Shown: positions 1-64,000 of the stretch, piece by piece
Position numbering within the stretch: the first letter of the stretch is position 1
Layout: each line of letters opens with the position of its first letter
Assembly: GCA_020723325.1 (NCBI GenBank)
Contig: DYJD01000020.1
Location: 62,001-126,000 of the forward strand
Length of the DNA stretch: 64,000 bases
Origin: Desulfosudis oleivorans
Lineage (GTDB): Bacteria > Desulfobacterota > Desulfobacteria > Desulfobacterales > SURF-7
Reading direction: 5' to 3'
Program-made: the position numbers and the translations under genes
The notes under the pieces: generated by a model
Databases searched by the model: none
The model's input: the letters and a program-made list of their open reading frames with translations, nothing else
What the model was told of the DNA's origin: nothing

Positions 1-2
1 TG

Positions 3-605
3 GGAGTCATCCGCGCTTCTCTACTATCCGCCGCATTCATTCTGGGTGGAGGGCTCGTCATCATTTTTGGTGCCATGTTCATTATGGCAAGGTTCTTCGG
101 GCAAGAAATACCAGCAATCCCTGTGGTCATTTCTCGAGGAGAAACTACAACAATCGATGTGCGTTTTACTACGCCTGTAGATATCAGCGCCCGCGGAGCA
201 ACCGTTAAACCCGCGGAGCGATACGACGGTCTGCTCCCTTGGATGGTCCGCCCCTGGGAGGATTTCGAGAACCGGTACACTGGACCCCGTATTTTAGACA
301 GGGGCTCCTTCCATAGTTTTGAAGTTGTCATGCAAGGCAAGCAAAGCGGTTTGGGTTATGCCATCGGTGAACCGGACATAGTGAACGGCTATGGCGGCTC
401 AAAGGTCATTATTTCAGCTCATAGCGACACTCCGCCGGGCTTGTACAAAATTTGGCTGGCCGGCGCCTATCTGGATCACACGCGGAGAATTGCGCGATTC
501 AATCCCGATACCATAATCTGGCAGGCCGGACCGTCTGAAAAGGAAACTCTTCCAAGGGATGCAGGCGCCGGCCGGATTCCGGCAATTGAAGTGTCTGTAA
601 AATAA
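3..605 (+). CDS. Membrane-anchored protein of unknown function, 5' end outside the window
   Basis: The frame is open from the left edge to the stop at 603-605, so the true start lies upstream. The first visible residues form one long hydrophobic helix (about residues 5-32 of the visible part, with small residues and a GGG run). A soluble, presumably extracytoplasmic part of about 165 residues follows. I recognise no family. The ATG at 75 would cut the helix in half, so I do not take it as the start. The gene ends about 75 bases before the toxin-antitoxin promoter. It could be part of a longer membrane protein or a single-pass anchor. Confidence 0.6.
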   Translation, partial: GVIRASLLSAAFILGGGLVIIFGAMFIMARFFGQEIPAIPVVISRGETTTIDVRFTTPVDISARGATVKPAERYDGLLPWMVRPWEDFENRYTGPRILDRGSFHSFEVVMQGKQSGLGYAIGEPDIVNGYGGSKVIISAHSDTPPGLYKIWLAGAYLDHTRRIARFNPDTIIWQAGPSEKETLPRDAGAGRIPAIEVSVK

Positions 606-620
606 AGCCGTTGGAATCAT

Positions 621-649
621 TTGACTTGTTCAATAATATGGATTATCAT
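621..649 (+). promoter_or_regulatory. Candidate sigma70 promoter of the toxin-antitoxin operon
   Basis: TTGACT at 621-626 and TATCAT at 644-649 are separated by 17 bases, a near-consensus -35/-10 pair. It lies about 33 bases before the antitoxin ATG (682), which has GAGG at 672-675 as its ribosome site. Such promoters are usually repressed by the antitoxin itself. Confidence 0.5.
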
Positions 650-681
650 AGCTATAAAATGCCACATTACAGAGGTACGAT

Positions 682-915
682 ATGAGAACCATCCAGATGA
701 CGCTTGATGATGATTTGGTAAAAGCGGTTGATCGTGTTTCGCAAGAACTCCGCACAACCCGCTCCGCTTTTACCAGAAAGGCTCTTCGTGAAGCGCTGGC
801 CCGTTATAATCTTGAGCAGCTTGAACAAAAGCATTGCCGTGGATATAAACAATTTCCGGTAACTCATGATGAATTTTCAGTTTGGGAAACTGAACAGGAT
901 TGGGGCGAGAAATGA
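682..915 (+). CDS. Ribbon-helix-helix antitoxin of a MazEF-type pair
   Basis: This 77-residue protein has a typical RHH (CopG/MetJ-like) start: a short beta strand (RTIQMTLDDDL) followed by two helices rich in Arg and Lys, the usual DNA-binding and dimerising half. The acidic, Trp-containing C-terminus is where such antitoxins normally wrap their toxin. The gene overlaps the next one by four bases (ATGA at 912-915), so the two are translationally coupled. Known relatives repress their own operon and neutralise a MazF ribonuclease. The fold assignment is firm, and the partnership is inferred from the overlap. Confidence 0.85.
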   Translation: MRTIQMTLDDDLVKAVDRVSQELRTTRSAFTRKALREALARYNLEQLEQKHCRGYKQFPVTHDEFSVWETEQDWGEK

Positions 916-1223
916 AGCATGGTGAAATCCGATGGTATAAATTCGTCCCGCCGGATAAAAAAAGACCAGTGCTTATTCTTACTCGTGATTCTGTGATGGA
1001 GTATCTTGGTGAGGTAACCATTGCGCCCATCACCACTACTGTTCGCAATATCCCGTCTGAAGTATTTCTCTCCAAAACCGATGGTATGCCCCAAGATTGC
1101 GCTGTCAATTGTGACCACCTGCAGACAGTTTCAAAAGCCAAAATCGGACCATTGATCACAAACTTGCCACGGTTAAAAATGATTGATGTCGGACGTGCAA
1201 TTCGGTTTGCCCTCGATATTTAA
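912..1223 (+). CDS. mazF: MazF/PemK-family endoribonuclease toxin
   Basis: The 103-residue product starts at the ATG at 912 (MKHGEIRWYKF). A TTG at 900 is in frame but would lengthen the overlap without reason. The N-terminus has the MazF strand pattern G-E-I followed by K-K-R-P-V-L-I-L, then APITTT and a conserved LP-SEVFL-like stretch, then the C-terminal helix (RAIRFALDI). MazF toxins cut mRNA at short motifs and are held inactive by the antitoxin. Length and gene order (antitoxin first) are normal. Whether it is still toxic cannot be read from sequence. Confidence 0.9.
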   Translation: MKHGEIRWYKFVPPDKKRPVLILTRDSVMEYLGEVTIAPITTTVRNIPSEVFLSKTDGMPQDCAVNCDHLQTVSKAKIGPLITNLPRLKMIDVGRAIRFALDI

Positions 1224-1255
1224 GGCACTTGCCATTCATAACTGTGAGAAATATA

Positions 1256-1675
1256 ATGATAAAAGAACACCTATCGAATAATTCAGGTATTTCACTTGCA
1301 AAGAAACTCGATTTCAAGCACTCGAGTCATGTCTTGCTTTTGGGTGCGCCGGTCGACTACAAAGCATTGCTCGAACCGCTGCCCGCGGGGGTGGTGTTCG
1401 AGAGCAAAGCAAGTTCGCGGATTGATATTGCCCACATATTTGTCACTCAAAAGGAAGAACTCATCAAAAACTTGAAAGCCTTGCGGCAGAAACTCAAGCC
1501 TGAGGCGGTGCTGTGGGTGTCCTGGCCCAAAAAAGCGTCCAAAATTCCTGCCACCGTCACAGAAGACATCATTCGCGAGGTTGCTCTTCCTTTGGGCTTC
1601 GTGGACATCAAAGTTTGCGCAGTTACCGATGTTTGGTCCGGGCTCAAGCTTGTGGTGCGCAAGGAACTGCGCTGA
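1256..1675 (+). CDS. DUF3052 family protein
   Basis: About 139 residues from the ATG at 1256. An in-frame TTG at 1229 is possible but would sit only five bases after mazF. The order of conserved blocks matches DUF3052: SLAKKLDF near the start, VLLLGAP, LPAGVVF, then LWVSWPKKAS, TVTEDIIREVALPLGFVDIKV and WSGLKLVVRK at the end. These proteins have a Rossmann-like, methyltransferase-resembling fold without an assigned reaction. It follows mazF closely but has no obvious functional link. The family call is confident and the function unknown. Confidence 0.8.
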   Translation: MIKEHLSNNSGISLAKKLDFKHSSHVLLLGAPVDYKALLEPLPAGVVFESKASSRIDIAHIFVTQKEELIKNLKALRQKLKPEAVLWVSWPKKASKIPATVTEDIIREVALPLGFVDIKVCAVTDVWSGLKLVVRKELR

Positions 1676-1693
1676 AATTGATGGGCCGCTGGA

Positions 1694-2296
1694 TTACCGG
1701 ACAACCACCTCAACCCGACGGTTTTTGGGTTCATTGATATTGTCCTCGGTCAGGATGAGCGGATTTTCCTCTCCATGGGATGAAATTTCCAGACATTCCG
1801 GTTTGACGCCCCTTTCCACCAGCAGTTTGCCCACTGCCGCAGCCCTTTGAGATGAAAGACGCAAATTGAACTGCTTGTTCCCAATGGTGTCGGCATGACC
1901 GATAACACCGACATCCATTGAATTTCTGGAGCGGACAGTTTCCACAATTTCCGGAAGCACACGCAGCGATTCAGGGGTAAGCTTGGTGGAAACCTTTTCA
2001 AAATACAGGATGAAATGCACGGGGGGTGTCGGCTGGAAAGCCAGCGCTTGGCCGAAAACCGTATGGATTTCTGCTTGATCCATAGTTGCCGGCTGCTCCG
2101 GGCTGGTATTGCCGTTCTTGATAGTGGTGGACTGATATGGGGAATTGAGTTCCACGCTGCCGGCTTGGTTCGAGACTGCAATGGGCTTTACGGCGCCATG
2201 CTTGCCCGGTACTAGCACCACCATGTTTTTCTGTGTGCACCCAAAGGCCCCAATCAGAATAATACTCCACAAGCATACCCATCGAGTTTTTACCAT
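1694..2296 (-). CDS. OmpA-family peptidoglycan-associated lipoprotein
   Basis: The preferred start is the ATG at 2296 (MVKTRWVCLWS). Longer in-frame starts exist at 2308 and 2332. A short hydrophobic signal ends in a lipobox-like LIGAFGC, so the mature protein is probably lipidated. The C-terminal part (last ~110 residues) is an OmpA-like domain: strand-helix units, the GHAD-TIGNKQFNLRLSSQRA core that binds diaminopimelate in relatives, and an NRRVEVVV end. The middle is low-complexity linker. It lies downstream of the FecR-like gene on the same strand, and the two may be cotranscribed. Likely role: linking the outer membrane to the cell wall. Confidence 0.85.
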   Translation of the reverse strand: MVKTRWVCLWSIILIGAFGCTQKNMVVLVPGKHGAVKPIAVSNQAGSVELNSPYQSTTIKNGNTSPEQPATMDQAEIHTVFGQALAFQPTPPVHFILYFEKVSTKLTPESLRVLPEIVETVRSRNSMDVGVIGHADTIGNKQFNLRLSSQRAAAVGKLLVERGVKPECLEISSHGEENPLILTEDNINEPKNRRVEVVVR

Positions 2297-2362
2297 TGAA
2301 TGCTCCATTCTGGTAGCGGCCAACGTCTGCATCGTGCCCCTGGACCTGTTTAAAAACCGGCT

Positions 2363-2821
2363 TTATTGTTTTTCTTCATCCGCTTTAACTAGAAAAGGCG
2401 TTTCCGCCATGCTGATGGCGGCAACCGGAGTCTCAAGCCGGACAGCTTCGGGAGATAACTTGACGATCTGCCCGGGAAGATAGGTCAGCGAGCCATGGAG
2501 CAGCCTGGCTATCAGGGATAATTTTTTGGCCACCGGATCAAAGGCGAACTCAGAGATGACGATTTGGCTCCCCGGTCCCATGGACATTACTGTGTCGTCT
2601 TTCAGGATAAATCCAACCGCCCCATTCGGCCCGGTTTTCAGCACATCGCCGATCATTATCCGCATGTTTACAGAAGCAGCCATGGTCTCTCCTTTGCGAA
2701 TAACAAAAGCATCCTGATTGGCAGTCTTGATAATGCCGATGAATATCGAGTCCGCCGAACAGAGGGGTAACCCATGCAGCATGAGAAAGATTGACAGCAC
2801 CAGGATACGAATAATTTTCAT
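2363..2821 (-). CDS. FecR-domain periplasmic protein
   Basis: A 152-residue protein with a cleavable signal peptide (MKIIRILVLSIFLMLHG then LCSADS). The body has the FecR fold signature: G-x-V/I followed by strands, then IMIGDVLKTGPNGAVGFILKDDTVMSMGPGS and LLHGSLTYL, with a late LETPVAAI. It lacks the cytoplasmic helix of true FecR anti-sigma factors and no ECF sigma gene lies nearby, so it belongs to the stand-alone periplasmic FecR-like group. Its neighbour is an OmpA-type lipoprotein, which suggests a cell-envelope role. That role is an inference. Confidence 0.8.
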   Translation of the reverse strand: MKIIRILVLSIFLMLHGLPLCSADSIFIGIIKTANQDAFVIRKGETMAASVNMRIMIGDVLKTGPNGAVGFILKDDTVMSMGPGSQIVISEFAFDPVAKKLSLIARLLHGSLTYLPGQIVKLSPEAVRLETPVAAISMAETPFLVKADEEKQ

Positions 2822-2917
2822 GGTGGTTCTCCTGATTAGGATAGATATGAAAATCTACCAGATGGGCACCCATGTGTCAATCTTGCGTGTTCCAACAAGC
2901 AGGGCAATCGTTTTTGG

Positions 2918-3088
2918 TTTTCGGGGTCGGGGTCGCTATCGGTATCGGTATCGAAAAAAAAGCCTTGGGCATCTTTTCTGTCATCCTCTATTGTGGGAGC
3001 GGCTTCCAGCCGCGATTTAGCCGGAACGGTGATCAAGGCCGAAAAAAAGAATACGACCCCGATACCGATAGCGACCCCGACCCCGAAA
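2918..3088. repeat. R3 inverted-repeat pair enclosing an R2 element
   Basis: The left arm (2918-2953) reads TTTCGGGGTCGGGGTCGCTA followed by TCGGTATCGG. The right arm (3054-3088) is its reverse complement over about 28 bases. The arms are about 100 bases apart and could fold into a long stem. The same family recurs at 53961-54045 with a short loop. Confidence 0.8.
2991..3016 (+). repeat. R2 repeat copy
   Basis: Core GTGGGAGCGGCTTCCAGCCG followed by CGAT. The GGAGCGGCTTCCAGCCGC part is an imperfect hairpin. Other copies: 4093-4118 (reversed), 13155-13180 and 15023-15047. All are intergenic. Confidence 0.75.
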
Positions 3089-3176
3089 AAAACTAATGCA
3101 ATTCCACTACCCCGACACATCAGGTTTCCTTTTTCACCCTTCAATCACAATTTTCGACAATTCGCCGGAATGCGAT

Positions 3177-3205
3177 TTGCGGTTCACCCTGGAGGGTACT
3201 ATATC
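3177..3205 (+). promoter_or_regulatory. Weak candidate promoter of the PDZ lipoprotein gene
   Basis: TTGCGG (3177-3182) and TATATC (3200-3205) lie 17 bases apart, upstream of the strong ribosome site AAAGGAGG before the ATG at 3235. The match is only moderate. Confidence 0.3.
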
Positions 3206-3234
3206 CTGGTCAAATCCAAAAGGAGGCACCAAAC

Positions 3235-3966
3235 ATGAAAAGAACTAACCACATTGCAATCAGAATCACTATTCCGTTATTGCTGCTCGTCTCCGCCTGT
3301 TCAGGGCAAAAGGAAAACCTTTATCGTGGCTGGATCGGCGGCGTTTACCTGGAAGCCGACCCTTCCTGGCTGAAAAGTGTTTCTCAAAACTATTTTGAAA
3401 AGGGCCAGGGAACTGTTCCGGCCCTGCCCAAGGAGGTGCGCGGCCGCCAGGAAAGCGCCATTCTGGTTTCTCGCGTTTTCGACAATACCCCGGCTGCGGC
3501 CAGCGGGCTGCATGAAGGTGATCTGGTTTTGGAAATCGATCACGTGAAGGTGGAAGATCTTGCCGCCTTTCGTAAAGCCGTGGATCTTCTGGAACCTGGG
3601 GCCTCGGTTCCTGTAGACATTTTTCGCAACGGCAGCTTCCGCACTGAAACCATGATCATCGGCCGTGAAACCTATCAAATGCTCCATTCATTCAGCCTGG
3701 GTCTTGGCCTGGGAACGGAATTCAATCCCATTCCGCATCCGGATTTTTCATTACTCGACCTGATCTATTACAAGACCCACGCCGATCGGCTGGAATTGAA
3801 TTCCCCGGAATTTCAGTTCTTCCAAACGGCGCGCCAACAAGGGGATACCCCAACGGAACCAAACGCCGCCCAGGAAGCCGGCCGGGAGGGTTGGGATTTC
3901 AAACTGGTATTATTCGGTCTTGGCAGCAAACATGACATTCTGGCTCAAGAAATGATCCAGCCGTGA
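3235..3966 (+). CDS. PDZ-domain lipoprotein
   Basis: A 243-residue protein with a lipoprotein signal ending at LLLVSAC (Cys near residue 22). The PDZ domain covers roughly residues 70-150: ILVSRVFDNTPAAASGLHEGDLVLEIDHVKV is the peptide-binding and carboxylate-loop region seen in DegP- and RseP-type PDZ domains. No protease catalytic triad is present. The C-terminal 90 residues are unassigned. A strong AAAGGAGG site a few bases upstream fixes the start. It probably acts as an envelope scaffold or substrate-recognition lipoprotein. The gene stands alone between two repeat-filled gaps. Confidence 0.8.
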   Translation: MKRTNHIAIRITIPLLLLVSACSGQKENLYRGWIGGVYLEADPSWLKSVSQNYFEKGQGTVPALPKEVRGRQESAILVSRVFDNTPAAASGLHEGDLVLEIDHVKVEDLAAFRKAVDLLEPGASVPVDIFRNGSFRTETMIIGRETYQMLHSFSLGLGLGTEFNPIPHPDFSLLDLIYYKTHADRLELNSPEFQFFQTARQQGDTPTEPNAAQEAGREGWDFKLVLFGLGSKHDILAQEMIQP

Positions 3967-4068
3967 TCGACTTTGTTAAATATAAAAAAATTAATCCCTC
4001 CCCATAATACTTCTTCCAATCGAAGTAGCTATCGTATATTTTCTTTAATGATTATCCCTCGAGATAAT

Positions 4069-4165
4069 GGCCTTGATCATTGTTTCGGCTGAATCGCGGC
4101 TGGAAGCCGCTCCCACAATAAAAGTCGGCCGAAACAATGAAGGTCGGCCGAAACAATGATCAAGG
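4069..4165. repeat. Composite R4 element with an R2 copy nested inside
   Basis: GGCCTTGATCATTGTTTCGG at 4069-4088 is matched in reverse by GGCCGAAACAATGATCAAGG at 4146-4165, with an extra partial arm at 4127-4140. A reversed R2 copy (4093-4118) sits in the middle. The structure is a hairpin with a second hairpin inside it, as if one repeat had inserted into another. Confidence 0.75.
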
Positions 4166-4371
4166 TTACCGAAAATTTTAATCGAAAAATTAAAATGAAA
4201 AAATAGCTATCTACGACATCGATAGTAAAATACCCAATTTGGCATTGATGAAAATCAGCGCCTTCTATAAAATGCAGGGGTATAAATCGGTATCCAGTCG
4301 ATTTTTTTCAATTACGACGGATAAAAGGCCCATCGGCTTTTTCCAAATCCCTTGCCATTGCACTTCACCTT

Positions 4372-4402
4372 CCTGAAACCACCATTCAGGTTTCATTTTT
4401 GT
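4372..4402 (+). terminator. Weak hairpin followed by a T-rich run
   Basis: Six-base perfect stem CCTGAA/TTCAGG with a seven-base loop, followed by TTTCATTTTT. It is short and AT-balanced, so termination would be inefficient. Confidence 0.25.
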
Positions 4403-4485
4403 TTCCCCACCCGAATCCAATCGACTTGGTCCCTGAAAAAAACAATACTGCCGCCAAATGCAACTTCATCTTTCTGGAGGATCAA

Positions 4486-4911
4486 ATGGCCATGCAACAA
4501 TTGAGTGAAAATGAGCTCATGACAGACATCAACATCACCCCCCTGGTGGATATCATGCTGGTGCTGCTCATCACCTTCATGCTGGTTTCCACGGTAATGG
4601 ATGTGAAACTGATCAAGGTGGAATTGCCCCAGGCCGATACCGGCAACAAGGCTGATCAGGAAACCGTTGCCATCCTGATTTCCAAAGACAATGAGCTTTC
4701 CATGGCCGGCCGGCCGATTGCTTCCATTGACGCACTCAAGGCAGCCCTTAAGACCAAAAAGGAAGAAAATCCCGGATTCCAGGCTGTCATCAGCGCCGAC
4801 CGAAGGGTTTACCATGGCCAGGTGGTTCAGGTTATCGATGTTCTGCGCGCCTTGAGTGTCGGCCATTTTGCCATCCAGGTGGAACCCTTTTCAGAGACCG
4901 CGATCCAATGA
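4486..4911 (+). CDS. exbD: ExbD/TolR-type TonB-complex subunit
   Basis: The start is the ATG at 4486 behind CTGGAGG (4475-4480 region). An upstream in-frame extension has no ribosome site. About 141 residues. The N-terminus has the hallmark TDINITPLVDIMLVLLITFM, a single transmembrane helix carrying the conserved Asp that takes part in proton-driven TonB energisation. The periplasmic C-terminal domain follows (VAILISKDNEL ... VISADRRVYHGQVVQVIDVL). It opens an operon with tonB (4-base overlap), then exbB and a TonB-dependent receptor. Confidence 0.92.
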   Translation: MAMQQLSENELMTDINITPLVDIMLVLLITFMLVSTVMDVKLIKVELPQADTGNKADQETVAILISKDNELSMAGRPIASIDALKAALKTKKEENPGFQAVISADRRVYHGQVVQVIDVLRALSVGHFAIQVEPFSETAIQ

Positions 4912-5729
4912 AGTCCGGGAATGTATATCTTGGTTTCGGGCTGTTGTTCTCGCTCTTGTGCCACTGCGCCTTCTGGCTTTTTTTGCAGCACATGCCGGCC
5001 ATGCCGCAACCAAAACAGTTTGCGGATTCTTGCCTGGTGGCGGTGCGCGTTACGTCTTCCCCATCAGCCTTGCAAGCGGAGAAGGAACAGCTTCCGCCCC
5101 GTAATGAACCGCGTGAACAGGTGAAGCCAAAGCCGCTGCCGGAACGGAAAGCCAAAGCGACGAAAAAAGCCGAACCACCCAGGAAGCTTCTCCCGGACTT
5201 GGAAAAACCCATGGAAATGTTCCGTGCGACTGCCGACCCCACCCCTCCCCAGCCTGTATTGGAAAAGCAAAGCGGGGAAACCTTGGGTGCCGGTGAGGCC
5301 CAGCCGGTCTTCGGAATAGGAGCAGCCTCCCTTGCTGCTGGAAACAGCGGCGGCATGGCTCTGCCCCAGGGCAATACCCTGCAGGGAAAAACGGGTGGCC
5401 CCCTTTTCGCTGATAAAAACCGACCCAGACAGGGGGTTGTGCCCACCTTTCAATTGAGCAGTCTGCCGGAATACTCCCGGCGAGTGGAACCGGCTTATCC
5501 CCAAGCCCTTGCCGACAGTGAAATCCAAGGCAAGGTGTTGTTGCTGGTCACCATCGAGCCGGATGGAAGTGTGGGGGATGTGGATGTAAAACAAGCCGAC
5601 CATCCCCTTTTCGCTGATGCAGCCGTGGCAGCCATGAAACAATGCGTTTTCAAGCCGGCCACCCAGGACGGCACTGCCGTGGCCGCCCGCATTGAAATAC
5701 CTGTGCGGTTTGTTTTGGAAAATACGTAG
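4908..5729 (+). CDS. tonB: TonB-type energy transducer
   Basis: A 273-residue protein: a short cytoplasmic start, one transmembrane helix (about residues 8-26, LGFGLLFSLLCHCAFWLFL), a long Pro/Lys/Glu-rich periplasmic spacer, and a C-terminal TonB domain (about 195-273: YPQALADSEIQGKVLLLVTI, DGSVGDVDV, AAMKQCVFKPA). The C-terminal domain contacts the receptor's TonB box. The ATG overlaps the exbD stop (ATGA). The TAG stop at 5727-5729 lies inside an R1 palindrome (5726-5753), so the repeat supplies the end of the gene. Confidence 0.92.
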   Translation: MKSGNVYLGFGLLFSLLCHCAFWLFLQHMPAMPQPKQFADSCLVAVRVTSSPSALQAEKEQLPPRNEPREQVKPKPLPERKAKATKKAEPPRKLLPDLEKPMEMFRATADPTPPQPVLEKQSGETLGAGEAQPVFGIGAASLAAGNSGGMALPQGNTLQGKTGGPLFADKNRPRQGVVPTFQLSSLPEYSRRVEPAYPQALADSEIQGKVLLLVTIEPDGSVGDVDVKQADHPLFADAAVAAMKQCVFKPATQDGTAVAARIEIPVRFVLENT

Positions 5730-5753
5730 GGGCGGTTCGCGAACCGCCCCTAC
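5726..5753. repeat. R1 palindrome at the tonB stop codon
   Basis: A perfect 28-base palindrome with core GGGCGGTTCGCGAACCGCCC flanked by GTAG/CTAC. The TAG at 5727-5729 is the tonB stop. As RNA it would make a very stable hairpin between tonB and exbB, which may reduce read-through or protect upstream mRNA. Confidence 0.9.
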
Positions 5754-5814
5754 AACGCGCGAAACAAAAGTAGAAGATCAGGAAACACAATACCTGAAAT
5801 AAAGGAGTAATAAT

Positions 5815-6450
5815 ATGATCTCAATCCACCTGTCCAATCTTTCCTTCTATGCCGCCCGCGGCATACTGATGTTGCTCGTTGCACTGAGCATCCTTACTCT
5901 TGCCTTTTTCATCGAGCGCCGGTTGTTTTTCAGACGCCGGTTTCTCAAACAATATGAATCCGTGGTGGCGGCCATTGACCAGGCCGATTCCCTGGAAGCT
6001 GTCATCCGCATTTTAAACCGTGGTGCATCGGCTGAAGCCGGCGTGGTGCTCAAGAGCCTTGAATCCGGCCCCCTCAGCAGCACTGAATTCGCGGACAAAT
6101 CCAATGCCTACCTCTATAGCAGCCGGAAGCAGTGGGAGCGTTTTTCCCTTTTTCTCGGTTCCGTGGGCAGCAATGCGCCGTTCATCGGTCTTTTAGGCAC
6201 GGTTCTGGGCATTTTAAAATCCTTTGCCGATCTCGCCATGACCACAAACAGCGGTCCCCAGGTGGTCATGGCCGGAATATCCGAAGCCCTGATCCTGACC
6301 GCCGCCGGCCTGGCCGTGGCCATTCCGGCGGTGATCTTCTTCAACATATGCAAGCACCAGGTACAACAAGGAATAGGCCGTGTGGGCGCTTTGGTGGCCC
6401 TGATTTCTTCCAAAAACCTGTTTGCACCAGCTGCTTCCATGCCGCAATAA
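5815..6450 (+). CDS. exbB: ExbB/TolQ/MotA-type proton channel subunit
   Basis: 211 residues, a normal length. Three transmembrane helices are visible: about 15-33, then 120-145 (FIGLLGTVLGILKSF, the most conserved ExbB stretch) and 160-180 (ISEALILTAAGLAVAIPAVIFF). It forms the proton channel that powers TonB together with ExbD. Order here is exbD-tonB-exbB, a rearrangement of the usual exbB-exbD-tonB. An AAAGGAG site precedes the ATG. An 85-base gap containing an R1 hairpin separates it from tonB. Confidence 0.92.
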   Translation: MISIHLSNLSFYAARGILMLLVALSILTLAFFIERRLFFRRRFLKQYESVVAAIDQADSLEAVIRILNRGASAEAGVVLKSLESGPLSSTEFADKSNAYLYSSRKQWERFSLFLGSVGSNAPFIGLLGTVLGILKSFADLAMTTNSGPQVVMAGISEALILTAAGLAVAIPAVIFFNICKHQVQQGIGRVGALVALISSKNLFAPAASMPQ

Positions 6451-6460
6451 GGAGCAACCC

Positions 6461-8764
6461 ATGCATAGCATTTTTCAAATCCTTTTATGTTTCTGTCTTG
6501 CTACCGCGGTGTCGGCCAACGAACTGGCATCGCCGGAATCGGACCCTGTCGTTCCACCGCCCCCCCAGTCCGTGGCCGGAGTCCTGCTGGAAAAAGGCAC
6601 CCGCAAACCTATCAGCGACAGCATTTTTTATGTGCGGCCGGCCACGGAAACACAATTTGTCCAGGCCGTCACCACTGACGCCGGCGGTGGCTTTGCCCTG
6701 GAACTGCCGCCGGGAAAATATCAGGCCATCTTTGCCGTCATGGGTTACACCCGCACGGAAATTGATTTCGAGGTAACGGCCAACGCTCCTGCCCTTCTGG
6801 AATTCAGGCTCATGCCCCTTGCGACCAATCCGTATCAAATCGTGGTAAAGCAACCGCGGAACACAACCACCGTTTCTTCCCAGACCATCAGCTCCCAGGA
6901 AACCGCGGTCATGCCCGGGGCCGGCCGGGATGTGCTTGCCGCTGTCAGCAATCTGCCGGGGGCCAACACCTTGAGCGCTTTCAACGGCTATGGCAATGGT
7001 TTGATCATCCGCGGTTCTGAAAATGATGACAGCCTGTTTCCGGTGAACGAGCATTCCCTGCCCATGTTTTACCACTTCGGCGGCTTTGAGAGCATCATCG
7101 AGCCTGAACTGGTGGAATCCCTGACCTTTGAAGCCGGCGGATTCAGCGCCGAATACGGCAACGCCACCGGCGGCGTGGTGGCCATGCGCCTCAAGGATCC
7201 GCGCACGGACCGCCTGGGCGGCTATGCCAACCTGGGCCTGCTTTCCACTTCCGCCATGGTGGAAGGACCCATCACCGCGAAAGACAGTTTCGCCTTGTCC
7301 ATTAAGCGCGGCTTTCTGGATGTGTATGTCAAGACCGCCCTGGAAATCAAAGACGAATCCGCCGTGGATCCTGGTTTCACCACCTATCCCATGTATTATG
7401 ACGCCACCGGTATTTATAAACATGTCATCCGCAAAGGCAATGAGTTGAAACTGATCGCCGTCGGATCTTCCGATCGCGTGGCCCTGCTGGACAAGGAAAA
7501 CAAGGCTTCCGAACGCTATGCCAATGACCAATTCTTTGACCAGGAATTCCTCAACCTGATGGGCGAATGGCATCTGCAGCAGGGGGCTTTCAAATCCGTG
7601 CTGTCGCCCTTGCTGGCCTATCGGCTATTACAGTGGCATGAAGGCCCCCGGGCCTTTCACAAGCAACGGGAATTCCAGTTGGGCTTGAGCGAAAAACTGG
7701 AATTTCGCCTGACTGAAAACCAGCGCATCAAGACCGGCGGCCGCCTCTCTGCCTATTACACCGCAATGGATTCCAATTTTTTCATACAGCCCAAGGAAGG
7801 CGAGATCACCCAGGCATACGCCGATAAAGAACTGGTCTTTGATGACGACATCCGCGCCTTGTATCCAAGCTTCTATCTGATGGACGAGCTCCATCTGGAC
7901 CGCTTTCACCTGACGCCGGGTGTGCATGCCCTGTGGGACATCCATAACGGCCACACGGCAATTGATCCCCGTCTTTCGGCAAAATACCGATTGTTTGAGC
8001 CCCTGACCCTAAAGGCCGCCGTCGGCCAATACAGCATGCTGCCCAAGGCGGATGAATGCCATGCGCCCTGGGGCACCAAAGGTTTGAAGCCGGAAAGGGC
8101 CCTGCACACCGTGGCCGGTGTGGAATACCGCCTGACCAAAGATGTGCTTCTGGATGTCCAGGGCTATCATAAGCAGTTTGATGACCTGGTGGCCCGGTCC
8201 GCCGACGATCCCACCCGCTTCAGCAACAGCGGCACCGGCCGGGCCTATGGCATGGAATGCTTACTGCGCCATGACCTTGCGGAAAATCTTTTCGGCTGGA
8301 TTTCCTATTCCTATACGGTGTCCAAGCGCAAAGACGCCCCTGGTGAGGCTGAACGCTATTTTGATGATGACATTACCCATACGGTTAAAACCGTCATGAA
8401 TTACAAGCCCAGCACTTACTGGTCCTTCGGCTTCAAATACGAGTATGCTTCAGGCAAGGCCTATACTGATCTTTTGAATACGCCCACCTGGTACGAAGTG
8501 GATCAAGACAAATATCATCCCTTGTATACAGGCCCCATCAATGATAATCGCCTGAGCGATCATCACCAACTGGACTTCCGCATCGATCGCTATTGGTACT
8601 TCGACAACCTGATTCTCAGCACCTATCTGGATGTCCGCAACGTATTCCAAAACAAGGTGGCGGTGGATATGGCCTATAACAAGGACTACACCCAAAGGGA
8701 GGAGCAGTTGGCCCTGTCTTCCCATATCCCCATGATTTTTGTGGGCGCCAAACTGGATTTTTAA
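6461..8764 (+). CDS. TonB-dependent outer-membrane receptor with regulatory-like N-domain
   Basis: The start is the ATG at 6461 behind AAGGAG; 767 residues. A signal peptide (to about residue 20) is followed by a carboxypeptidase-regulatory-like beta domain (about 38-125: GVLLEKGTRKPISDSIFYV ... LPPGKYQAIFAV), a plug (about 140-260: PGAGRDVLAAVSNLPG, GYGNGLIIRGSE, FGGFESIIEPELVESLTF, GFSAEYGNATGGVV) and a 22-strand-type barrel ending in KLDF with a C-terminal Phe. This layout is common in receptors for siderophores, vitamins or glycans. The substrate is not evident. It is the presumed client of the exbD-tonB-exbB genes just upstream. Confidence 0.92.
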   Translation: MHSIFQILLCFCLATAVSANELASPESDPVVPPPPQSVAGVLLEKGTRKPISDSIFYVRPATETQFVQAVTTDAGGGFALELPPGKYQAIFAVMGYTRTEIDFEVTANAPALLEFRLMPLATNPYQIVVKQPRNTTTVSSQTISSQETAVMPGAGRDVLAAVSNLPGANTLSAFNGYGNGLIIRGSENDDSLFPVNEHSLPMFYHFGGFESIIEPELVESLTFEAGGFSAEYGNATGGVVAMRLKDPRTDRLGGYANLGLLSTSAMVEGPITAKDSFALSIKRGFLDVYVKTALEIKDESAVDPGFTTYPMYYDATGIYKHVIRKGNELKLIAVGSSDRVALLDKENKASERYANDQFFDQEFLNLMGEWHLQQGAFKSVLSPLLAYRLLQWHEGPRAFHKQREFQLGLSEKLEFRLTENQRIKTGGRLSAYYTAMDSNFFIQPKEGEITQAYADKELVFDDDIRALYPSFYLMDELHLDRFHLTPGVHALWDIHNGHTAIDPRLSAKYRLFEPLTLKAAVGQYSMLPKADECHAPWGTKGLKPERALHTVAGVEYRLTKDVLLDVQGYHKQFDDLVARSADDPTRFSNSGTGRAYGMECLLRHDLAENLFGWISYSYTVSKRKDAPGEAERYFDDDITHTVKTVMNYKPSTYWSFGFKYEYASGKAYTDLLNTPTWYEVDQDKYHPLYTGPINDNRLSDHHQLDFRIDRYWYFDNLILSTYLDVRNVFQNKVAVDMAYNKDYTQREEQLALSSHIPMIFVGAKLDF

Positions 8765-8785
8765 GTTACCGAACTTTTAAAGGAG

Positions 8786-8866
8786 GGCCTTGATCATCTA
8801 TTTGGCCAATCGGGAAAATCCGAAATTCGAATTTCATTTTCGCGGCTGAAACAATGACCGAGGCCG
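8786..8866. repeat. R4 element between receptor and lipoprotein genes
   Basis: It begins GGCCTTGATCAT and continues with TTTGGCCAAT, GGAAAAT and an AATTCGAATT-like stretch. About 50 bases are clearly related to 30201-30252. The 3' part (GGCTGAAACAATGACCGAGG) is a decayed match of the right arm of the 4069-4165 element. Confidence 0.65.
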
Positions 8867-8881
8867 AAAGGAGTATGTAGT

Positions 8882-9772
8882 ATGAAAACCGATCTTAGCT
8901 TAATTTTATGGCTGAGTCTGCTGTGGTTCCTTACCGTTACCGGCTGCGCCGACAGCGATTTGCTGAAAGACTACCAGGCCGAGCAACCCCGCATCCTGGC
9001 GATCCGGATTCAAGAACCGGAAGCGGAACCCGGCGACACGGTGGAGATGCAACTATTGGTGGGCGGCCGGGATGTGAGCCAGGACATGACCCAACCGGTG
9101 GATTGGTATTTACAGACCGACCCGCCTACTCTTCTGGGCACTGCGTCCTATGACCAGCCCTTGGCCACTGTGATCCCACAAGACGCCTTACCTGAAGCGC
9201 TCACCTGGCGCGATTTTCTGATTTCCGCCAGGCTTCAGGTCAACGGCAAACCCCTGACAGCCCAAAAATATCTGCGCGTCACCAGTACCCCAAAGGGCAG
9301 AAATCCCCGGATCAATTCGGTCCAAGTGCGTTTCCGGGAAAACAACGAATTAATTTTAAAAGAAATCAAAACGGGTGATACCATCGCCATTGCCCATCCC
9401 GGCCGGGACGTGGCCTTCAGCGCCGTGACGGCGGTTCTGCCGGAGGGTGAAAACGAGCGGCTGGTGTTCCAATGGCAGGCCGCCGTCTCCAGCAACAGTA
9501 GCGGCAAGTTGTTTGTGGAGCCCGAGCAGGCCGAGATCGACAAATTGCTGCCTGCCGGACGCGAAGCCTCGGATTCCCATCCGGACGTGGTGTTCTGCCT
9601 GAAAGGGGAAAAAGGTGATGATCCGCTGCAATCCGGTCTTTATCACATTTACCTGGTGGTGCGGGACAACGCTTTCAACAGCGCCAGCCGGGCCGAGGAG
9701 CGTTTCGGCACGGATTTCTTTTATTTCAACTTATGTGTCGGGAACAATTGCGGTAACAGCTTCCAGCCGTAA
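8882..9772 (+). CDS. Lipoprotein of unknown function in the TonB locus
   Basis: 296 residues. The signal ends in LTVTGC, so the mature N-terminus should be a lipidated Cys (about residue 22). The body is predicted beta-rich with no family I recognise; a CVGNNCG pair of Cys lies near the C-terminus. It follows the receptor gene on the same strand and ends only 14 bases from the convergent dehydrogenase gene. Lipoproteins next to TonB-dependent receptors often cap the barrel and bind the ligand, which is a plausible but unproven role here. Confidence 0.75.
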   Translation: MKTDLSLILWLSLLWFLTVTGCADSDLLKDYQAEQPRILAIRIQEPEAEPGDTVEMQLLVGGRDVSQDMTQPVDWYLQTDPPTLLGTASYDQPLATVIPQDALPEALTWRDFLISARLQVNGKPLTAQKYLRVTSTPKGRNPRINSVQVRFRENNELILKEIKTGDTIAIAHPGRDVAFSAVTAVLPEGENERLVFQWQAAVSSNSSGKLFVEPEQAEIDKLLPAGREASDSHPDVVFCLKGEKGDDPLQSGLYHIYLVVRDNAFNSASRAEERFGTDFFYFNLCVGNNCGNSFQP

Positions 9773-9786
9773 TCCAAAAACCGCGT

Positions 9787-10788
9787 TTAAATATAATTCC
9801 GCAAGTTTTCAATGGCCGGTGTACGCACCGCAGCTTCGGCTGCCAGTAGCTCGAATTCTTCTGCAAGCTGTTTCATTTCACCCCTGGCATGGTTGGAATG
9901 CCCGGCAATGGTGATTTCGGAAAATTTCGAGCCCAGCAGGCGTCTGACCATGGGCGTGAGCAAAAAAAGCGGCAACCAGCGAAAGGTATTCAAATTGGTC
10001 GGTGTAATGGGGATACTAAGCTTTTGAAGCACACCAAAGCCTTCCCGAACTGCTTGCAGCACAAGCCGGACGTCTTCCTTGGAGCGGGCCAGCCGGTAAT
10101 TGCTCCCATTGTGTTTATAGATGGCGTTGGCAACCGGGCTCAGCAGGGCCACATGGGTGCGCTGCCAGGCATCCATGCGCCTGGTGATGGTAGTGGCGAA
10201 ACCGGCTTCTTTAAAAAGCCGTGCAACCGCTTGCAACCGCGGTGTAATGGCGCCGTCCGGCTCGCCGAAAGTGGTGATTTGCAGGCAAAGATAAGGGCCG
10301 CTCAAAATGAAATAATTCACCTCCCCGGCCTCCATCCATCCGCCCGCGGCCGGAAAACCGAGCAGCAGCCTCTTCGCCCCCACTGCTTCGGCCCATTCCT
10401 GATATCCCAGACAATTGTTCACCATGAAAAGCACATGGGCTGACTTATTTCTGGCCAGGTCCGGCAGTACGCTTTTCACCTGATCTTTGCGAACGGTCAC
10501 CATCACCAAATCATAGTTTGCATCCGGGTCCAGTCGATCCGTTACCTGCACCTGGTGGCGGGTTTTCCTGCCGGTGACGGCATCTTTGAGCACAATACCG
10601 TTTTTCGAAAGAAAAGGATGGCGTTGATTGCGTGCCAGCATGCTTACGCAATGACCCTTCTCCGCCAGTTTCGCCCCATAAAGGCTGCCTACAACACCTG
10701 CGCCATAGATGAAAATGTTGAGGGATTTTTTGCCTTCCAGTAAAGTGCCGGCCTTCGGCTTTTCGTGCTGGTTTTGTTTCGGTTGCAT
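9787..10788 (-). CDS. Ketopantoate reductase family (PanE/ApbA-like) dehydrogenase
   Basis: 333 residues. A Rossmann start (NIFIYGAGVVGSLYGAKLAEKGH, about residues 24-46) binds NAD(P). It is followed by VTDRLDPDANYDLVMVTVRKDQV, the conserved Asn region NNCLG, and a helical C-terminal domain. The family reduces ketopantoate or related 2-oxo acids. The C-terminal half is divergent and there are no pantothenate genes nearby, so the true substrate is open. It is transcribed divergently from a TetR gene with a palindrome-rich 170-base gap, suggesting control by that regulator. Confidence 0.75.
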   Translation of the reverse strand: MQPKQNQHEKPKAGTLLEGKKSLNIFIYGAGVVGSLYGAKLAEKGHCVSMLARNQRHPFLSKNGIVLKDAVTGRKTRHQVQVTDRLDPDANYDLVMVTVRKDQVKSVLPDLARNKSAHVLFMVNNCLGYQEWAEAVGAKRLLLGFPAAGGWMEAGEVNYFILSGPYLCLQITTFGEPDGAITPRLQAVARLFKEAGFATTITRRMDAWQRTHVALLSPVANAIYKHNGSNYRLARSKEDVRLVLQAVREGFGVLQKLSIPITPTNLNTFRWLPLFLLTPMVRRLLGSKFSEITIAGHSNHARGEMKQLAEEFELLAAEAAVRTPAIENLRNYI

Positions 10789-10859
10789 GCATTTTCTCCT
10801 TGTGCTTTGGATTCGAATACGCTTAGAGTAAATATGATTTTTTCATCACGTTTGATCTG

Positions 10860-10888
10860 GAAATATGATACAGATATTACGTTGTCAA
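10860..10888 (-). promoter_or_regulatory. Candidate leftward promoter for the dehydrogenase gene
   Basis: On the minus strand TTGACA (10883-10888) and TATTTC (10860-10865) are 17 bases apart. The -35 is a perfect consensus. A palindrome lies ten bases upstream at 10898-10913. Confidence 0.4.
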
Positions 10889-10897
10889 TCAAAAAAA

Positions 10898-10913
10898 ATG
10901 ATAAAAATATCAT
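10898..10913. promoter_or_regulatory. Candidate TetR operator
   Basis: ATGATAAAAATATCAT has perfect six-base arms around AAAA. The heptamer ATATGAT occurs nearby at 10832-10838 and 10863-10869, and its complement ATCATAT at 10909-10915, so several half-sites sit in the divergent gap. Binding by the adjacent TetR protein is inferred. Confidence 0.45.
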
Positions 10914-10960
10914 ATTTTTTACAAATGATTGATATAGCAATTTTTATTTAATGGAATCCA

Positions 10961-11602
10961 ATGCCACCCAAAAGATCTGCAACCCGGGAACCACGCCAGA
11001 CACGCAGCATGCAAACCAAGCAGCAGATCCTGGCCGCCGGCACTAAACTGTTCACGGAAAAGGGTTTCCACCAAACCAATTCCAATGAGATCGCCAAGGC
11101 CGCCGGTGTGGCCGTGGGCAGCTTTTATGCCTACTTCAAGGACAAAAAGACCCTATTCATTGAAATCATGAAAGTGCATTATGAGGAGCAATTCCGTTTC
11201 ATCGAGCTTCCCGAAGAAAATCTGGCTGGTGTTGATCGGCGTGCCATGATCCACCGCCTGATCAAAAGTCTTGCGGAGCTGCACAATATCGCCCCGGAGA
11301 TCCACCAGGAACAATATTATCTGGCCCACACCGATGCCGACATTCAGGCCTTGATCGATGAGTGGGATCAAGCGGCCCATGCCCTGATACTCAGCTATTT
11401 ACAAAGATGGCTGGCGGATGGGTATCTGCGGGTAAAAGACCTGGACACGGCGGTGCGGCTATTCGGCACCACCGTGGAGGAGAATATTCATGCCCTGAAA
11501 TTTTCAAAAGCCGAAGTGAATGAAACCCGGGTGATCAACGAATTGACCGACATGCTTTGCCGGTATTTGTTTGTGGAAGAAAAAAATAAAAAATCTGCGT
11601 AA
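10961..11602 (+). CDS. TetR-family transcriptional regulator
   Basis: 213 residues. The N-terminal helix-turn-helix domain (about residues 18-66) has the canonical pattern QILAAGTKLFTEKGFHQTNS, NEIAKAAGVAVGSFYAYFKD, K-TLF. The ligand-binding C-domain is helical and resembles TetR_C regulators of lipid or drug genes. It is six bases upstream of a B12-radical SAM gene and divergent from a PanE-like gene, so it probably controls both and itself. The ligand is unknown. Confidence 0.9.
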   Translation: MPPKRSATREPRQTRSMQTKQQILAAGTKLFTEKGFHQTNSNEIAKAAGVAVGSFYAYFKDKKTLFIEIMKVHYEEQFRFIELPEENLAGVDRRAMIHRLIKSLAELHNIAPEIHQEQYYLAHTDADIQALIDEWDQAAHALILSYLQRWLADGYLRVKDLDTAVRLFGTTVEENIHALKFSKAEVNETRVINELTDMLCRYLFVEEKNKKSA

Positions 11603-11608
11603 GAGCCG

Positions 11609-13144
11609 ATGTCAAACACCAAATCAATTCTGCTGATCCATCCGCCGGTGTCCAAACCCTGCGAACCGCCGGCCGGGATTGCCAGGCTGGCCCGGGCCTT
11701 GAGAACGGGCGGCGTGGACTGCCGGGTTTGGGATGCCGATATTGAAGGCCTTCAATGGCTGATACGCAAGCCCATGATTCCCATCGATACCTGGACCCGG
11801 CGCGCCCTGGTGAAAATCGAGCCCCATTTGGCGGCCATGCGCGCCGGAACGCTTTATGCCAATGCGGATCGTTATAAAAAAACCGTCATGGACCTCAACC
11901 GGGTCCTTTTCATGAACGGCCGGGCCATGGGAGCGCGGATCTCCTTTTCCGATTACAGCGACCCAAAACTTTCGCCGGTGCAGAGCGCTGATTTGATCCA
12001 GGCGGCCTGCGGCTTTGAAGCCAATGCTTTTTATCCTTTCTTTGCCGAAAGGCTCTTCACGCTGTTTCAGGAAAAAACCCCCGACCTGCTGGGTTTCTCC
12101 GTCAATTTCATGAGCCAGGCCCTTTGCGCCTTTGCCATGGCCGGATTTATCAGAAAATATTTTCCGCATATTCAAATTATTCTGGGGGGCGGTCTGATCA
12201 CCTCCTGGATGGCCATTCCGGGTTTCCGCAATCCCTTTGACGGCATTATCGACGAACTAGTAGACGGACCGGGCGAGGCCGCCCTGCTGGCCATGTGCGG
12301 CGCGGAGCCAACGGAGCGAGGGAGTTTTTGGGGTTCGGATTATTCCGCCTTCCCATTAAAAGACTACCTGTCACCGGGCCTGATCCTGCCCTACAGCACC
12401 GCCGGCGGTTGTTACTGGCGGCGCTGCGGATTCTGCCCGGAAAAAGCCCAGGGCGGCAAGTACCGGCCCTTGAATCCAGGGGCGGTTACCAATGAACTCG
12501 GCCATCTGGTCGGTTCCCTGCAACCGGCCCTGATTCACTTCCTGGACAATGCCCTTTCCCCCAAATTTCTACGTCATCTCATAAGCCACCCACCTGGGGC
12601 GCCTTGGTACGGCTTTGTGCGCATCACGGAACATCTCACCGACCCGGATTTTACCGCCGGCTTGCGCCGTTCCGGTTGCGTAATGCTCAAGCTGGGGGTT
12701 GAATCCGGGGATCAGGCAGTGCTGGACGCCCTTGAAAAGGGAATCCAGGTGGCCACCATTTCCAAGGCCCTCAGGGCACTAAAGGCGACTGCCATCGCCA
12801 CCTATGTTTATCTGCTGTTCGGAACCCCGGCCGAAACTCCCGCAAGCGCCGAGAAAACCCTGGCGTTCACCGCGGCCCATGCAGACGCCATTGATTTTCT
12901 CAACTTGGCGGTCTTCAATCTGCCGGCTTACAGCGCGGATGCCGCTACCTTGGAGACCGGCGAATTCTATCCAGGGGACCTGTCCCTGTACCGGGAATTC
13001 CGGCATCCCCATGGCTGGAACCGGGACCATGTGCGGCGCTTCCTCGCAAAAACGTTCACCAGCCACCCGGCCATCCGCCCCATCATTCAGGCCAATCCCC
13101 AGTTTTTTACTTCCAACCATGCGGCGTTCTTGATCCGAAAATGA
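11609..13144 (+). CDS. B12-binding-type radical SAM protein with CX4CX2C cluster motif
   Basis: 511 residues. The N-terminal part begins ILLIHPPVSKPCEPPAGIARLARALR, as in cobalamin-binding radical SAM proteins, and IILGGGLITSWM lies near residue 190. The iron-sulfur site is C268-YWRR-C273-GF-C276, a CX4CX2C spacing rather than the usual CX3CX2C. LKLGVESGDQAVLDALEKG and the later TIM-barrel strands follow. These enzymes use cobalamin and SAM for methylations or rearrangements at unreactive carbons. Cotranscription with the TetR regulator is likely (6-base gap). The substrate is unknown. Confidence 0.8.
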   Translation: MSNTKSILLIHPPVSKPCEPPAGIARLARALRTGGVDCRVWDADIEGLQWLIRKPMIPIDTWTRRALVKIEPHLAAMRAGTLYANADRYKKTVMDLNRVLFMNGRAMGARISFSDYSDPKLSPVQSADLIQAACGFEANAFYPFFAERLFTLFQEKTPDLLGFSVNFMSQALCAFAMAGFIRKYFPHIQIILGGGLITSWMAIPGFRNPFDGIIDELVDGPGEAALLAMCGAEPTERGSFWGSDYSAFPLKDYLSPGLILPYSTAGGCYWRRCGFCPEKAQGGKYRPLNPGAVTNELGHLVGSLQPALIHFLDNALSPKFLRHLISHPPGAPWYGFVRITEHLTDPDFTAGLRRSGCVMLKLGVESGDQAVLDALEKGIQVATISKALRALKATAIATYVYLLFGTPAETPASAEKTLAFTAAHADAIDFLNLAVFNLPAYSADAATLETGEFYPGDLSLYREFRHPHGWNRDHVRRFLAKTFTSHPAIRPIIQANPQFFTSNHAAFLIRK

Positions 13145-13154
13145 AAAGTAGATG

Positions 13155-13250
13155 TTGTGGGAGCGGCTTCCAGCCTCGATGCGGACGAAAAATAGTCAAG
13201 GCTCTTTTTAAATTTTCTGAGACACGGATTGCACGGATTTCACGGATTTT
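13155..13250. repeat. R2 copy followed by a short direct-repeat array
   Basis: An R2 copy (13155-13180, with CCTCGAT instead of CCGCGAT) is followed by three CACGGATT units at 13223-13250. The rest of the gap up to 13421 contains matching pieces (CTTCGTG and CACGAAG) but no gene. Confidence 0.6.
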
Positions 13251-13421
13251 ACGAGAACAAAAAAGGACCAGCCTCATTCCTTTTTTCCACCACACGCTGC
13301 ACTGAAGTTCACCAAGGACACGAAGTTCTCCGGCTGCTCCGAAGAAAGGAGCCATTTTAACTTCGTGCCCTCGTGTACTTCATGGTGAAAATCAAATCAA
13401 AATCAAGGTCTAATGCCTTTC

Positions 13422-14063
13422 TTATCTCTTCTTGATGGCGGCACTGAAATTTTCGGAAGCAAATTTTTCCGTTGCGCGATTCAAGGCGATGGTCAGGGCT
13501 TCACGGACGATACGCTCGTATTCGGCGGTGGCGCCCACCCACAAGACCCGTTTTTCTTCGCCCTCAATCATGTCTTCCCAGAGTACTTTCTGGGTTTCGG
13601 GTTCAAGGGCCCGCACCTTGACGCCCACGCTATGCCAGACCGCCATGTACAGATCCATCCAGAAGGTCTTGATTTCGCCGTCTATGACGGCATCCACCTT
13701 CATCTGTGCGGGGATGGGCTCACTCGGTCCTTTGAGAACAGTCACATTATAGCCCGCTTCTTGAAGCGCTTCCGCAAAGAACCGGGTGATCATAACTTCC
13801 AATTGCTTGCCTTGCTCCAGCCCTACATGCCCGATTACCATACCGAAGCCATTGCGCTTGTTCCCGATGTACTCGGTAATTTCTCTTTTGTCGGAGAACT
13901 GCCGGACTACCAGATTACCTTGATTTTTAGCAGTAATTTTTTCAAGGGGATCATGATCCACTACCAATTCCGTGGTCCCCAGGGCGCAGCTTGAAAGCAA
14001 GGCGACTGTGATCAGCAGAATTGAGAAACGATGTGACAGAGCAGGGATAAATTCGTTTTTCAA
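13422..14063 (-). CDS. Lipoprotein of unknown function, TTG start
   Basis: I start it at a TTG (14061-14063) because AGGAGG (plus-strand 14070-14075) lies six bases before it and the longer frame to 14156 has no such site. The 213-residue product then begins with a clean signal and lipobox (LLITVALLSSCALG). The mature part has a Ser/Gly-rich LptE/YajG-like pattern: a repeated domain with strands VVRQFSDKRE and KVDAVIDGEIKTFW and a final helix. It resembles the broad YajG-like lipoprotein class, but I would not name it. Confidence 0.75.
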   Translation of the reverse strand: MKNEFIPALSHRFSILLITVALLSSCALGTTELVVDHDPLEKITAKNQGNLVVRQFSDKREITEYIGNKRNGFGMVIGHVGLEQGKQLEVMITRFFAEALQEAGYNVTVLKGPSEPIPAQMKVDAVIDGEIKTFWMDLYMAVWHSVGVKVRALEPETQKVLWEDMIEGEEKRVLWVGATAEYERIVREALTIALNRATEKFASENFSAAIKKR

Positions 14064-14069
14064 GTTGAA

Positions 14070-14075
14070 CCTCCT
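14070..14075 (-). promoter_or_regulatory. Ribosome binding site that fixes a TTG start
   Basis: AGGAGG on the minus strand, six bases from the TTG at 14063. It makes the TTG far more likely than the upstream ATG at 14156. Confidence 0.7.
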
Positions 14076-14295
14076 GATGATTGATTGAAAGTTAAAATGA
14101 GACAAAAATGCCTGCCATGCAACCAACGAGTTTGACATTGTCAGTGCCGTTTTCATTAGCCCTATGGTCGCATTTGTAGAAGAAGAATGACCATACCAAA
14201 TATATCAGAACCGGACAAGCCTTCTGAACGGATCATGCCGGACAATTGCATGCAATTCACCCTGATGTATTAATCACTGACTCAATCTCAACAAA

Positions 14296-14976
14296 TTAAA
14301 AAGACTTGCGCCCAATATATTGAAAACCCTTGGCGGCATTGCCGTTCATGGTTGTCAGGGAGATGTCTTGGATTGCAATGGTTTTAAAATGCGAAAGCAG
14401 AGTTGCAATCCATTGTTTATCATGGTGCCGCACCACCGCTCCGTCGTTCAATTCAAAAACACCATAGGTTCCATAGAGTTCCTGGAATTGCGCATAGCGC
14501 AGCCGGTTGCGCGGATCATCCTGCAGCCAGTAGTCGCTGATGTAAATGATGCCGCCGGGCTTTAAAATCCGTTTCAATTCTTCTATCAGGGCATGTTGAG
14601 CCTGGTCCATGGGAATACAGGTCAGCACGGCGAAAAGGAGCACGGCGTCAAAGCACCGGTCATGAAAAGGCAGGCGGGCATTGGTCCAGGTCAGGAGGTG
14701 CAAATGGGGAAATTCCCTTTGCCCCCTCTCGATCATGGCTGGGGAGGAGTCCAGGCCGATCACATTTTTATAGCCCAAATCATGCAGCTCGTTACAAATG
14801 CGGCCATAGCCGCAGCCGTAGTCGAGGATTTCCCCGTTAAAGGGAACAAGAATTTTGAATCGCTCCACATCCAAGGGGTGGGTAAAAATCCTGGAATTTG
14901 CCGCCTTATCCCAATATTCGATCTGGTTATCCATGTCCGGTAGGTGGGGCTGATTGGTAGTTGTTTTTTTCGCCAT
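14296..14976 (-). CDS. Class I SAM-dependent methyltransferase
   Basis: 226 residues. Motif I is EILDYGCGYGRICNEL (about residues 49-64), followed by NVIGLDSSPAMIERG (motif II acidic residue), DAVLLFAVLTCIP (motif IV) and LKRILKPGGIIYISDYW (motif post-I/V). This is the Methyltransf_11/25 type acting on small molecules. It is flanked by gaps with no operon partner, so the substrate cannot be guessed. The YGTYGVF and HHDKQW region in the last third probably shapes the acceptor site. Confidence 0.85.
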   Translation of the reverse strand: MAKKTTTNQPHLPDMDNQIEYWDKAANSRIFTHPLDVERFKILVPFNGEILDYGCGYGRICNELHDLGYKNVIGLDSSPAMIERGQREFPHLHLLTWTNARLPFHDRCFDAVLLFAVLTCIPMDQAQHALIEELKRILKPGGIIYISDYWLQDDPRNRLRYAQFQELYGTYGVFELNDGAVVRHHDKQWIATLLSHFKTIAIQDISLTTMNGNAAKGFQYIGRKSF

Positions 14977-15022
14977 TATTGCATCATTTGGGGTTTAAAT
15001 TATTTCTTGGCCATCCCTCCAT

Positions 15023-15047
15023 GGTGGGAGCGGCTTCCAGCCGCGAT
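15023..15047 (+). repeat. R2 repeat copy
   Basis: GGTGGGAGCGGCTTCCAGCC then GCGAT, between the methyltransferase and ATPase genes. Confidence 0.75.
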
Positions 15048-15071
15048 AGGGCCGGACCTATTATGCGAGCA

Positions 15072-16802
15072 TCAGTTATCACGAGGCTTGGCCTTTGCTG
15101 CGGTTGCGACAATGGCATCAAGTTTTTCCGTTATCTCTTTATCGATCTTATCAATGGGAACAAATCCGGCCAGCAGATGATAGTCGGACTTGCGCAATCC
15201 GATGGGCAATTTTAGTTCGGCAAAATATTTTTTAAACAGCGGTTCCAGAAATTCCTCGCTGGTTTTAACATCCGCCGACCAGGGACTCCCTTTTCCAAGG
15301 GTTTCCAAAGCAGCGGAGACTTCCGCGATGGCTGCTTGCATCACTTCCAGTCTGTGATTTTTTTCGGCAAGGCCAAACAAGTCATCCGGCAAATCATAGC
15401 GGGCGTATGCCAGTAAAACCTCTTCCATGCAAAAATAATTTTCAATCTCTTTTTTACGCCAGATTAATTCGGTCAAGCCTCGTTCCATTTGAAGTTGTTT
15501 ATCCAAGCGGTCAAAAATGGCGATGCCGACCAAATCGTTTTTTGCTTCCCGTAAACCAAAAAAATGCTCGCGAGCTTTTTGGGGCAGATTGGTTTCCACA
15601 TAACGAACAAAGGGCAGGTCAAGATAGGTTTGGGCTTCATGGTTCAGAAGTTTGGCAAAAACCTGCAGGATCGCCAGATCCGTTGAATTTTCAAGATAAA
15701 GCACCCAACCTTTTTGTTCCGCCTGGTAGTATTGCTCAAAACCGATATCCCGCAACGACTTGATGACCTGGGAGCCGCGGTCGTCTATCCGATGGGGTTT
15801 TCCCACAAACGCGATCACGGTATCACGTTCGGCGGCTTCGTTGAGCACGATCTCGGAATGACTGGCGGCGATGATCTGGGAATTTTGTTTTTGGGCCACA
15901 TTGACCAAAAGATTGTAGGTCTGTCGCTGTCTCAGTATTTCCAGATGGGCGTCCGGTTCATCCAGCAGCAACACTGTGCCTGGATTGTCATAAAGATGGC
16001 AAAGCAACAGAATTACTTGCTGCAAGCCCCGTCCGGAAGAAGAAAGATCTAGAACATTACCGCGCTCCTCTTTGTACGTCATTGTGATTTCACTGCGTTC
16101 GATAATATACTCGGGCGGAAGCAATTGCACCCCGAAAAGTGCGCGAACATGCGCTGTCAATTCCTCCCAACAGTTCGTTTCATTCTTTTGCTGATAGATC
16201 CGATAGCAAAGGTTGCGAAGCACCTGGGCGGTTTGGCCCTGGCCGATGAGGACCCCGATCTCTCCGGGCTGTTTGAAAAATTCACGATCCGCCAAGCCGG
16301 ACATGGGGGGTAAAAAAGCGACCCTGCCTAGACCCGCTTCTGGTGGAATGGGCATCCGTCCTTCGTCAGCCATGCGCAGCGGACGGCAATAAAAGGATTC
16401 CTCATTGGCGTAGTCGAATTCCAAACCGCAGGACCAAGCCTTATCCTGGGTAACACCATCGATGATAATCTCAATCCGGACATTCTGGGTTTTTAAAGAG
16501 TTATTCTCCCCCTCTGTCACACGATCCCGTACATGCAGGTTTCGCCAGAGCAGATTAGCGCCAGGTACAGGGATAGATACCAAGTCACGGCGGTTGATGG
16601 TTACTCCCGGACGTTTTTCCGGCGACGACTTGCCCTTTCTTTTCTCGTTCCAGCGCCGTAGACCGATATCCCAGAGAGCCATGGCCTGTAGAACAGTGGT
16701 TTTGCCGGAATTGTTGGGACCGATCAGGACTACGGCTTTCCCAAGCTCTATGTCCACATCATCAAAACGCTTGAAATTTCGGATTCGTATGCGTGTCAAC
16801 AT
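15072..16802 (-). CDS. OLD/RecF-like ATPase with Toprim-like C-terminus, end of the type I R-M operon
   Basis: 576 residues. ABC/SMC-type ATPase: N-terminal MLTRIRIRNFKRF, Walker A GPNNSGKT (28-35), signature-like SSSGRGLQQ (about 254), Walker B VLLLDEPDAHL (about 278) and a switch His in AASHSE. The C-terminal third has a weak Toprim-like pattern (VLYLENSTDLAIL with the Glu, then AIFDRLDK), as in OLD nucleases. Such proteins appear in phage-defence islands (OLD, Gabija and PARIS relatives). It lies 43 bases after the YgjP-like gene, so it is probably the last gene of the operon begun by hsdM. Nuclease activity is uncertain because the Toprim acidic set looks reduced. Confidence 0.75.
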   Translation of the reverse strand: MLTRIRIRNFKRFDDVDIELGKAVVLIGPNNSGKTTVLQAMALWDIGLRRWNEKRKGKSSPEKRPGVTINRRDLVSIPVPGANLLWRNLHVRDRVTEGENNSLKTQNVRIEIIIDGVTQDKAWSCGLEFDYANEESFYCRPLRMADEGRMPIPPEAGLGRVAFLPPMSGLADREFFKQPGEIGVLIGQGQTAQVLRNLCYRIYQQKNETNCWEELTAHVRALFGVQLLPPEYIIERSEITMTYKEERGNVLDLSSSGRGLQQVILLLCHLYDNPGTVLLLDEPDAHLEILRQRQTYNLLVNVAQKQNSQIIAASHSEIVLNEAAERDTVIAFVGKPHRIDDRGSQVIKSLRDIGFEQYYQAEQKGWVLYLENSTDLAILQVFAKLLNHEAQTYLDLPFVRYVETNLPQKAREHFFGLREAKNDLVGIAIFDRLDKQLQMERGLTELIWRKKEIENYFCMEEVLLAYARYDLPDDLFGLAEKNHRLEVMQAAIAEVSAALETLGKGSPWSADVKTSEEFLEPLFKKYFAELKLPIGLRKSDYHLLAGFVPIDKIDKEITEKLDAIVATAAKAKPRDN

Positions 16803-16845
16803 GGTGCTGTTTCCTTTTTGGGCATTCTTTCATCCGTTTTGGCCT

Positions 16846-17559
16846 CTAATACTTCCAATCCTCATGCCGAACCGGCAGCCGGTTCAGCTCATCCTTGAAG
16901 AATTTCCATTTTGGCAGAAACTGATTCATAAGGGAAACGAACCGGTCGTTATGCTTTCTTTCCAACAGGTGAACCATCTCGTGCACCACAATATATTCTA
17001 AACATTCAGGCGGCTTTTTAGCCAGTTCCAGGTTCAGCCAGATGCGTTTGGCCTCGCGGTTGCAGGTGCCCCATTTGGTGCGCATTTTTTTAATCCGGAA
17101 CTCCTGGACATGAACACCCATTTTTTTCGCCCAGTTCTCAATGATGGCCGGCACGCCTTCTTTTAGCTGTTCCCGATACCATTCGTCCAAGATGGATCTC
17201 ATCTTTTCTCTGTTTATTTCGGGCCTCACATATAATTCGATTCTCTTGTGCTTCAGTTCCACCCGAGGCGCGGAATCCTGTTCGATGATTTTGAGCAGAT
17301 AGCGTTTGCCTTTGAAATAGTGGCTTTCCCTGTTCAGAAACTCTCTTTCTGCTTCCCGTTCCTGATTTTTCAGTTTGGCCTGCTGTTTTTTGATCCAGCT
17401 CAGCTTGGAAATGGCGAATATCCGGATGGTATCCAGGTCCATTCCCAGCGGCGCGGCAATGCGCACCCGGCCGGCCGGAGGATATACCGCCAGATGGACA
17501 TTTTTGATGTCCTTTTGCACTATGTCGATGGTAATCATTCCGAGTTGCAAGCGTTCCAT
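16846..17559 (-). CDS. YgjP/DUF45-family zinc metallopeptidase
   Basis: 237 residues with the zinc motif HEMVH (H-E-x-x-H) near residue 197 and LLERKHNDRF after it, plus WGTCNREAKRIWLNLELA before it. These are the diagnostic blocks of the YgjP/WLM-like (DUF45) family. The ATG begins one base after the hsdR stop, so the gene is translationally coupled to the restriction subunit. Family members recur beside type I R-M systems; a role in turnover of the restriction subunit has been suggested by context but is not shown here. Confidence 0.85.
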   Translation of the reverse strand: MERLQLGMITIDIVQKDIKNVHLAVYPPAGRVRIAAPLGMDLDTIRIFAISKLSWIKKQQAKLKNQEREAEREFLNRESHYFKGKRYLLKIIEQDSAPRVELKHKRIELYVRPEINREKMRSILDEWYREQLKEGVPAIIENWAKKMGVHVQEFRIKKMRTKWGTCNREAKRIWLNLELAKKPPECLEYIVVHEMVHLLERKHNDRFVSLMNQFLPKWKFFKDELNRLPVRHEDWKY

Positions 17560-17560
17560 A

Positions 17561-20500
17561 TCAATATTCGTTTTGTGCCTTCACAGTTGAAAAAATGCGC
17601 TCTACCTCTTCATCGTCACCCAAAACCTCGAACAACTTGCTTTTCAAAACCGTTTCTTTGGGTTTATTTCCCTTCCAACCATCCGGCCGGTATTTCAGCA
17701 CAGTGTCATGGACAGCCAGCGCCAAATCCTCTTTTTGCAACAGATTGAACAACGCTCTCTTTGCGGGGGTATTCAACGCCGCCGGCGTATCATCGCCTTT
17801 GCCCTCTTTCACCTTTTTGGCCAGTTCAGCGATTTTTTTCAGATAGGCTTCATAGCTGATGGCATTGGCCTTCCGCTCCCTGATGATGGCGTCAAGAAGC
17901 TTTGACATGGCTTCGAAAAAGGCGGGATCAGTCAACTGTTCCTTGATGATTTTCCGACGCACATTGTTTTCAATGGTTTCAGCCACAGCGTCCTTGCTGG
18001 CTTGAATGCCTTTGGGCAGGCTTTTGATGGCGGCGGCGATGCCGGTATTCACGATGATCTCAATGAGCGACATTTCACCAAAAGGTGATATTTTTACAGG
18101 ATCGTCTGCCTGAATATATTTGTCGATCAAATGCCGCATATCGGCTTCATAGGTTTTCAGGTCCAGGGTTTCACCGCTTGCTTTTCTGATTTCCTCCCGC
18201 AGTTTCAGGTAAAAATCGTTCTGGTTCTCTATATCGTTGATTTCGGCTGGGCTGTATCCGGCGGCATCCATGGCATCGGCAATATTCGCATAGGCCCGGA
18301 TCAGTGAAACAGTGGCTTTGTACAAGGCGGTGCGCCGGATTTCCGTATTTTTGAGATCTTCCGGGATCTCCGGGTTGCCGCAAAAATAGCGGATATGGGC
18401 AAGGGTATCCTTGGGTGGGGCGACCGGTTCGCAGAGCAAGGCGATTTCCTCCAGCGCGTTGTCCAACCGTTCATGCCCTTTTTTCAGGCGGTCCTGGAGT
18501 AGAATATCGCAGTCCTCTTTTTGAAAAACGTCGTAATCCAGTTCGGAGGTGTACACCGCTACCGCGTTTTCCACCTTTTTGAACAGGTCCTTATAATCCA
18601 CGATATAGCCGAACTGTTTGTCATCCGTATCCAGCCGGTTCACCCGGCAGATGGCCTGAAACAACCCATGGTCCTGCATGGATTTATCGATGTAAAGATA
18701 GGTACAGGACGGCACGTCGAAGCCCACCAGGAGCTTATCCACCACGATCAGCAGTTTCATGTTCGTCGGCTCTTTGATGAACTGTTCCTTGGCGGCGTCT
18801 TCATAGGCTTCGGTTTTCTTTTTGCCCAGTAATTTTTTGTAGGTTTTATAGATGTATTCCTTTTCGGTTTCCGTATTAGCGCCGGTATCCTCGGTGGTGA
18901 TGTCGCCGGTGGCGGGGCTGTATGAGGTCACCACCGCGCATTTGCCTTTCAGTTCCGTCTCCTGAAACAGTTCGAAATAACGACAGGCCTCATAAATGCT
19001 GGAGGCCACCAGGATGGCATTGCCCCTTTCCGAGCTGAGCCGGGGCTTGACGTTGAAATCGAAAATAATGTCGTTCACCACTTTATCCATGCGGGATTTG
19101 GAGCTGAGCACCTTTTGCATGGTGCCCCATTTCTTTTTCAGTTCCAGTTTTTGAAAATCGTTCAATGCTTTGGTCTTGGTTTCAAACCAGGCGTCAATGA
19201 GCTTGGGTGAGGAAATTTTCTGATCGATGTCCCGGGCTTCATACACCAGATCCAGCACCACGTTATCCGCAACCGCTTCGTTGAATTTATAGGTGTGAAT
19301 GTATTTCCCGAACACCTCCAGGCTGGTCTGCTTGTCCTTTTTCAGGAGAGGGGTGCCGGTAAAGCCGATAAAAACCGCACTGGACAACATGGCTTTCATG
19401 GTGCGGTGCAGTTTACCGCTTTGGGTGCGGTGGCATTCATCCACAAACAGGAAGAGTTCCCCAACCGCCTGGGTGGGTTTGCTTTCCAGTTCCTTGATGA
19501 ATTCATCGAAATTGTCCACCTTTTTCTTACCGAATTTGTGCACCAGAGAACAGAGCAGCCTGGGTTTGGCCTGGGCCAATTGGTCCATCAGATCGCGGCC
19601 GCTGGAAGTACGCTTGATGGGCTCCCCGGTATCCGTGAAAACCCCTTCTATCTGTTTGTCCAGCTCATCGCGGTCGGTGATGATGGCGACCCGGGCCTTG
19701 GGGTTGTTTTCCAAAATCCACTTGGCCAGGAGCACCATGACAATGCTTTTGCCGCTTCCCTGGGTATGCCAGATGATCCCGCCTTCCCGCCGGCGGATGT
19801 TTTCCTGGGCTGCCTTGATGCCGAAATATTGATGCGGTCGTGGCAGCTTTTTGATCCCGGCGTCAAACAACACAAAGTCGTACATGATCTCCATCAGCCG
19901 CTTTTTGTCGCAGAGTTTCAGCAGGTATTTGTCCAACTGCAAACGGCTGTCGTCTTCCTCGTCTTCCTTCCATTTCAGGAAAAACTTTTCCGGTGTGCCG
20001 ATGGTTCCATAGCGCAGGCCTTCGGTGTCGTTGCCGGCAAAAATAAATTGAACCGTGGAAAAAAACGAGCCGATGAATTCCTTTTGCTGGTTGACAATGC
20101 TCTGGCGGATGCCGTCGCCGATGGAAACCGTGCTGCGTTTCAGCTCTAATACGCCGATGGCGATACCATTGACGTAGAGGACGATATCCGGGCGTTTTTC
20201 TTTATTGCCCTGGATCGTGACTTCTTCGGCAACGGCAAAATCATTTTTCGCGGGATTTTTCCAGTCCATCAGGTGGACGGTCTCAAAATTCTCGCCGGCC
20301 TCCGCTTTCACCTGAACCCCATAGCGGAGCAGTTTGTAAACGTTTTTATTGTTGGTATACAGGCTCTCGTTGGGATTGTTGGCGGCGATCCGCAATTCGT
20401 GCAGCGCCCGGGTGATGTGGGCCTTGCTGTAGCCTCGTCCAGCGAGGTATGGGGAGAGCAGCCCTTCCTCGATGTTGCTGTTGTCTTCGCGGTCATTCGG

Positions 20501-20590
20501 GTCACCTATGTAGCGATAGTGGAGTTCATTGCGGAACAGCTCAATGATACGGTTCTGGGTGACGCGCTCGGGTTGGCCGATATTTTTCAT
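17561..20590 (-). CDS. hsdR: Type I restriction enzyme R subunit
   Basis: The start is the ATG at 20590 (MKNIGQPERVTQ) behind GGGAGG, overlapping the upstream stop by four bases. Reading on to 20857 only translates the neighbour out of frame. About 1009 residues. The N-terminal nuclease domain contains PDIVLYVNGIAIGVLELK (PD...ELK). The translocase has HTQGSGKS (Walker A, about 275), DECHRT (motif II, about 384) and FTGTP, followed by the C-terminal HsdM-contacting helices. The complex cleaves foreign DNA after ATP-driven translocation. No frameshift is seen, so the protein should be functional. Confidence 0.93.
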   Translation of the reverse strand: MKNIGQPERVTQNRIIELFRNELHYRYIGDPNDREDNSNIEEGLLSPYLAGRGYSKAHITRALHELRIAANNPNESLYTNNKNVYKLLRYGVQVKAEAGENFETVHLMDWKNPAKNDFAVAEEVTIQGNKEKRPDIVLYVNGIAIGVLELKRSTVSIGDGIRQSIVNQQKEFIGSFFSTVQFIFAGNDTEGLRYGTIGTPEKFFLKWKEDEEDDSRLQLDKYLLKLCDKKRLMEIMYDFVLFDAGIKKLPRPHQYFGIKAAQENIRRREGGIIWHTQGSGKSIVMVLLAKWILENNPKARVAIITDRDELDKQIEGVFTDTGEPIKRTSSGRDLMDQLAQAKPRLLCSLVHKFGKKKVDNFDEFIKELESKPTQAVGELFLFVDECHRTQSGKLHRTMKAMLSSAVFIGFTGTPLLKKDKQTSLEVFGKYIHTYKFNEAVADNVVLDLVYEARDIDQKISSPKLIDAWFETKTKALNDFQKLELKKKWGTMQKVLSSKSRMDKVVNDIIFDFNVKPRLSSERGNAILVASSIYEACRYFELFQETELKGKCAVVTSYSPATGDITTEDTGANTETEKEYIYKTYKKLLGKKKTEAYEDAAKEQFIKEPTNMKLLIVVDKLLVGFDVPSCTYLYIDKSMQDHGLFQAICRVNRLDTDDKQFGYIVDYKDLFKKVENAVAVYTSELDYDVFQKEDCDILLQDRLKKGHERLDNALEEIALLCEPVAPPKDTLAHIRYFCGNPEIPEDLKNTEIRRTALYKATVSLIRAYANIADAMDAAGYSPAEINDIENQNDFYLKLREEIRKASGETLDLKTYEADMRHLIDKYIQADDPVKISPFGEMSLIEIIVNTGIAAAIKSLPKGIQASKDAVAETIENNVRRKIIKEQLTDPAFFEAMSKLLDAIIRERKANAISYEAYLKKIAELAKKVKEGKGDDTPAALNTPAKRALFNLLQKEDLALAVHDTVLKYRPDGWKGNKPKETVLKSKLFEVLGDDEEVERIFSTVKAQNEY

Positions 20591-21933
20591 TTCAAAACCT
20601 CCCAGTGGCCCCTCTTGGTTGGCCCGATATGCCGAATGACACCCGCGGATTTCAATTTTTCCAAGTGATATTTGATACCCTCGGCGCTTATTCCTATGCT
20701 GGCGGCCAGGTCCTTGCGGGTGATGGAAGGCTGGGACCTCAATAACGCGAGGATTTTTTCTTGGGTAGTTTCTTGGGTAGTTTCTTGGGTAGTTTCTTGG
20801 GTAATCTCTCCTTCGCCGGCAATGGGGCGCTGACCCGCAAAATGAAAGATGACCCATAATCCCGTATGTTCGAGACGGAACTCCGGCCTGGGTAGTCTTG
20901 CCGCGGCGCAGGCTTCCAGGATGCGCTCAATGCCGCGACCCCAGGCTTCGATCATACCTGCGCGAAAAAACGCATTGGCAATATCAGGATTGAATGGGTA
21001 CGAGGAATGTTTTCCTCTAAGCTTGGCCTCTGTCCAATCCGGTGGGAGTTCACCGCTATTCCAGATCATCAGCTTGTCTTCATATACACTGATCTGAATG
21101 GGAGAGCCGGAAGAATAGTCTTTGTGGATGATCGCATTGAGCAAGCCTTCGCGCAAGGCTTCCTCTGGAATTGGGTATGTCTCCACCCGCCGGATACCAC
21201 GATAGCTGATCATGGCCCTGAGGTACTTGGTCAAGAGCAGGTCCATCGTCTTGTCCACCTGGGTGAAGAGGTCGCCATGAGACTCATCTTGGTAGAGAAG
21301 CTCCGAATCGGTGCGAAAAAATCCGATCTTTACATAGGCGCCTGTGACAAAGCGCTCCGGATCGGAATAGAACAGGAGTACTGCGGCGCGTTTGAGATAT
21401 TGCCCTTCCAGCAAATGCAGCTTTTCGATTAATCCGGGGATGTCCTCCCGCAGAATAGCTGAATCCAATCGCTTGCTTTCACGGGCACTCTTACGGAAAT
21501 TATCAAGGACGGGTTTCGATAGATTTTCAATCGTTACATACGGAACCGGCACGCCGTCCCAACGCCGTCCCTGCTTTCTCATGAGAAACTTATCCAGGGC
21601 CGCGCCTTTCAACTCCTGCTTGGTGCTGCCGCTACGAAAGTGATATTCACCCTTGTAGCTGATGGGGCTGGGGTAAGGTTCCACGATAATTTCCAGCCAG
21701 TCTTTGCCGCCATCGCTGTGCAAATTCACCGGCACCACCATCCCTAAAATATCCCGCACCTTGTTCGGAATGTCTTCCAGCAGCTTCGCCGCGTTGGAGA
21801 TCCCCAAAACCTCGCCTCTGTCATTCTTGCCGATCATCAACACACCACCTTCGGCATTGGCAAAACCACAAATCCACTTCAGGTATTCATCCCGCCAGCG
21901 TTGCTTATATTCGATGTTTTGGCTTTCCCTCAT
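20587..21933 (-). CDS. AlbA_2/Schlafen-type ATP-binding regulator with C-terminal winged helix
   Basis: 448 residues. N-terminal AlbA_2 domain (ESQNIEYKQRW ... FANAEGGVLMIGKNDRGEVLG), then a GHKL-like ATPase segment (EALREGLLNAIIHKDYSSG, NAFFRAGMIEAWGRGIERI) and a C-terminal HTH (SQPSITRKDLAASIGISAEG). A linker encoded by 12-base tandem repeats (about 20759-20808) gives the repeated tetrapeptide TQET. Such regulators often sit inside type I R-M operons. The ATG overlaps the upstream stop by four bases and the gene overlaps hsdR by four bases, so it is cotranscribed. Likely role: DNA-binding control of the operon or defence accessory. Confidence 0.85.
   Translation of the reverse strand: MRESQNIEYKQRWRDEYLKWICGFANAEGGVLMIGKNDRGEVLGISNAAKLLEDIPNKVRDILGMVVPVNLHSDGGKDWLEIIVEPYPSPISYKGEYHFRSGSTKQELKGAALDKFLMRKQGRRWDGVPVPYVTIENLSKPVLDNFRKSARESKRLDSAILREDIPGLIEKLHLLEGQYLKRAAVLLFYSDPERFVTGAYVKIGFFRTDSELLYQDESHGDLFTQVDKTMDLLLTKYLRAMISYRGIRRVETYPIPEEALREGLLNAIIHKDYSSGSPIQISVYEDKLMIWNSGELPPDWTEAKLRGKHSSYPFNPDIANAFFRAGMIEAWGRGIERILEACAAARLPRPEFRLEHTGLWVIFHFAGQRPIAGEGEITQETTQETTQETTQEKILALLRSQPSITRKDLAASIGISAEGIKYHLEKLKSAGVIRHIGPTKRGHWEVLK
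20759..20808. repeat. Four-copy 12-base tandem repeat inside the AlbA_2 gene
   Basis: TTGGGTAGTTTC on the plus strand repeated about four times, coding for TQET units on the minus strand. Copy changes would keep the frame and only alter the hinge between the ATPase and the winged helix. Confidence 0.85.
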
Positions 21934-22478
21934 ATCAATCGGATCCTTCCAACGAGCAGTTCGTGCATGGCCTCCTGCTCATTATAATTGCGTTGCCATA
22001 CTTGCGCGCCGGGGGTTCCCCGGATTTGATTGATTTGTTTTGATGAAACCGTTTTGTAGGCGCCAATTAAGCGGCCGACGGATTTGCGGGTTTTGGGGAT
22101 TGCGATGTGCTGACCCGGATAGGACGGTCGTGGGGGCTGGGATGTAGGGGCGGTTCGCGAACCGCCCCTACGCGCGTCCCCAAGGCCGCCCCAATTATCT
22201 CTCAAAATCAATATCCCATGAATATGGTTGGGCATCACCACGAATCGATCAATGCCGACATATTCATATTGACTACCCAGCCATTGCCACCATGTTTGCA
22301 CAATTTCCCCAATTTCATTCAAGCGCATTTGCCCATTTTCGATTTCTCCGAACAAACATTCCCGATGGTGGGTGCATATGGTGATAAAGTAGGCCCCGGA
22401 TCGGGTGTAATCATACCCCTTCAAACGGATGGAACGGCGATTATGAATTCTCGGATCATAGATCGTTTTTTCATCCAT
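21930..22478 (-). CDS. REP-associated tyrosine transposase (RAYT), altered C-terminus
   Basis: 182 residues of the Y1/IS200-like type: N-terminal RRSIRLKGYDYTRSGAYFIT, then the metal-binding MPNHIHG (HxH, about residue 84), then VWQRNY, whose Tyr is the expected nucleophile. Two oddities: an R1 palindrome (22144-22171) is read in frame within the variable loop (RRGGSRTAPT), and after WQRNY the sequence leaves the family and continues as QEAMHELLVGRIRLI, which looks like the end of an HsdS protein. The normal C-terminal helix after the Tyr is missing, so activity is doubtful. Its TGA overlaps the AlbA_2 start. R1 copies surround it on the upstream side. Confidence 0.8.
   Translation of the reverse strand: MDEKTIYDPRIHNRRSIRLKGYDYTRSGAYFITICTHHRECLFGEIENGQMRLNEIGEIVQTWWQWLGSQYEYVGIDRFVVMPNHIHGILILRDNWGGLGDARRGGSRTAPTSQPPRPSYPGQHIAIPKTRKSVGRLIGAYKTVSSKQINQIRGTPGAQVWQRNYNEQEAMHELLVGRIRLI
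22144..22171. repeat. R1 palindrome inside the transposase coding region
   Basis: A perfect 28-base R1 copy, identical to 5726-5753, translated in frame. Confidence 0.9.
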
Positions 22479-22532
22479 GTTTTTTGCCTTTGTTGTGGAT
22501 TATGCGGCGTTGTTCCATGGGGCAAGCCGTCT

Positions 22533-22573
22533 GGGCGGTTCGCGTGTACGGGCGGTTCGCGAACCGCCCCTAC
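22533..22573. repeat. R1 doublet
   Basis: A half unit GGGCGGTTCGCGTGTACG followed directly by a full R1 arm pair ending CCCCTAC. The same one-and-a-half arrangement occurs at 26860-26899 and 29379-29423. Confidence 0.85.
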
Positions 22574-22698
22574 GGCCTGCCCTACACACAAACCGTTCCC
22601 TGCACCTGAATCACCCCCATGCGCCCATGAATCCGTCATTTTAACAACCGGGGGGACGTTCCCAATGGCCATTCATGCCCACATCCCGTGGTTGGCCC

Positions 22699-22726
22699 GT
22701 AGGGGCGGTTCACGAACCGCCCCTAC
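22699..22726. repeat. R1 palindrome with one changed base
   Basis: GTAGGGGCGGTTCACGAACC then GCCCCTAC: the centre is TTCACGAA rather than TTCGCGAA. Confidence 0.85.
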
Positions 22727-22788
22727 ACCCGTGCCCGACATGCAAGCCGTCCCCTGAATGTGAATCACCCCGCGCGCCCATGTGGACA

Positions 22789-24084
22789 TCATTTCATCAA
22801 ACGTATCCTTCCTGTCAAAAGGTTTTGCATCATTCCTTGCTTTATCTGTTTGTATTTGGCGAGTTTGGTTTCCAGGGCTGATATTTCTGCATCCATATCG
22901 GAAAGGATGGTGGCGATGGCTTCTTGTTCGGCTTTTGTGGGAAAAGGGACGATAAAATTAACCAGATCGCCAACATTTATATGTTTCATTGTAGAGCCTG
23001 TTTCGATTTCTTTAAGTCTTGCTCTTCCATGAAATGAATTAAAGTAAAAACTAAAAAATTTTGAGTATGCGGATTGATTATTAAATCTTGTTATTATTAG
23101 AGCATGGCAATTTGTTCCTTCCAGCTCCTTTGGAACTATTGTCGTTAATCCGACTTCACCTGTTTGAATAGTTAATAAATCACCTTCTTTTAAGCACGAC
23201 TTTTGATGCTGCCGATGAAAATCATTAGTCACTCGTTTAATACCATTAAAGTTGAAAGAATTTTCTTCTACGTTATATCCTTGTATGTAAAGAACTCCTT
23301 CATCAAAATCAACATAATGAGATTTAATAGTTCCAACAAATCCATTTGTTATTAAAGAAGTTATTTCACAAAGTTCCCTGATTTCCCAATCCTCCGGAAT
23401 CACCCCCACCTCGGTCATCTTGTATCCAGACTTAACCTTGAACCCCGGCAAACGCCTTTTGCCGGTGAGCAGTTCCTGCATGGCTCCCTGCTTGATGAGG
23501 CGTTTTTTGGCAATGAGCTTTTCGAGGGATTGGATCAGGGCGTCGGTATCGGAAAGGGCTGTGGCGATGGCCTCTTGTTCTGCTTTGGATGGAACAGGAA
23601 GCAAATATGGTTTCAGTTTTTCAAGATTTATGTTTAGCTGCGCATTATGTGTCGCCAAATTTTCAAATGACGATTTGCGCTTTTTTAATTCATATGCAAG
23701 CCATCGCTTGTTTATCCCTTTAGTGGGAGTTATGGCGACAAGACTATCCGGGCAAGCTGTATCGAACGCTGAAAAACCAATGTCCCCAATATTCGCAGCA
23801 ATGGTGAAGAATAGGGTCCCTTTAGGGAATAATTTGCTTACCTTTAAACCATCTTGATTTAAAGTCTGTGAATATGTGGTAATGTAACCGTTGGAGTTTG
23901 TAACATCACCTGTCTGAATAAAAGGGATTTCTCCTCCATAATACTTTGGGTCATTTCGTGGACGAGCAGTGAATTTCCCACGTTCAATGTGTGCGAGCAA
24001 ATGAAACGGCTTTATATCCCAATCCACTGGAATCACCCCCACCTCAGTTTGCTTATATCCTTTTGGTATCTCACTCATGATCAT
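22789..24084 (-). CDS. hsdS: Type I restriction-modification specificity subunit
   Basis: 431 residues with two target-recognition half-domains, each starting with a TEVGVIP-DW box (residues about 13 and 222) and each ending in a conserved coiled region (EQEAIATALSDTDALIQSLE; EQEAIATILSDMDAEISALE) followed by QGAMQELLTGKRRL and QGMMQNLLTGRIRL. HsdS chooses the bipartite DNA site for both HsdM and HsdR. The first half has lower GC than its neighbours, which fits horizontal exchange of recognition domains. It overlaps the small upstream frame by 14 bases. Confidence 0.93.
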   Translation of the reverse strand: MIMSEIPKGYKQTEVGVIPVDWDIKPFHLLAHIERGKFTARPRNDPKYYGGEIPFIQTGDVTNSNGYITTYSQTLNQDGLKVSKLFPKGTLFFTIAANIGDIGFSAFDTACPDSLVAITPTKGINKRWLAYELKKRKSSFENLATHNAQLNINLEKLKPYLLPVPSKAEQEAIATALSDTDALIQSLEKLIAKKRLIKQGAMQELLTGKRRLPGFKVKSGYKMTEVGVIPEDWEIRELCEITSLITNGFVGTIKSHYVDFDEGVLYIQGYNVEENSFNFNGIKRVTNDFHRQHQKSCLKEGDLLTIQTGEVGLTTIVPKELEGTNCHALIITRFNNQSAYSKFFSFYFNSFHGRARLKEIETGSTMKHINVGDLVNFIVPFPTKAEQEAIATILSDMDAEISALETKLAKYKQIKQGMMQNLLTGRIRLMK

Positions 24085-24340
24085 CTCCGGATAATCCCGC
24101 TTCTATTTCCTCGATGCTTGGCAAGCTGGATTTCAGGTTTTCAGGCAGGGACTGGGTCAATTGATATTGGGAAACACCGATAGGTTTATGGATATCGCTC
24201 AGCGAATGCGAAACAGCTTGTTTCGCAATTTGCTTGTTTGCACCGGTAAAGTGCTTCTTTTGCCGGATCAGCTCCTGGTCGCTCTCAGAAAAACACGCTT
24301 TATCGTCAGCATCCGATTGAATAATACCCGTTGTTACCAT
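24071..24340 (-). pseudogene. C-terminal remnant of a YhcG/DUF1016 PDDEXK nuclease gene
   Basis: The 89-residue frame begins at an ATG overlapping the hsdM stop (ATGGTAA) and ends inside hsdS. Its last ~40 residues (IHKPIGVSQYQLTQSLPENL, KSSLPSIEEIEAGL) read like the extreme C-terminus of YhcG-type (DUF1016) proteins, which commonly sit between hsdM and hsdS. The nuclease core is absent. It may be a deletion product still translated to keep coupling between hsdM and hsdS, or a short gene with its own role. Confidence 0.5.
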
Positions 24341-26751
24341 GCATACCCCATCTTTTTCAGGTGTGCGTTGACCTTCTTCTCCATCGCACTGACCTCTGTC
24401 GTCTGCATGGGCAAGGGTGTTTCATAGCGCTCTGCCAGGTCTTTGATCCGTTGGGTAAGGCGCTGGCTGATGCGATCCATTTCGGTGTGAATATTTTTCT
24501 CAATCGCCGCCATCCATTTGTCATCCACCACCAGGGTTTTGATTTCGTCAACCGAGAGCTTGGGATATTGGGAATACACCTTTTGATCCAGGCCGGTATT
24601 GGCTTCCTTGATGGATTTGGTCATATCGGATTGTTTGGCGGTCAAATCCAGATAGGTTTTAAGGACCTTGACCTCCTCCTTATATTCCTGAGAAGAATCT
24701 TGTTTCATGGCCTTCAATTCTTTGAGCCGGTTTTGCACATTGGCCTTGTTCACCTTTTCCAGCTCAGCGAAAAAACCATCCTCGCCGCTGTGTTCCTCTT
24801 CCAGTTCGGTGATCTGACTGGAGATGGCTTCATTTTCAGCCTCCATGGTTTCGATGAGCTGTTTTTCCTTGGCAAAATAGCGTTTGATCACCAGTTCCTT
24901 GGGAATCAAGTCGCAGGTCCAGCCCTTGTCCACTTCCTTGCCCTTGTTGTTCTTTTGTAGGATGCGATAGGTTGTGGCCTTCCAACCGTCTTCGGCGATC
25001 AGGTAACAGTCATCCTGCATCACCTCATCCCAATAATTCATGAGGTGTTGGTACACATCATATTTGTCGATCAACCGCTTATCGGCATATTGGGCCAGCA
25101 GGTTTTCCGAAAGCTCGACAATCAATTCTTTCGGCTTCAAGCCGGCCTGGACTTCCTTCAACCGGCGAACGCTTTTTTTACGCCACTTGTCGAAAACCGC
25201 GTTCATTTCTTTTGAATAGGCCTCAAACTCAGGATGCTGAAAGATGGTTTGCTTGATGGCATCTTTGCCGATTTTTAAATGGACGTATTGGGGCCGATTG
25301 CTTTTTCCAAAGAGCGCGGTTATAAGGCTCGGGTATACCGTCCAGTAATGGCCCAACGCCTCTATATCAGCTTTGGGTATGTCCCCCAACAAATGGGCTT
25401 CGATATCCTGGAGATCCTCCGGTTCCTGGTTGTCGATGTACCGGGGGATGTTCAGGTTGTATTCATTCTGTTCGATCTGGGCATAGGGGATCATTTTGGA
25501 GTATCGGTCGATCTCGATTTGTTTGTTGAAGGTGTCGACGATTTTGTGGATATCCATGCTGCGCAGACGGTTTTTATTGCCGTCCTTCATGAACCCTTTG
25601 CTGGCATCGATCATGAAAATGCCCTTGCGGTTGTGAGCGTTTTCCTTGTCGAGTACGATGATGCAGGCTGGAATGCCCGTGCCGTAAAAGAGGTTGGCGG
25701 GCAGACCGATGATGCCTTTGATATAGCCCTTGCGGATGAGATTCATGCGGATTTCTGCTTCGGCATTGCCCCGGAACAAAACGCCATGGGGCAGGATGCA
25801 GGCGCCTTTGCCCTTGCTTTTCAGGGACCGGATGATGTGGAGCAGATAGGCGTAATCCCCGTTTTTGGCCGGGGGAATGCCGTAACCCGTAAACCGGCCG
25901 TGAACATCCCCAACCGGGTCCACCCCATTGCCCCAGCGTTTGTCACTGAAAGGTGGATTGGCAACCACATAATCAAAGCTTTTCAATACCCCCTGTTCGT
26001 TCAGGAAAAGGGGGTTGGCCAATGTATTCCCCTGTTTGATTTCCGCAGTGGGATTGTCATGCAGGATCATGTTCATTCTGGCCAGGCCGGCAGTGGCGGA
26101 GTCTTTTTCCTGACCATAGATGGTAACCTCATTACCCGCCTCATCCGCGACCTTCAAGAGCAGGGAGCCCGAACCAGCCGTGGGATCGTATACGGTGGTA
26201 GATGCGGTTGCGTTTTTACTGCTGATCCCGATTATCTTGGCGATGATCCGGCTGACTTCGGCCGGCGTGTAAAACTGGCCCTTGCTCTTGCCGCTCTCGG
26301 TGGCGAAATGGCGCATCAGATATTCATAGGCATCCCCCAGGATATCATCGCCCTCGGCCCGGTTCTTGCTGAAGTCCAGGGCTTTGTTTTCAAAAATGGC
26401 GATCAGGTTGGAAAGCCGGTCCACCATTTCCTTGCCGCTGCCGAGCTTGGTCACATCGTTGAAATCCGGCATGTCGGACAATTTGTTGGCATCGGCAATG
26501 GGAGCGATGATTTTCTTGTTGATATCGTCGCCGATGGTGGGTTTCCCCTTGAGAGCCACCATACCCTTAAAGCCTGAGCCTTTTGGAATGGTTATGGGGG
26601 CGTACCGAACACCGTCATATTTATCACTGATGTATTTCAGGAACAGCATCACCAGCACATAATCCTTATATTGGCTGGCATCCATTCCACCCCGTAATTC
26701 ATCGCAGCTTGACCACAGAGAACTGTATAATTCCGACTTTTTCAATGCCAT
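24334..26751 (-). CDS. hsdM: Type I restriction-modification methyltransferase subunit
   Basis: 805 residues, longer than a typical ~500-residue HsdM because of a coiled C-terminal extension (about residues 520-800, rich in Glu and Lys). The N-terminal HsdM helical domain is followed by FYTPAEVSRIIAKII (about 160), TVYDPTAGSGSLLLK (SAM motif I) and NPPF (motif IV, about 265), the adenine-N6 methylation signature. It is the first gene of the minus-strand R-M operon. A SAM-dependent complex with HsdS protects host DNA. Confidence 0.93.
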   Translation of the reverse strand: MALKKSELYSSLWSSCDELRGGMDASQYKDYVLVMLFLKYISDKYDGVRYAPITIPKGSGFKGMVALKGKPTIGDDINKKIIAPIADANKLSDMPDFNDVTKLGSGKEMVDRLSNLIAIFENKALDFSKNRAEGDDILGDAYEYLMRHFATESGKSKGQFYTPAEVSRIIAKIIGISSKNATASTTVYDPTAGSGSLLLKVADEAGNEVTIYGQEKDSATAGLARMNMILHDNPTAEIKQGNTLANPLFLNEQGVLKSFDYVVANPPFSDKRWGNGVDPVGDVHGRFTGYGIPPAKNGDYAYLLHIIRSLKSKGKGACILPHGVLFRGNAEAEIRMNLIRKGYIKGIIGLPANLFYGTGIPACIIVLDKENAHNRKGIFMIDASKGFMKDGNKNRLRSMDIHKIVDTFNKQIEIDRYSKMIPYAQIEQNEYNLNIPRYIDNQEPEDLQDIEAHLLGDIPKADIEALGHYWTVYPSLITALFGKSNRPQYVHLKIGKDAIKQTIFQHPEFEAYSKEMNAVFDKWRKKSVRRLKEVQAGLKPKELIVELSENLLAQYADKRLIDKYDVYQHLMNYWDEVMQDDCYLIAEDGWKATTYRILQKNNKGKEVDKGWTCDLIPKELVIKRYFAKEKQLIETMEAENEAISSQITELEEEHSGEDGFFAELEKVNKANVQNRLKELKAMKQDSSQEYKEEVKVLKTYLDLTAKQSDMTKSIKEANTGLDQKVYSQYPKLSVDEIKTLVVDDKWMAAIEKNIHTEMDRISQRLTQRIKDLAERYETPLPMQTTEVSAMEKKVNAHLKKMGYAW

Positions 26752-26859
26752 TGGTTGACCTGCTTATACCGAGTTAGATCTGCAAAAATGTATCAATATG
26801 ACCGAAAATTTGGAAAAAACTCTAATATCAAATGCATCCCATGGTCAACTCATAATGAA

Positions 26860-26899
26860 AGGGGCGGTTCGCGAACCGCCCGTACACGCGAACCGCCCG
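26860..26899. repeat. R1 doublet between hsdM and acyl-CoA ligase genes
   Basis: AGGGGCGGTTCGCGAACCGC followed by CCGTACACGCGAACCGCCCG. It lies in the 181-base gap between hsdM and the acyl-CoA ligase, which otherwise holds the hsdM promoter region. Confidence 0.85.
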
Positions 26900-26932
26900 C
26901 AAACGTGAACCACCCCTTGCACATCCTTTGGA

Positions 26933-28645
26933 TCAGGCCGAGGCCTGCTCCCGGAGCTGCCGTTTCAACACTTTGCCGGCGGCGGATACCGGGATCATGT
27001 CCACGAAATTCACTGTCCGCAATTTCTTATAGGCCGCCACCTGGGCATTGGTATGGGCCATCAGTTCCTCGGCGGTCACTTTTTGCCCGGCTTTCAATTG
27101 CACAAAGGCGATGGGAATTTCGCCGGCCTGGGTGTCCGGCTTGCCCACCACCGCGCAGACTTCCACGGCCGGATGCATGTAGAGCACTTCCTCGATTTCC
27201 CGGGGATAGACATTATACCCTTTATACAGGATCAGATCTTTTTTCCGGTCGGTGATGTAGAAGTAGCCGTCTTCGTCCTCCCGGCCGATGTCGCCGGTAA
27301 GCAGCCAGCCGTCCTTGAGCACCTCGGCCGTGGCTTCCGGCCGCTGCCAATAGCCCTGCATCACCTGCGGCCCTTTGATGCAGATTTCGCCTTCCGAGCC
27401 CGGCGGCAGATCTTGACCGGTTTCCGGATTCACTACCTTGCAGGCAGTGTCGAAAATGGGCAGACCCACGGAGCCGGCCCGGGTGAGGCCGGCCACAGGC
27501 GGATTGCTTACGGCGCCCATGGTGCATTCTGTTAAACCGTAGGCTTCCAGAACGATGCCGCCCTTGAAGGCCTCCTGGAGGGTCCGTAATACCGAAACCG
27601 GCAGGGGCGCTGCGCCGGAGGCGGCGAATTTGATGCCGGACAGATCATAATCCTTGAAATTGGGCAGATTCACCAGGGGCAGGTAGAGCTGGGGCGCACC
27701 CCCCAGGGTGGTGGCGGAAAATTTGCGGATGCCCTCTATGTATTCCACCGGATCAAAACGCGGGTACACCACCATGGTGGTTCCGCCGGAGACCAGGTTG
27801 TTCAGATAGCCCACCGTGCCCATGGCATGGAACCAGGGCACCACCACCAGGGTTGTTTCCCTGTCCCGGGCCACCATACGGTCCTTGAGGGGGTCCACTC
27901 CTTGCGGAAAGACCGGCTCCACCACCCCGTTGCGTTCCTCCAGTTGGGCGCCGTTCATCCAGCAGCCGAACTGGCAGGTGTTGGCCACCACATTGCTGTG
28001 GGTCAGCATCACCCCCTTGGAAACGCCCGTGGTCCCGCCGGTATAGGCCAAATGGGCCAAATCTTTGTCCACTTCAATTTCGATCTCCGGGGGGGTGGGC
28101 TGATGATTCCGAATCAGCTCCACCATGTCCAAGGTGCCCGGCACCGGCAGCTTTCCAATGGGTTTTAAGGGCTGGATAATGGCATTGTAACAATCGCCGA
28201 TGCTGGTGGAAATGATGCGTTGCACCCCGGTTTCAGGAATGACCCCGGCAATGCCGGGATAGAGCAAATCCAAGGTGATCAAATTTTTGGCACCCGAGTC
28301 GTTCAACTGATGGATGATTTCCCGGGGAGAAAGCAACGGGCTTACCGGTGTGAACACGGCGCCTATTTTGAGAGCCGCATAGTAGGCAATGGCGAATTGG
28401 GGACAGTTGGGCAGATGGATGGCCACCCGTTCACCCTTTTCAATACCCAGGCCGAAAAGGGCGGTGGCGAATCGGTCGGTGAGGGTTTTCAGCTCCCCAT
28501 AGGTCAGGACCATGCCGCCGAAATGAATGGCGATGCGATTGGGCACACGGCCGGCGGTTTGCTCCAGAAATTTATGAACCGGTCGTTTGGGGTAATTTAA
28601 GGTCCGGGGCCATTGTTCAGGCCAGCATTTGAAATTTTTCGCCAT
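26933..28645 (-). CDS. Acyl-CoA synthetase (AMP-forming, FadD-like)
   Basis: The start is the ATG at 28645 behind AAAGGAGG, 570 residues. An upstream ATG at 28705 has no such site. Motifs in order: LAYTGGTTGVSKGVMLTHSN (ATP-binding loop), AYGLTECTMG (A5), LLTGDIGREDEDGYFYITDR (A7), KDLILYKGYNVYPREIEE (A8 hinge) and AAGKVLKRQL (A10 lysine). It activates a fatty or aryl acid to its CoA thioester through an acyl-adenylate. The gene has no operon partner and is divergent from the flavodoxin-like lipoprotein gene. The acyl specificity is unknown. Confidence 0.9.
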   Translation of the reverse strand: MAKNFKCWPEQWPRTLNYPKRPVHKFLEQTAGRVPNRIAIHFGGMVLTYGELKTLTDRFATALFGLGIEKGERVAIHLPNCPQFAIAYYAALKIGAVFTPVSPLLSPREIIHQLNDSGAKNLITLDLLYPGIAGVIPETGVQRIISTSIGDCYNAIIQPLKPIGKLPVPGTLDMVELIRNHQPTPPEIEIEVDKDLAHLAYTGGTTGVSKGVMLTHSNVVANTCQFGCWMNGAQLEERNGVVEPVFPQGVDPLKDRMVARDRETTLVVVPWFHAMGTVGYLNNLVSGGTTMVVYPRFDPVEYIEGIRKFSATTLGGAPQLYLPLVNLPNFKDYDLSGIKFAASGAAPLPVSVLRTLQEAFKGGIVLEAYGLTECTMGAVSNPPVAGLTRAGSVGLPIFDTACKVVNPETGQDLPPGSEGEICIKGPQVMQGYWQRPEATAEVLKDGWLLTGDIGREDEDGYFYITDRKKDLILYKGYNVYPREIEEVLYMHPAVEVCAVVGKPDTQAGEIPIAFVQLKAGQKVTAEELMAHTNAQVAAYKKLRTVNFVDMIPVSAAGKVLKRQLREQASA

Positions 28646-28878
28646 GTGGTCCTCCTTTGATTTTGGAAACATTACTGCCGTCACGCGACAACCATCAGGA
28701 TTCATAAAACCGGGAAAACATTTGAAAACGAGTCATATCATATCCCCCATTTGTGTCAAGAAAATAACAAATACAAGGTGTTAAATCATAAATGGGCTTT
28801 TCTGATTGAAATCTGTCGTGATGTCGGGTATGCATGGCCAGACAATCCAGAACAAGCAAACATTCCGGTTAAGGGAGA

Positions 28879-29382
28879 ATGAAGATGGTACAAAAAGAAT
28901 GGCGGATCATTGTTGTTTTCCTATGGCTGCTCTTGGTTGCATCCGCATGCACCCTTCAGAAAGTGAAAACCGTGGAAATCGGCGAGCAGGTCAGTATGAA
29001 GCATAAGATGCTCATTGCCACGGAATACGGCGAATTCAAGACAACCGTGGTGGATGGGATCATCGCCGCCCTGAAAAACGAACCGCTTTATGTAAAGGTG
29101 ATTGATGTCACCCAGTTGAAAGAAGAAAATGCGGCTGATTTTGACGCCATCCTGATCATCAATACTTGTATGGCTTGGAATTTGAGTCCGGAAGTGCTGG
29201 CATTCATCGACAAGGTGAAGAGCAAAGACCGGCTGATTGTTCTGGCCACAGCCGGCGATGAGCAATGGACTGCGGACCTTGAGGCTGTAGACGTCATGAC
29301 CTCGGCCTCCCAGATGGAATCCGCCGATCAGGTGACCATAACGGTGACCAATAAGCTTCGAACCCTGTTGGCCACCCAGTAG
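28879..29382 (+). CDS. Lipoprotein with a flavodoxin-like fold
   Basis: 167 residues starting at the ATG at 28879 behind GGGAG. The signal ends at LLLVASAC. The rest alternates strands and helices like a flavodoxin (HKMLIATEYGEFKTTVVDGI, DFDAILIINTCMAW, DRLIVLATAGDEQW), though the phosphate loop is not a clear FMN site. Cofactor binding is therefore unsure. The TAG stop (29380-29382) lies at the start of an R1 doublet, as in tonB. Confidence 0.75.
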   Translation: MKMVQKEWRIIVVFLWLLLVASACTLQKVKTVEIGEQVSMKHKMLIATEYGEFKTTVVDGIIAALKNEPLYVKVIDVTQLKEENAADFDAILIINTCMAWNLSPEVLAFIDKVKSKDRLIVLATAGDEQWTADLEAVDVMTSASQMESADQVTITVTNKLRTLLATQ

Positions 29383-29423
29383 GGGCGGTTCGCGAACCGC
29401 CCGTACACGCGAACCGCCCCTAC
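29379..29423. repeat. R1 doublet at a stop codon
   Basis: GTAGGGGCGGTTCGCGAACC then GCCCGTACACGCGAACCGCC and CCTAC. The TAG at 29380-29382 ends the preceding gene. The element lies between two convergent genes and could act as a bidirectional hairpin. Confidence 0.9.
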
Positions 29424-29428
29424 GATAT

Positions 29429-29908
29429 TTATTCCATCTGGCGCTGTTTTAGCAAGCCCCTGGCCCCGCAATGGCCGCATTGAATCTCGCTCTCTTCCTG
29501 ATCCAGGTCAACGGGAATGGGTTTACCGCAGCCGGCGCATTTAATCTTGACTTTCTTTTTCAATTGCTTGGGGATTGCGTTGTAAACCATGGTTTCGGCG
29601 AATTCGTCCTTGAGGGGCGTCACTTCCTTTGAAATAAAAGCCTGAATCGCTTTGCGCAGGCAGGTTCGGTCATCAGCCTGGCCTTTGGCCTTTAAAGTTT
29701 CATAATCGCGTTTATCAAGTACCAGCTTGATGGAGAGGGTCTGTGCATTTTCCAGCGCCTGATTCAGTTCTTCCAGGGCGCCGGCCAGCTCTGCGAACTT
29801 CATTTCTCCGGAATCGATTTTTTTTTGGATTTCCTGGGTGAGGTCTTTTATGGTGAGCCATTTGCCTTCATACTCTATCGTGGCGTCATCAAGATTGATA
29901 TTGCGCAT
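29429..29908 (-). CDS. Zinc-ribbon protein of unknown function
   Basis: 159 residues. The C-terminal end has two Cys pairs (CAGCGKPIPV ... EIQCGHCG) that should bind one zinc, a ribbon as in short nucleic-acid or chaperone-type proteins. The N-terminal two thirds are mostly helical with no family I recognise. It ends next to an R1 doublet and is convergent with the flavodoxin-like gene. Confidence 0.65.
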   Translation of the reverse strand: MRNINLDDATIEYEGKWLTIKDLTQEIQKKIDSGEMKFAELAGALEELNQALENAQTLSIKLVLDKRDYETLKAKGQADDRTCLRKAIQAFISKEVTPLKDEFAETMVYNAIPKQLKKKVKIKCAGCGKPIPVDLDQEESEIQCGHCGARGLLKQRQME

Positions 29909-30406
29909 GGGCCGCCCTCATACGATTGTTAAAAAGAGGTGTCTCTTAATGTGCCGCCGGTAAACGGCAATGATTACTTTATGTAAACCCTCATAACAGA
30001 TCTATACGAATATGGCAATATTTGGTGGCAGGGCAACCGCATGCAGTTTTTTCAAAGCCGAAAAAAAGCTACATGCAATTCCTCTGCGTGGTATGCCGGT
30101 TGAACAAATCGGGTTGTTTCCATAGCCAAAATATTGGCATCTGCCAAGTCAAGATTTCGTCGAAAATGAGGTTGATGTATAACCCGAATAAATATATAGG
30201 GGCCTTGATCATAAGTTTTGGCCAATTTGGAAAAATTCGATATTCGAGTTTAATCCACATTTCCTTTATGGCATCGAACTTGCAAGATATGATATCGGCA
30301 TTACCCTGGCATTGGTCCTATCTTTCGCCGGTAAACGCACAGAGGGTTGGAAATCGTATATTCCTTCCTGTAATTCAAATTGATGAAACAGTATGTGGAG
30401 GTATTC
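29909..30406. other. Intergenic stretch with an R4 copy
   Basis: No gene I can support. The frame at 30022-30426 lacks a ribosome site and coding character. An R4 element at 30201-30252 is the only structure seen. It presumably contains the promoter of the actin-like gene. Confidence 0.5.
30201..30252. repeat. R4 element
   Basis: GGCCTTGATCAT, TTTTGGCCAAT, GGAAAAAT and ATTCGA blocks in the same order as at 8786-8866. Confidence 0.65.
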
Positions 30407-31468
30407 ATGGACGTTCTAGGACTTGACATCGGGTTCGGTTTTACCAAAGCCTCCAATGGGAAAGAGTCCATCATGTTTAAATCGATTTACGGGGAGGCGG
30501 TGGATATACAATTCCGCTCGGATTTTGGCAATGCCGCCTTTACGAGCAACCTGCATGTGACCCTGGGCGAAAAATCCTATTTTGTGGGGGATTTTGCCGA
30601 ACAACAATCCAATGTGCGCCAATTCACCCTGGACCAGGAAAAACTGCTGACCGAATTTGCCAAGCTCCTGGCCTTGACTGCACTAGGAAAATTTTCAGAT
30701 AAGGAAACACCGCTAAGTGTGATTTCCGGTCTGCCGGTGGCCTATTTCAAGGACAATAATGTACGTTTTGCCAAAATTCTGACAGGTCAACACACTATCA
30801 CTTATCACAGGTCTGACGGAACCGACGTCACCAGACGGATCAATATCAAAAAAGTGCGCATGATGCCCCAGCCCCTGGGCAGTTTTTTCAACTTGCTGAT
30901 GGATGACAAGGGCAAAATCACTAATATGGACCTTGCCCGTCAGAAAGTCGGCGTGGTGGACATCGGCTTCCGCACGACGGATTATACCATTTTTGATCGC
31001 CTGCGCTATATCGACCGCGGCAGCGCCACAATGGATACCGGGATTTCAAAAATTTTCCGGGTGATCGCCAATAAATTGCAGGAGAAGACGGGTATCAACG
31101 TGGAGCTGTACCGGCTCTATAATGCCGTGGAAAGTGGCATCATCAAAATGCGCGGGCAGGAATACGATATCTCCAAAATCCGCGATCAGGTGTTCAAGCA
31201 GGCTTCCGAAGCCTTGGCAAACGATATTGACCGCCTATGGACCGATGACTGGGATATGGATACCATCATCCTGACCGGCGGCGGTTGCATGGAGTTGAGC
31301 TCCTATTTAAAACCGCTCATCAGCGGCAATGTGATTCCCGTGGAAAAAGGGATCGATGCCCGCCTCAATAATGTTCTCGGCTACCTGAAATACGGCCGCT
31401 ACATCTGGGGGGAATCCGGTCTAGGTGCTGCCGGCCAGGCCGCGGCTCCGGATGAAGCCGCGGCATAG
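30407..31468 (+). CDS. ParM/StbA-family actin-like ATPase
   Basis: The start is the ATG at 30407 behind GTGGAGG; 353 residues. Actin-fold nucleotide motifs are present: LDIGFGFTKA (phosphate 1), VGVVDIGFRTTDYTIFD (phosphate 2) and DTIILTGGGCME (adenosine). It belongs to the prokaryotic actin-like group that includes plasmid-segregation ParM/StbA and chromosomal Alp-type proteins. No ParR-like DNA-binding partner or centromere-like iterons are visible nearby, so a plasmid partition role is not supported. A small hairpin (31440-31463) ends the gene. It may polymerise in another cellular task. Confidence 0.85.
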   Translation: MDVLGLDIGFGFTKASNGKESIMFKSIYGEAVDIQFRSDFGNAAFTSNLHVTLGEKSYFVGDFAEQQSNVRQFTLDQEKLLTEFAKLLALTALGKFSDKETPLSVISGLPVAYFKDNNVRFAKILTGQHTITYHRSDGTDVTRRINIKKVRMMPQPLGSFFNLLMDDKGKITNMDLARQKVGVVDIGFRTTDYTIFDRLRYIDRGSATMDTGISKIFRVIANKLQEKTGINVELYRLYNAVESGIIKMRGQEYDISKIRDQVFKQASEALANDIDRLWTDDWDMDTIILTGGGCMELSSYLKPLISGNVIPVEKGIDARLNNVLGYLKYGRYIWGESGLGAAGQAAAPDEAAA

Positions 31469-31636
31469 CAGAAAAAACACTAAAATCAGTTTTACAATCC
31501 CCATATCTTGTTTCTCGATTCCGAAGTTACAAATAATTTTGACAAGGCCGGCTTTATCTGAGAGAATAATCCCAGCACATATTGCCATACCCCCCTGAAA
31601 TAGCATCTGAAATTAGACCTAAAATGGAGGTTTGGT

Positions 31637-33001
31637 ATGGGAAATATTGATCAGACCAATGCGCAACTCTTGGTCGAAATCCAGGACCTCCAGAAAAGGC
31701 TCAACCAATTCGAGTTGATCTTCAATTCTGTCGGCAATACCATTTGGCTGCTCGATGCGCAGTTTCATATCCAGTATTCCAATCAAGCCGCTGAAGCCAT
31801 GTTCCAAAAGCCGGTGGTTGCAATGATCGGCAGGCATTGCTGGGAAATTGTCCATGGCACTGACCAGCCCATTCCCGGCTGCCCTGTGGTCCAAACATCC
31901 AAAACCGGAAAACGTGAATCCACCCAACTGCAAATAGGGCAGAAATGGTTTGAAGTAGTTGTGGACCCGATCTTTGAGCCGTCCGGTCAAATTACCGGCT
32001 ATACCCATATTGTCAGCAATATCACCCAGCGAAAACAAGCCGAGGAGGTCCTGCAGGCAAGCGAAAAACAATTGCGCGCTGTTTTGGAGGCGTCATCAGA
32101 AAGCGTTTTTCTCATGGATACGCAAGGCCGCTTGTTGATGGCCAATCAAATTACCGCCCAACGGCTGAAGACCGACCTGGAAACATTGAAAAAAGAAAAT
32201 TTATATAACTTTTTGCCGCCGGCTGTGGCAGAGAACCGCAGAAAACATATTCAGGATGTTATTGAAACCGGACAGCCCATCCGCTTCGAGGACGAACGTT
32301 TCGGCCGGACAATGCTGAATTCCGTTTACCCTATATTTGGAAAAGACAACCAGGTGACCCACCTGGCGGTTTACGGCATGGACATTACCGAGGGGAAAAA
32401 AAAGGAAGAGCATATCCGCGAGAATGCGGAACGCTACCGCAATATGTTTCAAAACAACCATGCCGTCCTGCTGGTGATCGATCCGGAAAACGGCCGGATC
32501 CTGGATGCCAATCCGGCCGCCTGCAAATATTACGGTTATGACCTGAAAACCATAAAGGCCAAAAAAATCCTGGACATCAACACCCTGACTCCGGAGCAGA
32601 TTTTTGAAGAAATGGCCCGGGCCAAGGCCGAAAAGCGCAATCATTTTTATTTTTATCATCGCCTGGCCAATGGAGAGGTCCGACCGGTTGAAGTTTACAG
32701 CGGCCCGATTGTAATCAAGGGCAAGCAGTTGCTGTATTCCATTGTTCATGACATCAGTGAACGCAGAAAAGCGGAAGAAGAGAAGGAAAGACTGATCCTT
32801 GAGCTGCGGGCGGCTTTTTCCAAAATTAGGGTTTTGAGCGGGATGTTGCCCATTTGTGCTTCCTGTAAAAAAATTCGCGATGACCAGGGGTACTGGCAGC
32901 AAATCGAATCCTATATCAAAGAACATTCGGAGGTTGAGTTCAGTCATGGTATTTGCCCGGGTTGCATTGAAAAACTCTACCCGGATCTTGACATCAAATA
33001 A
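31637..33001 (+). CDS. Multi-PAS sensor protein with C-terminal Cys motif
   Basis: 454 residues with three PAS domains (about 20-130, 145-255 and 265-385), each closed by a TQRKQAEEV/TEGKKKEE/SERRKAEEE helix. The C-terminus (about 395-450) has CASCKKIRDDQGYWQQIESY and CPGCIEKLYP, a Cys-rich tail common in PAS proteins of these bacteria. There is no kinase or output domain, so it likely works by protein contact with the hybrid kinase downstream. A TGGAGG site fixes the start. It leads a three-gene signalling operon. Confidence 0.85.
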   Translation: MGNIDQTNAQLLVEIQDLQKRLNQFELIFNSVGNTIWLLDAQFHIQYSNQAAEAMFQKPVVAMIGRHCWEIVHGTDQPIPGCPVVQTSKTGKRESTQLQIGQKWFEVVVDPIFEPSGQITGYTHIVSNITQRKQAEEVLQASEKQLRAVLEASSESVFLMDTQGRLLMANQITAQRLKTDLETLKKENLYNFLPPAVAENRRKHIQDVIETGQPIRFEDERFGRTMLNSVYPIFGKDNQVTHLAVYGMDITEGKKKEEHIRENAERYRNMFQNNHAVLLVIDPENGRILDANPAACKYYGYDLKTIKAKKILDINTLTPEQIFEEMARAKAEKRNHFYFYHRLANGEVRPVEVYSGPIVIKGKQLLYSIVHDISERRKAEEEKERLILELRAAFSKIRVLSGMLPICASCKKIRDDQGYWQQIESYIKEHSEVEFSHGICPGCIEKLYPDLDIK

Positions 33002-33015
33002 AAAGGAAAACCGAC

Positions 33016-34161
33016 ATGCGCATTGAACAAAAACAATGGACCCCTGAAGATGGTTGGAAAACGGAATGTGCGGATTCAGCCGGCCTCCCGGCCCAGTTGG
33101 TGTTCGTTTTCGGCAGTGGCCGCGCTGTCCAAAATCCGGTTCTATTTGGCGAAATCCGACGAACCTATCCCGGCGCGCTTATTTTTGGGTGCTCCACGGC
33201 CGGTGAGATTTGCGCCACCCGGGTGTCGGATGAGTCCTTGGTAACCACAGCCGTGCATTTTGAACACAGCCGCCTGGCCGGCGCCAAGACGGAAATAAAA
33301 AAAGCGGGCGACAGTTTCAGCGCCGGCGAGCAACTGGCCCGTTCCCTGGAAAAGGAAGGTTTGCGCCATGTCTTTGTGCTTTCCGACGGTCTGGGCGTCA
33401 ACGGCAGCGACCTGGTCAAAGGCCTCACCCAAAACCTGCCGCCGGATGTGGCCGTGACCGGCGGTCTATCAGCGGACGGCGATCGTTTCAGGCAAACCTT
33501 TGTCATCATGGATGCGCCGGGGGAAAGCGGCGCCATCGCCCTTGTCGGTTTTTACGGCCGAAAACTCAACATCGGTTATGGTTCCCTGGGGGGCTGGGAC
33601 TCCTTTGGTCCGGAACGTACCATCACCAAGTCCAAAGGCAATGTCTTGTTTGAGCTGGACGGCAAATCCGCCCTGGAGCTTTATAAGAAATATCTGGGCG
33701 AGCATGCCGCCGGACTGCCGGCCACCGGCTTGCTTTTCCCCTTGAGCATCCGCACCAAAGAAGGCGAACCCGGCCTGGTGCGCACGATTTTGTCCGTGGA
33801 TGAGACCGACCAGAGCATGACCTTTGCCGGCGACTTGCCCGAAGGCGCCTATGCCCGGCTGATGAAAGCCAATTTCAACCGCTTGATTGAAGGGGCGGCC
33901 GGCGCGGCCAAAACCAGTTGCCGAAGCCTCCTGACCGGCGCTCCTGAACTGGCCCTGCTCATCAGTTGTGTCGGGCGCAAAATGGTTCTGAAGCAGCGCG
34001 TGGAAGAGGAAGTGGAAGCCGTGCGGGATGTGGTGGGCGGACAAACGGTTCTCACGGGTTTTTATTCCTACGGCGAAATATCTCCCTTCATATCCGGCGC
34101 GGCTTGTGAACTGCACAACCAAACCATGACCATCACCACCCTATCGGAAAAATCCCCATGA
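33016..34161 (+). CDS. FIST N/C-domain sensory protein
   Basis: 381 residues. FIST_N block near the start (GALIFGCSTAGEI, residues about 51-63) and DVAVTGGLSADGDRF. The FIST_C part holds LYKKYLGEHAAGLPATGLLFPL, with TGFYSYGEI near the end. FIST proteins bind small molecules such as amino acids in signalling systems. The gene sits between the PAS protein (14-base gap) and the hybrid kinase (4-base overlap ATGA), which suggests it feeds a ligand signal to the kinase. Confidence 0.9.
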   Translation: MRIEQKQWTPEDGWKTECADSAGLPAQLVFVFGSGRAVQNPVLFGEIRRTYPGALIFGCSTAGEICATRVSDESLVTTAVHFEHSRLAGAKTEIKKAGDSFSAGEQLARSLEKEGLRHVFVLSDGLGVNGSDLVKGLTQNLPPDVAVTGGLSADGDRFRQTFVIMDAPGESGAIALVGFYGRKLNIGYGSLGGWDSFGPERTITKSKGNVLFELDGKSALELYKKYLGEHAAGLPATGLLFPLSIRTKEGEPGLVRTILSVDETDQSMTFAGDLPEGAYARLMKANFNRLIEGAAGAAKTSCRSLLTGAPELALLISCVGRKMVLKQRVEEEVEAVRDVVGGQTVLTGFYSYGEISPFISGAACELHNQTMTITTLSEKSP

Positions 34162-36272
34162 AAGACCTGCATGCATTATTGGTCAGGCAGCTCAAACGCC
34201 ATTTGGGCGACCCGGCTCTGCTTCCAAAAGTATGGAAAGGTTTTATCGAAACCGTCAACGATGCCTACCGGGAATTTGATGAGGATCGTTACATGTTGGA
34301 GCGCTCCCTGGAACTGAGCTCCCAGGAGTTGCTCCAGTCCAACTCGGAAATGCGGGCGATCATCAAGGCTTTTCCAGACCTGTTTCTGTGGATCGACCGG
34401 GAAGGGAGGATTCTCGACTGCAAGGAAGGCAGTTCCACCAACCTGTTCATTCCCGCCCACCAATTGGTAGGGAAGCGCATTCAAAACATTCCGGATAAAA
34501 CCATTGCCGAAAAGTTCCACCAGGCCATCCAATTGGTCCGGAAGGAACGCGCCATGTTCAGCCTGGAATACTCCCTCACCCTGAATGACAAGCAATATTA
34601 CTATGAGGCCCGGGTTTTACCGCTGCTGGAAGACCAATGCCTGTGCATCGTCCGCAACATCACTGAAAGACAAGAGGCCGAGGAGGCCCTCAAGCAGAGC
34701 GAGGAGCAGTTCAAAAAACTCTATGAGGAATCCAGAAAGGCGGAAGAAGTCTACCGCTCCCTGATCCATTCTTCCGCCGATGCCATAGTAATGTATGATT
34801 TGGAAGGCAATGTCAGATATCTCAGCCCGGCTTTTACCCAATTATTCGGCTGGGACCAGCCGGAATTGGAAGGGAAGAAAATCCCATTCATACCGGAATC
34901 CGAAAAGGAGGCCACCTTTTTTCTCATTACGGAAGTCGTGCACAAAGGCAAGCCCGTCCACGGCTTTGAGAGCCGGCGCCTTACCAAGGACGGCCGCATT
35001 CTGAATGTCAGTGTCAGTGCTTCCCGCTTTGACGATCATGCCGGCCGGCCCTCCGGAACCCTGGTCATCCTGCGGGACATCACCGAGAAAAAACGCCTGG
35101 AAGCCCATTTCCGCCAGACCCAGAAAATGGAATCCATCGGCACCCTGGCCGGCGGAATCGCCCACGATTTTAACAATCTGCTGTCCGCCATCATGGGCTA
35201 TGCGGAAATGTGCCTGGCCGAGGCCCCCAAGGGCGGCAAGATGGAAAGACGCTTGAGCCGGGTCATGCAGGCCAGTGAGCGCGCCAAGGATCTGGTCAAT
35301 CAAATCCTGACCTTCAGCCGGCAAAAGGAGCAGACCCGCAAACCCTTGCAGATCCGGCCCATTATCAAGGAGGCCCTGAAGCTGCTGCGCGCCTCCATTC
35401 CCTCCACCATCCGCTTTCAAATCGATATCACCGAAGATACCGGCGTCATTCTGGCGGATCCGACCCAGATCCATCAGGTGCTCATGAATTTATGCACCAA
35501 CGCGGCCCATGCCATGCAGGAAAAAGGCGGGACCCTGACTATCAGCATTACCGATACCGCCATTCCCAAGGAAAGCCTCTCGGTTCATGCGGATTTGGCA
35601 GCCGGCGAATACGTGAAACTGACCGTGTCCGATACCGGCCACGGCATGACCACGGATATATTGGAAAAAATTTTCGATCCCTATTTCACCACCAAAAAAC
35701 ACGGGGAGGGCACCGGCCTGGGGCTTTCCCTTGTGCACGGAATTGTCAAGAGCATGGACGGCGCCATCCGTGTAACCAGCACGCCGGCTCAAGGTTCGAC
35801 TTTTGAGGTATTCATTCCACGCCTGGAAAGCGACCGGGAGGATTCGCCACCCCCCACGGAAGACATTCTGCTCTTCGGCAACGAGACGATCCTGCTGGTG
35901 GATGATGAGGATTTTGTACTGGATATGACCCGGGAAATGCTGGAAAGTCTCGGCTATACAGTGGTCCCGCGGGCCAGCAGCCTGGAGGCCCTGCATGCCT
36001 TTCGCGCCAATCCCAAACGCTTTGACCTGGTCATTTCCGATCAAATGATGCCCAATATGACCGGTCAGGAATTGGCCGCCAATATCCACGCCTTGAATCC
36101 ACGTATTCCCTTCATCCTTTGTACCGGTTTCAGCACGCCCATCACCGAGGAAAAAGCCCGCAATTCCGGTGTGACGGCCTTTGTCTACAAACCTGTTCTG
36201 AAGCAGAACCTGTCCGCCGCCATCCGGAGGGTTTTGGATGTTGCCGACAGCAGTCGGGACAATAGCATATAA
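34158..36272 (+). CDS. Hybrid histidine kinase (PAS-PAS-HisKA-HATPase-REC)
   Basis: 704 residues. Two PAS domains (about 65-175 and 195-310), HisKA with GIAHDFNNLLSAIMGY (His336), HATPase with NLCTNAAHAM, SDTGHGM and GTGLGLSLVHGIV, and a C-terminal receiver with LVISDQMMP (Asp628) and LLVDDEDF. Soluble, with no transmembrane helix, so it senses an internal or protein-borne signal. No DNA-binding partner lies nearby, so phosphotransfer must go to a distant regulator. It overlaps the FIST gene by four bases. Confidence 0.93.
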   Translation: MKDLHALLVRQLKRHLGDPALLPKVWKGFIETVNDAYREFDEDRYMLERSLELSSQELLQSNSEMRAIIKAFPDLFLWIDREGRILDCKEGSSTNLFIPAHQLVGKRIQNIPDKTIAEKFHQAIQLVRKERAMFSLEYSLTLNDKQYYYEARVLPLLEDQCLCIVRNITERQEAEEALKQSEEQFKKLYEESRKAEEVYRSLIHSSADAIVMYDLEGNVRYLSPAFTQLFGWDQPELEGKKIPFIPESEKEATFFLITEVVHKGKPVHGFESRRLTKDGRILNVSVSASRFDDHAGRPSGTLVILRDITEKKRLEAHFRQTQKMESIGTLAGGIAHDFNNLLSAIMGYAEMCLAEAPKGGKMERRLSRVMQASERAKDLVNQILTFSRQKEQTRKPLQIRPIIKEALKLLRASIPSTIRFQIDITEDTGVILADPTQIHQVLMNLCTNAAHAMQEKGGTLTISITDTAIPKESLSVHADLAAGEYVKLTVSDTGHGMTTDILEKIFDPYFTTKKHGEGTGLGLSLVHGIVKSMDGAIRVTSTPAQGSTFEVFIPRLESDREDSPPPTEDILLFGNETILLVDDEDFVLDMTREMLESLGYTVVPRASSLEALHAFRANPKRFDLVISDQMMPNMTGQELAANIHALNPRIPFILCTGFSTPITEEKARNSGVTAFVYKPVLKQNLSAAIRRVLDVADSSRDNSI

Positions 36273-36402
36273 ATATATTCAATTTCAATTGACACCGCTC
36301 CGGATTTTGGGCATACTTTCGGGCACACAAAAAGCGTTCCTAATCGTTTCCCTAAGCAACAAGCCTTTCCTGTTTTTTTACCCCACATCATGGAGAATTC
36401 CT

Positions 36403-36927
36403 ATGGAAAAAAAAGACAAAGTCAAAGCCGAAGAAGTAAAGGACCAGAAGGAAGAACAAACCGAAGAAAAACTCAATCCCGATGATATCGTTAAAAAGCA
36501 TGTGATCGGGGCCATGGCCGTGGGTCTGGTGCCCCTGCCCGTGGTGGACTTGATGGCTTTGACCGGGGTGCAATTGAACATGTTGCGCAAGCTCACCAAG
36601 TCCTATAATGTGCCCTTTCTGCAGGACAAGGTGAAGAATATTCTGGCCACATTGATCGGCGGGGGCCTGCCCGTGGCTGTATCGGGCATTTTCACCAGTC
36701 TTGTGAAAAGCATTCCGGTCATCGGGCAAACCACCGGAGCCTTGGTCATGCCGGCATTATCCGGTGCTTCCACTTATGCGGTGGGCAAGGTGTTTATCCA
36801 GCACTTCGAGTCCGGCGGAACCTTTTTGAATTTCAACCCGGAAAAGGTCAAGGACTATTATGAGGCCATGTTTAAAGAAGGGCAGCAGGTTGTGTCCAAT
36901 TTAAAAACCAAGGAAGAGTCCAAATAA
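36403..36927 (+). CDS. YcjF-like (DUF697) membrane protein
   Basis: The start is the ATG at 36403 (MEKKDKVKAEE) behind TGGAGA. The frame upstream to 36238 runs into the kinase gene and is not used. 174 residues: a charged, coiled N-terminus, then a DUF697-type core (GAMAVGLVPLPVVDLMALTG; LRKLTKSYNVPFLQDKVKNI) with two hydrophobic stretches (about residues 30-50 and 85-115). It is followed after nine bases by an SPFH gene. YcjF/SPFH pairs suggest membrane-domain organisation. It is the first gene of the pLGIC operon. Confidence 0.8.
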   Translation: MEKKDKVKAEEVKDQKEEQTEEKLNPDDIVKKHVIGAMAVGLVPLPVVDLMALTGVQLNMLRKLTKSYNVPFLQDKVKNILATLIGGGLPVAVSGIFTSLVKSIPVIGQTTGALVMPALSGASTYAVGKVFIQHFESGGTFLNFNPEKVKDYYEAMFKEGQQVVSNLKTKEESK

Positions 36928-36936
36928 GACCGCCTG

Positions 36937-37812
36937 ATGATGAATAAAATTCGAGAAAAATTATATCGCAATCTTCCGGCGTTCATCATACCCACCATCC
37001 TTTTTGTATTTATATGCATTTACTTGTTCAATCGGATATTCATCATCATCCATGCCGGCGAGGCCGGGGTCATGTATCGGCTGTTCTTCGGCGGTACGGT
37101 GGTGGATAAGGTCTACGCTGAAGGATTCTATCTGAACTGGCCCTGGGACACGATGAATATCTACAATGTCAGGGTTCAGCAAATCGCCCATGAATTCGAT
37201 GTGTTGACCAAAAACGGCCTGAAGATCAAGTTGCATATCTCCATTCGTTATTATCCGGAGTACAAGCTGCTGGGGGTGTTGCACCAGAAGGTCGGACCCG
37301 ATTATGCCAACGTGGTGGTCATTCCGGAAATCGAGCAGGTATTGCGCCTGATCATCGGTCAGATGGATGCCGAGGAGGTGTATACCACCGGGCGGTCCAT
37401 TATAGAGAAATCCCTGAACGACGCCACGGAGCAGATCGCCCAGCGTTTTATCATCGTGGACAATGTGATTGTTAAGAAAACGACCCTGCCGGAACAGGTG
37501 GAGAAGGCCATCCAAAATAAGATCGAAGAAAAGCACATCGCCGATGCCCATACTTACAAAGTCGAAAGGGAAAAGAAGGAGGCGGAGCGCAAGCGCATTG
37601 AAGCCAACATGATGAAGGAGTACAATGATATCGTCAACTCCTCCATTACGGAAAAGATTTTAAAATGGGAAGGGATTCAAGCCACCCTGGAACTCAGCAA
37701 GTCCCAGAACTCAAAGGTGGTCATCATCGGCAGCGGCAAGGAAGGCTTTCCCGTGATCGGCAATTTCGTTCTCAATGAAGGCGATGAAAAAAGTCCCATC
37801 CTTAACAAGTAA
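36937..37812 (+). CDS. SPFH/prohibitin-like membrane protein
   Basis: 291 residues. One N-terminal transmembrane helix (about 15-38) and a band-7 domain (about 40-190: AGEAGVMYRLFFGGTVVDKV, GLKIKLHISIRYYPEYKLLG). A coiled tail rich in Glu and Lys (about 195-250, VEREKKEAERKRIEANMMKE) should oligomerise. SPFH proteins build large rings that organise membrane domains and proteases. It overlaps the next gene by 38 bases, indicating tight coupling with the binding-protein fusion. Confidence 0.9.
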   Translation: MMNKIREKLYRNLPAFIIPTILFVFICIYLFNRIFIIIHAGEAGVMYRLFFGGTVVDKVYAEGFYLNWPWDTMNIYNVRVQQIAHEFDVLTKNGLKIKLHISIRYYPEYKLLGVLHQKVGPDYANVVVIPEIEQVLRLIIGQMDAEEVYTTGRSIIEKSLNDATEQIAQRFIIVDNVIVKKTTLPEQVEKAIQNKIEEKHIADAHTYKVEREKKEAERKRIEANMMKEYNDIVNSSITEKILKWEGIQATLELSKSQNSKVVIIGSGKEGFPVIGNFVLNEGDEKSPILNK

Positions 37813-40549
37813 ACAGGGCCTTTTGCGGCATGCCAAGGGGTGGGCGGCGATTGCCCTGTTTTTCGTGACGGTATTCAGCGCCTGCACGGCGGATGACAGC
37901 CGGCAAAGCCGGCGTTCCAGGCGGCTGGCCGACCAGAAGGACGACATTGTCATTGCCTGTGTGGATTCCTCTTCAGCCCCGAGTTTTTTCAAAGAAGGCG
38001 TAGCCATGGCCGTGGAGGAAATCAACCTGCGCGGCGGCGTGCTGGATCGCAAGCTCAAAATGCGTTTTTTTGATGATGAAGGCGATGAAAGCAAGGGCGG
38101 ACAGGTGGCCCGCGCCATAGCGGATGACGACAACATGGTTGCCGTGATTGGCCACCGCTATTCCAATGTGGCCATCCCGGCCTCCATCACCTATGAGCAA
38201 AACGGCATCCTGTTTATTTCACCCGGAGCCACCCATCCCAGTCTGACACGCTACAGCAAGGATTTCACCTTTCGCAACATCCCCTCGGATGATGAGACCG
38301 GCCGGCAGATCGCGGATTTCCTCAGCCGCAAGCAATACAAGCACATGGTTATTTTTTATCAGCGGGATTTTGAGGGCAAGCGCCTGGCTGAAATCCTGAA
38401 CGAACTGGCAGTGGAAAAGGGGATCAACATTGTTTCCAAACGTTCTTTTTTCGAGTGGCAGGACGATTTCAAGACAGAGCTTTCCATTGTCAAAAAAGAA
38501 CTCCGGTTTGACGCGGTGTTTGTGGCCGGCAGTCTTCCGGCTTCCGCCATCCTGATCAAGCAGGCCCGGGACATGGGGCTTTCCGCGCCCATCATCGGCG
38601 GGTCCGGCCTGGACTCCCCCATGCTGATTTCCGAAGCCGGCCGGGCCGCGGAAGGCACCGTGGTTTCCACGGTGTTCAACCCCAAAAGCACGGAAAAGAA
38701 CACCCGGGATTTCATCAATCGATTTGAGGAAAAATTCGGATTCCAGCCCGACACCTGGGCGGCCCAGGGCTATGATGCGGTGGTCCTGCTGGAGCACGTG
38801 ATGGAATCCAGTTCCTCCACGGTTCCCATCATTCTTTCCTCCACCCTGAAATTTCTGGAAAGATGGAACGGCGTGACCGGCTCTTATTCCTTTACCCGGG
38901 ACGGTAATATCGTCGGCAAGACCATTTTTTTCAAGGAAGTGAAAAACGGCAAATTTGATTTTCTGAAAACGGAAAAGGAAAGCGAGGTCGACCCCTATAT
39001 TTATGTGGATGAGTTCACCTTGCGCCTCCCCCTGGAGGGGGCCGTGCCCACCATTGATCCGGGCTTTTGCTATGAATCAACTTCCATTGAAGTGGTTGAG
39101 CAATTGTTCATGGGATTGACCTCTTTTGATCCGGTGAGCTATAACGCCGTGCCGGAGCTGGCAAGCAGTTGGGTCGCGGCCGACAACGGCTTGACCTATC
39201 GTTTCAATTTGCGCCGGAATGCGCTCTGGACCGACGGCCGGCCGGTGACGGCCCACGACGTGGTCTTTGCCGTTCAGCGCAATGCCGGGCCGGCGACCAA
39301 GGCCCCCAATGCCCAGATGCTGTATCTTGTGAAAAACGCCAAGGCCTTTAACCAGGGTGAGCTTAAGGACCCGGCCCAGATCGGCGTGCGCGCCCTGGAT
39401 GATCATACCGTGGAATTCACCCTGGAAAATCCCGCGGCCTTTTTTCCCAGTATTGCCGGCGTGCCCATATTCCGTCCGCTGCCGCGGCAAAGCCTTGAGA
39501 AATACGGTCCCAAATGGACCGAGCCGGAAAATATCGTCACCAACGGTTCCTATAAGGTGGCCCTCTGGAAAAAGGATATGGTCATGGTGCTCAAGAAGAA
39601 CCCGGACTATTTTGCGGCGGATAAGGTGTCCATACCGGAAGTGCGCTATCTCATCATTCCCCGGAGTTCCCTGGGCTTTGCCATGTACAAGAACAATGAG
39701 CTGGATGTCATGGGCAGCAGTTATTTGCGCCTGCCCATGGGCAACCTGGCCCGCATTCAAGAAGATCCCGCCTTGAAACCGGAATATCATCGCGAGCCCC
39801 AGTCCTGCACCTATGCCTATGCCTTCAACATCAAAAAGCCGCCGGTGGATAATCCCAAGGTGCGCATGGCCATCGCCGCCGCAATACCCAAGCGTCTGAT
39901 CATTGAGATCATCAGCCGGGGCGGCGAGGAAACAGCCAACACCTATACCCCCTGGCCCTTGTTCGGCGCCGTTGACCCGGCCGAAGGCGTGGGCATCGGC
40001 TTCAACCCCACCAAGGCCCGGCAATGGCTGAGCGAGGCCGGCTATCCCAACGGCGAAAAATTTCCGGAACTGGTGCTGCTGTATAATACTTCCGAAACCC
40101 ATAAAAAAATCGCCGAGGCTGTCCAGGCCGCCCTGAAGCACAATCTGAACATCCAACTGCGGCTGGTGGAAAACGAATGGGACCAGTTCATGGCCAGCAT
40201 CACCCGGCCCGGGGAATTTCATCTGTTCCGGGCCGGGTATTGCAGCGATTATCCGGATGCCAACAATTGGCTCAATGATTTGTTCCATCCCTCCCGGCCC
40301 ATGATGTATACCGGCCTGGACAACCCGGAGTTGGCGGCGGTGTTGGACCAATCCCAGGCCGAGGGCGATCTGGAAAAGCGCAAGGCTTTGTTCAAGCGCG
40401 CCGAGCGCATCCTGTGCGAGGAGGAGACGGCCCTGGTTCCGATCTATTTTGAAAAAGCCCATTGCCTGGTAAAGCCGCGGGTAAAGGGCTGGTATCATAT
40501 GGCCATGGGCGGGCAGCATATCCGCAACTGGTATTTTGAGGAGAAATAG
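37775..40549 (+). CDS. Lipoprotein fusing a LivJ-type and an OppA-type solute-binding domain
   Basis: 924 residues. Start at 37775 or 37784; neither has a good ribosome site, so translation is probably coupled to the SPFH gene. Signal with lipobox VTVFSAC (Cys37). Residues about 57-395 form a type I periplasmic binding domain of the LivJ/Peripla_BP_6 kind (VAMAVEEINLRGGVLDRKLK, AVIGHRYSNVAIPA, WAAQGYDAVV). Residues about 410-915 form a type II SBP_bac_5 (OppA/DppA) domain (YESTSIEVVEQLFMGLTSFD, YRFNLRRNALWTDGRPVTAH, GSYKVALWKKD). No ABC permease or ATPase gene is present. The two domains belong to different binding-protein classes. It probably presents or detects amino-acid or peptide ligands for the channels that follow. 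Confidence 0.88.
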   Translation: MKAMKKVPSLTSKQGLLRHAKGWAAIALFFVTVFSACTADDSRQSRRSRRLADQKDDIVIACVDSSSAPSFFKEGVAMAVEEINLRGGVLDRKLKMRFFDDEGDESKGGQVARAIADDDNMVAVIGHRYSNVAIPASITYEQNGILFISPGATHPSLTRYSKDFTFRNIPSDDETGRQIADFLSRKQYKHMVIFYQRDFEGKRLAEILNELAVEKGINIVSKRSFFEWQDDFKTELSIVKKELRFDAVFVAGSLPASAILIKQARDMGLSAPIIGGSGLDSPMLISEAGRAAEGTVVSTVFNPKSTEKNTRDFINRFEEKFGFQPDTWAAQGYDAVVLLEHVMESSSSTVPIILSSTLKFLERWNGVTGSYSFTRDGNIVGKTIFFKEVKNGKFDFLKTEKESEVDPYIYVDEFTLRLPLEGAVPTIDPGFCYESTSIEVVEQLFMGLTSFDPVSYNAVPELASSWVAADNGLTYRFNLRRNALWTDGRPVTAHDVVFAVQRNAGPATKAPNAQMLYLVKNAKAFNQGELKDPAQIGVRALDDHTVEFTLENPAAFFPSIAGVPIFRPLPRQSLEKYGPKWTEPENIVTNGSYKVALWKKDMVMVLKKNPDYFAADKVSIPEVRYLIIPRSSLGFAMYKNNELDVMGSSYLRLPMGNLARIQEDPALKPEYHREPQSCTYAYAFNIKKPPVDNPKVRMAIAAAIPKRLIIEIISRGGEETANTYTPWPLFGAVDPAEGVGIGFNPTKARQWLSEAGYPNGEKFPELVLLYNTSETHKKIAEAVQAALKHNLNIQLRLVENEWDQFMASITRPGEFHLFRAGYCSDYPDANNWLNDLFHPSRPMMYTGLDNPELAAVLDQSQAEGDLEKRKALFKRAERILCEEETALVPIYFEKAHCLVKPRVKGWYHMAMGGQHIRNWYFEEK

Positions 40550-40555
40550 GGCGGC

Positions 40556-42751
40556 ATGAAGATCAGACTCGCCATGATGGTTTCCCTGGTGCTCGGCAGC
40601 ATCATTCTCCTCCCGGCCCTGGCCTTTCGGATGTTTCCCATGCAGCCCGAACCCCATTATATCGCCGTGGTGGGGCCCTTGAGCGGGGAAGACCGCGTCA
40701 GCGGCTTGGCCATGCAGAAGGGCATCCAACTGTGTCTGGAACGGGCCAAACGGCAAGGCCGGTTGAAAAATAAAAGGATCGAGCTGGTATATTTCAATGA
40801 CCAGAACGATCGCCGCACGGCCTTGAAAATCGCTGCCCAGATCACCAAGGATGACCGCATCTTGTGTGTGTTGGGGCATTTTTACAGCACCAGCGCCGAA
40901 GTGGCCGGCGCCATGTACCGCCGCAGCGGCATCCCGGCCATCACGGCTTCCGCCGGCGGCGACAGCCTGACCACGGTGAACGATTGGTATTTCCGGACCA
41001 TCCCGGACAATCGCTCCATGACCCGCTTCACCGTGAGTTATATCCGCAAGGTCTTGAAGCAGAACCGGGTCAGCCTGATCTTTGACAAAGGCGATTACGG
41101 CGCGGCCCTGGCCGGTGATTTCATGGAAGCGGCCCGGGAATTGAACATGGAGATCCTCTATCAATGGAGTTTTGACCAGGAGGCCAAGGAAAGCCAGCGG
41201 CAGTTGAACGGGATCATCACGGAATTGCGCACCGTCAAGGAGCCCGGGGTGCTCTATTTCGCCACCCAGGCGCCCGAGGCGGCGCAAATTCTTTCCGCGG
41301 TCAGGTATCAGGGCACGGATTATACGGTGGTGGGACCGGACACCTTTTGCAACCGGGCGTTTATCGAGCTTTTCAACCGCTATCCCGGCGAGCGCCGAGC
41401 CAAAGGCTATTTCACCGATGGTATCTATGCCGTTGCCCCGTTCCTGCCGGAAATGGGCGGCAAGACAACCCATGATTTCATCCATGAGTACCAAGGGCTT
41501 TACGGCGAGAAGCCGTCCTGGGTGGCCTGCTGCTATTACGACGCCATGCTGATGGCCATCAACGCCATTGAAAAAAGCGATCTTGAGGCCGGTTTCGGTA
41601 TTCAGAAAATCAGGCGGACCCTGCGGGACCGCCTGGCCGGGTATACGAGCGCGGACATTGCCGTGGACGGGGTCACGGGCAAACTCTATTTTGACCGCAA
41701 CCGCAACATGAAAAGGCCGCTGCATCTGGGGTATTATCAAAAACAGGAATTTATTCCGTTTTTTTCCCAATACACCTCCCTGGAAGGGGATCAGCAGCCC
41801 CAGAAAAAGCGCATCAAGGAGAAGATCGCGGACAAGGTGGTGTTGATCGACAACCAGTTTCACACGGATACCCAGATTGTCTATGTGGGCTTTGACATCA
41901 ATTCCATCGGCAATATGGACATGGAAAAGCAGACCTTCACCCTGGATTTTTATCTCTGGTTCCGTTTTCAGGGGGCCTTTGAGGAGGAGAAGATGATCTT
42001 CCCGGATGCCTTAACCCCCGTGCGCCTGGAGAATCCCATCATCCGGGAGGCGGGCCCGGACAGCACCGTCCAGACCTATCACATCAAGGCGGATTTCAAA
42101 GGGGATTTCAATCCGCGCGACTACCCCTTTGATGTGGAAACCCTGCGCATCCGTTTTTACGATAAAAGCCGCTCCAGAAACAAAATGATCTACCTGCCCG
42201 ACATCCTGCAGCCGGCCTCTGGGGCTTTGCCGGACCAGGAACCGCTGCCTTCAACAGCAGGCTGGCAAGTGGCCGGCGTGTCCTGTTATGAGGCCATCAA
42301 GGATATTGCCTTTTCCGAGAAGGTCTCCATTCCCTATTCCCAATTCAATGTGGCAGTGGCCCTCCAGCGAACCGACCGGATGGGTTCGGCTTTAAAACTG
42401 CTGCTGCCCCTTGGGGCGCTTACGGCCCTGTTGTTTTTTTCCCATTATCTGCCGCCGGATTCCCTGTCCCGGCGCGGTCTGATTTATGCCGGCATTGCTG
42501 CCGCCGCCGGCATGTATCACCTGCATCTACACCAGCGCTTTCCAGGCAAAGGGCTGGATATCGAGCATGTTTATTATGTGGTTTATGGCCTGCTGGTCTG
42601 GGCCGCCGCCATTTCCGCCATCGGGTATGGAGCCGGCCGAATGGGCCTGGGCCCGCAGAAGATCCAACGCCTGCAACAATTGGGTAAAATCGGCTATCCG
42701 ATTATTTTACTGATCGGCTGTTTATCGGTATTTTTCATTGCAAACGGGTGA
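40556..42751 (+). CDS. Pentameric ligand-gated ion channel homologue with N-terminal LivJ-type binding domain
   Basis: 731 residues. An N-terminal signal or anchor (1-25), then a LivJ-type binding domain (about 34-400: IAVVGPLSGEDRVSGLAMQK, VLGHFYSTSAEVAGAMYRRS). Residues about 438-605 align by eye with the extracellular domain of prokaryotic pLGICs such as GLIC, including DFNPRDYPFDVETLRIRF, which covers the Pro-loop (YPFD at 523-526). Four helices follow: M1 about 610-632, M2 639-660, M3 668-692 and M4 710-729 (GKIGYPIILLIGCLSVFF, like the GLIC C-terminus). The M2 start has SRRGLIYAG, with basic residues where GLIC has a Glu. Seven bases after the fusion lipoprotein gene. Likely a ligand-gated channel or a non-conducting receptor. 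Confidence 0.85.
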   Translation: MKIRLAMMVSLVLGSIILLPALAFRMFPMQPEPHYIAVVGPLSGEDRVSGLAMQKGIQLCLERAKRQGRLKNKRIELVYFNDQNDRRTALKIAAQITKDDRILCVLGHFYSTSAEVAGAMYRRSGIPAITASAGGDSLTTVNDWYFRTIPDNRSMTRFTVSYIRKVLKQNRVSLIFDKGDYGAALAGDFMEAARELNMEILYQWSFDQEAKESQRQLNGIITELRTVKEPGVLYFATQAPEAAQILSAVRYQGTDYTVVGPDTFCNRAFIELFNRYPGERRAKGYFTDGIYAVAPFLPEMGGKTTHDFIHEYQGLYGEKPSWVACCYYDAMLMAINAIEKSDLEAGFGIQKIRRTLRDRLAGYTSADIAVDGVTGKLYFDRNRNMKRPLHLGYYQKQEFIPFFSQYTSLEGDQQPQKKRIKEKIADKVVLIDNQFHTDTQIVYVGFDINSIGNMDMEKQTFTLDFYLWFRFQGAFEEEKMIFPDALTPVRLENPIIREAGPDSTVQTYHIKADFKGDFNPRDYPFDVETLRIRFYDKSRSRNKMIYLPDILQPASGALPDQEPLPSTAGWQVAGVSCYEAIKDIAFSEKVSIPYSQFNVAVALQRTDRMGSALKLLLPLGALTALLFFSHYLPPDSLSRRGLIYAGIAAAAGMYHLHLHQRFPGKGLDIEHVYYVVYGLLVWAAAISAIGYGAGRMGLGPQKIQRLQQLGKIGYPIILLIGCLSVFFIANG

Positions 42752-42762
42752 GGGCAGCCGTT

Positions 42763-44979
42763 ATGAAACAGAAGTTCATCAAATATGTATATGTTGCCGT
42801 CATCCTGGCCTTCCCTGTCCTGGCGGGTTTTATTTTTTTGCATTCCTACGGCCGCTTTCTTTTTTTCGTAACGGATTTTTTCAGCAAAAGCGCTAAGATT
42901 CAAATCGCCCTGGTGCTGCCCCAGGAACCGGCCACGCGGCAAAACATCGTGAATGCCGTGGACCTGTTCCTGGACGGCATCCAACACGCCGTCAAGGGCA
43001 AAAAGGTGCAGGTCCAATATTACCACGACCGCCGCAATGAACAGAACGCCGAAACCACCGCCCTGCGGATTATCAATGAAAGCAATTCATTGCTTGTGAT
43101 CGGGCATTACACCAACCTGGAATCCGCCGCCGCCGGAACGATGTACAAAAAAAATGAAATCCCGGCCATCACCGCCTCCGCCGGCCTGGAATCCATCACC
43201 GCCGATAATCCCTGGTATTATCGGGTGATCCCCAATGTGCGGGTCCAGGCCGTGCTCACGGCCGGTTATATTGCCCGGAATCTGAAACAAAAAGGCGTCA
43301 ACGTTCTGTATGAGAATGATGAGTATGGAATGGTGCTGATGGAGAATTTTGTCACCACGGCCGAGCGCAGAGGCCTTACCATTAAGAATAAAATCAATGT
43401 GGGTGACTTGAATATGGCTGACGAAACCGCGCTGGCAGCCCTGATGGCCAAATTGGAACCCGCGGATATCCTGTATCTGGCCGTGCATGCCGGCCGGGGC
43501 GCCGGGCTGGTGACCGCCGCTAAAAACAAGGCGGCCGGTTTCACGATTTTCGGCCCGGAGGAATTTGCCTCGGAAAGCTTTGTGCGCGCCGTGCAAAGCG
43601 GCTTGGACAAGCAGAAAGGCGCCGGCTATGATTTGAACGAGGTGTTTTGCGCTTCACCATATATGAGCGCCATTGCCAACGACAGGGGCCATTGGTTTGA
43701 AAAGGAGTTTCTCCGTCGTTTTCATCAAAAGCCCACCTGGGAAGCGGCCTGCTATTATGATGCCCTGCAGATGGCCACGGCCGCCATCGCCAAAAGTGAG
43801 ATCCAGAGCGCGGAGTATGTAAAGGAAAATCGCCGCAAAGTCCGGGAGGCCATGGATGGTTATTTCAGTCCCGGCAATGCCGTCAAAGGCCTGGTCCAGG
43901 ATCTTTATTTCGACAGCCGCCGTGATGTCATCCGGCCCTATGCCATGGCCGGGTATTCCGGGTGGAAATTGATTTCAGCCCCGGTTCAATATCAGACCCT
44001 GACCCAGGCAGACCGGGAAATAAGGACCCTGTTTGAGGACATCCTTCGCGGCGAGGCCGTCAACATGGATGGGCGGGTGCTGCAGAATATCCACGTGGTC
44101 TACACCTGGGTGGATGAAATCCAGGTTGAGGAAATGGATTCCATGGCCGGCCGCTGCCGGCTCGGTTTTGATCTGAATGTTCGTTACGTCAACGGTTTTG
44201 AATTCGACCCGCGGGCCTTGGATTTCGGCGACGGGGCCGAGGCGATCGCCCTTGGGGAGCCGGTTGCCGAGGAAATCGGCGAAGAAATGACCGCGCGCAA
44301 ATACCGGGTCAGGGGCGGTTTTAAAATGCCCGCGGACCACCGGGCCTTTCCCTTTGACCGCCGGATCCTGGCCATCCGCCTGATGAACAAGGCCGCCTTG
44401 GCCAATCGGGTGATTTATCTGCCGGATGAATTAAAAATGGCTGCCAAGGACTTCACCTTGATCAAGGGCCGGGTGCTGCCGGAAGCATTGCAGGGCTGGA
44501 AAACGGCTTCCCAGGCCTGTTTCGAGGATTTTGCCACCAAGGAATCCAGTCTGGGGCTCGGCCGCTTGGCGGAAGCCGGCTATAAGATCAACCGTTCCCG
44601 TTTCAATGCCGAAGTTCACCTGGTCCGCAGATTCCGCGGGGTTGCCGGTTTTTTTCTGCCGGTGGTTCTCCTGCTGGCGGGTCTGTACCTGGTTTGTCTG
44701 GAGCCGCCGAAAAAGGCCGGTTTTTATTCAGCGGTTTTTGCCGCGCTATTCCTGGGAAACGGGCTGTGCCATTGGTTTCTCTTGCGGACCTTCCCCTGCG
44801 ATTATATGCTGGGGGCGGAATATCTGGTTTTTGCGGTTTACCTGCTGCTGCTTGTGGGCCTGTTTATGTCGAGACTCGGCCCGCCGGCCCTGGCAAAGGC
44901 CAGGAAAATGGGAAGGATCGCCTGTCCCCTGGCCGGACTCATCCTTTTTATCTTCTGGTATGGAGGGAGTTATTTATAA
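42763..44979 (+). CDS. Second pLGIC homologue with N-terminal LivJ-type binding domain
   Basis: The start is the ATG at 42763 behind GTGAGGG; a GTG at 42748 overlaps the previous stop and is possible. 738 residues. The architecture matches the preceding protein: an N-terminal transmembrane anchor (about 8-28), a LivJ-type domain (about 43-400: SLLVIGHYTNLESAAAGTMY, PAITASAG), a pLGIC extracellular domain (about 440-620) with FPFDRRILAIRL in place of YPFDVETLRIRF, then M1 to M4 (M4 RIACPLAGLILFIFWYGGS). M2 begins KKAGFYSAVF. The two are clearly paralogous but quite diverged, so they could form a hetero-oligomer. Confidence 0.83.
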   Translation: MKQKFIKYVYVAVILAFPVLAGFIFLHSYGRFLFFVTDFFSKSAKIQIALVLPQEPATRQNIVNAVDLFLDGIQHAVKGKKVQVQYYHDRRNEQNAETTALRIINESNSLLVIGHYTNLESAAAGTMYKKNEIPAITASAGLESITADNPWYYRVIPNVRVQAVLTAGYIARNLKQKGVNVLYENDEYGMVLMENFVTTAERRGLTIKNKINVGDLNMADETALAALMAKLEPADILYLAVHAGRGAGLVTAAKNKAAGFTIFGPEEFASESFVRAVQSGLDKQKGAGYDLNEVFCASPYMSAIANDRGHWFEKEFLRRFHQKPTWEAACYYDALQMATAAIAKSEIQSAEYVKENRRKVREAMDGYFSPGNAVKGLVQDLYFDSRRDVIRPYAMAGYSGWKLISAPVQYQTLTQADREIRTLFEDILRGEAVNMDGRVLQNIHVVYTWVDEIQVEEMDSMAGRCRLGFDLNVRYVNGFEFDPRALDFGDGAEAIALGEPVAEEIGEEMTARKYRVRGGFKMPADHRAFPFDRRILAIRLMNKAALANRVIYLPDELKMAAKDFTLIKGRVLPEALQGWKTASQACFEDFATKESSLGLGRLAEAGYKINRSRFNAEVHLVRRFRGVAGFFLPVVLLLAGLYLVCLEPPKKAGFYSAVFAALFLGNGLCHWFLLRTFPCDYMLGAEYLVFAVYLLLLVGLFMSRLGPPALAKARKMGRIACPLAGLILFIFWYGGSYL

Positions 44980-45158
44980 TGCCGGTTCTGCTCATCTTAT
45001 ACGTATGCTTGAGTCTGGTCATCGGGGTTTTAGGCAAAAATCGAAAATTCGGCTTCTGGGGGTATTTCTTCGGTTCCCTGCTGCTGTCGCCGGTGATTGG
45101 ATTGCTGCTGGTGATCGCATCGGATTCCAGGAATTCCAAGGCCGGGGAACAGGGCTGA
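44979..45158 (+). CDS. Small two-helix membrane protein
   Basis: 59 residues starting at the ATG at 44979, which overlaps the preceding stop by one base (TAATG) and has GGAGGGAG upstream. Two hydrophobic segments (MPVLLILYVCLSLVIGVLG and FFGSLLLSPVIGLLLVIAS) are separated by the basic loop KNRKFGFWGY. It closes the channel operon, six bases before the convergent ABC exporter gene. It may be a channel-associated subunit. The same general shape occurs in many small bacterial membrane proteins. Confidence 0.65.
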   Translation: MPVLLILYVCLSLVIGVLGKNRKFGFWGYFFGSLLLSPVIGLLLVIASDSRNSKAGEQG

Positions 45159-45164
45159 TGCCTT

Positions 45165-48100
45165 CTAAGCCGTAGGGCTGCATTGGCCGTATTCCAGTTT
45201 AACCACCCGATCGGCAACCTGGAAAAAGCGGTCGTCATGGGTGACCACGATGACGGTTTTACCGTGGGCTTTGAATTCCGGCAGCAGGACGGCATAGAAG
45301 TACTGCCGGAAATGGGGATCCTGATCCGCGGCCCATTCATCAAAGATATAAATGGGCCTGTCTTCCAGCATGGCAATGACCATGGCCAGGCGCTTTTTTT
45401 GCCCGGTGGACAGATCCAGGGTGCTGAATTTTCCCTGCCGGAAAGACACGATTTTGTCCAATTGAAACCGCCCCAGCAAATCGTTGACCCGCTCCGCCGG
45501 AATTGCTTCCAGGCCGTACAGGGCGTTGAATAAGTAAAAGTCGGAAAAGATCGCGGAAAAAAGCTCCTGGAGCGTATGCACATCCACCTCCCGGCCGTTG
45601 TATTGGACCCGGCCGGAATCCATGGGATATAAACCGGTCATTATTTTCAAAAGGGTGGATTTGCCGCTGCCGTTGCCGCCGGTGATGAAAACAAGCTCGC
45701 CGGCGGAAAATCCAAGACTGACAGGCCCCAGTTGAAAGGAACGGCCGTCGCCGGTCTTGTACCGGAAGGCGCAATCCTGAAAATCAAGGGTTTTATATTC
45801 ACCGGCTTTTATTAAGTCGGCGGCCGGCGACGGCCCGGCTTCCGGCTCCAGCTTACGCATGCGCTCTTCAAAGCCATACAATTGCTGTAAGGACATATAG
45901 GCGGTATGGAATTGGGAATAGCGGTCGATGATCTGGTTCAGGGGAATGGTGACCACCATGGCCACGAGCACGGGCAGAACCCCGGAAGTGGAGGGCAGCA
46001 GCGGCAGCAGCAAGGTCAGGGAGAGTAGCATGGCTTCCCAGAGGGAATAGGCCAGGGTGTAGTTGTTGGTGTAATACCGGGTGAAGCGCAGTTTCAGGTC
46101 CCGCAGGGCCGCGGCATTGCAACGCAGGTTGTTTTCATAAAAAGCATCGCTTTTGCGGTTGTTGACCCGCAGTTCCCGAAAGCCCAGCAGCAGGTCGTTC
46201 AGGCCGGTCAGGAAACGCTGTTCCTGGTGGCGCAACTCCTCAAAGGCTTTTATCAGAAGAGCATGGTTGTATACGTAAAAAGCCGCACCCACGGCCAGAA
46301 GACAGGCGATCAACCCAAAGGCCGGCAGGGACAGAACGGCGATATACGCAAAGGTCATCAAGGCCCGGCCGGCCCCCAGCAGGCTCATTAAAACCGAAAA
46401 GGAAGTATCGGCAATGGCCTTGATGTCGTTGGTCAGTCTGGCGTAAACACCCATGGGCCCGATCTGCTCCAGAACTTGCAGGCTGGTTTTGCGCACCCGT
46501 TCCAATACATTGACGCGGAATTCGCTGATGCGGGTCTCCACGGATTGGTAGAAATGCCGGTTGAGCCGCCGGAAACTCACCATGAAAAGCAGAATCAGCA
46601 GAACAAACTGGGCAAATAGAAGGTTCCTGGATTGATGGGCCGCGGGGTTGGCGGCGGACAGCAGCACGATAAAAATGAAAACCAGGGCAAAGGAAACCAG
46701 GGTGATGAGTAAGAGGAGTCTTTTGATGAGCGGTCCGTGGGAATGCATGAAGCGGTTGAGTTGTTCCAGCAGCCCCATGGGCCGCGGGGTTTTTGCCGGT
46801 CTTTTCCTTTTGCGCGGCATGGCGTGAAGGCCGCGGGGTTTTTGCCGGTCCCCGGCGTCCCGGACTGCGTGGGCCCCCGGGGAAGGGGCTGCTTCCGCTT
46901 CGGCAGGGCCGGCAACGGCAGGAAGCGTGCGGTCCGTGATTTTGCCGAATTCCAGCCGGATGATCTGGTCGGCGGTATGAAAATAATGGTCGTCATGGGT
47001 GACGGCAATGATGAGCTTGCCTTTGCGCTTCAGTTCCGGAAGGATGGTTTCATAAAAACGGCGGCGGAAATACGGGTCCTGATCCGCGGCCCATTCATCG
47101 AATACATAGACCGGCTTGTCCTCCAGCAAGGCCAGGGCCAGGGCCAGCCGCTTTTTCTGGCCGGTGGACAGGTTCAAGGTGCTGAAACGGCCGTCGCGAA
47201 AGCGCACTTTGTGGCTGAGTTGCAGTTCTTTGAGCAGGCTATTGATCCGCTCTTCCGGCACGTCTTCCAGGCCGTAGGCGGCGTCAAAGAGATAGGGGTC
47301 ATTAAAAATGGTTGCGAACAAATAGCGGTGCTCGGACATCACCAGGGGCCGGCCGTCCACCAGAATCTTGCCGGCCGAAGGCCGATATAGGCCGGTGATG
47401 ATCTTCATGAGGGTGGATTTGCCGCTGCCGTTGCCGCCCACGATGAACAGGATCTCCCCGGCTTGTACCCGCAGCGCGTCGATTTCCACGCCGAAGCCCG
47501 ACTCATTGCCCGCGGCGGGATAGGCAAAATGGATGTTTTCCAGGGTGATGGAATCAAGCGTCTTGACGGTCTCCTGGGCGGTGGTGTGGAGCATTTGCTC
47601 CTTGTCCTGCAGGGCTGTTTTGCCGAACAACTGTTGCAGCCTTTCCAGGGCGGCTTTGCCTTCCAAAATGGAAGGAACCTGGGAAAGGATCATGATATCC
47701 GTTTTCAGCATGTACAGCATCATGATGACGATTTTCAGGGTGGTTTCCCGGGACAGGGCCGGAAAAAAAAGAAAAACACCGCAAGCGATCAACACAAAAA
47801 GGGATATGGAGTAAAACAACATCAGCTCGGAAGCATAGAAGCTGCTTTTCAGGCGCAGGGCCTTGATGCGCTCGGTGAGGGGCAGGAAGTGGTTTTGGAA
47901 GAGGTCGGCGCTTTTGGCGCGGTTCAATTTCAGTTCCTTGAAGCCGTATAAAAAGGCCTCGAAGGCGGCAAACAGGTTGCGCTGCTCCTGCAATTCCTCC
48001 ATGACCACGGTTTTGATGATTTTTTGAAAGGCCTCCCGCAATAGATACTGGAACAGCCGCCACACCAGAATGATCCAGCCGAAGGTGGGGGAAAGCAACA

Positions 48101-48533
48101 GGAAGATATACAGCCAGCCGATGATCAGGGTGATGTTATGCTCCAGGGCGTCCATGGATTTGGCCGCTGCCTGGCTGATGGTCCGGGCATTGACGATGCC
48201 CATATGAATATCGGCGCGCTTGCGTTTTTCAAACCCGGCCAGGTCTTCATGCCGCAAAGTGTTGGCCATGGCAAGAACCTGGTCTTCCAGATTTTGCTCC
48301 ACCATGTGGGCGGTTTTTTTCTGGGACAGGCGTTTGGCTATCAGGAAGATCAGACTGACCACAGGCAGCAAAAGGAGGTAGAAGAGATAGCGCTGCGGAT
48401 CGAAAATGTGAATGGCCGCATTGGGGTAAAGAATCAGGAGGGCGCCGCCGGCACCGCCGCCCAGGGCCGAATACAGCAAAATGACATAGGCGTCCTTGAC
48501 GGAAATATGGCGTATATAGGAAAGAAAATCCAT
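45165..48533 (-). CDS. Tandem-fused PvdE/SyrD-type ABC exporter
   Basis: 1122 residues containing two complete half-transporters. Each has about six transmembrane helices then an ATPase: GGNGSGKST near residues 364 and 950, signature NLSTGQKKRLALALALLEDK and DLSTGQKKRLAMVIAMLEDR, and FDEWAADQDP followed by VTHDD. FDEWAADQDP is typical of cyclic-peptide exporters such as PvdE and SyrD. The halves are joined by a basic, Pro-rich linker (about 536-590). PvdE-like exporters normally are half-transporters that dimerise, so this is a covalent dimer with differing halves. It lies ten bases after the sulfotransferase gene and is the likely exporter of the cluster's product. Confidence 0.9.
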   Translation of the reverse strand: MDFLSYIRHISVKDAYVILLYSALGGGAGGALLILYPNAAIHIFDPQRYLFYLLLLPVVSLIFLIAKRLSQKKTAHMVEQNLEDQVLAMANTLRHEDLAGFEKRKRADIHMGIVNARTISQAAAKSMDALEHNITLIIGWLYIFLLLSPTFGWIILVWRLFQYLLREAFQKIIKTVVMEELQEQRNLFAAFEAFLYGFKELKLNRAKSADLFQNHFLPLTERIKALRLKSSFYASELMLFYSISLFVLIACGVFLFFPALSRETTLKIVIMMLYMLKTDIMILSQVPSILEGKAALERLQQLFGKTALQDKEQMLHTTAQETVKTLDSITLENIHFAYPAAGNESGFGVEIDALRVQAGEILFIVGGNGSGKSTLMKIITGLYRPSAGKILVDGRPLVMSEHRYLFATIFNDPYLFDAAYGLEDVPEERINSLLKELQLSHKVRFRDGRFSTLNLSTGQKKRLALALALLEDKPVYVFDEWAADQDPYFRRRFYETILPELKRKGKLIIAVTHDDHYFHTADQIIRLEFGKITDRTLPAVAGPAEAEAAPSPGAHAVRDAGDRQKPRGLHAMPRKRKRPAKTPRPMGLLEQLNRFMHSHGPLIKRLLLLITLVSFALVFIFIVLLSAANPAAHQSRNLLFAQFVLLILLFMVSFRRLNRHFYQSVETRISEFRVNVLERVRKTSLQVLEQIGPMGVYARLTNDIKAIADTSFSVLMSLLGAGRALMTFAYIAVLSLPAFGLIACLLAVGAAFYVYNHALLIKAFEELRHQEQRFLTGLNDLLLGFRELRVNNRKSDAFYENNLRCNAAALRDLKLRFTRYYTNNYTLAYSLWEAMLLSLTLLLPLLPSTSGVLPVLVAMVVTIPLNQIIDRYSQFHTAYMSLQQLYGFEERMRKLEPEAGPSPAADLIKAGEYKTLDFQDCAFRYKTGDGRSFQLGPVSLGFSAGELVFITGGNGSGKSTLLKIMTGLYPMDSGRVQYNGREVDVHTLQELFSAIFSDFYLFNALYGLEAIPAERVNDLLGRFQLDKIVSFRQGKFSTLDLSTGQKKRLAMVIAMLEDRPIYIFDEWAADQDPHFRQYFYAVLLPEFKAHGKTVIVVTHDDRFFQVADRVVKLEYGQCSPTA

Positions 48534-48543
48534 GGCTCGCTTC

Positions 48544-49410
48544 TTATTCGAAATCGAATTCCAGACCGAATTCGGCCGAGAGCTGCCGGCACATCACTTC
48601 CATGCGCTGGTTTTGTTCTGCCGTGAAATGGTTCTGCCAATCCCCCACCCGGCCCTTGCGCAAGGGCCGGCTGTCGGCATCGGCGCGCCAGGCGGCCCAG
48701 GAAAGATTGGTTTTGGGGCTTTGGGCCATCTGGTCAAAGGTCGTCATGGGCAGGATGGCCGTGAGCAATTCCGGACCCATGTCCACCCCCAGGAAGCACG
48801 CCACTTTTGCGGCAATGCCGGCCGGGTCGCGATGCAGGTCTTCATATTTCAGGAACAGAATATTGGTGGACGTGCGGCTTTGCCGCCACCATTGGGATAC
48901 GTGTTCCGACCATTTCCCATAAATCAGCCCGCCGCTGATGAAAAGCGTCACAAAATCCTCCCAGGTGCCTTGATAGGCGATGCGATAATTATTGCCCATG
49001 AAATAGTACAAGGAGACCGCGCAATCCTTGGGATTGCGGGCCACATAGATGAATTTGGCCGCAGGATTGCGCCGGTACAACTGAAAGGTGAAGGGCAGAT
49101 GGGTCTTGAAAAACCGGCGCGTCTTGATCTGTTCAAAGGGGGCAAGGCCGTTGAAGGCCGCGGCCCTTTCCAGATAAGGGATCACCACCTCCAGATGTTC
49201 ATCGCCCTGAATACCGCGGCAGGTAAGCAGATGGACGATTTGCTGCATCCAGGTGGTTCCGGAGCGCGGATAGGTGGTGATGAAGACATCGTCATCCCGC
49301 ACGGTGAATTCCCGCAAAATGCCGTCGATCACCGCCTGGGTCATGAAAAAGGGCAACTTGAAGGGATTGCCCAGTGGATCAGTCACAATGGTATGGGTGA
49401 AGGTGCTCAT
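48544..49410 (-). CDS. Sulfotransferase (family 1, PAPS-dependent)
   Basis: The start is the ATG at 49410 (MSTFTHTIVTDPLG), overlapping the upstream radical SAM stop by four bases; 288 residues. TYPRSGTTWMQQIVHLL (5'-phosphosulfate loop) and IYVARNPKDCAVSLYYF (3'-phosphate site) are both intact. The family moves sulfate from PAPS to alcohols or amines of small molecules and lipids. Position in a row with two radical SAM enzymes and the exporter suggests it sulfates the cluster's metabolite. Confidence 0.9.
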   Translation of the reverse strand: MSTFTHTIVTDPLGNPFKLPFFMTQAVIDGILREFTVRDDDVFITTYPRSGTTWMQQIVHLLTCRGIQGDEHLEVVIPYLERAAAFNGLAPFEQIKTRRFFKTHLPFTFQLYRRNPAAKFIYVARNPKDCAVSLYYFMGNNYRIAYQGTWEDFVTLFISGGLIYGKWSEHVSQWWRQSRTSTNILFLKYEDLHRDPAGIAAKVACFLGVDMGPELLTAILPMTTFDQMAQSPKTNLSWAAWRADADSRPLRKGRVGDWQNHFTAEQNQRMEVMCRQLSAEFGLEFDFE

Positions 49411-50816
49411 GGCCGCATAGATCCGCCGGCTGCCGGGCCGAACAGTTTTGAAAATTTGCTTTTCAGCTCCCAAAACGGGCCTTTCACACCCCTTTTGCGC
49501 ATTCTCTTCAAAAAGTCCAGGGGAATTTCATTGGGCATGCCGCCGTAAATGAAATTGGGATGGGTGCGGGCGAATTCCTGGATCACCGGAACCAGGTCGG
49601 CATGCAGGTCCTTGGAAATGTAAAAGCGGGGTTCCAGATGATTACCCAGGTCATAGCCTTCTTTAAGGGCGATACGTTCCATCTCGGTGTCGGGATAGAT
49701 GCGGATGCCGCTGTAGGCAATGACGGCATCCGGAGCCGTTGCTTCCATCACGGCAAAGGTTTCCGTCAGGGTGTGCAGATTTTCGCCCGGGCCGCCCAGG
49801 ATCAGGCAACAGCAGGTGTTCAACCCGGCTTTTTTGCAGCAATCCATGGCCGCTATGATGTGGGTGGTCCCGAAACCTTTTTGCAACTGCTCCAGGATTT
49901 CATCCGCGGCTGAATCAATCCCCAGTTCCACGCCGGAACAGCCGGCCTTGGATAGAAGTTCGGCAAAATCCGGGGTGATGAAGCGGGGATGAAAAAAACC
50001 GGTCCACTGGATTTTCAGGCCTTTTTGCAGGATGCCGCGGCAGATGGCCACGGCGTGTTCCATGGGGTAGTTGAAGACATTGTCCACAAAACAGAAGGAA
50101 TCAAGGCCGTATTGCTTGTTCAACTGCTCAAGCTCCGCCACCACACCGGCCGGGTTGCGCAACCGGACGGTGCGGCCCTCGATCAGGGGATAGGTACAGT
50201 AAATACAATTGAAATGACAGCCGCGTTTGGATTGAATGCTGGTAATGCCGCCCTCGGCCACATAGCGTTCCACATCCAGGAATTCCCGGGCCGGGAGCCG
50301 CTGGTCCAGGTCGGCCGGCAGCCGGCGCGCATTGACTTGAATCACGCCGTTGTTTTGAAAAACCAGGCCGCTGATGGAGCCGATCGACTTGCCCAGGGCG
50401 AGATGATCCAGCAGTTCGCCGACCACGCCCTCGCCTTCGCCCACCACTCCCATTTCCAGATCCAGATAGGCAAGGATTTCCCTGGGGGCAATGGAAAAGC
50501 CGGAACCGCCCACGATCATGTGGGCCTTGCTGCGGGTTTTGCAAAAGGCGATGACCTCTTGAATACGCGGCAAGTAATAAATGGATTCCGGATAGGAGGT
50601 GGAATCAATGTTGCGGATGGAAAAGAGCAGGGCTTCCGGGGCCTGGGTTTGCAAATGAGAGCCCAGCAAGGCCTGATAATCATCGCTGAAGCACAAATCC
50701 AGCATTTTGACTTCATGGCCGTTTTTTACAAGGGCGCCGGCGATATAGGCCAGCCCGATGGGCTGCACCGGATAGGGATACTTTTCTTGATTCAGGGCGA
50801 TTAAGGTTATTCTCAT
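49407..50816 (-). CDS. B12-binding radical SAM protein
   Basis: 469 residues. N-terminal cobalamin-binding fold (YPVQPIGLAYIAGALVKNGH, MIVGGSGFSIAPREIL, MGVVGEGEGVVGELLDHL), then a radical SAM barrel with CHFNCIYC (CX3CX2C, about residue 200). ELGIDSAADEILEQLQKGFG follows. The family performs methylations and skeletal changes on sp3 carbons. It is 27 bases downstream of another radical SAM gene on the same strand. The substrate is unknown. Confidence 0.88.
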   Translation of the reverse strand: MRITLIALNQEKYPYPVQPIGLAYIAGALVKNGHEVKMLDLCFSDDYQALLGSHLQTQAPEALLFSIRNIDSTSYPESIYYLPRIQEVIAFCKTRSKAHMIVGGSGFSIAPREILAYLDLEMGVVGEGEGVVGELLDHLALGKSIGSISGLVFQNNGVIQVNARRLPADLDQRLPAREFLDVERYVAEGGITSIQSKRGCHFNCIYCTYPLIEGRTVRLRNPAGVVAELEQLNKQYGLDSFCFVDNVFNYPMEHAVAICRGILQKGLKIQWTGFFHPRFITPDFAELLSKAGCSGVELGIDSAADEILEQLQKGFGTTHIIAAMDCCKKAGLNTCCCLILGGPGENLHTLTETFAVMEATAPDAVIAYSGIRIYPDTEMERIALKEGYDLGNHLEPRFYISKDLHADLVPVIQEFARTHPNFIYGGMPNEIPLDFLKRMRKRGVKGPFWELKSKFSKLFGPAAGGSMRP

Positions 50817-50843
50817 GGGCGCGTGGTCTTTTCCTTGGGATGG

Positions 50844-52718
50844 TCAGGAGATTCTCCATAAGGGTGAATTCAACTCAAAATAATTGGGCAAGTCGCGCAT
50901 GGTGCGATACACCAGGTCCGGGTTGGTGCTAATCCCGCGGGGATCTTCAACAATAAACTCCACAGGCCCCGCAAAGGTCTTCAGGGAGCGGGGCCCGGCG
51001 CCGTTTTCCTCCTGATGGTAAAAGGCCGTAAAATCATACGGCAGGGTCACGGCGGTCCGCGGATTGTAGCGGGAGGGCAGAATGCTTTTCTGGACCAGGA
51101 TCACGGTTCGGATCAACTCCGGGTCGAGGCCGAGGTTCTCCGTGAGGATCGCCGCCGTTTCCCGGTAGAATTGATCCCACAGGTTCCCGCTTTCCATAAA
51201 AAGATAAACATCCCGGGCATTGTCCTTGATGTCCCTAAAAATTTTCCTTTCAAAAAAATCCGCAAGACCATTGCCCAGCCGCTCCAGGACGGCTGCCAGC
51301 ACCGGATAGCGACGGCGGCTCTCCGGTTCGGCCGTTTCCTCCTGCCCGGCACCGATGAGCAATTCCAGTACCTGGCTGGGATTTGCGGCGCATTCCAGCG
51401 CGGCAAAATAGACCAGATATTTAAGCGTGCGATAGCCAAAGGCCAGGCTGGTGAACATGCACAGCAATAGGACTCGCCTGTATTCATCACGGCTGAAGGA
51501 GCTGGTTTGGACGATCAGTTCCCAATTCCCGTCGGCGCTGGTCTGGAGCTCGGTTTCAATTTGGAATTGCCGGCGGTATTCCGGTTCATCCATGCGGCTG
51601 TTGGGCAGGATCATGGTGGTAAAAATCATGGGATACATCTTTTCACGGATGATGTAGTCCACGTCATGCTTGAAAGAAGCATAGGTGGAGCCCGGCAGGC
51701 CGATCATGAATTGGGCCGCCACTGGCAGATGCTGCCGGATGTATTCCTCCCGCACCTGTTTGAAGTAATCCATGGCGATGGGCTTGCGGGTGATGTTTTT
51801 CAACGTCTGCTCATCCAGGGTTTGGACGGCCAGGACCAGGTTGGTGACGATTTGCGAGGAGATCAAGCGCCGGCTGATTTCAATGGAGCGCTCGGCATTG
51901 TTGCCGTGTATAAGGATGGCGTTCTTGGGAAAGCCGTAGCGGTCCTTTACTTTGCAGATCTGCTCGGCAATGGCGATATCCTGTTCCAGGATGCCGAAGT
52001 TGGCATCGGCAATAAACAGGGAGGTGACCTGATGTTTGCCGATCCACTCCAGTTCCGCAAAAACCCGGTTGAGGTCCTGCCTGACGATTTTGGCCAGATC
52101 CATGTTCCAGGAGCAGAAAGCGCATTTAAACGGGCAGCCCCGGTTGGTCTCCAGCACGGCCAGATCCAGGTCCGGCAGGAGCGCATCAAAAACGCCCTCC
52201 AGGAAAGGAGATGGGATGAGGGTCATATCCGTTAACGCTTCCCGGGATTCCGTCATCCGGATTTCCCGGCCGTGGCGGTAGGAAATGCCCTTGACGGCCT
52301 GGTAGTTCTTTTCCGTCAGGATCTGGGTGATCAGCTCCAGGGCGCTGAATTCCCCCTCGCGGTGAACCAGGAAATCGATGTAGGGGTATTGTTCCAAAAA
52401 GGAGCTGTTCTTGTAAGGCACATAGGGCCCGCCGTGGATGATGATGTGCTCCGGATTGCGGGCTTTCAATTCCCGGCTGAGGGCAAGGTGGGCGCGGATG
52501 TTCCAGGGGTAATCGGACATGAGGAAAACAGCGGGCTCGTTGAATCCGCTGAGCCATGACTCCTCCTTGACAAGACCGGAATCCCGGATCCAGGAAAAAC
52601 GCATGGCCGCCGCCAATTCCGGTCGGTATTTTTGCAGCATGGCCGTAATGTATCCCAGCGCCAGGGGGGTATGCTTGTATTGATGCAGATGAACGCAACC
52701 AACATGGATTTTCGGCAT
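50844..52718 (-). CDS. B12-binding-type radical SAM protein (paralogue of the 54449 gene)
   Basis: 624 residues. The N-terminal region (PLALGYITAMLQKYRPELAA, AVFLMSDYPWNIRAHLALSR, IIIHGGPYVPY) is cobalamin-binding-like. CPFKCAFC (CX3CX2C, about residue 195) and SLFIADANFGILEQDIAIAE follow. The last ~250 residues are an all-helical extension of unknown role, ending NYFELNSPLW. The 54449 gene on the opposite strand ends NNFELDSPLW and matches throughout, so the two arose by duplication. Confidence 0.88.
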   Translation of the reverse strand: MPKIHVGCVHLHQYKHTPLALGYITAMLQKYRPELAAAMRFSWIRDSGLVKEESWLSGFNEPAVFLMSDYPWNIRAHLALSRELKARNPEHIIIHGGPYVPYKNSSFLEQYPYIDFLVHREGEFSALELITQILTEKNYQAVKGISYRHGREIRMTESREALTDMTLIPSPFLEGVFDALLPDLDLAVLETNRGCPFKCAFCSWNMDLAKIVRQDLNRVFAELEWIGKHQVTSLFIADANFGILEQDIAIAEQICKVKDRYGFPKNAILIHGNNAERSIEISRRLISSQIVTNLVLAVQTLDEQTLKNITRKPIAMDYFKQVREEYIRQHLPVAAQFMIGLPGSTYASFKHDVDYIIREKMYPMIFTTMILPNSRMDEPEYRRQFQIETELQTSADGNWELIVQTSSFSRDEYRRVLLLCMFTSLAFGYRTLKYLVYFAALECAANPSQVLELLIGAGQEETAEPESRRRYPVLAAVLERLGNGLADFFERKIFRDIKDNARDVYLFMESGNLWDQFYRETAAILTENLGLDPELIRTVILVQKSILPSRYNPRTAVTLPYDFTAFYHQEENGAGPRSLKTFAGPVEFIVEDPRGISTNPDLVYRTMRDLPNYFELNSPLWRIS

Positions 52719-52747
52719 CCTGTCTCCCTCGCCTGCTGCCGGCGCTG

Positions 52748-53929
52748 CTATGAAATTGAGGGCGCCGGAATCAAGCCGTTTTTTTGAAAATAGGTAAGGT
52801 ACGTGGAAATGATTTTCGCATCCGTGGGCGGACAGACCACCTCGTTGCCGAGGCCTGCCCGGCTGTTTTGGGATTCAAAGCGCATCTGTTGCAAGAGCAA
52901 ATTGTTTGAGTCCCGCAAAAACAAGGCTAAAAAGGAGTAAATCTTTTCCTGGGGCTGCCGGGCCGCCAATTGCTCCAATTCAAGGACCCAATGGTCGTAA
53001 GGGATTTCCTGCAGGGGATATCCCAGGGAATTGAGCTCCTGCAAAAAGCTTTTGTAGGAAACAGGGGCCGGGTTGCATAAATGAAAAATCCGGCCGAGGG
53101 AGCGCTCCTGCAGGGACAGATGCACCACGGCCTCGGCCACATAATCCGCCGGCAGATATTCGATCAGGGTGTCCAGGCGTGGATATTTCCCCAGGGCGAT
53201 GCAGGCTTTGATCAAATGGCAAAGGGTATCCTTGAAATCCATGATACCGGTTTTGCTGCTGCCCAGAATCCGCACCGGCCGATAAACAACGGCCGGCAGG
53301 CCGCGCTCCCGGGCGTTCAAGACAAGCTGCTCCGCCACCCATTTGCTTTGCTTGTATCCGCCTTTCAAGGTTTCGTCACATTGGGGCGGATCATTTTCAG
53401 CGGCAACCCCGCGCTGGAAATGGGTTCGGCTGAAGAAGACCGCCACGGTGGAAATGAAATGCAAGGGTTTGAGCCGGCTGCGGGCCGCAAGCCGGATGAC
53501 TTCCTGAGTTCCGAGAACATTGGCGGCTTTCAAGGCGGAATAGGGGTAGAGGAAATTGACCAAGGCCCCGTTGTGATAGATGCTGTCGACTTTCGTGGCC
53601 AGGGAGGTAAAAAGCGCTTCGGTCAGGCCCAGCAACGGTTTGGAAAGGTCACCCGCCACGGGAAAAAGCCGGGGCTCGAATTCCTCCTGCCACAGGGCAT
53701 GCAGGACCAGATGGTCTTTCAGGCGCCGCATACCTTCGGCCTGGTCCCCACAGCGCATGAGGCAATAGATATCGGCTTTGGTCCTGTGCAACAGGGCCTT
53801 CAACAAATAAGGCCCCACCAGCCCGGTGGCACCGGTGAGCAGGATTGCTTCGGGATTCGACGCCGGCTTTAGTGGTGGGCCTTGAAATAAAATCGCCGTA
53901 TCCAGGACCTTGTCTGCTTGTAAATCCAT
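52748..53929 (-). CDS. Stand-alone thioester reductase (NAD(P)-dependent)
   Basis: The start is the ATG at 53929 behind GGGAGGAAT; the longer frame to 54049 translates the R3 repeat and is rejected. 393 residues. Rossmann motif LLTGATGLVGPYLLKALL, then STVAVFFS and the catalytic-type YKQSKWVAE (YxxxK), and YRPVRILGSSKTG. This is the Lys2/NRPS-terminal reductase type, which releases carrier-bound acyl groups as aldehydes or alcohols. It leads the minus-strand arm. With the ACP and AMP ligase of the other arm it suggests reductive release of a carrier-bound product. Confidence 0.85.
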   Translation of the reverse strand: MDLQADKVLDTAILFQGPPLKPASNPEAILLTGATGLVGPYLLKALLHRTKADIYCLMRCGDQAEGMRRLKDHLVLHALWQEEFEPRLFPVAGDLSKPLLGLTEALFTSLATKVDSIYHNGALVNFLYPYSALKAANVLGTQEVIRLAARSRLKPLHFISTVAVFFSRTHFQRGVAAENDPPQCDETLKGGYKQSKWVAEQLVLNARERGLPAVVYRPVRILGSSKTGIMDFKDTLCHLIKACIALGKYPRLDTLIEYLPADYVAEAVVHLSLQERSLGRIFHLCNPAPVSYKSFLQELNSLGYPLQEIPYDHWVLELEQLAARQPQEKIYSFLALFLRDSNNLLLQQMRFESQNSRAGLGNEVVCPPTDAKIISTYLTYFQKNGLIPAPSIS

Positions 53930-53960
53930 GATATTCCTCCCCAGGGGAATGGTATTTGGT

Positions 53961-54045
53961 TTTTTCGGGGTCGGTATCGGGGTCGGAATCGGAATCGATA
54001 AAAACAATTCGACCCCGATACCGATAGCGACCCCGACCCCGAAAA
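53961..54045. repeat. R3 inverted-repeat pair between divergent operons
   Basis: TTTTTCGGGGTCGGTATCGG with further GGTCGGAATCGG on the left; CGACCCCGATACCGATAGCG and ACCCCGACCCCGAAAA on the right (54009-54045), with about ten bases between. Related to 2918-3088. It lies in the divergent promoter gap and could form a cruciform or hairpin. Confidence 0.75.
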
Positions 54046-54170
54046 TCAAATGCGATGGCTCTGTATTCCCCCCAATGCCCCTTGACTATGAAAAGCCGTT
54101 TTGCTATCTATGCCCAAGCATCATCAAGCTAATCCACTCCGCCCTTCCTGATATTCCGAAGGAGATCCCC

Positions 54171-54446
54171 ATGACCCGGACCGACGTTTTCCGGATCCAT
54201 TTAAATCCGAATAAAACACTGCCCCTGGCCCTTGGAAACATGACTGCCATGGTGGCAAGGCACAGGCCGCATTTGTTGGATGTTTTGAATCTGGATACTC
54301 CCATTTTAACCGATCGTTTGCATGTGGAACAGATGGTTAGGTCAGGTGGATTTTCCAAGACGGCAATCTTTTTGATGTCGGACTATGTGTGGTATATACA
54401 GGCTCACACCGCATTGAGTCAAGCATTTCTCCAACCAAAGGAGTAA
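54171..54446 (+). pseudogene. Truncated N-terminal copy of the following radical SAM gene
   Basis: The 91-residue frame starts at the ATG at 54171 behind GGAG and matches the beginning of the next gene: DVFRIHLNPNKTLPLALGNM against DVYRVHLNSNKIIPLALGNM, and IFLMSDYVWYIQAHTALSQA against IFLMSDYVWNLQAHTRLSRA. It then stops after six unrelated residues (FLQPKE). The cobalamin and radical SAM core is missing, so it is a duplication scar or leader fragment. Its stop lies just before the ATG at 54449. Confidence 0.75.
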
Positions 54447-54448
54447 AA

Positions 54449-56335
54449 ATGCCTCCCATGGATGTCTATCGCGTTCACTTGAACTCCAATAAAATCATTC
54501 CCCTGGCCCTGGGCAACATGACGGCCATGGTCAGGCGACATCGCCCGGATCTGCTGGAAATGTTGAACTTCAACACGCCCTGGCTGACCGAGCGGCAAAT
54601 CCTTGGGGATCAGGCGTTTCTGCAGCGCTTTGAAAAACCATCGATTTTTCTCATGTCGGATTATGTCTGGAACCTCCAGGCCCATACCCGCCTCAGCCGG
54701 GCCCTGAAGGCCGTGAACCCCGGTCATGTGATCATTCACGGCGGGCCGGCCATTTCCTATGGGACCGCCGATTTCCTGCAAGAAAACGCCTGGGTGGATT
54801 TCAGCGTGCACGGCGAGGGGGAGGTCACCTGTCTAGAGTTGTTGACCCAATGGTGCACCCAAAGGGATTATCGCAAGGTACCGGGCCTCTCTTTCCGGGA
54901 GAACGGGCAGGTGGTTTTCGGTGAAAAGCGGGAACGCATTGCCGATCTTGCCCTGATTCCATCGCCCTATCTGGGGGGAGACCTGGACGCCTTATTGCCG
55001 GAATTTTATTGCGCGGTGGTGGAAACCAACCGGGGCTGCCCGTACAAATGCGCCTATTGTTCTTGGGGTTTTTATCTGCGCAAGGTGATCAAACACGACC
55101 TTGACCAGGTATTTGCCGAGTTGGAATGGATCGCGGCCCATCACATCCCTTCCCTGTGGATCGCCGATGCCAATTTCGGCATCCTGGAGCGGGATATCGC
55201 CATCACCGAGCATCTGTGCCGGCTCAAGGAGCGTTACGGCTTTCCCAAGAATGTCATCACCAACTTCGCCAACAACAAAAGACGCAGCATGGAAATCAGC
55301 CGGCTCTTGATCGGTGCGCGCATCGCCACGTCCCTGGGGGTGGCCATGCAGACCACGGATGAAACCACCCTGAAGAACATCCGGCGCAAGCCGGTGGCGG
55401 AGGATTACTACCTGACCCTGCGGGATGAATATGTCCGGCATCAGTTACCGGTGATGACCCATTTCATCATCGGCTTGCCGGGGTCCACCTATGCTTCCTT
55501 TATAAAGGACATTGAATTCGCCCTCACGGAAAAAATGTATCCCCAGGTTTTTCCCGCCATTGTCCTGCCCAATACCGCCATGGCGGAAAAGGAATACCGG
55601 CAGCGCCACGGCATTGTAACGGAAAAATTCATCAGCCGGGATTATGATGAAGAATGGGAAGTGGTGGTGGCTGCCGCATCCTTCAGCCGGGAGGAATACC
55701 GGCGCATCCATTTGTATTGCGCCTGGTTGCATTTTGCCGTTTGCTATCGCACCTTGAAGTATCTGATTTATTTTGCGGCGGTGGAGCAGGGCCGCACCCA
55801 AACCCAAGTGCTGGAAGACCTGCTGGAAAAGGGCGTTGCGGAAACAGGCAAAACCGGCGGGGCGGTCCGCTATCCCATCTTGCGCAATATCGTTATGGTT
55901 CTTCATGCCAAGGCAGCCGAGTTTTTCGACCAAAAAATCTGCATGGTCCTGCGCCGCAATCCGCGTGAACTGTATCTTGCCATGGATGCCGGCAATGAGT
56001 GGGCGGGTTTTTACCAGGAGCTGGCGGCCATTTTCAAACAGGATTTCGGTCTGCCGGAAGATTTGCTGACCACGGCCTTATGTGTTCAGAAAAGCATCCT
56101 GCCTTCCCGCCACCATGGGGTCGCCGAGCAGTTGTTGGACCATGATTTCCGTTCCTATTATTTCCAGGAGCCCCGGGCCGGCGGTCGGCGCTCCCTCCGG
56201 CATTTTTCAGGGCACATGTCCTTTGCGGTCAAGGATCCCAAAAACATCTGCGCCAATGTGGAGCTGGTGGAAACCGGCATGCGGATGCTCCTGAACAATT
56301 TTGAATTGGATTCCCCCTTGTGGCGAAACGAATAG
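54449..56335 (+). CDS. B12-binding-type radical SAM protein (paralogue of the 50844 gene)
   Basis: The start is the ATG at 54449 behind AAAGGAG; 628 residues. Same layout as the 50844 protein: the N-terminal domain (IIPLALGNMTAMVRRHRPDL, VIIHGGPAISYG), CPYKCAYC with Cys197, Cys201 and Cys204, LWIADANFGILERDIAITE, and a helical C-terminal extension ending NNFELDSPLW. The extension resembles nothing I know. First full gene of the plus-strand arm, 21 bases upstream of the AMP ligase. The two paralogues may act on successive or different positions. Confidence 0.88.
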   Translation: MPPMDVYRVHLNSNKIIPLALGNMTAMVRRHRPDLLEMLNFNTPWLTERQILGDQAFLQRFEKPSIFLMSDYVWNLQAHTRLSRALKAVNPGHVIIHGGPAISYGTADFLQENAWVDFSVHGEGEVTCLELLTQWCTQRDYRKVPGLSFRENGQVVFGEKRERIADLALIPSPYLGGDLDALLPEFYCAVVETNRGCPYKCAYCSWGFYLRKVIKHDLDQVFAELEWIAAHHIPSLWIADANFGILERDIAITEHLCRLKERYGFPKNVITNFANNKRRSMEISRLLIGARIATSLGVAMQTTDETTLKNIRRKPVAEDYYLTLRDEYVRHQLPVMTHFIIGLPGSTYASFIKDIEFALTEKMYPQVFPAIVLPNTAMAEKEYRQRHGIVTEKFISRDYDEEWEVVVAAASFSREEYRRIHLYCAWLHFAVCYRTLKYLIYFAAVEQGRTQTQVLEDLLEKGVAETGKTGGAVRYPILRNIVMVLHAKAAEFFDQKICMVLRRNPRELYLAMDAGNEWAGFYQELAAIFKQDFGLPEDLLTTALCVQKSILPSRHHGVAEQLLDHDFRSYYFQEPRAGGRRSLRHFSGHMSFAVKDPKNICANVELVETGMRMLLNNFELDSPLWRNE

Positions 56336-56356
56336 ACACCGTTCGGGTGGTTCACC

Positions 56357-57820
56357 ATGCAATTCATCTGTCAATGCACTGATTTTATCCAAGCCGCGGA
56401 CAACATCCTAACCGATGGGCAAACCACTTGGAAATATGGCAGCTTCCCCCGGATTTTCCAGGAATTGGATGAGTGGTTCGCTGTCCATGGGATCCGGCCG
56501 GAAGATTGCCCGGCGGTGGCGTGTGAGAATTCGGCGACTTCAGCCGTATTGTTACTCTATCTGCTGGAGCGGGGCTTTGGTTTTTTTGTCCTGCCTGCAA
56601 CAACGCAGGCTGCCCAGGACCAGGAAAAGGCCGCGGCCCTGCCGGCCTTTTGCCGGCAGCATATCCGCACCAGTCCCCTGGCCGGCAGCGAGGATGAAGC
56701 CGGTTTCAATCCTGAGGCCCGGCTTTCCATTGCTCCCAATCCATCCTGGCACGGCCTGGATGCAGAGCCCGGGGATTTCGGCGCGGCCAGACTTTTTCTC
56801 AAGACTTCCGGCAGCACCGGCCCGCCGAAAATGGCCGTCATTCCCCATGCCGGCCTCCGGGGCAATGCCCGCAACACCGCCCGGCGGCTGCGGCTTTCCA
56901 GCCGGGACCGGGTGGCATTGCCGGTTCCGCTTTTTCATTCCTATGGTTTGACCACGGCCTTTTTAAGCAGCATTGCCGCGGGTGCCGGCATTGATCTGCA
57001 ACCAGGAGCCAATCTGCTGCGTTTTCTCAAAAGGGAGCAGGTGTTTCAACCCACGGTGGCCTTCATGACCCCGATCTTCTGCGAGACCCTGGTAAAAGGC
57101 CGGCGGGGGGAGCCCCATGTCTACCGCCTGACCATATCAGCCGGGGACAGTTTCCGCGGCGATCTGTTTAGCCGCTACGAGTCCATGTCCGGCTGCCTGG
57201 TGAATCTTTACGGCAGCACGGAAATGGGCGCCGTTGCCGCGGCCGGGCCGGATGATCCCATGGAAATCCGCCGGCAGTATGTGGGCCGGCCCATGGCCGG
57301 GGTGAGCTTGCGTGTCGGGCCGGGGGCTGAGTCCGCAACCGAAGGCCCGGCGGATCAAGGCTCCTTATGGTGCCGCCATCCCTTTGGCTTTGAAGGCTAT
57401 GTGGACCAGGACGGCCGCCCGGTACAATCCGAAGCGCAAGCGGGCTGGTTCCCCATGCAGGACCTGGGACGCCTGAGTCCGGAAGGCTGGGTGCAGGTTT
57501 TGGGCCGCAGCGACCACAGCGTCAACCGCGATGGCTTGCTGGTTTTTTTTGCCGACATTGAGGAAGCCCTGCGACATGTGCCCGGCGTGGCCGCGGGCGT
57601 GGTGATTGCAAGCGGGGAAGGCAGCCGGGGCAAAAGACTGGTGGCCTTTTGCGTTCCGGAGCGCAGAGCGGAGCTGAGTGCAACGGATATTCGCAGCGCC
57701 TGTTTTTCCCTGTTGCCACGGCGTGCGGTTCCTGATATGATTCAAATAATCAATTCATTACCCCAATTGCCCAACGGCAAAATCGATCGGCAAAAACTGA
57801 AATCCCTGGTGAAAATATAA
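56357..57820 (+). CDS. Acyl- or aminoacyl-AMP ligase
   Basis: 487 residues, close to stand-alone adenylation enzymes. LFLKTSGSTGPPKMAVIPHA (ATP-binding loop), YGSTEMGAV (A5), GWFPMQDLGRLSPEGWVQVL (A7), GRSDHSVNRDGLLVFFADIE (A8) and LPNGKIDRQKLKSL (A10 Lys). It activates a carboxylic acid as an adenylate for transfer to CoA or a carrier protein. The ACP three genes downstream is a natural acceptor. The acid specificity cannot be read here. Confidence 0.85.
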   Translation: MQFICQCTDFIQAADNILTDGQTTWKYGSFPRIFQELDEWFAVHGIRPEDCPAVACENSATSAVLLLYLLERGFGFFVLPATTQAAQDQEKAAALPAFCRQHIRTSPLAGSEDEAGFNPEARLSIAPNPSWHGLDAEPGDFGAARLFLKTSGSTGPPKMAVIPHAGLRGNARNTARRLRLSSRDRVALPVPLFHSYGLTTAFLSSIAAGAGIDLQPGANLLRFLKREQVFQPTVAFMTPIFCETLVKGRRGEPHVYRLTISAGDSFRGDLFSRYESMSGCLVNLYGSTEMGAVAAAGPDDPMEIRRQYVGRPMAGVSLRVGPGAESATEGPADQGSLWCRHPFGFEGYVDQDGRPVQSEAQAGWFPMQDLGRLSPEGWVQVLGRSDHSVNRDGLLVFFADIEEALRHVPGVAAGVVIASGEGSRGKRLVAFCVPERRAELSATDIRSACFSLLPRRAVPDMIQIINSLPQLPNGKIDRQKLKSLVKI

Positions 57821-57905
57821 GCAGAATCCGCCACCATCAGCACACCGACCACCACCATCACCAACATCATCAGCATTCTTTAAAAAAATCTCCGGATGCG
57901 ACCAA
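57821..57905. other. His-codon-rich short gap
   Basis: CACCATCAGCACACCGACCA followed by CCACCATCACCAACATCATC. In one frame it would encode a run of His and Gln (about 14 residues). That frame is shifted relative to the ligase stop, so it could be a decayed His-rich tail of the ligase or a chance CAY-rich stretch. Confidence 0.35.
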
Positions 57906-58091
57906 ATGCATACAGTTTTTACTTTTCAAGATCCGGCGGGCATGATAGAATCCGCCCTAAAAATCAAGCCCGTACAACCTGCTGGAACACATTACACCGA
58001 ACAGGCCTGCTGGGTTTGCGCCACTGCCATGGTCATGAAAATCTTCTACACATTTGAGCCCTGGATTGCCGTGAAAGGAAAAGAAGGGTGA
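57906..58091 (+). CDS. Possible small peptide with a CxxC motif
   Basis: 61 residues, with CWVC near residue 35 and a hydrophobic stretch VCATAMVMKIFYTF. Its TGA is followed directly by the ATG of the next gene (TGATGA), which suggests coupling, but no good ribosome site precedes its own ATG. It could be a real small protein in the biosynthetic cluster or a chance frame. I do not claim it is a peptide precursor. Confidence 0.35.
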   Translation: MHTVFTFQDPAGMIESALKIKPVQPAGTHYTEQACWVCATAMVMKIFYTFEPWIAVKGKEG

Positions 58092-58495
58092 TGACCAAGA
58101 CATTTCACCGGAATTTATTCCTGAACGTGAACCAGTATCAATTGCGGGTGATCATGCCCATGATGATCACCCTGGTATTTTCCCTGGTGTTTATCGGAAT
58201 CATTTATTATTTGGTCCTGCATTTCAATATATCGGTGGAGGAAAGCCGCCGATTGGTCCTTTATCAAAATATCATACCGGTGGTTCTGATTCTGCTGTCC
58301 CTTTTCATGCTGCTTTTTGTCTACTGGATCTATACCTTGACCAACCGGCTGTTGGGGCCTTTTGAACGTTTAATCCGGGAGCTGGATGAGATGTTAGCAA
58401 ATCAAAGGGAATGGAAACATTTAAAGGCCAGGGAGGGGGATGAAATGTTTGAGCAATTGATTCAACGCATCAATGTTTTGATCGATCGGATGTGA
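58091..58495 (+). CDS. Two-helix membrane protein with HAMP-like tail
   Basis: About 134 residues from the ATG at 58091 (a GTG at 58088 is in frame). Two transmembrane helices (about 22-45 and 60-82) flank a short periplasmic loop. A cytoplasmic tail follows (NRLLGPFERLIRELDEMLAN ... DEMFEQLIQRINVLIDRM) that has the RLLGPLxRL pattern of HAMP linkers but no output domain. Its stop is shortly before the ACP ribosome site. Possibly a membrane anchor for the carrier-protein machinery. Confidence 0.65.
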   Translation: MTKTFHRNLFLNVNQYQLRVIMPMMITLVFSLVFIGIIYYLVLHFNISVEESRRLVLYQNIIPVVLILLSLFMLLFVYWIYTLTNRLLGPFERLIRELDEMLANQREWKHLKAREGDEMFEQLIQRINVLIDRM

Positions 58496-58518
58496 GCCGT
58501 TGCCCCAAGGAGAGTTGG

Positions 58519-58806
58519 ATGGAGATCAGTGAAATTGTTGCCAGGCTTACGAATATAGTGGTTACGGAATTGGATCTTAATCTGAAGCCGGAAGAGGTGG
58601 ACCCCAATGCCTCCTTGTTTGAGGGCGGCCTTGGCTTTGATTCGGTGGTGATTGTGGAGCTCATTGCCATCATCGAGGAACGCTTCGATTTTACCTTTGC
58701 CAAGGATGAGCTGGACATGGAGATGTTTGCCAGTCTGCAAACCCTTGCCGCTTTTTTACAGCAAAAAATCAGTTTTTCCGCGGGCAAAGTCGTCCAAGCC
58801 CAATAG
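58519..58806 (+). CDS. Acyl carrier protein
   Basis: The start is the ATG at 58519 behind AAGGAGAG; 95 residues, a normal length. The phosphopantetheine site is in LGFDSVVIVEL with Ser42 as the attachment residue. The flanking pattern (NASLFEGGLGFDSV, IIEERFDFTFAKDEL) is that of a specialised ACP, not the housekeeping fatty-acid AcpP. A dedicated carrier next to an AMP ligase and, across the divergent gap, a thioester reductase points to carrier-bound assembly. No 4'-phosphopantetheinyl transferase is in the window. Confidence 0.9.
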   Translation: MEISEIVARLTNIVVTELDLNLKPEEVDPNASLFEGGLGFDSVVIVELIAIIEERFDFTFAKDELDMEMFASLQTLAAFLQQKISFSAGKVVQAQ

Positions 58807-58867
58807 CCGACTTGTATTGGAACAGGTTGTCAGCGTAAAGACCGGCAAACCGACTGAAGGAGTTTTC

Positions 58868-59806
58868 ATGGGCGCCCCCATCTCCATTGAACAATTATAT
58901 TTCAGCCATATCATGGGGGAATTGTTTTTTTCCACCGGGCTGAACGAGTTCATGGATTATCTTAGCAGAGACAATATCCATCAATTGTTTTCCCTTCATC
59001 GGCAAAGCCTTGCCGCCAAAACTATTCTTACGCCGGAAGCCTTGCTGAAGGCCATCCGCATTGATTTTGAGAAAATACTTTTTGCGCTGTTGGAGGTGCG
59101 CAACAAGACCTGCCCCCAGTTGCTCCATGATTTTTTTGGGAGCGATACCCAGGCGGTTCTGGATATCCTGCCGGCATTGAAGGAGCGGTCCATTTACCAT
59201 CTCGGCTTTGAGGTGAATCAGCCCATGGACCTGATTCTGTACAGCTTTGATTACTGGATCAACAAATTCAACGCCCATTTCAGCGCAACCCAAGAGCGGC
59301 TGCGGGCAGTGAAACGCCAGCGCTTTCCAGCCTCACGGGAATTTCAGCGCAGGGTCAAGGCCTATGTGGAAATCCTGCGGATCTGGATCGAGCTGGACGG
59401 CCAAGTGCAGATGCTGGAATTGTTCGATATCCACCATGGGGCGGCGGTCACCTTGGACCGCTACGAAGCAGACGGGCTTCGAATGCAAAACGCCCGGCCT
59501 CAATCACTCGCTGAAACCCGGACAGACTACCAAGGCGCCGTGGCCCGCCTGCTGGCAGGGGATGCCATCTGGCACTATGCCGTGTATGTGGATCAGCCGG
59601 AGGAAGTTGCGCGGCTGCATTCCCATTTTCAGGCATTATCCGGACGGGATTCCGCATACGAGCTGCCTTTTTCCGCCCTGGTGAACAACACCCATGACGG
59701 CTCCTTGTATACCAAGATCATCAACCGCGCGCGCAACATGGAACTGGAATTCGTGACCGAATTGGCCCTGCCGGCACCGGCAGGGACCGGCGTCGGCGTT
59801 GGATGA
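58868..59806 (+). CDS. Protein of unknown function in the carrier-protein operon
   Basis: The start is the ATG at 58868 behind GAAGGAG; 312 residues. The N-terminal two thirds are helical. The last part (DAIWHYAVYVDQPEEVARLH, YELPFSALVNNTHDGSLYTK) is alpha/beta and contains conserved-looking His and Asp residues. I do not recognise the family. Position between the ACP and a sulfotransferase gene suggests a tailoring or condensation-like function, but no catalytic motif is obvious. Confidence 0.65.
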   Translation: MGAPISIEQLYFSHIMGELFFSTGLNEFMDYLSRDNIHQLFSLHRQSLAAKTILTPEALLKAIRIDFEKILFALLEVRNKTCPQLLHDFFGSDTQAVLDILPALKERSIYHLGFEVNQPMDLILYSFDYWINKFNAHFSATQERLRAVKRQRFPASREFQRRVKAYVEILRIWIELDGQVQMLELFDIHHGAAVTLDRYEADGLRMQNARPQSLAETRTDYQGAVARLLAGDAIWHYAVYVDQPEEVARLHSHFQALSGRDSAYELPFSALVNNTHDGSLYTKIINRARNMELEFVTELALPAPAGTGVGVG

Positions 59807-59815
59807 GGCCGCCCC

Positions 59816-60457
59816 ATGTTGATTTCCCACAGCCATGGTTTTATATACCTGCATGTGCCCAAAACCGCCGGCCTGAGTGTCCGGGAAGCCATCAAGGGCT
59901 ACGCCGGGGAGCCGGAAAAATTCAAGATCACGCGACCGGCCAGGGAAAAAGACGGCAGGCCCAACCCCATGTATGCCATGTGGCAGGTGGCCTTGCTCCA
60001 TGCCAGGGCAAGGGATGTCAGAAAAGAATTGACCCAGGCAGTATATGACCGTTATTTTAAATTTGCCTTTGTCCGCAACCCATGGGACTGGCATGTATCC
60101 ATGTTTCATTTCCTGAACAATATGAAATATAAACCCGTGGCAGGCCTGGCAAGCTTTGAGGAATACCTGAATTGGGTGGTGGCAACCCCCAGGCCGTTTC
60201 CAAAAGGCGCTGCCAAATTCCAAAAGGAAGTTTTGGCAGATACCCAAGGGCGACTGCTGGTGGACTTTGTCGGCCGCTACGAAACCCTGGCAACGGATTT
60301 TGCCTGGATTTGCAGGAAGCTGAGGATTCAGGCGGACCTGCCCCGCCTGAACGTCACCAGCCATGGGGATTACCGGGCCTATTACACTGCCCGCACCCGG
60401 GAATTGGTCGCGGAGCATTACTGGCCGGATATTGAGATGTTTGGTTATAAATTTTAA
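59816..60457 (+). CDS. Sulfotransferase (family 2-like)
   Basis: 213 residues. FIYLHVPKTAGLSVREAIKG is the PAPS 5'-phosphosulfate loop of the heparan/chondroitin-type (Sulfotransfer_2) family, and FAFVRNPWDWHVSMFHFL the 3'-phosphate site. A different family from the 48544 enzyme. Ten bases after the unknown protein gene. Two sulfotransferases of distinct types in one cluster suggest more than one sulfated position or a shared donor pool. Confidence 0.85.
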   Translation: MLISHSHGFIYLHVPKTAGLSVREAIKGYAGEPEKFKITRPAREKDGRPNPMYAMWQVALLHARARDVRKELTQAVYDRYFKFAFVRNPWDWHVSMFHFLNNMKYKPVAGLASFEEYLNWVVATPRPFPKGAAKFQKEVLADTQGRLLVDFVGRYETLATDFAWICRKLRIQADLPRLNVTSHGDYRAYYTARTRELVAEHYWPDIEMFGYKF

Positions 60458-60472
60458 CTTTAGTCACTTTAG

Positions 60473-60491
60473 TCACTTCCAAAAGTGATTT
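60473..60491 (+). promoter_or_regulatory. Small hairpin overlapping the anSME leader
   Basis: TCACTT/AAGTGA stem with a four-base loop, then TTT. It lies just before the ATG at 60493 and covers the only possible ribosome site (AAGTGA), so it may limit translation or act as a weak terminator. A direct repeat TTTAGTCAC (60470 region) precedes it. Confidence 0.3.
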
Positions 60492-60492
60492 C

Positions 60493-61617
60493 ATGCGAAG
60501 CATATTGCTCAAACCAGTGGGTTCTTTCTGCAACCTGCGCTGCGAATATTGTTTTTATCTGGATAAGGCCCATTTGTATGCCGGCCCGCCGGCAACCCAT
60601 CGCATGGGGGAATGGGTCCTGAAAAAAGTGATTCAAGAGATGTTTGAACTCGCTGGGGCGCCGGCATTCACCTGGCACGGAGGCGAACCCACCCTGGCAG
60701 GGCTTGATTTTTACAAGACGGCGGTAGCATATCAGCGCCGTTTTTCCAAGGGCAAACCTTTTACCAACTCCATGCAGACCAACGGTTTGCTGCTGGATGA
60801 GGACTGGGCGGATTTTTTCCGGCAGGAGGATTTTCTAGTGGGGATATCCCTGGACGGACCGGCCCATATCCATGACCATTATCGCAAGGATGCCCAGGGC
60901 CACGGCACCTTTGCCCGGGTGTTTGAAAATGCCCGCCTGCTTCTGGAAAAAGGCGTGCAGGTCAATATCTTGGCCACGGTGAACCCGCTTTCGGTCCGCC
61001 ATGGGGTTGAGAGCTACCGTTTTTTCAGGGACAACGGCTTTGTATTCATGCAGTTCAATCCGGTGCTGGAACCGGACAAGACCAATCCCGGCCGGATTGC
61101 GCCCTATTCAGTGGACCCACGGGATTACGGCGGCTTTCTCATCGAGCTGTTTGAGGCCTGGTTCAAGGATTTTGATTTCCGGCAATTGAAACAAAAAACC
61201 TCCATCCGTTTTTTTGACGCCTTGATCCAGTGCCACGCGGGCATCATGCCGGATCATTGCCTGTTTCAAAAACGCTGCGGCAATTACCTGGTGTGTGAAC
61301 ACAATGGCGATCTGTTTTCATGCGATTATCTGGTGGCGGAAAACACCCGCATCGGCAATCTGAAGGATATGAGCCTGGAAGCAGCTTTTGTCTCCGAAAG
61401 GCACGGGACTTTTGCCGACGGCAAGGCGGTTCTGGACCGGGAATGCGAAGGCTGCCCCTGGCTGGCCCTTTGCCGCGGCGGATGCATCAAAGACCGGTTG
61501 CATGATCCCAAGGACAGGGGCCGCAATCATTTTTGCACGGCCAATAAGTATTTTTTTCAGCGCGCGGAAAAAAGATTTCAGAAATTGGCGGATTTGTATC
61601 GGCAGCATTATGCATGA
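60493..61617 (+). CDS. Anaerobic sulfatase-maturating enzyme (SPASM radical SAM)
   Basis: 374 residues. C13-NLR-C17-EY-C20 (CX3CX2C) at the N-terminus, TWHGGEPTLAGLDFY, SMQTNGLLL and SLDGPAHIHDHYRKD, then a Cys-rich C-terminal SPASM part (CGNYLVCEHNGDLFSCDYLV, CEGCPWLALCRGGCIKD). These blocks are diagnostic of anSME, which oxidises a Ser or Cys of sulfatases to formylglycine without oxygen. It lies 25 bases before a Ser-type sulfatase gene, its obvious client. Confidence 0.92.
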   Translation: MRSILLKPVGSFCNLRCEYCFYLDKAHLYAGPPATHRMGEWVLKKVIQEMFELAGAPAFTWHGGEPTLAGLDFYKTAVAYQRRFSKGKPFTNSMQTNGLLLDEDWADFFRQEDFLVGISLDGPAHIHDHYRKDAQGHGTFARVFENARLLLEKGVQVNILATVNPLSVRHGVESYRFFRDNGFVFMQFNPVLEPDKTNPGRIAPYSVDPRDYGGFLIELFEAWFKDFDFRQLKQKTSIRFFDALIQCHAGIMPDHCLFQKRCGNYLVCEHNGDLFSCDYLVAENTRIGNLKDMSLEAAFVSERHGTFADGKAVLDRECEGCPWLALCRGGCIKDRLHDPKDRGRNHFCTANKYFFQRAEKRFQKLADLYRQHYA

Positions 61618-61642
61618 AAAGCACTGATAAAGGAGCCTGTTT

Positions 61643-63385
61643 ATGCAAGCCAAAAAATTGTTGAGCTTTTCCTTATGGGCCTTTTCCATATTTTCCACCC
61701 TGGCGCTGTTGACGGGCTGCAGCGGCAACAACAAAAATCTCGCGGCCGGCCTGCCGCCTTCCCAAGCTGATCAGGCGCCGAAAAAGAAAATCAATTTCAT
61801 CACCCTGGTGGTGGATGACATGGGCTGGTCGGATTGCAGTTTCATGGGCAGTGAAATCCCCACGCCCAACATTGATCAACTGGCAAACACCGGGGTCAAT
61901 TTCACCCATTTTTACGGGGCCGCCACTTCCTCCCCGTCCCGCTCCATGCTGTTCACCGGCAAGGATTGCCATCAGGTGGGGGCCGGGACCATGTGCGGCT
62001 ATATCCGGCCGGAAATGAAAGGCAAACCCGGCTATGAATGCGTCCTGGAATTTTATGCGCCGGTGTTTGCCGAGCTGTTGCAGCAGAGCGGCTATCATAC
62101 CATGTTCACCGGCAAATGGCATCTGGGTATGGAGCCTAATCATATTCCCGAAGCCCGGGGCTTTGCCGATGCCCGGGGGGTGGCTCTGGAAGGCTGCGAG
62201 CAATTCTTTGCCAATGACGACGGCACGCCCATTCCGGCTTTTCCGCCCGCGGCCTATAAAAGGCACAACCGGGTCAGTTTCTGGAACGAAAACGGCAAGG
62301 AGGTCACCCAACTGCCTAAGGACTTCTATGCCACCAACTATCTCACGGACAAGGCCGTGGCCATGTTGAAGGAGCGCCCGGCGGACAAACCTTTTTATCT
62401 GAACCTGTCTTACACTGCCGTGCATTTTCCCTTGCAGGCCCCGGAACAGGTCACCCAAAAATATGTAAAGCTCTATGAAAAAGGCTGGGATCAGATCCGG
62501 CAGGAACGTTTTGAACGCCAAAAGGCCCTGGGCTATTTCCCCAAGGACGCTGTGCTGCCCAAACGCACGGACACACTGGCCTGGGACAGCCTCAGTGAAT
62601 CGGAAAAGCGGATCCAAATCAAAAAAATGGCGGTATATGCCGCCATGTTGGATATCATGGATCAGAATATCGGCCGCCTGGTCCAGTACCTCAAGCATAT
62701 CGGTGAATATGAGAACACCATGATCATTTTCCTGTCGGACAACGGCGGCAATGCCGGTGATCCGGCCGTGGACAAGGGCTACTACATGGTGGATTGGATC
62801 AAGAACACCTTTGACAACAGCCAGGAAAGCATCGGCACCAGAAGGTCCTACATCGGGCTCGGGCCGGGCTGGGGCATGGCCGTGAACACGCCTTTTAACA
62901 AGGGTAAGACCACCATGTATGAAGGCGGGGTGCATGTCACCGCGTTTGCGCATTATCCCGGGGCCGGTCTCACGGGCCGTCGTTATGAATGCGTTGCCTC
63001 GGTGATGGACATCGCGCCCACCATTCTTTCCATGGCCGGGGTTGAATATCCCAAGACCTATCAAGGCAAACCCCTTGCGGCCATGCAGGGAATTTCCCTG
63101 GCCGGCTTGTTCACCGGTGAACAGCAAGCCGCCTGCAACCATGAGCGCGCCTTGGGCTGGGAGTTTGTGGGGGTCAAAGGGGTGCGCAAGGGGAGCTGGA
63201 AACTCGCCCAGCAAGGCGGCGAGCCTGAATTCCATTTCTTCAACCTCAATGATGACCCTTATGAATCCAAGGATCTGGCGGAGACCCTGCCCGAACAATT
63301 TTTGGAAATGAAAAAGGTGTATGAACAATACCGGGATGAAAACGGCGTGGTGGAGATACCCAATACCATACTGGAGGCGCACTGA
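61643..63385 (+). CDS. Ser-type sulfatase lipoprotein
   Basis: 580 residues. The signal ends in LALLTGC, so it should be lipidated. VVDDMGWSDCSFMG supplies the first metal-binding Asp pair, and the modification site is S96-S97-P98-S99-R100, a Ser form of the (C/S)xPxR motif, followed by FTGKWHLG (Lys/His) and LSDNGGNAGD. It fits the anSME gene just upstream. Substrate class could be sulfated glycan or sulfated metabolite. A neighbouring SET-domain gene starts at its stop (63385). Confidence 0.92.
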   Translation: MQAKKLLSFSLWAFSIFSTLALLTGCSGNNKNLAAGLPPSQADQAPKKKINFITLVVDDMGWSDCSFMGSEIPTPNIDQLANTGVNFTHFYGAATSSPSRSMLFTGKDCHQVGAGTMCGYIRPEMKGKPGYECVLEFYAPVFAELLQQSGYHTMFTGKWHLGMEPNHIPEARGFADARGVALEGCEQFFANDDGTPIPAFPPAAYKRHNRVSFWNENGKEVTQLPKDFYATNYLTDKAVAMLKERPADKPFYLNLSYTAVHFPLQAPEQVTQKYVKLYEKGWDQIRQERFERQKALGYFPKDAVLPKRTDTLAWDSLSESEKRIQIKKMAVYAAMLDIMDQNIGRLVQYLKHIGEYENTMIIFLSDNGGNAGDPAVDKGYYMVDWIKNTFDNSQESIGTRRSYIGLGPGWGMAVNTPFNKGKTTMYEGGVHVTAFAHYPGAGLTGRRYECVASVMDIAPTILSMAGVEYPKTYQGKPLAAMQGISLAGLFTGEQQAACNHERALGWEFVGVKGVRKGSWKLAQQGGEPEFHFFNLNDDPYESKDLAETLPEQFLEMKKVYEQYRDENGVVEIPNTILEAH

Positions 63386-64000
63386 TGATTACCGCGAGCG
63401 GTCGGATTTCGCCCAAACTGGAAGCCAGGGAATGCCAGCGCAAAGGTGGTTATGGGGTTTACGCCCGTGAGTATTTGCAAAAAGGCGAGTTGCTGATCGT
63501 CTGGGGCGGCGAGATCATCACCCGGGATGAATTCCAAAAGCTGAAAACGGAAAAAGAATTTGTTTCCCTGCAAATCGAGGAGGATTTCTACCTTATTTCC
63601 TACAGCAAGGGTCGGGCCGAGGATTGCGTCAATCACTCCTGCAATCCCAATGCCGGCCTGCAGGGGCAGATAATTTTAACTGCCCTGCGGGACATCCTGC
63701 CGGATGAGGAAATTTGTTATGATTACGCCATGAGTGACGGCAGTAACTATGATGAGTTCGAATGCAGATGCGGCGCCTCCGCATGCCGGAAAATCATCAC
63801 CGGTAGCGACTGGCGCCTGCCGGAATTGTGGACCCGCTATGAAGGATATTTTTCACCGTATTTGCAGCGCCGCATCCGGCACTTGCAGCAGGAAGTGATG
63901 CAAACCAACAAAAATCGTCAGGCCGGGGAAAGCAGGGCCTACCTGGCCGTGGATTCCAGGTGCGTGGAATCTGTTTCCAATGGTTTTTTTTCAACAACCC
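63385..64000 (+). CDS. SET-domain protein, 3' end outside the window
   Basis: The ATG at 63385 overlaps the sulfatase stop by one base. The frame stays open to the right edge (about 205 residues). A SET core is visible: GGYGVYAREYLQKGELLIVW, VNHSCNPNAG (NHSC motif), EICYDYAMSDG (catalytic Tyr region), then the post-SET Cys cluster CRCGASACRKIITGSDW. The post-SET Cys and the pseudoknot motifs are intact, so SAM-dependent protein-lysine methylation is plausible. SET proteins in bacteria are scattered and their targets mostly unknown. Confidence 0.85.
   Translation, partial: MITASGRISPKLEARECQRKGGYGVYAREYLQKGELLIVWGGEIITRDEFQKLKTEKEFVSLQIEEDFYLISYSKGRAEDCVNHSCNPNAGLQGQIILTALRDILPDEEICYDYAMSDGSNYDEFECRCGASACRKIITGSDWRLPELWTRYEGYFSPYLQRRIRHLQQEVMQTNKNRQAGESRAYLAVDSRCVESVSNGFFSTT

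Follow-up and report, generated by a model that had tools for sequence, protein, structure and literature searches.

A conserved lipoprotein joining LivJ-type and OppA-type binding domains is encoded beside predicted PBP-I-bearing pentameric ligand-gated channels in Desulfobacterales

The DNA analysed here is a stretch of 64,000 nucleotides (the window, to which all positions refer), and it raises the question of what a single lipoprotein carrying two unrelated solute-binding domains might serve. The original prediction, made from the letters of the window, was that one gene joins a type I (LivJ) and a type II (OppA) binding domain beside channel genes, and that a frameshift or a missed stop near 38990-39000 would instead indicate two separate genes. 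The gene was found to run through 924 codons on the forward strand without any internal stop (Table 1), and the region in doubt is in frame. In the Pfam-A search, PF13458 (Peripla_BP_6) was placed at residues 72-392 (E 2.3e-38; 133.2 bits against a curated cut-off of 31.7) and PF00496 (SBP_bac_5) after it at residues 458-840 (E 5.6e-78; 263.1 bits against a curated cut-off of 32.4), which is the order that had been anticipated. The closest PDB sequences divide the protein likewise, with the LivJ-type 4mlc at residues 65-397 and OppA at 424-920. A signal peptide and a lipobox cysteine, as in bacterial lipoproteins, are predicted from the sequence. The start codon may be ATG 37775 or ATG 37784, and each of them overlaps the end of the SPFH gene.

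Table 1. Features of the fusion cassette and its surroundings in the window
Feature	Position	Strand	Evidence and remarks
DUF697 membrane protein	36238..36927	+	PF05128 E 2e-11; recurrent in fusion loci
SPFH / Band 7 membrane protein	36937..37812	+	PF01145 E 6e-25
924-aa PBP-I::OppA fusion lipoprotein	37775..40549	+	One open frame, two Pfam domains, model m1450c578823c
Lipobox Cys37 (FSA/C), predicted acylation site	37883..37885	+	Conserved almost without exception in an alignment of 13 fusions; acylation presumed
Type I (LivJ / Peripla_BP_6) domain, residues 56-398; Ser130 and Thr153 at the LivJ Ser79/Thr102 positions	37940..38968	+	Pfam, structure match, alignment
Type II (OppA / SBP_bac_5) domain, residues 416-921; Cys678, Cys823 and Asp825 at OppA Cys271, Cys417 and Asp419	39020..40537	+	Pfam, Foldseek, alignment
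Predicted PBP-I::pentameric ligand-gated channel 1, 731 aa	40556..42751	+	Profile and model
Parts of channel 1: signal anchor; LivJ-type domain 32-402; ligand-binding beta-sandwich 428-605; four TM helices 608-730			
Predicted PBP-I::pentameric ligand-gated channel 2, 743 aa	42748..44979	+	4-bp overlap with channel 1
Two cyclic-peptide export ABC half-transporters, tandem fusion, 1122 aa	45165..48533	-	TIGR01194, two stretches, whole-protein E 4e-179

The AlphaFold2 model of the fusion (m1450c578823c, from a 13-sequence alignment; pLDDT 76.9, pTM 0.48) shows two globular parts and, between them, a linker modelled with low confidence (at residues 400-407 and 415-418), and with this pTM the relative placement of the two domains is unreliable. 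Comparison of the modelled N-terminal half with 3td9 has shown a type I periplasmic binding fold (Z 44.0, rmsd 2.1, 338 aligned residues; VIA-align). With the whole fusion as the query, Foldseek matched both OppA and LivJ-type structures. Such whole-fusion searches are dominated by single domains, and VIA returned the LivJ half only. The C-terminal half was modelled less well (rmsd near 7 over about 500 columns against OppA in Foldseek) and hence the assignment of the OppA half is based on its sequence.

The same domain order was found in 33 copies, that of the window and 32 others, distributed over 19 genomes and 14 family-level groups of one order, which is Desulfobacterales as judged from the relative JAGVHJ010000369.1. 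The copy numbers are lower bounds, since the first-look filter scored two to five candidates per genome. Outside this order no fusion was found at E 1e-150 in a phylum-wide sample of 395 genomes, a threshold and sample that leave room for weaker or unsampled copies. A strict contig scan yielded one relative only, as its patterns were taken from a single sequence. The two halves are joined without a shift of frame in the aligned homologues of 35-56% identity, two full-length ones (56% identity) included, and also in a homologue of 75% identity that is cut short within its first domain by the edge of a contig. With the open frame and these in-frame joints, a frameshift or missed stop is rejected. 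The PBP-I::OppA fusion is a genuine protein and is conserved across a family. The joining of two adjacent genes by a sequencing or assembly error might be suspected, as the genomes are fragmented assemblies and split versions lie beside some channels; but the same in-frame joint recurs in all 33 copies, at 35-75% identity and with each half drawn from one clade, and the homologues refute this explanation, which we consider extremely improbable.

Phylogenetic analysis has traced each of the two halves to one clade. In the OppA-type tree, the channel-linked members, whether fused or split, form one clade, which is set apart (100/99) from the ordinary relatives of OppA in the same order. Split members found beside channels (L040, L042, L044 and L015) nest within this channel-linked clade, but the AU test (p 0.425) does not reject a tree in which all fusions group together. 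In the LivJ-type tree, the N-terminal halves of the fusions form one clade (SH-aLRT 94), apart from the LivJ domains of the channels themselves (99). An origin of the N-terminal half as a copy of the PBP-I domain of the channel is rejected because of these separate clades and, the N-terminal halves being one clade, repeated independent fusion is not needed. An apparent lack of the N-terminal half at the locus L095 may reflect a contig edge.

In the window, the cassette has the order DUF697, SPFH, fusion, channel 1 and channel 2, and is followed by a tandem ABC exporter on the opposite strand. The SPFH and fusion genes overlap by 38 bp, a gap of 6 bp separates the fusion from channel 1, and the two channel genes again overlap. 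An SPFH gene lies directly upstream of the fusion in 27 of the 33 copies, and of the other six, four lie at contig edges, one is the second member of a tandem pair and one (L038) is in a rearranged locus. In 29 copies the stretch with the fusion also carries one or two PBP-I::pLGIC genes, usually directly downstream; the adjacency to channels noticed in the window holds across the family. Three of the four other copies (L037, L081 and L087) are on contigs of 4.6-5.8 kb, and in the fourth, L085, the contig carries two channels at distances of about 11 and 17 kb downstream of the fusion. A full PBP-I::pLGIC is present in 18 of the 19 genomes with the fusion and in 7 of the 370 other genomes (Fisher P 2e-24, with no correction for ancestry), and in the single fusion genome that lacks this channel the sequence stops 137 bp past the fusion. 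In the split variants L040, L042 and L044, the PBP-I::pLGIC has beside it an OppA-type protein that belongs to the same clade but stands alone. Channels without a fusion also exist (L127-L132), hence the fusion is not required by every such channel. Taken by gene order, a partnership between fusion and channel is well supported.

An ordinary role in uptake has to be weighed against this arrangement. The fusion could be a two-domain solute-binding protein for ABC import which works with Opp or Liv permeases encoded elsewhere, as both halves retain the folds of importer solute-binding proteins and most of the ligand residues. However, when the OppB/OppC-type permeases of a typical opp operon of the same family (L045) were compared by tblastn with the fusion loci and with the window, no match was obtained, and a local importer operon is rejected. 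Moreover, the fixed gene order is with the channels instead, and the OppA half reaches 276.9 bits in comparison to the cut-off of 947 for the NCBI OppA equivalog NF011684. We consider the import role decidedly improbable. The original statement that the two classes normally serve different transporters is correct for their relatives, but in this family the constant neighbours are PBP-I::pLGIC and SPFH genes.

The identity of the neighbouring genes was explored with sequence profiles and molecular models, and on the strength of the profile and the predicted secondary structure they are predicted PBP-I::pentameric ligand-gated channels. The profile of the channel family matches ELIC/GLIC over the ligand-binding and membrane parts with E about 1e-14, and the C-terminal part alone matches with E 4e-16, the profile hits spanning E 4e-16 to 1e-11 overall. 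The model of channel 1 (m705f3c3d6253; pLDDT 85.4, pTM 0.80) contains a LivJ-type domain and the strands of a beta-sandwich (428-605), after which four transmembrane helices are predicted at 608-631, 637-661, 670-695 and 700-730. A direct fold comparison of the C-terminal part with ELIC/GLIC was obscured by the presence of the binding domain. The channels are mislabelled in automatic annotation, as single-sequence Pfam searches recover the binding domain alone in 22 of 24 and PF02932 in the other 2.

The residues expected to contact ligands were compared in an alignment of 32 fusions. LivJ Ser79 and Thr102, which hold the backbone of the amino-acid ligand, align with Ser130 and Thr153 of the fusion; the first position is Ser in 28 fusions and the second is Thr or Ser in 26. 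The position of LivJ Glu226 is variable (D in 10, N in 6, S in 4, and others), as would be expected if the ligands differ between paralogues. OppA Asp419 holds the N-terminus of the peptide, and its equivalent, Asp825 in the window, is Asp in 23 copies and Glu in 3. OppA Cys271 and Cys417, which form a disulphide pair, correspond to Cys678 and Cys823; both cysteines are present in 16 fusions, neither in 15 and a single one in 1 (co-occurrence P 6e-8). Key binding residues have been lost in some copies. The retention of the anchor residues in most copies suggests that most are built like working binding proteins. The further proposal, that the protein integrates amino-acid and peptide signals, is plausible because the Ser/Thr pair of LivJ and the equivalent of OppA Asp419 are retained in the majority.

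Peptide exporters are a further feature of the fusion loci. The ABC exporter of the window reaches 597 bits against TIGR01194 (cut-off 286). Of the 37 TIGR01194 loci in 17 fusion genomes, 14 have a fusion no more than 15 kb away, as compared with an expectation of 0.39, an enrichment of about 35-fold (simple binomial P 1e-18), although such exporters are not beside every fusion copy. For NRPS condensation-domain loci the enrichment is weak, with 5 of 44 within 20 kb of a fusion against 0.61 expected (P 4e-4; G173 left out of this count), and the contig from which the window comes yielded no condensation domain. An NRPS is rejected as a constant neighbour of the fusion, for it is enriched but in a minority of loci.

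The exporter linkage leads to another possible role, the protection of a peptide producer. The fusion and the SPFH protein might bind or fend off a locally made and exported peptide product, with the channels belonging to a stress response and not gated by the fusion. This would account for the enrichment beside TIGR01194 exporters, and it is in line with the nearest stand-alone relatives of the N-terminal half, which are lipoproteins in exporter, SPFH and PBP-I sets (L096, L147 and L148) or lie beside NHLP-bacteriocin exporters (L047, L149 and L150), without a channel. On the other hand, the fusion is accompanied more constantly by the channel (29 of 33 copies) than by exporters (near 14 loci), and the pockets diverge among paralogues, which fits the sensing of varied ligands. 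Protection of a producer is judged unlikely.

The explanation that we favour, and which we judge somewhat probable, is that the PBP-I::pLGIC channels encoded immediately downstream have the fusion as their sensor subunit, anchored by lipid and located in the periplasm. The OppA half would capture a peptide, and Asp825 may hold its free N-terminus; the ligand captured by the LivJ half would be amino-acid-like. Further, the LivJ half of the fusion may dock on the channel at the latter's own N-terminal domain of LivJ type, in analogy with the paired type I domains of related receptors. The ligand-driven closure of either cleft would then probably alter channel opening and the resulting ion flow, and the SPFH protein may be the membrane scaffold of the assembly. 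More speculatively, the peptide could be one released through the TIGR01194 exporters by the cell itself or by its neighbours, so that the cassette would read a secreted peptide. The complete peptide-signalling system, with TIGR01194 export, the dual PBP-I::OppA receptor, a Cys-loop-family channel that has its own PBP-I and converts the signal into an ion current, and an SPFH scaffold, is a rather doubtful though tenable extension of the sensor-subunit explanation. If the sensor role is true, a two-class binding protein would control a channel and not an importer. The peptide-binding domain of this conserved partner, together with the linked peptide exporter, offers a concrete and testable guess at the class of the channel ligand.

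PBP-I-bearing prokaryotic Cys-loop (ART-LGIC) receptors with operonic PBP-II genes have been described earlier, and a cooperation of the two in chemoreception was proposed (Tasneem et al. 2004, PMC549065); in the sources used, the response of such channels is this prediction of 2004 and not a measurement. Those receptors resemble the present ones in that the channel has a fused PBP-I domain and its predicted operon also encodes a type II binding protein. Here, however, the protein encoded in the operon is a lipoprotein in which PBP-I and OppA are themselves fused, and the loci have a fixed SPFH gene, a frequent DUF697 gene, enriched peptide exporters and often two channels. Fusions of a LivJ domain to a channel, and type II binding proteins from the operons of such channels, have thus been known since 2004; for the dual lipoprotein and its SPFH/exporter linkage, no report was found in the openly accessible literature searched. 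The NMDA and AMPA types of ionotropic glutamate receptor also employ a PBP-I followed by a PBP-II-class domain in channel control (PMC549065). This is an analogy only, for the type II subfamily of the fusion is different (OppA is about twice the size), the fusion is a separate lipoprotein and not part of one chain with the pore, and the pore family is another one. DeCLIC (PMC9897478, PMC12664993), a pLGIC of the same bacterial group, likewise has an extra N-terminal module, which consists of two jelly-roll lobes and is not a PBP as in the channels of this study.

Among binding proteins, the OppA half shares its fold and the equivalents of Asp419 and the cysteine pair with OppA, MppA and DppE (SBP_bac_5), but it is fused to a second binding domain, has no OppB/OppC nearby and belongs to a clade separate from the OppA relatives of the same order. 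The N-terminal half has the fold and the Ser/Thr anchor positions of LivJ/LivK-type proteins (4mlc/4q6b, about 37% identity). It differs from them in being part of a larger lipoprotein with a channel, and not LivHMGF, as its probable partner.

At one further locus, L144, an OppA-type gene that stands alone is flanked on both sides by PBP-I::LBD::MscS genes, and its product is placed on a long branch outside the channel-linked clade. This single locus hints that the partner is the shared periplasmic part and not the pore.

Related genomes were found to encode single proteins of 970-1140 aa in which a LivJ-type (PBP-I) domain and a ligand-binding domain (LBD) of the pentameric ligand-gated channel (pLGIC) type are joined to an MscS-type channel (PF00924), and four of the five that were scanned also contain a cyclic-nucleotide-binding domain. 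These PBP-I::LBD::MscS proteins set the ligand-binding portion known from Cys-loop-family receptors on a different pore. PBP-I::pLGIC genes also adjoin separate MscS-family genes in two loci, and in L080 and L133 big ORFs comparable in length to these occur between the channels. In L129 and L137, GluR0-like channel genes immediately precede the PBP-I::pLGIC genes, and each locus is a putative operon with these two kinds of ligand-gated channel.

One channel gene is split into two frames (L033:4237-5825) while the second, adjoining channel is intact. A solved structure from Desulfohalobium retbaense (PDB 5ere), titled 'extracellular ligand binding receptor', was aligned over 646 columns with the 731-aa predicted structure of channel 1, at a poor rmsd of 17.1, and might represent the periplasmic part of some PBP-I::LBD protein.

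Coordinates of features in the window and in loci (L-numbers) of the genomes surveyed
Feature	Location	Strand
GluR0-like channel (SBP_bac_3 + Ion_trans_2)	L129:2372-3475	
GluR0-like channel (SBP_bac_3 + Ion_trans_2)	L137:11730-12809	
MscS-family gene	L040:3614-4735	
MscS-family gene	L136:3-3908	
PBP-I::LBD::MscS protein	L140:3598-6972	
PBP-I::LBD::MscS protein	L141:4280-7201	
PBP-I::LBD::MscS protein	L143:3601-6996	
PBP-I::LBD::MscS protein	L144:1567-4983	
PBP-I::LBD::MscS protein	L146:3933-7349	
HsdR, HsdS, HsdM (type I restriction-modification), Schlafen/AlbA_2 gene, AAA_15/AAA_21 ATPase gene	window 15072-26751	-
928-aa open frame antisense to fusion and channel genes	window 39077-41863	-
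Two TIGR01194 half-transporters fused head-to-tail, single 1122-aa chain	window 45165-48533	-
Four radical-SAM, AMP-binding, fatty-acyl reductase-like, sulfotransferase and sulfatase genes, then two further TIGR01194 exporters	window 49407-63385; L155:6637-9870	

The tandem exporter of the cyclic-peptide family TIGR01194 has counterparts in related genomes, in comparable frames of 1120-1155 aa, and the radical-SAM and accompanying genes 3' of the cassette possibly form a biosynthetic cluster. Elsewhere (L047, L149, L150 and L151), ABC exporter pairs adjoin stand-alone PBP-I lipoproteins related closely to the N-terminal half of the PBP-I::OppA fusion; the NHLP-bacteriocin type (TIGR03797) was confirmed for the exporters of the first three. 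The long frame antisense to the fusion is most likely a coding-strand shadow.

Follow-up and report, generated by a model that had tools for sequence, protein, structure and literature searches.

The window analyzed here, a stretch of 64,000 nucleotides from Desulfosudis oleivorans, carries two adjacent genes, termed W1 and W2, each of which joins a periplasmic binding domain to the core of a pentameric ligand-gated ion channel (pLGIC). The question raised by this locus is whether the two proteins are ordinary ligand-gated channels, independent receptors that happen to be neighbors, or two different subunits of one receptor. According to a 2016 survey, a biological role was known for no pLGIC of single-celled organisms (PMC4795631), and bacterial pLGICs have been taken as homopentamers (PMC549065). 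A conserved operon that joins two co-inherited subunits to binding proteins and a stomatin-type protein points to a specific role that can be tested, and makes the pair a candidate for a heteromer in bacteria.

Domain architecture of W1 and W2

In both proteins, a type I periplasmic binding protein domain (PBP-I) immediately precedes the pLGIC core within a single chain, and the extracellular domain (ECD) of the core is followed by four C-terminal helices, including a GLIC-like M4. The features are as follows.

40556..42751, + strand: W1 (subunit a), 731 aa with an ATG start; PBP-I, pLGIC ECD and four helices
40658..41710, + strand: W1 PBP-I domain, residues 35-385; Peripla_BP_6 at 1.3e-31; model resembling LivJ/LivK structures
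41825..42370, + strand: W1 pLGIC ECD, residues 424-605; A6 profile against GLIC; Pro-loop YPFD, pre-M1 R605
42371..42748, + strand: W1 transmembrane domain M1-M4, residues 606-731; DSSP of the model and M2 table
42748..44979, + strand: W2 (subunit b), 743 aa from GTG; PBP-I, pLGIC ECD and four helices
42940..43860, + strand: W2 PBP-I domain, residues 65-371; Peripla_BP_6 at 4.7e-21
44044..44631, + strand: W2 pLGIC ECD; A6 family alignment/profile and predicted model
44632..44976, + strand: W2 transmembrane domain M1-M4; predicted model and M2 table

The initial annotation, which described two tandem proteins with LivJ-type PBP-I domains and pLGIC cores, was borne out with regard to the domains, the Pro-loops (DYPFD in W1 and AFPFD in W2) and the helices. 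W1 starts 6 bases after the stop codon of the preceding gene (W0), and the W1 stop and W2 start overlap by 4 bases in head-to-tail order. An alternative W2 start is present at the ATG of position 42763 besides the GTG of 42748, and the choice between them alters the extent of this overlap. The PBP pockets of the two proteins differ, with GHFYSTS/ITASAGGD in W1 and GHYTNLES/ITASAGLE in W2. At the motif for α-amino-acid binding (Ser...SAT-type), both read ITASAG, several relatives read ITxSAT, and the PBP-I domain of W0 retains ISPGAT.

Homology to pLGICs

Regarding the profile searches proposed with the initial annotation, Peripla_BP_6 was significant in both proteins, whereas the Pfam scan of W1 and W2 gave no Neur_chan domain at E<=1 and a PF02931 search across the genome gave no match; the channel part was recovered by a family profile only. 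This profile, A6, was made from an alignment of 36 channel domains gathered by a genome-contig scan and local profile work. It matched GLIC and other pLGICs at E-values of 1e-21 to 1e-23 over the entire ECD and transmembrane domain (profile 19-317, GLIC 18-314), in agreement with the likeness to GLIC that had been read by eye along the core as far as M4. Among relatives in the phylum are proteins without a fusion and others with a fused Cache domain; one of these, at 1.9e-12 from W1, clears Pfam's own PF02931 threshold.

The AlphaFold models were confident, with a pLDDT of 88.6 for full-length W1 and 86.9 for the channel part of W2. The W2 channel model resembles chains of GLIC, the GABA-A receptor, GlyR and nAChR (Foldseek E 1.5e-14), with a Z of ~20 over ~275 residues by VIA against those chains, so that the expected fold of the pLGIC extracellular and transmembrane domains is found in the prediction. 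As the Foldseek list of full-length W1 was filled by PBPs, the channel fold of W1 rests on the profile and on the secondary structure of its model, in which the order of strands and helices is the same as in W2 (a β-sandwich ECD, then four helices). The Pro-loop proline (YPFD in W1, FPFD in W2) is the sole invariant column of A6, and the proline of the β6-β7 loop is the only absolutely conserved residue of pLGICs (PMC4795631). The Pro-loop aspartate and the pre-M1 arginine are also kept (PFD and R605 in W1, PFD and R627/R628 in W2), as is the M1 proline. Because of the A6 match to GLIC, the confident models and the similarity of the W2 model to known pLGICs, the membership of W1 and W2 in this superfamily, judged by sequence and predicted fold, is secure and far beyond chance.

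A conserved gene cluster

The operon partners of W1 and W2, and the signs that these are two distinct subunits, were absent from the initial annotation. The neighboring genes are as follows.

36238..36927, + strand: DUF697 membrane protein (PF05128, 2e-11); a recurrent neighbor with homologues in several related loci
36937..37812, + strand: SPFH/Band_7 membrane protein of the stomatin/HflK type (PF01145, 5.6e-25); its gene overlaps that of W0
37775..40549, + strand: W0, a predicted lipoprotein with PBP-I (LivJ-type) and PBP-II (OppA-type) domains in a single chain
44979..45158, + strand: predicted two-helix membrane protein of 59 aa, its start overlapping the W2 stop (TAATG)
45165..48533, - strand: fused double ABC exporter of the cyclic-peptide exporter type (TIGR01194, 3.7e-179), convergent with W2

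W0 matches Peripla_BP_6 (2.3e-38), SBP_bac_5 (5.6e-78) and an OppA model (3.3e-82), and a lipobox-like VFSAC was seen by eye near its start. The 59-aa protein has no Pfam match, and the same open reading frame occupies this position in the closest relative, locus L095. Upstream of the cluster, at 31637-36272 of the window, genes for PAS, FIST and hybrid histidine kinase proteins lie on the same strand, and the kinase gene overlaps the DUF697 gene.

A channel profile search of 389 genomes of the same order gave 59 with a match; 35 further stretches were mapped, and six repeats of earlier loci were excluded from the counts. The cluster conserved in Desulfobacterales comprises an SPFH gene, a gene for a PBP-I and OppA-like lipoprotein, and a PBP-I-pLGIC gene or gene pair. 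Across the non-duplicate loci, the SPFH gene is directly upstream, on the same strand, of 21 of 24 genes for PBP-I+PBP-II lipoproteins, and a PBP-I-pLGIC gene is directly downstream, again on the same strand, of 21 of the 24. In Beggiatoaceae and their relatives, the fusion gene often follows a PBP-II gene that stands alone, in place of the lipoprotein gene. L019 has two PBP-I+PBP-II lipoprotein genes (3686-6451 and 11104-13890) flanking one pLGIC pair, and the first pLGIC gene of L016 (5409-6997) and L023 (8634-10948) is split or truncated, which may reflect pseudogenes or assembly errors.

The TIGR01194-type exporter was confirmed beside the cluster in the window and in L016, L019 (a fragment), L024 and L031. 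An ABC homologue was found in the locus in 11 cases, and a fused one is present in L095; some flanks are cut by contig ends. The exporter is often close to the cluster, and in some loci it was not found. In L031, NRPS genes with C-A-T modules (10925-19524) immediately follow the cluster in the same orientation, and none was found beside the other clusters examined. The cluster as a whole was rejected as an NRPS gene cluster: the NRPS matches of the window genome lie on another contig, the L024 genome has none, and among the clusters examined only that of L031 has them alongside.

Because both the PBP-I and the OppA-type domains come from families of importers, and the genome has an OppC-type permease near another SBP_bac_5 gene (contig C110), W1 and W2 could be regarded as accessory binding proteins for amino acid or peptide import, with the membrane part as a mere anchor. 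This is very improbable. The genes scanned at the cluster included no permease of an importer, and the ABC protein linked to it is an exporter by type. Moreover, the pLGIC ECD is conserved together with its coupling residues, and the PBP-I/PBP-II lipoprotein is tied to pLGIC genes instead of permeases.

Two co-inherited paralogues

The tandem pairs of 20 Desulfobacterota loci were compared, giving 190 genome pairs, and proteins in the same position were more similar than proteins in cross position in 138 of the 190 (permutation p = 0.0009). The count is 133 of 136 without L031, L078 and L082, exclusions that were chosen after the result had been seen; L078 is a recent duplicate, and the pairs of L031 and L082 are off the a/b scheme. 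In view of these three, a strict a/b split across all loci is not supported. On a tree built from 48 proteins, 5 changes of the position label are needed as compared with 13.6 in shuffles, and none of 500 shuffles was as low. The nearest relative of W1 is the first gene of L095 and that of W2 is the second. The duplication looks older than the split of the Desulfococcaceae-type and Electrothrix loci, although the deep a/b branches of the tree are weakly supported.

Gene gaps in the tandem pairs are short or overlapping in many loci. It is stated in one report (PMC10666635) that adjacent or overlapping gene pairs often encode heteromeric complexes. The co-inherited, position-specific lineages fit W1/W2-type genes as old paralogues kept together and as candidate subunits of one complex. 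The differences between the PBP pockets, and an identity of just 31% between the channel parts of W1 and W2, would also suit two independent homopentameric receptors for different ligands, placed side by side by chance. Such an origin is improbable in view of both paralogue lineages staying in tandem over many genera, often with overlapping genes. Single pLGIC genes occur in the operons of L098, L105, L108, L110 and L111, so that two subunits are dispensable in some loci.

The pore helix M2

With numbering anchored on P23′, the M2 helix of W1 has R0′, L2′, G6′, A9′, M13′ and H15′, a hydrophobic or small lining, and that of W2 has Y0′, A2′, A6′, L9′, N11′, L13′ and H15′. The combination of a basic 0′ with Leu/Phe at 9′, which is common but not universal, is divided between them: W1 has R0′ but A9′, and W2 has L9′ but Y0′. 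The polar 2′/6′ lining of the classical conducting pore is missing from both (L/G in W1, A/A in W2), a feature of which superfamily membership is independent. The acid at -1′/-2′ that forms a cation-type filter is also missing (S/R in W1 and G/F in W2 at -2′/-1′), and among the 20 sequences of each type, only 3 of a and 1 of b carry such an acid. Among the operonic pairs, 2′ is polar in 15-25% and 6′ in 10-30% of the sequences, and M2 is the least conserved segment, with a mean identity of 22-26% as compared with 36-40% for the ECD. The M2 of the pairs is not random in sequence, as the basic 0′ and the polar 15′ are kept and 20′ is partly kept.

This pattern is not general to the fusions. In Beggiatoaceae and in alphaproteobacterial and Chloroflexota fusions, M2 is conserved no less than the ECD (identities of 54-61% and 52-56%), and several stand-alone fusions of the same order keep N/S2′, T6′ and L9′, with N2′ in an M2 of the RMNLGVTALLT type. 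As M2 is better conserved in pLGIC genes that occur singly in the operon (identity 0.40), the relaxation is mainly a trait of pairs. W1 and W2 belong to the more diverged members, which counts against reading them as an altered pore of two subunits.

The nonpolar 2′/6′ positions and the poorly conserved M2 make ordinary ion conduction by the pair class doubtful. Somewhat less than an even chance is nevertheless given to a conventional function, in which W1 and W2 would form ligand-gated ion channels, as homo- or heteropentamers, that open once an amino acid is bound in the PBP-I heads. The full pLGIC core with the Pro-loop P/D, pre-M1 Arg and M1 Pro, L9′ of W2, R0′ of W1 and the normal-looking channels of the stand-alone fusions all agree with such a function; the 2′/6′ residues of both proteins, A9′ of W1 and the low conservation of M2 in the paired class disagree with it. 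Thus, of the channel reading put forward initially, the complete core stands, and the working pore is in doubt.

The same sensor on MscS pores

Many of the channel-profile matches in the order stop after the ECD, in frames of ~960-1190 codons. All seven such frames that were scanned (L071-L077) encode PBP-I, ECD and MscS, to which a C-terminal cyclic-nucleotide-binding domain is added in two cases, and, judged by frame length, many more PBP-I-ECD-MscS proteins may be present in the order. A protein of 1132 aa at L108:3604 has PBP-I, a pLGIC-type ECD and MscS as well. In alignment with W1, the MscS fusions show no conservation at the column that holds the invariant proline of the Pro-loop, as expected if the loop serves the pLGIC membrane domain. 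A profile of the MscS-fusion ECD alone gave no match in a search against the PDB; therefore, the kinship of this domain to pLGICs is based on its match to the A6 profile and on how it aligns with W1.

The gating logic of a PBP-I+ECD unit on MscS pores counts in favor of a two-subunit receptor, and the placement of this sensor on pores equally suits ordinary channels. The MscS fusions suggest that the Cys-loop-type ECD is a portable transducer able to drive unrelated pores, a property that bears on the assembly of neurotransmitter receptors.

Proposed mechanism

The reading preferred here, held at about even probability, is that W1 and W2 are two different subunits of one inner-membrane receptor of pLGIC fold, with output via a non-classical pore or membrane partners. 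The receptor would be a pentamer of mixed subunits. A periplasmic ligand, presumably an amino acid, a peptide or a peptide-like compound, would be captured by the OppA-type and LivJ-type domains of W0 and/or directly by the PBP-I heads of W1 and W2. Closure of the heads, or putative docking of W0, would then act on the Cys-loop-type ECD and through it on the helices. Given the relaxed pore lining of the operonic class, ordinary ion-channel activity of the complex would be less likely than a report of the ligand by an altered pore or by partners in the membrane, such as the SPFH protein and the peptide exporter. Stomatin-type SPFH proteins modulate channels, and the SPFH protein may do so for W1/W2 here. 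The linked exporter suggests that the sensed compound is peptide-like. More tentatively, and at less than even probability, such a heteromeric pLGIC-fold receptor without classical conduction would be widespread in sediment sulfate reducers, where it would sense peptides in concert with a binding lipoprotein of two domains, an SPFH protein of the stomatin type and a peptide exporter; in sister proteins, the sensor would sit on MscS pores.

Comparison with known systems

The arrangement had been regarded as undescribed at first; in fact, PBP-I-pLGIC fusions were reported by Tasneem et al. in 2004 in Magnetospirillum and Bradyrhizobium, with operonic or adjacent PBP-II genes, and a role as homopentameric chemoreceptors was proposed (PMC549065). 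The fusion itself is thereby ruled out as a novelty. It is distributed over Desulfobacterota, Beggiatoaceae, Rhodospirillales and other Alphaproteobacteria, cyanobacteria and Chloroflexota. Among other proteins, those of L007 and L009 (~730 aa) combine dCache domains with a divergent pLGIC core, and L042, L044 and L045, from Thaumarchaeota, actinobacterial and Mycolicibacterium records, have related pLGIC domains with no PBP-I detected. What looks new in Desulfobacterales is the conserved cluster, the co-kept paralogues, the altered pore helix and the MscS-fused sensor; searches of the open-access literature gave no account of such an operon, of heteromeric pLGICs in bacteria or of fusions of the PBP-ECD-MscS kind.

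The proteins of Tasneem et al. share the N-terminal PBP-I on a complete ECD and four-helix core, and PBP-II neighbors were already noted for them. Here, in contrast to the homopentamers of that paper, two old tandem paralogues have a relaxed M2, a lipoprotein unites PBP-II with a second PBP-I, and an SPFH gene and a peptide exporter are linked. GLIC, the proton-gated channel of Gloeobacter, is alike in the whole-core profile, the fold, the Pro-loop, the M1 proline and the polar 11′/15′ positions; it has no fused head and ~20 more ECD residues than the W1/W2 family. The pore of GLIC is lined by T2′/S6′. DeCLIC is a deltaproteobacterial pLGIC that also has extra N-terminal domains, and these do differ from the PBP-I heads of W1 and W2, as initially noted: its NTD1 and NTD2 have been likened to calcium-binding regulatory domains (PMC12664993). 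The MscS-family channels of L071-L077 have PBP-I and a related ECD above a membrane pore, and differ by the MscS β-domain, the occasional cNMP-binding domain and the unconserved Pro-loop proline. By analogy only, NMDA and other ionotropic glutamate receptors have extracellular PBP-I and PBP-II in the same order as W0; unlike these receptors, W0 has no channel, and the membrane domains of W1 and W2 are of the pLGIC type.
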